This document shows, in pieces, positions 1-22,410 of a DNA stretch of 22,410 nucleotides (the stretch's first letter is position 1; each line of letters opens with the position of its first letter). Under the pieces are notes generated by a model. It was not told the origin of the DNA and did not search any database. It saw only the letters and a program-made list of their open reading frames with translations. The position numbers were made by a program, and so were the translations under genes. Origin of the DNA: a virus; IMG/VR virus record IMGVR_UViG_3300031565_000413, positions 1-22,410 of that record; one strand, 5' to 3'.

Positions 1-505
1 GTGAAGCGAGAAGAGAGGGCTCCCTGCGTGAGAAGGCGTAGGTATTGCCAGCCCAAGTTCCGCCCATTTTCCTCCCATCCCACACGGAGATGTCCATATC
101 TCCCGCCTCCAGCTTATCGATCATGACTTTGTTCCTGTGAAGGAAACGCTCCCTCTTGGTCATGATATACACGTAGTCCTGAGGGTACTCGATGGTGGCC
201 TTGGGAATGATCTCCTGAGCCATGAACGTCTTGATGTGCCCAGGCCACATGGATGCCTGCTCCTTGAGCGTACGACAGGGACAAACCCACAACTGGGGTA
301 TTCCCAACTTCCCCGCTTCCCAAGCCGCAGCCATGTCCGTCCCGATGGCTCCCCCATGAATCAGGAGGAGGTCCTTGTACTTGTCCTGTGCCTTGACCAA
401 GGCAAGGCGGAGTTGGGTCTGGACGTAAGCCCAGGTCGTGGTGGGCTCGAACGGGTTCAGGTAGCGATTCCGGAGCTTTCGGTGTCCACGGATGAGAATG
501 CGCAT
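1..505 (-). CDS. SLOG-domain (YspA/YoqJ-like) protein, 3' end cut by window edge (g11)
   Basis: 168 residues are visible before the left edge. The N-terminus reads MRILIRGHRKL and is followed at residues 49-57 by IHGGAIGTD, the Gly-rich loop plus GxD of the SLOG (DprA/LOG-like Rossmann) superfamily; the GHR near the start is typical of the YspA/YoqJ branch. Such proteins are thought to bind nucleotides or their derivatives; the substrate here is unknown. The ATG at 505 is chosen because GGAGG lies about 5 bases upstream. The frame stays open back to an ATG at 626 that overlaps the g10 stop, but that extension is Pro/Arg-rich, unlike a SLOG N-terminus, and is probably leader. Last visible gene of the minus-strand chain. 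Family fairly sure, function not. Confidence 0.75.
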   Translation of the reverse strand, partial: MRILIRGHRKLRNRYLNPFEPTTTWAYVQTQLRLALVKAQDKYKDLLLIHGGAIGTDMAAAWEAGKLGIPQLWVCPCRTLKEQASMWPGHIKTFMAQEIIPKATIEYPQDYVYIMTKRERFLHRNKVMIDKLEAGDMDISVWDGRKMGGTWAGNTYAFSRREPSLLAS

Positions 506-624
506 TTTTCCTCCAGTTTCAGAAGAGAGAATACTACAAGAGAAGGGACTCAGTGTGCGTTGTATTCGCAGGGGTGTGTGTTGGCGAAGAGGCGGTTGTT
601 TGGGAATGTTAGGGGGCGGCACCA
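506..624 (-). other. Leader between g10 and g11
   Basis: About 119 bases without a gene I trust. Read on the minus strand it is C-rich, then turns to CTTGTAGTATTCTCTC and a GGAGG before the g11 ATG. A similar TGTAGTATT follows the g9 stop near 875. I see no ribozyme core, terminator or clear promoter. The stretch is open in the g11 frame, so an N-terminal extension cannot be fully excluded. Confidence 0.35.
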
Positions 625-822
625 TTATGCCTTCCCAGCGCACTTCTTACATGATCCCACAATCATCACCCAATAACCACCCCATTCCTCAATGCGAACA
701 TCGTTATGACTCACCTCGGCCTTTGCCACAGGCTTACCGCACCCGTAGCAATAGACACCGCTGTTCTGGACCAGTTCCTCGAACAGAAACTCCGACTCTG
801 AAGGTTGCCATTCGTGTGCCAT
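625..822 (-). CDS. Small zinc-ribbon-like protein, 65 aa (g10)
   Basis: A 65-residue protein starting MAHEWQPS. It has two Cys pairs, CYGC near residue 25 and CKKC near residue 59, about 30 residues apart, which fits a single zinc ribbon binding one metal ion. No other domain is recognisable. The ATG at 822 is preferred over the in-frame GTG at 825 because AAGGA lies 4-5 bases before the ATG and would be too close to the GTG. A strong hairpin (835-867) sits just upstream of the Shine-Dalgarno. Function unknown; Cys-pair proteins are repeatedly present in this early cluster and may bind nucleic acid or host proteins. Confidence 0.7.
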   Translation of the reverse strand: MAHEWQPSESEFLFEELVQNSGVYCYGCGKPVAKAEVSHNDVRIEEWGGYWVMIVGSCKKCAGKA

Positions 823-834
823 CACTTCCTTTCT

Positions 835-867
835 GGGGAGGGCCCAGTATATTACTAGACCCTCCCC
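835..867 (-). promoter_or_regulatory. Strong leader hairpin upstream of g10
   Basis: GGGGAGGG (835-842 on the plus strand) is perfectly complementary to CCCTCCCC (860-867). On the minus-strand RNA the loop can pair further (CUAGU with ACUGG around AAUAU). There is no U-tract after it, so it is not a typical intrinsic terminator. It lies between the g9 stop and the g10 Shine-Dalgarno, and may be an RNase site, a 5' stabiliser or a translation regulator. A TATACT in the loop resembles a -10 element, so a promoter reading is possible. Confidence 0.5.
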
Positions 868-879
868 CCAACAGAAATA

Positions 880-2214
880 CTACACCTTGTGGAACTTCAC
901 GAGCGAGTCGCCCACCATCCGGTACCAGTGCTGAGTGTTCTCCCAGCAGTAGTCCCAGATGAGGTCGTCATTCCACACCGGCTCAACTCTGACAGCCAGT
1001 GCATTGGGCTTGAACGTGGGATCCGCGAGCTTGGTGAGAACCCCACGAGGGATGGGTAGGAAGACCGTTGCCGTGAAGAACAATTTCTTCCCGTTATAGT
1101 CTCCCTTGGAGCGCCTCCTCCTGACCCTGATGATCGGGGGAAACACGAAGTCTCTCCTCTGAACGCGATCACCCATGAAGTCCAAGAAGGGGCCGCTCAT
1201 GAGACTGGTGATCTCAACGACCTTGCGAGGGAGTTTATCCCCGCACTTGCATCCGGTGAAGGTCCGCTTGCAACGAGCGCAGCGACGAACCTTCTCCAGT
1301 CCCCAAATGTGCTTCTTGAAGAGCCGGAACTTGTTCGGGACCTTGGAGCGTCCATCCTCGCCAACCACCACCTCAACGAGATGGGGACCAGTGTAGGTGT
1401 CCTTGTCCAGGTCCAGCACAACATTGGAGAAGACGAAGCCCGAACGCTTCCCCAGATACGGAATGAGGGATCCGATCTCCTGGCAGACCGGGGACAGATC
1501 CACAATCCTGGTCCCAGCCTCCTCGAAGAGCGTCTCGCCGCTGGCCATGACCACTTGACGAGCAGCCTTGACCTTGACCTCATTTCGAGGTCTGTTGTTG
1601 ATGGCCACGTCATCGAGATGAAGCTCGACGGGGCCGGGATAGCCACCCTCGATGCTCCTCTCGTAGCCGTGGTGCTTGTTGATTTCGTGATGCCAGGTCT
1701 CCCCGACATCACAAGGAGCAGTACGACGCCCACCGATGACCTCAATCATGATGCCACCAGGGACCTCGTGCTCGATGCCGAGAACGATCTTGAGAGCGAC
1801 CATTTCGGCAAACTCCTTGACCGTGATCGGGTGAGTGGTAATCTTCTCATCCTTCACGGTCTGAATCAGCTCCCGGCCACTCTCGTGGTTCTCCCTGAGA
1901 ATGTCCAAGAGCCTACGCGTGGGGACAACCCTCACATTCCCAAGCATCTGGGACGCAAGGTCGTTGAACCTCCAGCGCATTACCGTAGTGCCCAGGTGGA
2001 AAGCCTGGTCACCAAGGACGGTGGGAGCCAGATCCTCATTCTGGCTATCATCCTCACCATCCTCCTCCTCGGTATAGGAGGACACGGCCTCATCGAATTC
2101 CTCGTTAGAGGTGTGAGTGAAGTAGCCAGCCGGAGCCTTGAACCGCCCAAGGCCATCAGCCATGCTGGCCCTCAACTCATCGATGAGGGTACGGAGGTCC
2201 TGCATAATGCTCAC
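880..2214 (-). CDS. Unassigned 444-aa phage protein with a Cys4 cluster (g9)
   Basis: The largest gene of the left module; I do not recognise its family. The first 110 residues are helical with an acidic stretch (residues 36-62). The middle (150-300) looks like a mixed alpha/beta domain with GGxxTAPCDxGETWHHE around 161-177. A Cys4 cluster, CARC and CKC, lies at 312-324. The C-terminus is rich in aromatic residues (DLIWDYCWENTQHWYRM). The start is GTG at 2214, with GGAG about 7 bases upstream; the ATG at 2205 would be too far. It is the first gene after the twister-like element (2281-2370) and a further hairpin (2249-2269). The plus-strand frame opposite it has no Shine-Dalgarno and no recognisable product, so I take the minus strand as coding. 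Confidence 0.75.
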   Translation of the reverse strand: MSIMQDLRTLIDELRASMADGLGRFKAPAGYFTHTSNEEFDEAVSSYTEEEDGEDDSQNEDLAPTVLGDQAFHLGTTVMRWRFNDLASQMLGNVRVVPTRRLLDILRENHESGRELIQTVKDEKITTHPITVKEFAEMVALKIVLGIEHEVPGGIMIEVIGGRRTAPCDVGETWHHEINKHHGYERSIEGGYPGPVELHLDDVAINNRPRNEVKVKAARQVVMASGETLFEEAGTRIVDLSPVCQEIGSLIPYLGKRSGFVFSNVVLDLDKDTYTGPHLVEVVVGEDGRSKVPNKFRLFKKHIWGLEKVRRCARCKRTFTGCKCGDKLPRKVVEITSLMSGPFLDFMGDRVQRRDFVFPPIIRVRRRRSKGDYNGKKLFFTATVFLPIPRGVLTKLADPTFKPNALAVRVEPVWNDDLIWDYCWENTQHWYRMVGDSLVKFHKV

Positions 2215-2248
2215 TGTCGTCTCCTTTCATAGAGAGTGAGCAGAGGAT

Positions 2249-2269
2249 ATAGTGGGACCACCCCACTAT
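2249..2269 (-). promoter_or_regulatory. Leader hairpin upstream of g9
   Basis: ATAGTGGG (2249-2256) and CCCACTAT (2262-2269) form a perfect 8-bp stem with a 5-base loop. It lies about 30 bases upstream of the g9 Shine-Dalgarno, between it and the twister-like element. It would be retained near the 5' end of the g9 mRNA after cleavage at the upstream element. No U-tract follows. Confidence 0.5.
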
Positions 2270-2280
2270 CTCTTATGTTG

Positions 2281-2370
2281 TTTAGGACTTGGGACCTAAT
2301 TGATAGAGGCACACGCTCTATCAAGGCCTTACATGGGGCCATTGCTGACCCCATGCCCTCGGTATATTAA
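2281..2370 (-). ncRNA. Twister-like self-cleaving ribozyme candidate (circularly permuted)
   Basis: Read 5' to 3' on the minus strand: GAGGG (2360-2356); a perfect 7-bp hairpin CAUGGGG/CCCCAUG (2355-2332, plus two more closing pairs) as P1; UAA (2331-2329), placing cleavage between U2331 and A2330; GGCC; a perfect 9-bp hairpin (2324-2300) where optional P3 belongs; then a 5-bp P4 hairpin UUAGG/CCUAA closing the loop UCCCAAGU (2294-2287). The twister L4 loop is UCCCAAGC, and its CCC can pair with the GGG of GAGGG as pseudoknot T1. The order equals a permuted twister opened near P5. Weak points are a P2 of only about two pairs, a poor P5, and one changed L4 base. It starts at the g8 stop codon. 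Confidence 0.55.
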
Positions 2371-2534
2371 CGGCAGTACTCGCAACCACTCCCACCACAG
2401 GAGCACTTGCTGTTGTCGCCCTCGTCCTCGCAGTACTCCACGTAGTACGAACACTCCTCGCAATCGCGATCATCGAGTAGAACACACGGCAACATCGGGG
2501 CGAGATCATCATAACAACTGCATCTGCGTGACAT
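2367..2534 (-). CDS. Cys-rich miniprotein, 55 aa (g8)
   Basis: A 55-residue protein beginning MSRRCSCYDDL, with about a dozen Cys residues. The middle has CEEC and the tail reads KCSCGGSGCEYCR. The tail pattern CSCxGxGCxxC recurs at the end of g5 (3195-3629) and resembles a half DnaJ-type zinc repeat. ATG 2534 is chosen for AGGAG 7 bases upstream; a longer open frame exists upstream but its extension covers the g7 gene. Probably binds one or two zinc ions; function unknown. Its TAA stop (2369-2367) lies at the beginning of the twister-like element. Confidence 0.7.
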   Translation of the reverse strand: MSRRCSCYDDLAPMLPCVLLDDRDCEECSYYVEYCEDEGDNSKCSCGGSGCEYCR

Positions 2535-2548
2535 AATGCATCTCCTCT

Positions 2549-2647
2549 CTACGACACCAACCCACAGAAAAGCGCGATGATGAACACCACCAACAGCGCC
2601 ACGACGAACGCCTTGTTCTGCCTGAACTGCTCGAAGAACTCTCTCAT
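2549..2647 (-). CDS. 32-aa single-pass membrane peptide (g7)
   Basis: Reads MREFFEQFRQNKAF followed by a continuous hydrophobic helix VVALLVVFIIALFCGLVS to the stop. The N-terminus is charged with Arg and Lys, so a single-pass inner-membrane peptide is likely. AGGAAAAGGAA precedes the ATG, and a GGGCA hairpin (2663-2676) lies just upstream. Its stop is 14 bases from the g8 ATG, so the two may be coupled. Small early phage membrane peptides often modify host membrane functions, but nothing here identifies a target. Confidence 0.65.
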   Translation of the reverse strand: MREFFEQFRQNKAFVVALLVVFIIALFCGLVS

Positions 2648-2662
2648 TTCCTTTTCCTCTCT

Positions 2663-2676
2663 GGGCAGTATTGCCC
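2663..2676 (-). promoter_or_regulatory. GGGCA leader hairpin upstream of g7
   Basis: On the minus strand GGGCA-AUAC-UGCCC forms a 5-bp tetraloop hairpin followed directly by AGAGAGGA, the Shine-Dalgarno region of g7. The same UGCCCAGAGAGGA string ends the hairpin before g6 (3160-3184), so the two leaders are related. Confidence 0.5.
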
Positions 2677-2679
2677 ATA

Positions 2680-3141
2680 TCAAGTGGAATAAAGCTCATC
2701 CATCCTACGGCAAGACAGAACCTTCCCGCCACTGGGCCTCCAGATGACACCAGATGCACAGTCCCAGGGATAGTACCACGTGAGCATCCTATACTCCCAA
2801 AAGTACGGACTGATTTCAATACCAGAATACTCCCGCGCTACACTTACCCAGTCTATAAGCCCACGCATCTCGAACCGCCTTCTGAAGCCCGCGAATCGCC
2901 TGTCGTTGTCGATAACCAGCACCTCGTCAGAGATGCCGATCTCTACCAGGAAATGACCTGGATCAGGCAACCAGTCTGGCATTTCGCTTTCCATCCACTC
3001 CAGCCACGAGTCGCCGATCCCGTACCACAGCCCACAAGGCTTGAATACCCTTTCCCCACCTACGCGTTTCACGTAAGTGACAGGTTTTGGGCTGATATGC
3101 CAACGCCCACACGGTAGCATAGCCCTACGCAGCGCCTCCAT
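2680..3141 (-). CDS. Unassigned 153-aa protein (KPxGLW...WDCASG motif type) (g6)
   Basis: Starts MEALRRAMLPCG; GGAGG lies about 10 bases before the ATG. Landmarks in order: KPCGLWYG (near 34), a Trp-rich stretch GDSWLEWM, LVEIG and EVLVID (65-77), a Phe-rich helix FAGFRRRF, LIDW followed by YSGIEISPY, and WYYPWDCASGVIW near the C-terminus. From memory, proteins with this series of motifs recur in phages and some bacteria without an assigned function; I cannot confirm this by search. The arrangement, with invariant-looking Trp, Tyr and Cys, suggests an enzyme, possibly with an ADP-ribosyltransferase-like fold, but that is only a guess. No signal peptide or membrane segment. Confidence 0.7.
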   Translation of the reverse strand: MEALRRAMLPCGRWHISPKPVTYVKRVGGERVFKPCGLWYGIGDSWLEWMESEMPDWLPDPGHFLVEIGISDEVLVIDNDRRFAGFRRRFEMRGLIDWVSVAREYSGIEISPYFWEYRMLTWYYPWDCASGVIWRPSGGKVLSCRRMDELYST

Positions 3142-3159
3142 GTCTATTGGCCCTCCTCT

Positions 3160-3184
3160 CTGGGCAGTTTATAGTCATGCCCAG
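3160..3184 (-). promoter_or_regulatory. GGGCA leader hairpin upstream of g6
   Basis: CTGGGCA (3160-3166) pairs with TGCCCAG (3178-3184): 7 bp closing an 11-base AT-rich loop. On the minus strand it is followed by AGAGAGGAGG, the g6 Shine-Dalgarno. The loop contains CTATAAA, which could instead be a -10 element. It is related to the hairpin at 2663-2676. Confidence 0.5.
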
Positions 3185-3194
3185 GACTGGTTTA

Positions 3195-3629
3195 CTAACC
3201 CTCGCAGGCCTTGCAGCCCTCGCCCTCGCAGGAGCAGCCGATCTCCTCCCGCGCCATGCCCTCACCACCGTCCTGGTACTGTTCCTCCTTTCGCATGAGG
3301 TAGAAGGTGAAGTCGTGCATATACAGGTACAGGCCCTTCAGGTCACCATCCGGGCTGTTGTACAGGAAGTCCCAGTTCACGAAGTAGGCCAACTTGTTGA
3401 TGGGGAGGAGGTTCTCCCCGTACAGCCTGGCCAGCCAGTACTTCCCCACCACCACGGGGATTTCGGCGAGGCGCGTCCAGGCCTCGGGCTTGTCGAGCAC
3501 GTAGGAGTGGTGCTCGGCGAGCAGCTTCTCCCTGCACTCCGGGCACAGGGATACGTCTCTCCTCACCTCCGACCAGCAATCCCACTGCCGCAAGCAGTGG
3601 GAGCACCTCAACTGGCACTCCGCGTCCAT
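3195..3629 (-). CDS. Zinc-ribbon protein with CSCxGxGCxxC tail, 144 aa (g5)
   Basis: The N-terminus holds CSHC (9-12) and CPEC (29-32), a zinc ribbon. Residues 60-115 are aromatic and hydrophobic without a clear membrane helix. The last twelve residues carry C132, C134, C139 and C142 in the pattern CSCxGxGCxxC shared with the g8 tail. ATG 3629 is preferred over GTG 3632 because AAAGGAG, inside the end of g4, is properly spaced only for the ATG. Two bases separate the g4 stop from this start, so the pair is probably translationally coupled. No family recognised. Confidence 0.72.
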   Translation of the reverse strand: MDAECQLRCSHCLRQWDCWSEVRRDVSLCPECREKLLAEHHSYVLDKPEAWTRLAEIPVVVGKYWLARLYGENLLPINKLAYFVNWDFLYNSPDGDLKGLYLYMHDFTFYLMRKEEQYQDGGEGMAREEIGCSCEGEGCKACEG

Positions 3630-3631
3630 CA

Positions 3632-3769
3632 CTACTCCTTTCCCATGGGCTTCCTGGTTTCACGCAGGATATCAGCCCACATCTTCAAGGCCTTCTCCTT
3701 CCCCTCCCTGATGGAGGCCCGTGCCACACGGATCTCCTCCTTCAGCTTGAGGTACGTCTTATAGTCCAT
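3632..3769 (-). CDS. 45-aa charged helical miniprotein (g4)
   Basis: Reads MDYKTYLKLKEEIRVARASI and continues as an amphipathic Lys/Glu/Arg-rich helix to KPMGKE. There are no Cys residues and no membrane segment. AAAGGAGG stands 3-5 bases before the ATG. Its last codons contain the Shine-Dalgarno of g5, and its stop is 2 bases from the g5 ATG. The hammerhead at 3790-3856 lies directly upstream, so this gene would head the RNA left after cleavage. Function unknown. Confidence 0.65.
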   Translation of the reverse strand: MDYKTYLKLKEEIRVARASIREGKEKALKMWADILRETRKPMGKE

Positions 3770-3789
3770 ACTCCTCCTTTCTTTGAGCT

Positions 3790-3856
3790 GCCATCATCAG
3801 ACCGTGCTTGCTCAAGGCACGATTATCCCACTGTCTCACGACAGGGGGATTTCGGC
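3790..3856 (-). ncRNA. Type II hammerhead ribozyme candidate, copy C
   Basis: Minus strand, 5' to 3': GCC (3856-3854), GAAA (3853-3850), stem III A3850-C3840 with G3835-U3825 closed by a GUGA tetraloop, triplet AUA with cleavage predicted after A3824, stem I AUCGUGC/GCACGGU (3823-3817 with 3807-3801), core CUGAUGA (3800-3794), one extra U, then GGC (3792-3790) pairing with the first GCC as a 3-bp stem II. Relative to copy B, stem III gains a U-A pair on both strands and the stem I sequence is entirely different yet still paired, which is compensatory evidence. G3856 is the last base of the g3 TAG stop. It lies between g3 and g4. Confidence 0.8.
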
Positions 3857-4119
3857 TAGGAGAGCCGAGCCATAAGCTCGACATCATCCTTGGGACGCCG
3901 GCTCCAGTCCCAAACTGTCCCTACACACAGGCCCTCATCACCCATGTCGTAGAGGAGCTTGGTATCGAGGAGCCAGTACAGGGCCTCCCACGCCTCGGGG
4001 TTGGTGAGGTCAATAGGCTTGCCATTTATGGCAATCCAGGTGACTACACCGCCCGAGCCGCAGTAGACCTCAGTACCATACTCCTCCCAGAGAAACCGGA
4101 ACTCTGGAGAGTTAGGCAT
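3856..4119 (-). CDS. Unassigned 87-aa protein (g3)
   Basis: Starts MPNSPEFRFLWEEYG. The sequence alternates short beta-like stretches (TEVYCGSGGVVTWIAINGKPI) with a helical PEAWEALYWLL segment, then ends charged. The frame is open further upstream through the repeat leader, but that part is the 69-base repeat and hammerhead copy B, so translation should start at ATG 4119, 3 bases after GGAGAG. The Shine-Dalgarno is inside a 7-bp hairpin (4121-4141). The stop codon TAG donates its G to stem II of hammerhead copy C. Function unknown. Confidence 0.65.
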   Translation of the reverse strand: MPNSPEFRFLWEEYGTEVYCGSGGVVTWIAINGKPIDLTNPEAWEALYWLLDTKLLYDMGDEGLCVGTVWDWSRRPKDDVELMARLS

Positions 4120-4188
4120 GTTCTCTCCTTTCAAGAGAGAAAACACTGTGCGCGGGCACGCGGTGCCCACTAGAGGTTGGCTGCCATC
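4120..4188 (-). repeat. 69-bp perfect direct repeat, leader copy B
   Basis: Identical base for base to 4467-4535, 347 bp away. It contains, on the minus strand, the start of hammerhead stem II, a 6-bp hairpin GGGCAC/GTGCCC with a CGC loop, and the Shine-Dalgarno hairpin. The perfect identity, beside diverged flanking hammerhead stems, suggests either a recent duplication or gene conversion, or strong selection on the leader. Confidence 0.9.
4121..4141 (-). promoter_or_regulatory. Shine-Dalgarno hairpin of g3
   Basis: On the minus strand UUCUCUC-UUGAAAG-GAGAGAA is a perfect 7-bp stem with a 7-base loop. The ribosome binding site AAAGGAG straddles loop and 3' strand, so folding would partly hide it. 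The same hairpin stands before g2 and g1. It could act as a temperature- or ribosome-responsive switch or as a 5' stabiliser. Confidence 0.6.
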
Positions 4189-4246
4189 GTCAGTGCCCAA
4201 GCACCACCCTGGGCAGACCCACTGTCTCACGACAGGGGGTTTCGGC
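4183..4246 (-). ncRNA. Type II hammerhead ribozyme candidate, copy B
   Basis: The cleanest copy, minus strand 5' to 3': GCC (4246-4244), GAAA (4243-4240), stem III A4240-C4231 with G4226-U4217 (one C/U mismatch) capped by GUGA, triplet GUC with cleavage predicted after C4216, stem I UGCCCAGG/CUUGGGCA (4215-4208 with 4201-4194) with loop GUGGUG, core CUGACGA (4193-4187), one extra U, and GGC (4185-4183) closing a 3-bp stem II with the first GCC. All hammerhead core elements occur in the order required for the type II permutation. It lies nine bases after the g2 stop. Departures from consensus are the extra U after the core and the short stem II. Confidence 0.85.
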
Positions 4247-4255
4247 TTGTAAGGG

Positions 4256-4465
4256 TTACCTGTCGGTGCCGCGCCCCCACTGGGAGCGAGGGGTCACGGT
4301 CAGCTCAAGGCTACCGTTCTCCCACACCTCAAGGTAGTACCACTTGCCGGCAACGGCAACGCCGCGCCCGTAAAGGCGTCGGCTGTCGTCGTTGGGCTTG
4401 GTACTAAACCCCACGCAAAGCGCCACGGTAACGACCGTGACTAGGACAAAGGCTGCCCACTTCAT
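4256..4465 (-). CDS. Small signal-anchored or secreted protein, 69 aa (g2)
   Basis: MKWAAFVLVTVVTVALCVGF forms an N-terminal hydrophobic segment with one Lys before it, a signal peptide or membrane anchor. No clear lipobox is present, though C17 lies at the end of the hydrophobic run. The remaining 45 residues (RRLYGRGVAVAGKWYYLEVW...) look like a small beta-rich extracytoplasmic domain. ATG 4465 follows GGAGAG. It is flanked by hammerhead copy A upstream and copy B downstream, so two cleavages would release it as a monocistronic mRNA. Possible roles include superinfection exclusion or membrane modification, without direct evidence. Confidence 0.65.
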   Translation of the reverse strand: MKWAAFVLVTVVTVALCVGFSTKPNDDSRRLYGRGVAVAGKWYYLEVWENGSLELTVTPRSQWGRGTDR

Positions 4466-4466
4466 C

Positions 4467-4535
4467 GTTCTCTCCTTTCAAGAGAGAAAACACTGTGCGC
4501 GGGCACGCGGTGCCCACTAGAGGTTGGCTGCCATC
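4467..4535 (-). repeat. 69-bp perfect direct repeat, leader copy A
   Basis: Identical to 4120-4188. It includes the GGGCAC/GTGCCC hairpin and the Shine-Dalgarno hairpin of g2. The similarity continues, with substitutions, through both hammerheads to about 4612 and 4243. Confidence 0.9.
4468..4488 (-). promoter_or_regulatory. Shine-Dalgarno hairpin of g2
   Basis: Same 7-bp stem and UUGAAAG loop as at 4121-4141, followed by CG and the g2 ATG. AAAGGAG is again partly inside the stem. Confidence 0.6.
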
Positions 4536-4615
4536 ATCAGTGCCCGGGCACCACCCCGAACAGACCCACTGCTTCTTGCACTGTCTCTCGACAGGGCCCA
4601 GCAGGGGGTTTCGGC
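4530..4615 (-). ncRNA. Type II hammerhead ribozyme candidate, copy A (extended stem III)
   Basis: Minus strand 5' to 3': GCC (4615-4613) directly after the g1 TAA; GAAA (4612-4609); a longer stem III whose outer part pairs A4609-U4600 with A4573-U4564 (one C/U mismatch) and whose inner part is CUGUC-GAGA-GACAG (4594-4581); triplet GUC with cleavage predicted after C4563; stem I UGUUCGGG/CCCGGGCA (4562-4555 with 4548-4541) with loop GUGGUG; core CUGAUGA (4540-4534); extra U; GGC (4532-4530) pairing with GCC. Stem I differs from copy B at several positions, but pairing and loop are kept. The tetraloop changes GUGA to GAGA, both GNRA. Confidence 0.83.
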
Positions 4616-4753
4616 TTAGTCGCCCAGATAGTACTCGTCCGAGAACGAGTACATCTGGCAACCGAAGACCCACACCTTAACACTGAGGAACCGACTCCGA
4701 ATCCTCAGTTGGACGTGGATCTTCCTTCCCAAACGACGGATTCTGAAGGACAT
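4616..4753 (-). CDS. 45-aa basic miniprotein (g1)
   Basis: Reads MSFRIRRLGRKIHVQLRIRS and ends MYSFSDEYYLGD, so the N-terminal half is strongly basic and the C-terminus acidic and aromatic. No Cys pair (a single Cys) and no membrane helix. AAAGGAGAG stands 5 bases before the ATG, inside the third copy of the Shine-Dalgarno hairpin (4757-4775). It is the first gene of the minus-strand chain, nearest the divergent control region, and its stop codon is immediately followed by hammerhead copy A. A nucleic-acid-binding role is possible from charge alone. Confidence 0.6.
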   Translation of the reverse strand: MSFRIRRLGRKIHVQLRIRSRFLSVKVWVFGCQMYSFSDEYYLGD

Positions 4754-4756
4754 TAG

Positions 4757-4775
4757 TCTCTCCTTTCAAGAGAGA
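4757..4775 (-). promoter_or_regulatory. Shine-Dalgarno hairpin of g1
   Basis: UCUCUC-UUGAAAG-GAGAGA on the minus strand, a 6-bp version of the hairpins at 4121-4141 and 4468-4488, placed before the first gene. Upstream of it a second hairpin (4779-4799; GCCC...GGGC enclosing CGG...CCG with loop GUGUU) lies in the leader. There is no ribozyme core here, as expected for the head of the transcript. Confidence 0.55.
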
Positions 4776-4990
4776 TTGCCCTCGGAACACCCGGGGGCGT
4801 GAAACAAAAAGTGGGGCATATACATATATACCCTCATAGGTCCATAGAATTGATATCGAAAAATTTCATCCTATAAAGACTCTGTTCGTTAAAATTATTG
4901 TTGCCGTAAAATATTTTGCTTTAAAAGTTTATCCTGGTTTGCTATATTATTTTTGTAGTATAAAAACAACTCTATAAGGAGTAGTTGGCC
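4776..4990. promoter_or_regulatory. AT-rich divergent control region
   Basis: This 215-base gap separates minus-strand g1 from the first plus-strand gene and marks a sharp drop in GC. It must hold the divergent start signals. Visible are an imperfect palindrome GGGcATATA...TATAcCC (4814-4833), a possible operator or minus-strand -10 (GGGTATATAT), and an extended -10 for the plus strand at 4940-4948. No convincing -35 is seen for either direction, so phage-specific or activator-dependent transcription is possible. Confidence 0.5.
4940..4948 (+). promoter_or_regulatory. Putative extended -10 (TGCTATATT) of the right module
   Basis: TG-C-TATATT matches the extended -10 form TGnTATAAT with one mismatch. 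It lies about 43 bases before the acyltransferase ATG. No good -35 hexamer is present at 16-18 bases upstream, which extended -10 promoters tolerate. Confidence 0.35.
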
Positions 4991-5584
4991 ATGGCAGTTA
5001 GAAAGACGGACTCGCCTGCCGACCTACTCAAAATCCGCGCATTTATCTATAAATCATACTGTGAGGACTACAGGTACGAAGATCCCGCATCTTATAAAGA
5101 TAAGCTCTACGCGCTAGATAGCTGGGACCCCATATCAGATCATTACTTATTTGAGGAGGACGGTAACGTTGTCGGCTGTTGCCGACTCGTTCATCCCTCT
5201 TCTAATATGTTCCCCTGTGAGTGCTTTTGTAAAATAGATCGCGCGCTTTCTGACCTTGAAAGAAGTAAATCCTGCGAAATTTCCCGCATTATTGCCAAAA
5301 AACATAATGAAGAGGGGCTTTCTGCTACCTCTATTATCTTTTTTAGCCTGGTTTTTGCTTGTTATCTGTATATGGTTGAGTGTGGTTATAGGTATATGTT
5401 GGGTGGTATGGACAAGCGGTTTATTGCTTTATTGAGAAGGATAGGCCTTAGGCATGAACAATTAGGGCCTTACACAGACTATCATGGAAGTAGAGCTGCA
5501 TGGATTCTTGACCTTGAAACAGTCAATTTTCAGGAGGGAAATTTACGAAAGTACAGAGACTTGGTTTCTAACAAAACTACCTGA
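4991..5584 (+). CDS. LuxI/FeeM-like N-acyltransferase (autoinducer-synthase fold), 197 aa
   Basis: Belongs by motif to the GNAT-like superfamily of acyl-homoserine lactone synthases and N-acyl amino acid synthases (FeeM), which join an acyl-ACP or acyl-CoA chain to an amine. Seen in order: Arg16 in LLKIRAFIY, D43xxD46xxSxHYLF matching the DxxDxxxxHYL of LuxI, GCCRLV with Arg65, NMFP, and EISR at 96-99, matching the Glu and Arg of the family. Length fits (about 200). ATG 4991 is chosen over TTG 4985 because AAGGAG is 9 bases upstream. It is the first gene of the plus-strand module. The product (AHL, acyl amino acid or protein acylation) cannot be told. The C-terminal half is Cys- and Tyr-rich, not typical of LuxI. 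Confidence 0.72.
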   Translation: MAVRKTDSPADLLKIRAFIYKSYCEDYRYEDPASYKDKLYALDSWDPISDHYLFEEDGNVVGCCRLVHPSSNMFPCECFCKIDRALSDLERSKSCEISRIIAKKHNEEGLSATSIIFFSLVFACYLYMVECGYRYMLGGMDKRFIALLRRIGLRHEQLGPYTDYHGSRAAWILDLETVNFQEGNLRKYRDLVSNKTT

Positions 5585-5594
5585 GGATTTTAAT

Positions 5595-5909
5595 ATGGCT
5601 AAGAAAAGTGTGGAACCAAGCTGGATTGAGGCTTTGGATAATGTAGTTGTTAAGCTGGTTACTTTTAAAGAAAGCAAATTATGGGGCGAGCTTAATATGG
5701 ATAAAGGGGTTATCTCTATCGCCAAGAGTCCTAATCTAGAGATGCAACTTAAGACCCTTGTTCACGAGTGCTTACATTGGGTTTATGACCCGTATGGTGA
5801 GCAAGAGGACTTGGTAGAGGAGCTGGAAGAGAGGGAGTGGAATAAGATTATGCATACGAAGTGCGACCATAAAACGCTTCTAAGACTTATTAAAGCTTTA
5901 TACAAGTAG
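5595..5909 (+). CDS. Small HExxH metallopeptidase-like protein, 104 aa
   Basis: Carries LVHECLHW with the HExxH zinc motif at H57, E58 and H61, followed by acidic residues (E71, E75, E76) that could supply the third ligand. Only about 104 residues, much shorter than SprT or ImmA peptidases, so it is a minimal version of a zincin core as seen in many phage hypothetical proteins. GAGGA stands 7 bases before ATG 5595; longer in-frame readings overlap the acyltransferase. It follows that gene by 10 bases and is likely cotranscribed. Substrate unknown; proteolytic activity is an inference from the motif. Confidence 0.7.
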   Translation: MAKKSVEPSWIEALDNVVVKLVTFKESKLWGELNMDKGVISIAKSPNLEMQLKTLVHECLHWVYDPYGEQEDLVEELEEREWNKIMHTKCDHKTLLRLIKALYK

Positions 5910-5925
5910 AAAGAGGGTTAGAAAA

Positions 5926-6294
5926 ATGCCCAGAATTTTCCAACAAACTCTTCAGAAAGTAGAAGTAATGATAGATGTTAAGTGTGATATTTGTGGGAAA
6001 TCTACTAAAGCTGATACACATGAAGGTTTTGAAAGAGCGCAAATTGTGGCGGCTTTTAATGAAACCATCCATGCTGGGGATAGGTGGGTAGTAGAACTAT
6101 GTCATTACTGTTTCCATGACTTTATGGAGTGGTTGCTTATAGATAAGCTTGGAACCTGCCTTTACCATAATGCGGCGGAGGATGATGAACTTAATCCGAT
6201 GGATGAAACAGATATTGATGATATAAGGGCGTTTTTCGCAGGCCGAAGAACCGAGCGCTTGACGGAATCTACAGAAGAATCTACATTTGAATAA
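5926..6294 (+). CDS. Zinc-ribbon-like hypothetical protein, 122 aa
   Basis: CDIC (residues 20-23) and CHYC (about 60-63) form two Cys pairs separated by roughly 36 residues with DRWVVEL between them, a layout common in small phage zinc-ribbon proteins. The C-terminal third is acidic and probably disordered (AAEDDELNPMDETDIDD, TESTEESTFE). GAGGG lies about 9 bases before the ATG. It ends the first gene group of the plus strand; a 141-base leader with a nut-like site follows. Function unknown. Confidence 0.7.
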   Translation: MPRIFQQTLQKVEVMIDVKCDICGKSTKADTHEGFERAQIVAAFNETIHAGDRWVVELCHYCFHDFMEWLLIDKLGTCLYHNAAEDDELNPMDETDIDDIRAFFAGRRTERLTESTEESTFE

Positions 6295-6435
6295 AAAAGT
6301 TTTTTGTTTAGTAAAATCGCCGTTTATGTTGTATGTTTATAAGCAGTAGTGAGTTAGCTCTTTAACAAATCATCCACAGAGGAACCCCGAGGTGGGGTGG
6401 GAAGATGAAAACAATTTTTGGTCCCGGAGGATAAA
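6295..6435 (+). promoter_or_regulatory. Leader before the lipoprotein protease
   Basis: 141 bases without a gene. The first part is very AT-rich (AAAAAAGTTTTTT), able to form only a weak hairpin. The middle contains TATAAG-like sequences but no clear promoter. The last half contains the boxA-like element and a 5-bp pentaloop hairpin described separately, then CGGAGGA as Shine-Dalgarno. Confidence 0.5.
6357..6398 (+). promoter_or_regulatory. nut-like antitermination site (boxA + boxB-like hairpin)
   Basis: GCTCTTTAACA (6357-6367) equals 11 of the 12 bases of the rRNA boxA core TGCTCTTTAACA used by NusB/S10. Sixteen bases on, ACCCC-GAGGT-GGGGT (6384-6398) makes a 5-bp stem with a pentaloop, the size of a lambda boxB. 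The pair stands ahead of a run of about 16 kb of plus-strand genes. Known nut sites use this order and spacing loosely. The loop GAGGT is not the lambda GNRA-like fold, so any partner protein would differ. Confidence 0.5.
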
Positions 6436-7263
6436 ATGGGAGTCAAAAAAATTGGCTTACTACTTTTTGTGTTTCTAATCAGTTGTGCTTCCGCCCCGGT
6501 AATAATTCAGGAACCAGCTTCCTCCATTTCGGAGATTAATGAAGGAGTGGAGTTGTATCAAAAAGTGGGACCTAGTGCTGTTGTTATTGTTGCAGAACAA
6601 CGCGATGCTACAGGTAAGATACTTGGGAGGTCCCTGGGTTCAGGAGTTTGTGTTCTGAATAAGGATAATCACTCTGTTATCCTAACTGCAGGACACTGCT
6701 ATGTTGAAGGGTTTGAGTACTCAGTAATCAACTTTGACGGGAAGATTCTAAAAGGTATTTTCTTTAATGTTTCTGAAACAGATGACCTTGGGCTTATCTG
6801 GGTAGATGAATTTATCCCGGCGATTCGAATGGCGGAGGCTATGCCAGAGAGGGGTTCGGTTATCTATTCGCTTGGTAATAAATTGAGCACTATTCTATTT
6901 TGGTGTAATAGTGGTATTTACTGCGGGAGCAAAGAAAGAAAATTTGACTACTGCACTATTGCTACCCATCCGGGGAACTCAGGTGGAGGTATCTATTATA
7001 GGAATAAGCTCATAGGGATTACTTCCAGAATCGCGATGATTAGTAATCCTTCTCCAATGGGCGGTTCTCCACAGATACTGCCAACTATGTCATTCTTTGT
7101 ACCCCTAAGTAGAATTACTGCTTACTTAATAGCAGTTCGTCCATATACAATCACTCTAACAGAGGAACCAAAGCCGCTTACTGGAAAAGTTACATACGTA
7201 AATCCGAATCCAAAGCCTAGTGTGGATATTTGGAGAGAAACAGATGGAGTTCCAACCAAGTAA
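6436..7263 (+). CDS. Lipoprotein trypsin-like serine protease, 275 aa
   Basis: The N-terminus MGVKKIGLLLFVFLISC is a lipoprotein signal with lipobox LISC and acylated Cys17; the following Ala gives no inner-membrane retention signal. The body is a chymotrypsin-fold protease: TAGHC with His87, DDLGLI with Asp116/117, and HPGNSGGG with Ser182, spaced as in DegP/S1 enzymes. No PDZ domain follows; the tail (230-275) is Pro-rich. ATG 6436 follows CGGAGGA by about 5 bases; a TTG 18 bases earlier is not needed. It is preceded by the nut-like leader. Phage-encoded extracytoplasmic proteases of this type are unusual; it may act on envelope or surface proteins during or after infection. Confidence 0.82.
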   Translation: MGVKKIGLLLFVFLISCASAPVIIQEPASSISEINEGVELYQKVGPSAVVIVAEQRDATGKILGRSLGSGVCVLNKDNHSVILTAGHCYVEGFEYSVINFDGKILKGIFFNVSETDDLGLIWVDEFIPAIRMAEAMPERGSVIYSLGNKLSTILFWCNSGIYCGSKERKFDYCTIATHPGNSGGGIYYRNKLIGITSRIAMISNPSPMGGSPQILPTMSFFVPLSRITAYLIAVRPYTITLTEEPKPLTGKVTYVNPNPKPSVDIWRETDGVPTK

Positions 7264-7471
7264 GTTGCATAAAGAGCTTGAAAGGCCCGAATGCCGTGAG
7301 CATTTTAAGAAGCACTATGCTACTGCATTAAGTTTCTATGAAAAATATCTTATTAGCGGGGGATTAAGCTGTAATTTAACCCAGGCAGCCTTACGTGCTA
7401 TCTGGGCTATGGAAATAGAGCGAGACCCAGAAGGTTTTGAGAAATCGCTCAATAGTGGCGTTTGGGATTAA
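7244..7471 (+). CDS. Unassigned 75-aa protein
   Basis: MEFQPSKLHKELERPECREHF and onward is mainly helical, with a Tyr-rich middle (HYATALSFYEKYLISGG) and a terminal acidic stretch. It overlaps the last 20 bases of the protease gene in another frame; ATG 7244 is chosen for GGAGA 7 bases upstream. The LTQAALRAIWAMEIERDPEGFE segment could be a helix-turn-helix-like pair, but this is weak. It precedes the Cys-motif protein by 17 bases. A small-terminase or DNA-binding role cannot be excluded. Confidence 0.6.
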   Translation: MEFQPSKLHKELERPECREHFKKHYATALSFYEKYLISGGLSCNLTQAALRAIWAMEIERDPEGFEKSLNSGVWD

Positions 7472-7488
7472 ATAGAAGGAGAGGTTAA

Positions 7489-8271
7489 ATGCCGAATCCA
7501 TTTAAAAATCTATTGGTGGAGGAAGTAGAGCCGACTTACGAAGAATCTACTTTACCGGAGGTACGGGAAACCTTGCCTCCGGTACAAATAGAGCATAATG
7601 AGTTTTTATTAGAAGAGATAGGCGATAAAGTTCATTTTAATGATAACCAATTAGCCCAAATTAAGCAGTATATGAAAAGAATTGATATGGGTGTTGGTCT
7701 TGTTGCTGCTCCAATGATATGCAAGGATGAGGCATGTCCTTTTAAGTCGAAATGTCCTATAAAGGGGACAGGTGCTGATATGACTAACCTGGTTGGCAAG
7801 GCGTGTCCCGTAGAAGGTGCTATTCATAGAAAAACAGTAGATGAACTAGCGCGGTCTTTGGGAATGGACCTTTCCAATGAATATACTGATGGTTTTGATA
7901 AAAGGATGATTGATGACCTAGCTACTATTACTATACTTGAAAAACGAGCCCTTGAAGAGATGAGCAATGAGCCAGGAATTGGTATTACTAGCGCCTGTGG
8001 CTTTACCCCTGATGGGGATCCAATAGAAAAGCTGCAATTGAACCCAAGAGTTTTACTTATTGAAAAACTTGGTAGAGTTAAGAGTAAAATTCAACAGGAG
8101 CTAATTGCAACTAGAAGGTCTAAGGTTGCTGCGCTTGGACATAGTGAGGATGTTTCTAAAAAGGCGGCTGATTTAATGTCTAGGATTAATAGCGTTATCG
8201 AGCGTCATAAGAGGGAAGCACGAGTAACAAACGAAGATATTATAGAAGCGGAGTTTGAAGAAAGACCCTAA
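7489..8271 (+). CDS. Cys-motif protein, 260 aa (possible terminase partner)
   Basis: Contains APMICKDEACPFKSKCP with C78, C83 and C89, then GKACPVE with C106, a CX4CX5CX16C motif fit for zinc or an iron-sulfur cluster. The N-terminal 45 residues are acidic and Pro-rich; the C-terminal half is helical and basic (LIATRRSKVAALGHSEDVSKKAADLM). From memory, similar motifs occur in uncharacterised proteins of large phages. Its place at the head of the packaging/head block makes a small terminase or DNA-binding role possible, but no helix-turn-helix is clear. AGGAGAGG precedes the ATG. Its TAA overlaps the next ATG (TAATG), implying coupling. Confidence 0.65.
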   Translation: MPNPFKNLLVEEVEPTYEESTLPEVRETLPPVQIEHNEFLLEEIGDKVHFNDNQLAQIKQYMKRIDMGVGLVAAPMICKDEACPFKSKCPIKGTGADMTNLVGKACPVEGAIHRKTVDELARSLGMDLSNEYTDGFDKRMIDDLATITILEKRALEEMSNEPGIGITSACGFTPDGDPIEKLQLNPRVLLIEKLGRVKSKIQQELIATRRSKVAALGHSEDVSKKAADLMSRINSVIERHKREARVTNEDIIEAEFEERP

Positions 8272-10640
8272 TGGCGAAAATTACCGGGATATTTGACCTA
8301 GAAGCTACCGACCTACAAGGTTGGACTAGGGTTAGCTCGAAGCCCCCGGCAATTAGTCAGTTTGCCCTTGCCGAGCTTACCCCAGAAGGCAAAATTGGCG
8401 ATGTTATTATCGGAGGAGGTAAAAACGAGGGTTTTACTGATATCCTTGTTGAATTAGTCAAGAAATACAAGATTAAGTCTGTTCAAAAAATACCTAGGGG
8501 TTTTTGGGAAGAATTAGCAAGCACTGGTATGTATGGGTGGTCTGCCTTCAAAGAAGGCGGATTTTTAAATAAACAACTTAGGTATCATTTACAGAAAACA
8601 ATTGCTTATGTAAATAGTGGTCAAACATTACCCGGTGCGATGGACCAGATTGACCTATTGATGAACTGGACAGAAGGCCATATCAACAAAGGTAATTCTG
8701 TTGAGTTGTTAGCAAAATCCCGAGGCTTTGATATCAACCTTATCTACTCTTCTCTTGGGGCAGCTAAGGATAGTCCGCAAAAACAAGCCAGACTTGGGCG
8801 ACTAAATACACTCCTACGTTCTGGGCTTGAGATAGGTTCCGTAGAACAAGGCGCTTATTTATCAATGATTAAGGCGATGTGGGAAGATACATCGCTAGTT
8901 CCTAAGTACGTGGGCGCAAAAGAGATTGAGGCGGCTATCTTTGCAGGCGAGAAGAAAGTCGGTATGGAGGTAATGAAGCCATATTATTCTCTATATGATA
9001 TGGTTCATGATGTAAAGAAAGTAGCGATGGGCGCTGATCCCAAGAAGATATATGCAGGGATGGGGGGTCGGGCTCTTGAAGAACTTTCCAAGGTAAGAAC
9101 AGAAGAGGGAATTTTAGCTCTTCAAAGAAAAGCTTCTACCGAACCCTGGTTAGAAAGGGAATTAGCCGCACACTACAGGAAGAAGTCGCTTGAAATACGT
9201 AACGTAGAACTAGAACAACACCTGACATTCCCAACATTTGAAAAGGTTGCAGGACAAAAACAAGAACAATTAGCGAGCGTACTTGGCATCCTTGATGAAC
9301 GACAGCACCACGCTCTTGCGGATATTAGTACAGCAGCTGAACTTACAACAGGATTTAAGGGACGCACAGACTTAGGGCGCACACTATTATCTGATCCTTA
9401 TTATGAATTCGTAGCAAACCAACGACTGGCGTCTGTTGCCGCAGAAAAGTTAGTGAAAACAGGCACACAGCCAGTAAGCGCAAGATTTTCAATGGAAGTT
9501 TTGCAGGCAGGGGCTTCCCGCATTTCTCCTCGCTCCTCTCCTCTTCCCCTTCTCGCTCTCGGCGGGGGGCTCCTGCTTGCCTCTAAAATCGGCGATAAAT
9601 TTAAACCAAATCCCTATAAACAATTTGGAGAGCAGATAAGGGGTTATATAGAAGGAATTCGCAAACCTATTACTCAATGGGACACGATTCCTGGCATTCG
9701 CCCGAGCCCAGGGAACGTAAGCGACTTTTCTTCTGGGCGCGATGTTAGTAGGGTACTTGAACAGGGTGGTTATGGAGGAGTAAGATTCCACCCCGGCTTA
9801 TGGGCCGCGCAGATGAGATATACGCCTGATGTTCAAAGGGCAGCTGAATATGGCTCAAAAATGACCGCTATTCCTAGTATATATAAACCCACAGATAGCG
9901 AATTAAGAAATCAGCAATTAGAGCTTGCTGATTACGTTATGTTCATGGAGGACGCGGACACAGTCACCCTTCAACGAGCATGGATTAGTAGGAATATGCC
10001 GGTTATTGGTCCAGCAATGGGCAGTCTTCAGCAAGGGATAATGAATATTCTTCCTAAAAAACTAGCAGATAAAATGATGGGCGGTTTCCAGGTTCGTTTA
10101 AAGGGAATTGACGCACCTGAGCTTGGTGAAAAAACTACTACTTTAGGAAGCCAGCCATTTGCTGAAGAATCACTTGATATAGCAAGAAGTATATTAAGTG
10201 AAGCTACTACAGTAGATATTGACTTAAGTCAATCTACTTTCGGTAGGTATGTTGGAACTTTCAAGAGTGGAACCCGCGACCTTAACCGAGAGATTGTAGA
10301 GCAGGGCGGGGCTATGGGAAGCCGCGCCTATATGGCCGCTGAATATACTGCTCAAAGTAAAGAAGCGGGAATTTGGCAAAGCCCATTTTACTTTGGGGTT
10401 CGCCAAGGAAATGAGCAAGTAGGAGAAGTAGGTCTAGCACAGATAAACAAGATTAAAAGCCTTTCTGAAAAACCCAGGAATATGGCAGTATATAGTGCTG
10501 GTTTATGGGCATTAATGACTCCGGCACAAAAACACGCTATGAGAGACCCTTATGGTCAAAACGCCCATTTATTTCCTGGCATTTATAAAAGTAGATATAC
10601 CGATTTAATGGGTTATAATACTGGGAGTATTACTTCATGA
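8271..10640 (+). CDS. DnaQ-like exonuclease / SNase fusion protein, 789 aa
   Basis: Two nuclease signatures in one chain. At the N-terminus GIFDLEATDL gives the DxE motif (D9, E11) of DEDD/DnaQ exonucleases, with PAISQFALAEL behind it; later exonuclease motifs are not clear. Residues about 423-440 (LPLLALGGGLLLASKIG) are a hydrophobic, possibly membrane-inserting segment. Residues 555-720 are a staphylococcal-nuclease domain: DADT (561-564), RLKGIDAPE with R609, D614 and E617 equal to R35, D40 and E43 of nuclease, FGR with R659 equal to R87, and the closing EAGIW. The C-terminus is basic and aromatic. It could be a virion-carried protein that cuts host DNA on entry, or a packaging-linked nuclease. 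It overlaps both neighbours (TAATG, ATGA). Confidence 0.75.
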   Translation: MAKITGIFDLEATDLQGWTRVSSKPPAISQFALAELTPEGKIGDVIIGGGKNEGFTDILVELVKKYKIKSVQKIPRGFWEELASTGMYGWSAFKEGGFLNKQLRYHLQKTIAYVNSGQTLPGAMDQIDLLMNWTEGHINKGNSVELLAKSRGFDINLIYSSLGAAKDSPQKQARLGRLNTLLRSGLEIGSVEQGAYLSMIKAMWEDTSLVPKYVGAKEIEAAIFAGEKKVGMEVMKPYYSLYDMVHDVKKVAMGADPKKIYAGMGGRALEELSKVRTEEGILALQRKASTEPWLERELAAHYRKKSLEIRNVELEQHLTFPTFEKVAGQKQEQLASVLGILDERQHHALADISTAAELTTGFKGRTDLGRTLLSDPYYEFVANQRLASVAAEKLVKTGTQPVSARFSMEVLQAGASRISPRSSPLPLLALGGGLLLASKIGDKFKPNPYKQFGEQIRGYIEGIRKPITQWDTIPGIRPSPGNVSDFSSGRDVSRVLEQGGYGGVRFHPGLWAAQMRYTPDVQRAAEYGSKMTAIPSIYKPTDSELRNQQLELADYVMFMEDADTVTLQRAWISRNMPVIGPAMGSLQQGIMNILPKKLADKMMGGFQVRLKGIDAPELGEKTTTLGSQPFAEESLDIARSILSEATTVDIDLSQSTFGRYVGTFKSGTRDLNREIVEQGGAMGSRAYMAAEYTAQSKEAGIWQSPFYFGVRQGNEQVGEVGLAQINKIKSLSEKPRNMAVYSAGLWALMTPAQKHAMRDPYGQNAHLFPGIYKSRYTDLMGYNTGSITS

Positions 10641-11149
10641 GAGGAACATTTCTAAGAGCGCTTAACCCGCTAGCTGCTTCGACTATGCAACAGTTGAAGA
10701 AGCTTGGTGGAGATAATATGTTCAAGAACCTAGGCGGTGTTACTAAATCTTTGTGGGGTATGGTAAATAATAAAAGTAGCGGGGGTTTAAAGAACTCCTT
10801 TAAAGAATACTTTGCTGGTAAAAGATTAACTTCTAGACTTGGTGGAGAAAGTTTTCCTGGAAAATGGTTAGCTAGAGGATCAGCAGAGAATGTAGCTAGG
10901 ATAAGTAATATAAGAAAGGGCGTTTTTGGTGGTGCTGCTGCCTGGGCTGGTCTTAATCTCCTAGACCCAGATGCTACAACCACACGTATTGCTAACAGAG
11001 GGATGGAATTCGGACTTGGATATGGCGCTTTTAGTATTGGAAAAGCAGCAGCGTTTGGGAAATTCGGAAAAGCGGCATTACCAGCTACTAAATGGGTTGG
11101 GCGTGGTTTAGCAACTGCATTTGGAGCAAGAATGGTGGGGTTAATATAA
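10637..11149 (+). CDS. Gly/Ala-rich hydrophobic protein 1, 170 aa
   Basis: MRGTFLRALNPLAAS starts a basic, Gly-rich protein. Residues 95-125 (GVFGGAAAWAGLNLL) and 135-170 (FGLGYGAFSIGKAAAFG to LATAFGARMVGLI) are hydrophobic with small residues, fit for membrane-inserting or self-associating helices. Its ATG overlaps the previous TGA (ATGA). It is first of three adjacent genes of this kind between the nuclease fusion and terminase. Such small-residue proteins in a virion block could be internal ejection or pore proteins, comparable in place but not in sequence to T7 internal core proteins. Inference only. Confidence 0.65.
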   Translation: MRGTFLRALNPLAASTMQQLKKLGGDNMFKNLGGVTKSLWGMVNNKSSGGLKNSFKEYFAGKRLTSRLGGESFPGKWLARGSAENVARISNIRKGVFGGAAAWAGLNLLDPDATTTRIANRGMEFGLGYGAFSIGKAAAFGKFGKAALPATKWVGRGLATAFGARMVGLI

Positions 11150-11860
11150 ATGTTTGGTGAATTTCTAAAAAAAGTGGCTGGTTTCGTAGGCCCAAAGATA
11201 TCTGGGGAAGGTGGAGCAGCCCTTGCTAAGAGCGCTAAGGCCGCTGGATCTTCTGTTGCTAAGCTTTGGAATAATAAGCGTTTCTTATATACTGCTGGTG
11301 GATTTACTGCTGCAGGTCTTGGTGCCAGTATAGGAACTGGCAACTGGGGATATCTTCCTGTTGGCATTGGTGCTGGCTTAGCTGGTGGGATTAGCGGTGG
11401 ATTAGGTAAGGGTCCATTCAAGAGAATTGTAGGTGCTTCTGCATTAGGGATGGGTGCTGGCTTAGCCGGTGTTGGCCCAATGGGTGTTCCCATAGCGGTA
11501 GGTGCAACTCTTGCTACTCCATGGGCCCTTAAAGGATACGGCAAGGGCGTTACTCAAATTCCCAAAGTTTTTAAATCATATGGGCGATTAGTTCGTGGGC
11601 GTCCATTTGACGCTGCCAAAACCCTAGGTAGAATGAAGAACCCCTACTGGGCTACGTTTGCTCTTGGTACTGGAATAGGTCTTGGTTGGGGTGGATTAAA
11701 AACCGCAATTCATTCAGGAAATGCAACAGCAGGATATTTCCCTGGTGGTATAAATTATATGCCCCCAGGTAGAGGCGGTATGGCTAGCGATCCAATGAAT
11801 ACAGCTGGATTAACACTAGCGCTACATAGGCATAACAGGTCTAGCAATAGGGTAATGTAA
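11150..11860 (+). CDS. Gly/Ala-rich hydrophobic protein 2, 236 aa
   Basis: Begins MFGEFLKKVAGFVG directly after the previous stop. Residues 45-130 are Gly/Ala-rich helices with membrane character (FTAAGLGASIGTGNWG, GIGAGLAGGISGGLG, ALGMGAGLAGVGPMGVPIAVGATLAT). The tail is PMNTAGLTLALHRHNRSSNRVM, a DPxNTxGLTxALH motif that I recall at the ends of other phage virion-block proteins. The first six residues match hydrophobic protein 3 (M[FI]GEF[LF]K), hinting at common ancestry. A TAATG overlap leads to the next gene. Probably a membrane-active virion component; not proven. Confidence 0.65.
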   Translation: MFGEFLKKVAGFVGPKISGEGGAALAKSAKAAGSSVAKLWNNKRFLYTAGGFTAAGLGASIGTGNWGYLPVGIGAGLAGGISGGLGKGPFKRIVGASALGMGAGLAGVGPMGVPIAVGATLATPWALKGYGKGVTQIPKVFKSYGRLVRGRPFDAAKTLGRMKNPYWATFALGTGIGLGWGGLKTAIHSGNATAGYFPGGINYMPPGRGGMASDPMNTAGLTLALHRHNRSSNRVM

Positions 11861-12405
11861 TGATTGGTGAATTCTTTAAGATGTTTGGTGGCCTTATTGC
11901 TGGATGGGCAGGCAAGAAATACTATATGGGCTCTATGGCAAAAGAGTTCGTAAAGATGGGCCTAATGAACGAGAAGCGGCTTCTTAAAGAAGGAGCCACT
12001 ACAATGTTCAAGAGAAAGTATGGTGCTGGGTTGCTTGGCGCAGCTATGGGGAAAAGAGGACTAGCAGGTTCGGGTTCCGCCGCATTAAAAGCAGCGGCAG
12101 CAAAATACCCAGGTTCCGCACAAGCCCTTTCTTCTATGGCACGTAATATGTCCCTGTTTAACAATGCCGAAAGGTTTTATTGGGGAGCACTTAACATAGG
12201 CATAGGCGCTGAATTAGCTTCTGGTCTTATTCCCGGTATGGCTCAGAAAATGCCGGATGTAGATATAGAGCTAATGAACGCTAACCAATACATACTACCC
12301 AGGGCCGCATACACACAGCGAGCCCGCGCACTACAAGCCATTCATCAATCTCAGCTATCTACGCGGTCAGCGTTAGGTCAGGAAGCAAGTTATGCACACA
12401 TGTAG
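11860..12405 (+). CDS. Gly/Ala-rich hydrophobic protein 3, 181 aa
   Basis: Begins MIGEFFKMFGGLIAGWAGKKYY, similar to protein 2. The N-terminal half is amphipathic and basic; residues 50-85 are Gly/Ala/Ser-rich. The tail reads RALQAIHQSQLSTRSALG and ends EASYAHM, with a pattern AIHxSQxxxRxxLGxEA that I recall from C-termini of other phage proteins near head genes. A shared tail may be a virion sorting or cleavage signal. The start overlaps the previous stop by one base. Function not known. Confidence 0.65.
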   Translation: MIGEFFKMFGGLIAGWAGKKYYMGSMAKEFVKMGLMNEKRLLKEGATTMFKRKYGAGLLGAAMGKRGLAGSGSAALKAAAAKYPGSAQALSSMARNMSLFNNAERFYWGALNIGIGAELASGLIPGMAQKMPDVDIELMNANQYILPRAAYTQRARALQAIHQSQLSTRSALGQEASYAHM

Positions 12406-12437
12406 GTTAACAACTTATCGCCTTACCCTGGGCCACC

Positions 12438-12602
12438 ATGTTGAAAGAGAACTGCGGTGGGTGCGAGAACCACGACCTGGGAAGACATGAATGCTGTTTT
12501 CATTATTGTAGCGAATGTTTGAAGACAAGGAAGTTTTTGAATAAAGGCGATTTTTGGGAGTGCCCTACGTGCAAGAAGAAGCTACACAAGAGAAAGGAAT
12601 AA
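12438..12602 (+). CDS. RING-like Cys/His miniprotein, 54 aa
   Basis: Sequence begins MLKENCGGCENHDLGRHECC. Cys pairs occur at C6/C9, C19/C20, C24/C27 and C43/C46, with His at 12, 17 and 22. The order CxxC...CxHxC..C...CxxC resembles a cross-brace RING finger, but the H-C spacing is one residue shorter than the RING consensus, so a treble clef or double zinc ribbon is equally likely. The end is Lys-rich. Its 3' end overlaps the terminase start by 34 bases in another frame. No strong Shine-Dalgarno is seen, only weak purines, which lowers confidence. Cys conservation argues it is real. Confidence 0.6.
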   Translation: MLKENCGGCENHDLGRHECCFHYCSECLKTRKFLNKGDFWECPTCKKKLHKRKE

Positions 12603-14461
12603 CTAAATATATACCGCAGGATGACTACGCCAAAAATAAATGGCGTCCGTTTGGCCCCAGAAAAGAGCATTTCTGTAAAGCCTGCAAGTATTACTATAAG
12701 AATCTATATGATAAGAATATAACAATAGATAAGTTTATGCCTATATGTTATGGGGATACCCGTTTATTATTCCCTCCTAAAGAAGAACTTGGATTAGAAA
12801 CAGACGAGGAATACCTTTTAGCTAAAACCGTCCATGACCCTTTGTCCTGGGCAGAAGTTTATTTCAACTGGAAGCCGCGCTGGTATCAAGAAGAAATCAT
12901 CTGCTGTTCAAGTGCCAGAAAGGTTATTAGGGCCGGTCGGCGACTTGGAAAGACAGCAGGATTAACTATTGCCGGTTTGCATTATGCAGCTACGCATAAG
13001 AATTGTGTAGTTCTTGTTATTGCTCCTTTCCAGTCACAGGTCGCCCGATACTTTGAAGAAGCCTTAAAGATTATTGATGAAAATGAGGATTTTAAAAACT
13101 CCATTCGAATAAGAATGTCCCCACCTATGCAGCTATCATTTAATAATGGTAGTGTAATTCGTGGTTTTGCATCAGGTGCTAACTCGGGAGGGAAGCAAGC
13201 AAACCAAATCCGAGGTCAGGACGCCCACGTTATTATTCTAGATGAAATGGACTTCCAGAATGATTATGATATGGAAGTCATTCTGGCTATCATTGCTTCT
13301 CACCCAGAAGTACAAATTATGGCTTCTTCTACTCCCAAGGGCTGGAGGAAGAAGTTCTGGCAATTAGTAAATAATAAAAATCTGCGATTTAAAGAATTTC
13401 ATTATATATCTCATGAATCCCCTTCCTGGACAGATGAAGCGGAAGAGCTTCTTATTGCTCTTCACGGAGAACTCGGTTTCATGCACGAGTATCTCGCAGA
13501 GTTCGGGGAAGAAGCTTTTGGTGTTTTCCGATCCGATTTAGTTGATGCCTGTCTTGTTGATTACAACCTGCGAGATGAAAAACCAGTTCCTGGAACCCAA
13601 TATATTATGGGGGTAGATTGGAATACCCACGCTGGTGTTCATATTGTAATACTTGGATGGACTGGAACACACTATAGATTAGCTAAAAAGGTTGTTATTA
13701 GAAAACAGGAATTTACTCAACTTGCAGCAGTCAAGAAGATAATAGACCTAGATATAGACTGGAATTGCAAGGGTATTTATGTAGATCATGGAGACGGTAG
13801 CGTACAAATCGAACTTCTTAAAGAAACTGGTGTTAAATTTCCAGAAACTAAGCTACACAAGAAAGTAGTTGGTGTAAAAATGGGCGGAAAGGTTATAATG
13901 AATGACCCTTACACCGGAAGAGAAGTTAAAAAGGGTACAAAGCAGTTTATAGTAGAGCTTTGCCAGAGACAAGTAGAAGACGGAAGAATTATTTTCCCGA
14001 AAGAAGAAGATACAGAAGTTATTATTGAGCCAGATGTGGTAGACCAACCCAGTATGGGTGTAGTGCAACAGATGAGAGGTTTTGTTGTAGCTAGAGTTTC
14101 ACAAAGCGGGCAGCCTATATATTCTCAGGGTTATGAGCATACACTGACTGCCTGGATGTTGGCAATTTATGGATTCATGGAAGAATATGGTGCTCTTTCC
14201 TTCAAGAACTTTACTACCAAGGTTGCCATGTATGAAGGTGAGTTTGGTAATTCTAAAACTAAACAAAGAGACCCTAACAAGGGTAAAGAAGGGACAAGAA
14301 GAGTAGCTGTACCACGAGGAATAGATGTAAGCCCAAGATTAGGGAGAACATCTTATTCATCTGTTACAAGGAACGTTAGCGATAGAGCTAAAATACTGAG
14401 AGAAATCAAAAGAGGAGGTCGCGTCCCCTTTAGACGAGACCCAAGGCGAAGGAGTATGTAA
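12569..14461 (+). CDS. terL: Terminase large subunit, 630 aa
   Basis: ATP-driven DNA packaging motor and headful or cos nuclease. Walker A GRRLGKT (123-129), Walker B VIILDE (221-226, Glu226 catalytic), coupling motif MASSTPKG (251-258). The nuclease domain starts at MGVDWN with Asp350, a second acidic strand is IYVDHGDG (Asp406), and the usual third site HTLDA reads HTLTAWMLA, with Thr527 where Asp is expected. An N-terminal Cys cluster FCKAC...ICYGD (36-61) precedes the ATPase. GTG 12569 is chosen because GGGAG is 8 bases upstream. The basic tail ends RRRSM. It lies between the Gly/Ala-rich trio and the portal region. Confidence 0.93.
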   Translation: MQEEATQEKGITKYIPQDDYAKNKWRPFGPRKEHFCKACKYYYKNLYDKNITIDKFMPICYGDTRLLFPPKEELGLETDEEYLLAKTVHDPLSWAEVYFNWKPRWYQEEIICCSSARKVIRAGRRLGKTAGLTIAGLHYAATHKNCVVLVIAPFQSQVARYFEEALKIIDENEDFKNSIRIRMSPPMQLSFNNGSVIRGFASGANSGGKQANQIRGQDAHVIILDEMDFQNDYDMEVILAIIASHPEVQIMASSTPKGWRKKFWQLVNNKNLRFKEFHYISHESPSWTDEAEELLIALHGELGFMHEYLAEFGEEAFGVFRSDLVDACLVDYNLRDEKPVPGTQYIMGVDWNTHAGVHIVILGWTGTHYRLAKKVVIRKQEFTQLAAVKKIIDLDIDWNCKGIYVDHGDGSVQIELLKETGVKFPETKLHKKVVGVKMGGKVIMNDPYTGREVKKGTKQFIVELCQRQVEDGRIIFPKEEDTEVIIEPDVVDQPSMGVVQQMRGFVVARVSQSGQPIYSQGYEHTLTAWMLAIYGFMEEYGALSFKNFTTKVAMYEGEFGNSKTKQRDPNKGKEGTRRVAVPRGIDVSPRLGRTSYSSVTRNVSDRAKILREIKRGGRVPFRRDPRRRSM

Positions 14462-16147
14462 ATGGCGCAAATAAATCGCCCAGATTTAAGATACAAGAAG
14501 CCAAGAACTATTACGGTAGTTCCTTCATTGGTTATAGAGCTTCCAGAACCTATAGAAGAAATAGAAATTGCGGAATATCAGGAGCTTTCAAGAATAAATC
14601 GTGAGCTTGGCAAACTTGTTGATGTTATAGGAAAACACGCTGAAAATTACGTTCTCCCAATTGAAGAAGACGCCAGCGACGTACGCGCCGCTAGCTTAAG
14701 AATAGGCGGAAACGGAGTTGAGATTACGTTCGCCCAGTTTAGAGATGCAATAGATGACCAATCAAAGAACAAGATTGATTTAGTTGCTCATGAATACTCT
14801 GGAATAGGCACCACAGCAGACGCAGCAAAATATCACCAGTCCAGTTTCCAAAGGCACTCTAATGGAGATGGGTTATCTGATACACTCAAGGAATTAAGTA
14901 AATACGGAATGCAGTCTATAATTCTCTGGGCGCTTAATCAGTTAATTGGTTCCTTTCATTCTACTGACCACTCCGAAGTAACTTCTGGCAAATATCCCCC
15001 GGGGACAGAGGTTGGTGGTATCTTCCGGCAGATATTACAAGGACTTATTATGGCGAAGTTTATGCAAGGACTTTCTGATAAGTCCTTGGGGGAGCTAACA
15101 TCTCTAAATAGCGATGGGATAAGTAGTTCTGGTATTGATATAGACAGCATGATCGACCAGGCTATTAATTCATCACCACCAGAGAGCGATGGTTTTACTG
15201 CATTCCGCCACTCAATGGCAACAAATGATTACTCCACTATTAAGAACTACTCCACCGACTATATGGTTAAGCATGTTGGCGATGGGTTTGAAACTTGGAT
15301 TGGTTATCTAACAACGAGAAATGCGCACGAAGATAATCTACGGGTAGAGGAATTAGGGTCTCCATATACAGATGGGCAAATCAGCCTTCCAGAAGAAAGG
15401 AGAACGCAACTAGAAAATAGAAATAATTCTTCTGAAAACCTAATGTCAAAAACAAAATCTGGTTTAAGTGGGGTTTTTGATACTAAGGATTCCTGTTGTT
15501 TGCTTCGGTTTGTTGCTGCTATTGATGTTAGCGTATTAGATATTATTAGGTCTATTATTGCTACGGCAATAGCCATACTTGAAAAGCAGGCATCGGAAGC
15601 TTTTTCCTGGTACCTAAACGCTACAAGTAGCCCATGGAATATTATTTCTGAAAAAATTCTTCGTGGTTTAGACGCATTATTTGATAAAGTAATAGGAAAG
15701 GTACTAGATGTACTTGACTTTGATAATGATGTTATGGCAATATTAAAGGTTTGTACTCCAGTTTCCGAAATGGTCGAGTCTGTATTAAGTACTATAGAAT
15801 ATCTGCGTAACTGGTATCACGAGCTAGTCAGGTCCATCGGAAAGGATATTGATGCTTATTTCAAGACTGCATCTGTTGGATGGGAAACAGTTTATGGCAT
15901 TAAAAGAGCAAAACAGCTTCTTGTGGCTCTTGATGAAATGATATCGTTTAAAGATAATATGGGAGATGGCGAAGATGTTTCAGAAGATGACATCCACTCC
16001 ATGATACCCGTTATAGAACAATCAACAAATAAATATGATGTTGGTGAAGACAATAGTCTTCCAACTCCAATTAATGAATTGATTGATATGTGCCGAACTC
16101 TTGGAGACTGGGATTTATTAAAAGAAAAACTTTCGGGGTCTGATTAA
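14462..16147 (+). CDS. Unassigned 561-aa protein between terminase and portal
   Basis: Starts immediately after the terminase stop and ends with TAATG into the portal gene, so it is firmly in the head operon. Residues 1-75 are acidic and helical. The middle (80-330) is polar, Ser/Asp-rich with few hydrophobic stretches. Residues 340-480 are helical with hydrophobic patches (CCLLRFVAAIDVSVLDIIRSIIATAIAIL; VIGKVLDVLDFDNDVMAILKVCTPVSEMVESVLSTI), probably coiled helices rather than membrane spans. The tail is acidic. I do not recognise the family. By position it might be a structural or portal-associated protein. Low certainty about role, high about being coding. Confidence 0.72.
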   Translation: MAQINRPDLRYKKPRTITVVPSLVIELPEPIEEIEIAEYQELSRINRELGKLVDVIGKHAENYVLPIEEDASDVRAASLRIGGNGVEITFAQFRDAIDDQSKNKIDLVAHEYSGIGTTADAAKYHQSSFQRHSNGDGLSDTLKELSKYGMQSIILWALNQLIGSFHSTDHSEVTSGKYPPGTEVGGIFRQILQGLIMAKFMQGLSDKSLGELTSLNSDGISSSGIDIDSMIDQAINSSPPESDGFTAFRHSMATNDYSTIKNYSTDYMVKHVGDGFETWIGYLTTRNAHEDNLRVEELGSPYTDGQISLPEERRTQLENRNNSSENLMSKTKSGLSGVFDTKDSCCLLRFVAAIDVSVLDIIRSIIATAIAILEKQASEAFSWYLNATSSPWNIISEKILRGLDALFDKVIGKVLDVLDFDNDVMAILKVCTPVSEMVESVLSTIEYLRNWYHELVRSIGKDIDAYFKTASVGWETVYGIKRAKQLLVALDEMISFKDNMGDGEDVSEDDIHSMIPVIEQSTNKYDVGEDNSLPTPINELIDMCRTLGDWDLLKEKLSGSD

Positions 16148-18099
16148 TGGGAAAAACCATCAACGACTTCAAGGCTAAAGAAGGAACGCCATCAACGACA
16201 GAAGCTGGTTTTGAGAAGAATGTAAAACACACACACAGAGTTCGCCCCAAAACCATTCCCTATCAAAGGAATAGATGGGGGCGTGGTTCTGCTGCTGGGT
16301 GGCAAACTTGCATTTATGATTTAGCAGAAATTTCCAGGGTAGCCGATATAGAATCCGCGCTTTCTGTCTCCTTTAGAAAGCACCGCGAACTATTACTAAA
16401 GGAAGGCTTTTATCTAGAAAGTAAAAACGTTAGGGTAATTCGCCGTGTCCAGAGAAGGATAAATGAAATTGAATTACAATCTGGACGTAGTTTTGAATCT
16501 ATTATTAGGGAATTAGCAACCAATTTAATTAAGTTCCATACTGCCTTCCTATATATGAGAAGGGATGCTAATCGCTCTACTGGTGCAAGAACTAGGATGT
16601 TCGGAAAGGAAAGGGAGCCTATTGCTGCCCTTGAACCAATTGACCCCTCAACGATGGAAGCCAAGCAAAACAAATCTGGCAGAATTATTATTTGGCGTCA
16701 GCATGTACCAGAACAGGGGCAGGAAGTAGAATTCGACCCAACAGAAGTTCTTGTCGTCACTATGGATAAAAAAACCGGATTCATTTTTGGTACTCCATAT
16801 TGTCTCCCCGTTCTAGATGACATTATTGCTCTTCGTAGATTAGAAGAATTAATTGACGTTATTACAAGTAAGCACGCATTTCCTCTATACCACTATCAGG
16901 TAGGGACGGAGAATTCCCCCGCCATAGAAATGTCAGACGGCGTAGATGGGATGCTTAGTGAAGTCGATATCGTACGCGCCGAAATAGAGGGGTTACCGAC
17001 AGAAGGAGCAATCGTTACTTCAGAACGCCATAACCTTACAGTCATAGGTGCGGAAGGGCAAGCGATAGACTTGTCTCCCTACCTAGAACATTTCGAGCAA
17101 AGAATGCTTGGTGGGTTACGCCTTTCTGGTATTGACCTTGGAAGGGGTGGTACATCAAACCGAGGAACTGCTACTACTATATCGAAGAACCTAGCAGAAG
17201 CTGTAAAGGATTACCAGACAGTAATTTCCGATGGTGTGACTACCTATCTTCTAAATGAAATTGTATTAGAAGAGGGTTTTGACCTCAATGAAGAAAATAA
17301 GGTTTTCTTACGGTTCCCAGCCGTAGATAGGGATGAAGCAAGAGCCCAAGAAAATCATCTTATGACCCTATACCAGGGACATATAATTACAGAAACAGAA
17401 GCTCGTCAGTCACTAGGTAAGGACCCCATTTCGGATACTCAGAGGAGTGAAACCTACCTCAAGCTCGTAGAGCTTCCACTAGCTAAAGCTAAAAAGGCTG
17501 ATAATAAAAGTAGCTCTGGAGCGAAGGGAACCGCAAAAAGTCGCGCTAAGCCCACAAACCAGAGTGGCTCCAAGGCAAAACCAAGGACTCCAAAGAACGA
17601 CATGCTAAATATGTTCCGAGTTATATTCAATAACTTAAAAGTAAGCATAGCCAGTATAGATCTTAATGATGAAGAACGGCTGAAAGAAGTATTAGGTAAT
17701 TCTTCCCGACAACTTCTAATTATGCTTACCCCCTACCTAAATGAAGCTATTGATAACGGTTCAAGTACTATTTCTGGGTCATCTGGGGTAAATTTTGAAA
17801 TAAAATCAGATTTTCTTAAGAAAATTGCCAAAAAGGAGTTGCGTAAACTCTTCCAACGTATTAAATTATCAATAAGTGATATTTCAAAAGAAATTACACT
17901 TATGAATGCTATGTCAGCCATTGAGCCAATAGCATTAACAAATTTAGATATGTTGGGTAGAATGGCATTTAGTTTTGGTGCCGTAGAAGCAGCGAAACTA
18001 AACGGACAAACCAAACTAAAGTTAGGTGAAAACGAAATCGATCTAACAAAAGCCAATGTAAGAGATTTGGCAAGACTTCCGGAGATGTTAAATGCCTAA
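16147..18099 (+). CDS. Portal protein, 650 aa
   Basis: Dodecameric head-vertex channel through which DNA enters. The sequence shows a portal-like arrangement: helical N-terminal clip region with RRVQRRINEIE, a FHTAFLYMRRD strand pair, an ALEPIDPSTMEAKQNKSGRIIIWRQ wing, PTEVLVVTMDKKTGFIFGTPYCLPVLDDI, a long stem helix, and the turret-side GGLRLSGIDLGRGGTSNRGTATTI. After residue 445 comes a Lys/Ser-rich linker (446-486) and a helical C-terminal domain of about 160 residues not usual for portals of 450-500 residues. That extension could be a barrel, a MuF-like remnant or scaffold contact. Overlaps both neighbours. Confidence 0.82.
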   Translation: MGKTINDFKAKEGTPSTTEAGFEKNVKHTHRVRPKTIPYQRNRWGRGSAAGWQTCIYDLAEISRVADIESALSVSFRKHRELLLKEGFYLESKNVRVIRRVQRRINEIELQSGRSFESIIRELATNLIKFHTAFLYMRRDANRSTGARTRMFGKEREPIAALEPIDPSTMEAKQNKSGRIIIWRQHVPEQGQEVEFDPTEVLVVTMDKKTGFIFGTPYCLPVLDDIIALRRLEELIDVITSKHAFPLYHYQVGTENSPAIEMSDGVDGMLSEVDIVRAEIEGLPTEGAIVTSERHNLTVIGAEGQAIDLSPYLEHFEQRMLGGLRLSGIDLGRGGTSNRGTATTISKNLAEAVKDYQTVISDGVTTYLLNEIVLEEGFDLNEENKVFLRFPAVDRDEARAQENHLMTLYQGHIITETEARQSLGKDPISDTQRSETYLKLVELPLAKAKKADNKSSSGAKGTAKSRAKPTNQSGSKAKPRTPKNDMLNMFRVIFNNLKVSIASIDLNDEERLKEVLGNSSRQLLIMLTPYLNEAIDNGSSTISGSSGVNFEIKSDFLKKIAKKELRKLFQRIKLSISDISKEITLMNAMSAIEPIALTNLDMLGRMAFSFGAVEAAKLNGQTKLKLGENEIDLTKANVRDLARLPEMLNA

Positions 18100-20317
18100 G
18101 CAACGCGAGGTTCTTTTAGTAGATAACCTGGCGTTCATTGTGCCTCAACTTGCTGATGATGCAATTGACAAGTTCATGCACTCTGTTCGTGAAGGTCCTA
18201 CAAGTCTGCGTGTTGGAATTCGTGCAACGCACTCTGGTGTATTAACCAATTACCGAGTTTATCCTGGTATGAAGGTGCGAGATTCTGTTGGGAGTTGGGT
18301 TAGTGAGGCCCACGGAGGCACAAGTGCTTATGATGCTCCGGTGCATAGGCACCACAGGGCATATGGCGGGGGTTTTTTTGGCAGCGATGTAGAAGACCCG
18401 CTGGGTAGAGTTGTTTCTGCTGGATACACGCAATTAGTAGATGATGAGACTCTTGCGTCAGACTGGAAACGTCCTGCCCTGTCTGGTATGGGGTCTGGTT
18501 ATATCACTTTAACAGCTGATATAAAGGACCCAGATGCTATTCAGAAAATCCTAGATGGTAGATATGCTACCGTCTCAAGCGCGCAAACCTCCCCGAGTAT
18601 CAAGTGCAATATTTGCGGCGCTGATTTTATGGATAATGGGTGTGAGCATGCTCTCGGAAACACATATAATGTTTACATTGAGAGCATTGACGAAGAAGTA
18701 CCCGTGATGTGTTATGCAATCACGGATAAACTAACATATCGAGAAATTTCCTTTGTTAATATTCCCGCGAGACCAGAAGCACAAATAACTAAAGTTTTTG
18801 GTCTTGAAAAAGATGACGAAAACTGTTATCATTTAACAACTAATGATGATAAAGCTGAAATTGTCAGTGCCGTTCTTTGTGATAGGGACGGACAAACAGA
18901 GTTAATTAAAGGAAACGAAGAAATGCCAAAGGGTAAAGAAAAAGAACCCAAAAAGACTATTGTCGCGGTTCCAGATGCCATCACGAATGATGACATCGAA
19001 CCAGATGAGGTCTTGGAGGTTTCTGAACCAAATCCGGACACACCAGTAGATTCCGAGGTTATTCAGGATAACCCGCCCGCCAAGCAACCTGAAGAACTAG
19101 AAGAAGAAGCTGAAGTGGCCGCGTGGGATGACGAAAAACTTGCCCTTGCTAACGTAGCACGTTCGTTGTCTCAGAAGGATGCAGGTGGTCTTAGTGAGGA
19201 AACGAGCGAGGAACTAGCAAAGCGGCTTTATTCTGGTTCAACAGATAAGGCTATTGGCGAAGGTTTTGATGAACACTCCCATGAGATGTTTGTTGAAATT
19301 GTTGATGGTGTTGCCTATGGTTATACCATCAAGGTCGAAAAGTCAGATCACTTCCATATTTGGGAGATGAAGGCTGACGGAGCTATTGCTGGAACTACTC
19401 GCTCTGCCTCAAGCGGTCCAGACCACAGTCACGTCTTTACTCTGTCTGCTGTTGATGCTTCAGAAATCCCCGAATTTAACGATCTCCAAACCATCGTTGA
19501 TGAACTGGGTAAGATTGAAGAGAACGAAGAGGATGCGAAGATTTCAACAGAACAGCGCAAGAAGCTAAGCTCATCGACTTTCTGTGGGCCAAACCGAAGC
19601 TTCCCTGTTCCTGACTGCGCACACGTCACAGCCGCGCGAAGGCTAGTAGGTCGATGGAAGGGCTCACCCGAGGCGAAAGCGCGGGTAAAAGCCTGTGTCA
19701 ACCGAAAGGCCAATAGCTTGGGTTGTGGTGGCGGCGCTAGTAAGGATGAGGTAGTCCCGGAGCCACAGAAGATTGAGGAACCAAAGCAAGACTGCACAGA
19801 CGGGGCGCAGGCTGAAATCACTCAGTTAACTGCTGAGCTGGATAAGGCCCGGAGGACCATAGTAGAGAGGGATGAAGACATTAGAACCTTAACCACTTCT
19901 CTTGCAACCGCAGAATCAATATTAACAAAGGACCTAGCGGGTCATCTTGTAACGATCCGCGCAATCCTTGGAAAGCGCGACATGCTTTCTATTGATTCTT
20001 CGGAAGATTGGAATGTTAAGGTGCTAGAGTATGGAGTTCGCTCAGGCGAATCCCTACGCGATGCAATTAATGACCTTCTACCCGAACTCGACCTTGCAAT
20101 ACGAGACGGACTAAGAATCAACAAACCAATTTTGACACCCGAAAAAGGTAAGTTTGAAGACTCCAAGGTAATTCGCGCAGTAGATAAAACCAATACTGAT
20201 GAAGCCAAAAAGAAAACTTCTATCAAGAAGTTACAGTTAGGTTTTAAGTCAGGTAAGCTTAACAGCCCTGATAAGGAAACTGCTGGAGCCGAGGGTCTTC
20301 ACGAAGACCTTGGTTAG
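18092..20317 (+). CDS. Prohead protease-scaffold fusion, 741 aa
   Basis: Residues 40-235 look like a phage prohead (maturation) serine protease: THSGVLTNYRVYPG, APVHRHHRAYGG with candidate catalytic His, DPLGRVVSAGY, YATVSSAQ with candidate catalytic Ser, and EISFVNIPARPEAQI. Inside it is a Cys/His zinc site CNIC...CEH (172-186). Residues 300-345 are acidic and disordered. At 394-447 a His-rich module (DEHSHEMF, GYTIKVEKSDHFHIW, GPDHSHVF) follows, then LSSSTFCGPNRSFPVPDCAH (492-511) with a helical Cys domain. Residues 572-620 are coiled coil, as in scaffolds. It overlaps the portal end by 8 bases. The protease probably frees itself and the scaffold during head assembly. Confidence 0.78.
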   Translation: MPKQREVLLVDNLAFIVPQLADDAIDKFMHSVREGPTSLRVGIRATHSGVLTNYRVYPGMKVRDSVGSWVSEAHGGTSAYDAPVHRHHRAYGGGFFGSDVEDPLGRVVSAGYTQLVDDETLASDWKRPALSGMGSGYITLTADIKDPDAIQKILDGRYATVSSAQTSPSIKCNICGADFMDNGCEHALGNTYNVYIESIDEEVPVMCYAITDKLTYREISFVNIPARPEAQITKVFGLEKDDENCYHLTTNDDKAEIVSAVLCDRDGQTELIKGNEEMPKGKEKEPKKTIVAVPDAITNDDIEPDEVLEVSEPNPDTPVDSEVIQDNPPAKQPEELEEEAEVAAWDDEKLALANVARSLSQKDAGGLSEETSEELAKRLYSGSTDKAIGEGFDEHSHEMFVEIVDGVAYGYTIKVEKSDHFHIWEMKADGAIAGTTRSASSGPDHSHVFTLSAVDASEIPEFNDLQTIVDELGKIEENEEDAKISTEQRKKLSSSTFCGPNRSFPVPDCAHVTAARRLVGRWKGSPEAKARVKACVNRKANSLGCGGGASKDEVVPEPQKIEEPKQDCTDGAQAEITQLTAELDKARRTIVERDEDIRTLTTSLATAESILTKDLAGHLVTIRAILGKRDMLSIDSSEDWNVKVLEYGVRSGESLRDAINDLLPELDLAIRDGLRINKPILTPEKGKFEDSKVIRAVDKTNTDEAKKKTSIKKLQLGFKSGKLNSPDKETAGAEGLHEDLG

Positions 20318-20328
20318 GGAGAAATACA

Positions 20329-21252
20329 ATGGCAGATGTGCGTATCCCAAGAGGATATGCTAGGACCCAGACGCAGTACATGGAGCTTTCGGAAGGAAAG
20401 CGTCCCTCTCTTAGTGAAGATGGGACAAACCTACTTCCAGCGCCTTGGCTCCCTGCTGCGTTTATAGAGAATGTCCACGATGATCCAGTAATCATTCCTG
20501 CTGGTTTCTTTGTTGGGCGTATTAATACCACGGACCACAATGCTGCATACACGGCTGTAGCGGCTGCGTGGCGTCGGAACTATCTAGTTCCTGCATCCAT
20601 GAACACTGGTACATATACGCTTACTAATAGCCAGTATGATATTGATTACGAGGTTCCAGATGCTGACAACTGGTCAACAGCCGTTGCAGCAACTGGTGCT
20701 ACTACACTAGCTATCGAGCAGGTAAAGCCAATTGGTATTACCTTCCAGGACCTCTATCCAAGCTACTTCTCTCTACGATACAAAAACTACGAGCGTCAGT
20801 CTATGTCTGGTATCCTCTGTTGGGGCTATAATGTAATGCTCCCAATGCGTACCACAGAGGAATGTGCCATTCAGCCTGGCGACCTTGTGGTTATTCAGGA
20901 CAACGATCATGCGAAGGCCACCTGGCTTCCTACCGATCTTTCAACAAACACGGTTGCTACACTGAAACCTTATGAGTCCGGTGATTCGCCTGAGTTTATC
21001 GTTGGACGTTGCCTAGAGGTTATTACTCTAGCTACCCAGACTGCGGGCAGTGCTGGCCAGACCCTAGCGGCTGGTCTTACTGCATCTAACGTTTCGAGCC
21101 CAATTAATCTTGATGATCTTGGTAAGGTTCAAACACCCCCAGGTCTCGGACTACAGGGTTCTGGTACCCAGGGACTTCCAGGTTGGACACTAGGAGCTTG
21201 TGCTCGTAGTTCTGCGTGGAAGGCAATTGTTCTGTCGGTGGACTGCCGCTAA
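20329..21252 (+). CDS. Probable capsid decoration or vertex protein, 307 aa
   Basis: Lies between the protease-scaffold and the major capsid gene, the usual place of a head decoration protein. The sequence is beta-rich with many Thr, Ala and Gly, short turns and no Cys pairs or membrane segment (VIIPAGFFVGRINTTDHNAAY, LAIEQVKPIGITFQDLYPSYFSLRYKNYE, IQPGDLVVIQD). IQPGDLVVIQDNDH and FIVGRCLEV resemble the beta-tulip type decoration fold, by eye only. Length is about twice a minimal decoration protein. GGGAG is about 7 bases upstream of the ATG. A capsid-binding role is inferred mainly from context. Confidence 0.7.
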   Translation: MADVRIPRGYARTQTQYMELSEGKRPSLSEDGTNLLPAPWLPAAFIENVHDDPVIIPAGFFVGRINTTDHNAAYTAVAAAWRRNYLVPASMNTGTYTLTNSQYDIDYEVPDADNWSTAVAATGATTLAIEQVKPIGITFQDLYPSYFSLRYKNYERQSMSGILCWGYNVMLPMRTTEECAIQPGDLVVIQDNDHAKATWLPTDLSTNTVATLKPYESGDSPEFIVGRCLEVITLATQTAGSAGQTLAAGLTASNVSSPINLDDLGKVQTPPGLGLQGSGTQGLPGWTLGACARSSAWKAIVLSVDCR

Positions 21253-21269
21253 CGGCACGGAGATAAGAA

Positions 21270-22410
21270 ATGTCAAAGATAAGCGAAGAGCTTCTTGATA
21301 AAGTCTTCGATGCCGAACAAAAAACTGTACTTCTCCAGCTCGTCAAGGACGCAAAGGATGAAGCTCGCGAAGAAGCAGAAAAGGGCATCAAGGACAGAAT
21401 GGCCGAAGAGGGGCTCGTTGAAGATGAGTTCCTAGGGCTTACCAAGTCGGACCGCCTCCGTATGCAGCACGATGCGAAGGCGAAGACGATGAAGAGAATC
21501 TGGGAAAATTGTGGTGTTCACCCAACCAGCGGTCGCAAGTACAGCGTTGATGACTTTACTCGTTATGATGCTGAGCAGGCAGCCGAGGTTATGGCAGACA
21601 CACAGTTCTCTACGGATCAGCCACTTCTCATTCCACGGGTAGTTGCACAATTCGTAAAGGAGGCTATTGAGCCCCGTATCGTTCTAACAGGTCTTCTCCA
21701 GAGAATCAATTATTCTGGTGGAACACACATTACTTTCCCTGCGATGTCCGGCTTCCATGCCGCAGATATTGCGGAAGGTACTGAGTATCCAGAAAGGAAG
21801 ATTGAGTTCGGAGGAGAGGTCACAGCTACCATCGGCAAGAGCGGTCTCGCGGTAAAATTTACTGACGAAATGCTTCGCTACAGCCAGTGGGACGTTATGG
21901 CTATGCACCTAACGGCAGCTGGTCGCGCCCTTATTCGTCACAAGGAGAAGAAGGTTGCGGCTATGATTTCCGCGAACGCTACCGAAGACTTCAATAACAC
22001 TTCTGGTACTGCAACAACTGGTCGCGCACAGAGTGGTGCAGGTAATGCTACCTTCACTCTTGACGACCTTCTAACAATGTGGGCAGCTGCTGCAAATGCT
22101 GGTTGGCAGCCAAACGCTCTACTGATGCACCCAATGGGCTGGCTGATTTTTGCCCGTGACCCTGTTATGCGTGCCTTCGGGTTCGCTAATGGTGGCCCAC
22201 TGTGGCAGAGTCTGCAGGGTTCTGTTGGTAATGCTCCTCAGTGGAAGGGCGGTGGCTTCATTAATCAGCCTTGGGCAGTTTCCGCACCAGCCGAGATTGC
22301 GTCCACTTACACAAGTGTTCCGGCGCAGTTCCCATTCGGCCCACTTAAGATTATCGTTTCCCCGTACATTGGCTACACTTCCACAACTAACGTAACCGAT
22401 ATCTACCTCG
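21270..22410 (+). CDS. Major capsid protein, HK97 fold, 3' end cut by window edge
   Basis: 380 codons are open to the right edge with no stop. Residues 1-100 are helical and charged (MSKISEELLDKVFDAEQKTV), similar to a delta/N-arm region. From about residue 118 typical HK97 capsid features follow: LIPRVVAQFVKEAIEPRIV, the ITFPAMSGFHAADIAEGTEYPE stretch, the IGKSGLAVKFTDEMLRYSQWDVM spine helix region, and ALLMHPMGWLIFARDPVMRAFG. CGGAGA lies about 6-8 bases before ATG 21270. It would be processed by the upstream protease. Codon use is richer in C than the earlier genes, as common for the most highly made virion protein. Confidence 0.88.
   Translation, partial: MSKISEELLDKVFDAEQKTVLLQLVKDAKDEAREEAEKGIKDRMAEEGLVEDEFLGLTKSDRLRMQHDAKAKTMKRIWENCGVHPTSGRKYSVDDFTRYDAEQAAEVMADTQFSTDQPLLIPRVVAQFVKEAIEPRIVLTGLLQRINYSGGTHITFPAMSGFHAADIAEGTEYPERKIEFGGEVTATIGKSGLAVKFTDEMLRYSQWDVMAMHLTAAGRALIRHKEKKVAAMISANATEDFNNTSGTATTGRAQSGAGNATFTLDDLLTMWAAAANAGWQPNALLMHPMGWLIFARDPVMRAFGFANGGPLWQSLQGSVGNAPQWKGGGFINQPWAVSAPAEIASTYTSVPAQFPFGPLKIIVSPYIGYTSTTNVTDIYL

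Follow-up and report, generated by a model that had tools for sequence, protein, structure and literature searches.

Three gene boundaries in a row, all in one minus-strand operon of a 22.4-kb linear virus record (the window, that is, the whole stretch analysed), each hold a type II hammerhead ribozyme. The genes of the record run on the minus strand over positions 1-4800, and we consider it likely, at a probability of roughly 0.68, that the three ribozymes cut the polycistronic RNA of this operon into single-gene mRNAs. Motif, placement and conservation can be read directly from the DNA; cleavage of the three in the cell and an effect on mRNA stability are what we infer. The initial annotation had placed three such ribozymes in the gaps g1/g2, g2/g3 and g3/g4, and this holds at the very bases it gave, each copy being complete in its gap with GAAA, stem III, triplet, stem I hairpin, CUGANGA and the GCC/GGC ends in the order it had claimed. 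Along the minus strand the features are:

g1, 4616-4753, minus strand: 45-aa open reading frame; HH1 begins directly after its stop codon.
HH1, 4522-4616, minus strand: type II hammerhead in the g1/g2 gap with a long, branched stem III and a predicted cut after C4563 (GUC); found by Rfam RF02276, descriptor and fold.
HH1 core, minus strand: GCC 4615-4613, GAAA 4612-4609, GUC ending at C4563, CUGAUGA 4540-4534, GGC 4532-4530.
HH1 pseudoknot, 4525-4553, minus strand: loop I UGGU 4553-4550 with tail GCCA 4528-4525; 4 bp.
g2 leader after HH1, 4466-4529, minus strand: hairpin GGGCACCGCGUGCCC, then hairpin UUCUCUCUUGAAAGGAGAGAA, which includes the Shine-Dalgarno sequence; from sequence and fold.
g2, 4256-4465, minus strand: 69-aa open reading frame with HH1 on one side and HH2 on the other.
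HH2, 4175-4247, minus strand: type II hammerhead in the g2/g3 gap with a predicted cut after C4216 (GUC); found by Rfam RF02276, descriptor and fold.
HH2 core, minus strand: GCC 4246-4244, GAAA 4243-4240, GUC ending at C4216, CUGACGA 4193-4187, GGC 4185-4183.
HH2 pseudoknot, 4178-4206, minus strand: loop I UGGU 4206-4203 with tail GCCA 4181-4178; 4 bp.
g3 leader after HH2, 4120-4182, minus strand: the same two hairpins as in the g2 leader; from sequence and fold.
g3, 3856-4119, minus strand: 87-aa open reading frame with HH2 on one side and HH3 on the other; its stop codon overlaps the first base of HH3.
HH3, 3782-3857, minus strand: type II hammerhead in the g3/g4 gap with a predicted cut after A3824 (AUA); found by a sub-threshold RF02276 match, descriptor and a 6-bp pseudoknot.
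HH3 core, minus strand: GCC 3856-3854, GAAA 3853-3850, AUA ending at A3824, CUGAUGA 3800-3794, GGC 3792-3790.
HH3 pseudoknot, 3783-3815, minus strand: loop I UUGAGC 3815-3810 with tail GCUCAA 3788-3783; perfect 6 bp.
g4, 3632-3769, minus strand: 45-aa open reading frame starting 20 nt after HH3 and preceded by AAAGGAGG.

All three copies retain the full catalytic core, with CUGANGA, GAAA and a UH triplet in the type II order, and the topology is that of type II, with stems I and III closed by loops and stem II open; assignment to the plain type II class is supported. In HH1, HH2 and HH3, respectively, stem I has 8, 8 and 7 bp and the first helix of stem III 4, 4 and 5 bp, and the distance from stop codon to hammerhead is 0 nt, 9 nt and an overlap. 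Stem II has 3 bp in each and follows one extra U, placed after CUGANGA and ahead of GGC; of 243 related hammerheads, 178 carry an extra base at the same place, a proportion that the search pattern favoured. Cleavage after C4563, C4216 and A3824 is predicted from the established hammerhead rule, AUA being a less usual triplet.

The initial annotation also pointed to the Rfam families Hammerhead_II and HH10, and only the former stood up in the covariance-model search. Against Hammerhead_II (RF02276; gathering cut-off 37 bits) two of the three copies are significant matches, HH2 at 51.9 bits and HH1 at 50.2 bits. HH3 scores 30.7 bits, under the cut-off, with an E-value of 2.6e-6 when RF02276 alone is run on this record and of 0.011 when all 4227 families are run on the window. 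HH10 and HH9 gave no match, and either subtype was rejected, RF02276 alone being kept at the three sites once overlapping Rfam matches of the same clan were reduced to the best. Our own descriptor (GAAA, stem III, UH, stem I, CUGANGA, stem II), scanned over both strands of the window, returned exactly HH1-HH3 with the cut positions predicted earlier and no further hammerhead on either strand. Chance occurrence was rejected, dinucleotide-preserving shuffles giving 0.03 per window against the three found.

The pairing between loop I and the 3' tail is common, although not universal, in type II hammerheads. Since the Rfam model does not score pseudoknots, this pairing is independent support for the sub-threshold HH3, whose stem I and loop differ from those of HH1 and HH2 and whose loop is complementary to its own tail throughout (6 bp, versus 3 bp in cross-pairs with HH1 or HH2). 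Related loci supplied 204 distinct loop/tail pairs, whose longest runs of pairs average 4.94, versus 3.97 when loops and tails are re-paired; the highest of 100 shuffles reached 4.10. Stem I differs at five positions between HH1 (UGUUCGGG...CCCGGGCA) and HH2 (UGCCCAGG...CUUGGGCA) and keeps all eight pairs, one of them through a double change from G-C to A-U. In single-strand folding, the minimum-free-energy fold of HH1 is the canonical three-way junction, and for HH2 the canonical fold is both the minimum-energy and the centroid structure. The nested minimum-energy fold of HH3 is not a hammerhead, the program preferring the pseudoknot helix over stem I, and the 3' products of HH1 and HH2 can alternatively refold with the leader hairpins.

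A 22-letter pattern taken from the shared core found relatives in at least 120 stretches of viral contigs, and many of the matches listed are arrays with their copies on one strand, including one of 11 hammerheads (L112) and one of nine (L010). A run of alternating genes and hammerheads in L141 (IMGVR_UViG_3300033112_000310, 875-13935) holds 23 type II hammerheads in succession by the descriptor and 20 by Rfam; they occupy nearly every gene boundary over 13 kb, usually 0-23 nt after the stop codon, in a block that encodes, among others, an antirestriction protein, a protein like Ku and possibly a DNA methyltransferase. Six Streptomyces phages carry 59 type II hammerheads: nine each in Hank144 (L038), R4 (L154; NC_019414) and Pablito, 11 each in Animus and Loofah, and 10 in phiELB20. 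All 59 lie on the coding strand, 51 have their cut site in an annotated gap, where 8.6 would be expected, and a hammerhead sits in 44 of the 48 annotated gaps of at least 70 nt. The Rfam cut-off is passed by seven of eight matches in Hank144 and nine of nine in R4. Over 16 arrays, 102 of 127 hammerheads begin at a stop codon (22.2 expected), defined as a stop end within -30 to +6 nt of the hammerhead and lying at -1 to +18 nt in most cases; for 92 of the 127 (20.4 expected) a Shine-Dalgarno sequence and start codon follow at a distance of 8-45 nt, most often 24-27 nt. At L112 13977/13908, L010 5156/5088 and L143 198/267, one gap holds two adjacent hammerheads spaced by about 70 nt.

The proposed course of events is as follows. 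Each hammerhead would fold during transcription and cut itself at a point past the stop codon of the upstream gene but ahead of the Shine-Dalgarno sequence of the downstream one. With the cut so placed, both reading frames would stay intact and each mRNA would have its own ribosome-binding site. With stems I and III being closed hairpins, the upstream mRNA would carry the stem III hairpin and a 2',3'-cyclic phosphate at its end, and the downstream mRNA the stem I hairpin and a 5'-hydroxyl at its start. The chemistry and the hairpin ends are established for the class. Ends capped in this way should resist 3' exonucleases and 5'-phosphate-dependent decay; hence the likely purpose would be to give each small gene an mRNA lifetime and an expression level of its own without separate promoters or terminators. 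This explanation is preferred on the strength of the Rfam and descriptor matches, the canonical folds of HH1 and HH2, the kept stem I pairs, the pseudoknots, the placement counts and published cleavage, which is on record in vitro for tandem hammerheads of phages and in E. coli for one set of three (PMC3088659). We counted against it the sub-threshold score, AUA triplet and non-hammerhead nested fold of HH3, together with the refolding of the HH1 and HH2 products with their leaders.

The main rival, which fits the same placement, is a switch coupled to translation: a ribosome terminating at the stop codon would cover the stem II strand and GAAA, so that cleavage would take place only when the upstream gene is untranslated, and the operon would sense translation and be uncoupled or degraded accordingly. 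The tight stop spacing of HH1, HH2, HH3 and the 102 related copies speaks for such a switch, but the same spacing is expected if a ribozyme simply fills the gap in a compact phage genome, and natural hammerheads with a tertiary contact are reported as fast; we regard the switch as unlikely. Recombination or mobility could also account for the modules, if small genes could come, go or change places by way of near identical cassettes and cleavage were a side effect. The leaders of g2 and g3 are near identical over about 65 nt, so the HH1 and HH2 modules flank g2 as direct repeats, and gene content next to hammerheads varies among phages. However, the copies of L141 and of the Streptomyces phages have diverged in sequence yet retain stems and pseudoknots, which is explained by selection on RNA folding and not by repeat homology, leaving the cassettes quite improbable.

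Some of the copies, or all, might lack activity in the cell, with the hairpins serving only as mRNA stabilisers or leader structures. This would suit the AUA triplet and sub-threshold score of HH3, but each of the three keeps its core letters intact, a constraint that plain hairpins would not impose, and GUC is kept in 227 of 243 relatives, a figure biased by the search pattern; this reading is very improbable. Tandem copies would also give every internal piece a matching 5'-hydroxyl and 2',3'-cyclic phosphate, as re-ligation into circular single-gene RNAs would need. Circular or spliced products were looked for by Perreault et al. and none was found (PMC3088659), and we give re-ligation hardly any credence.

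A hairpin common to g1, g2 and g3, CUCUCUUGAAAGGAGAG, lies at about 4778-4757, 4490-4468 and 4144-4122 on the minus strand, a few nucleotides before the start codon, and its 3' arm holds part of the Shine-Dalgarno sequence. A role of this hairpin in translation control is possible; its exact sequence is absent from the other viral contigs searched. Elsewhere in the left part, a GC-rich plain hairpin, not a ribozyme, stands just before the Shine-Dalgarno sequence at the minus-strand gaps 3195-3142, 2680-2647 and 879-826. The initial annotation called the genes beside the hammerheads early phage genes, a label that is not borne out; a family search matched none of g1, g2, g3 and g4 to a known family (none above the cut-off for g3). 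We found no tRNA or tmRNA in the window, no DNA relatives of the region among 50,697 phages and no relatives of the 444-aa and 789-aa proteins. The sole close relative found is a fragment with the same portal gene that stops short of the left part. Since a type II hammerhead is present in none of 16 records with relatives of the gene at 2680-3141, this gene does not travel with the hammerheads.

A fourth candidate lies further along the same strand:

Twister-P5-like candidate, 2283-2363, minus strand: intergenic, flanked by a gene that ends at 2367 and by the 444-aa gene (880-2214); RF02684.

It probably represents a twister variant, as distinct from a filed member of the family, to judge from its sequence. 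Compared with twister type P5 (RF02684), it shares the GAGGGC, UGUAA and GGUCCCAAG motifs, the P1 and P4 hairpins and the conserved L1/L4 letters, and differs by its score of 31.9 bits (E 0.0006), below the 37.6-bit gathering cut-off, and by a P2 of only 2 bp (GG/CC), as against about four Watson-Crick pairs in the twister stem (PMC5408937). The variant pattern matched two other phage contigs with the same short P2: L155 (4539-4470, 37.1 bits), directly after a TAG stop and 1.4 kb from a full twister-P5 (54.2 bits), and L156 (8648-8738), where a similar element follows TAG. Over the three copies CGAGGGC, UGUAAGG and GGUCCCAAG are constant, and the letters of P1, P3 and P4 change with pairing kept. 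As no Twister-P5 was found in 56 other records, most of them hammerhead-bearing, a twister beside a hammerhead is not a rule.

The record itself may join the left and right parts of different phages, through assembly, near 4.8-5.0 kb. GC content falls there from about 57% to 41%, and codon choice is quite different on the two sides (GC3 0.74 on the left versus 0.35 on the right). One left gene resembles genes of Gordonia, Mycobacterium and Microbacterium phages, and the terminase of the right part is nearest to that of a Moorella phage. Gene direction also changes at 4800-5000, and left genes look actinophage-like, right genes not. The hammerheads lie wholly in the left part, so the possible join does not touch HH1-HH3, but these copies should be assigned to the phage of the right-part terminase and portal only after a check. 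Neither the possible join nor the twister candidate appears in the initial annotation.

We know of no settled role for hammerhead ribozymes in bacteria and phages since their discovery there. We see even odds that a wide range of phages generally mature their mRNAs by saturated ribozyme processing; if so, nearly every boundary of an accessory or anti-defence gene block would hold a hammerhead or, in some cases, a twister variant, placed precisely after the stop codon and ahead of the ribosome-binding site, in lieu of separate promoters and terminators. The near-full occupancy of long gaps and the fixed stop and start spacing suggest selection for gene-by-gene cutting, which is directly testable because R4, Hank144 and relatives grow on laboratory Streptomyces. 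Phage annotation would also need correcting, as in R4, where six of the nine predicted cut sites fall inside annotated reading frames. In that genome gp75.1 and gp60.1 overlap hammerheads for the most part, and a number of start codons seem wrongly placed.

The kind of arrangement is already known, given that clustered phage hammerheads were described in 2011, when Perreault et al. reported type II hammerheads, their pseudoknot and clusters flanking phage genes, and proposed single-gene mRNAs among other possibilities (PMC3088659). Hammerheads and twisters have likewise been reported in association with phage genes and other self-cleaving ribozymes (PMC4604425). In the mostly open-access literature searched, we found no report of hammerheads in Streptomyces or R4-like phages or of arrays this long; what is added here is the saturation of boundaries, the exact placement and tractable phages. 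With the RF02276 hammerheads of phages and prophages (PMC3088659) the window copies share core letters, open stem II, hairpin stems I and III, the loop I/3' tail pseudoknot and clustering around phage genes. They differ from the RF02276 type in the extra U before stem II and, for HH3, the AUA triplet, and from the published sets in standing at consecutive gene boundaries, of which relatives fill up to 23 in succession. The nearest parallel, the triple set around ardA in an Agrobacterium tumefaciens prophage (PMC3088659), likewise has three tandem copies flanking small phage genes, and cleavage of that set has been demonstrated both in vitro and in E. coli. The genes differ: no antirestriction gene is recognised beside the window copies, whereas the R4 and L141 arrays have antirestriction genes.
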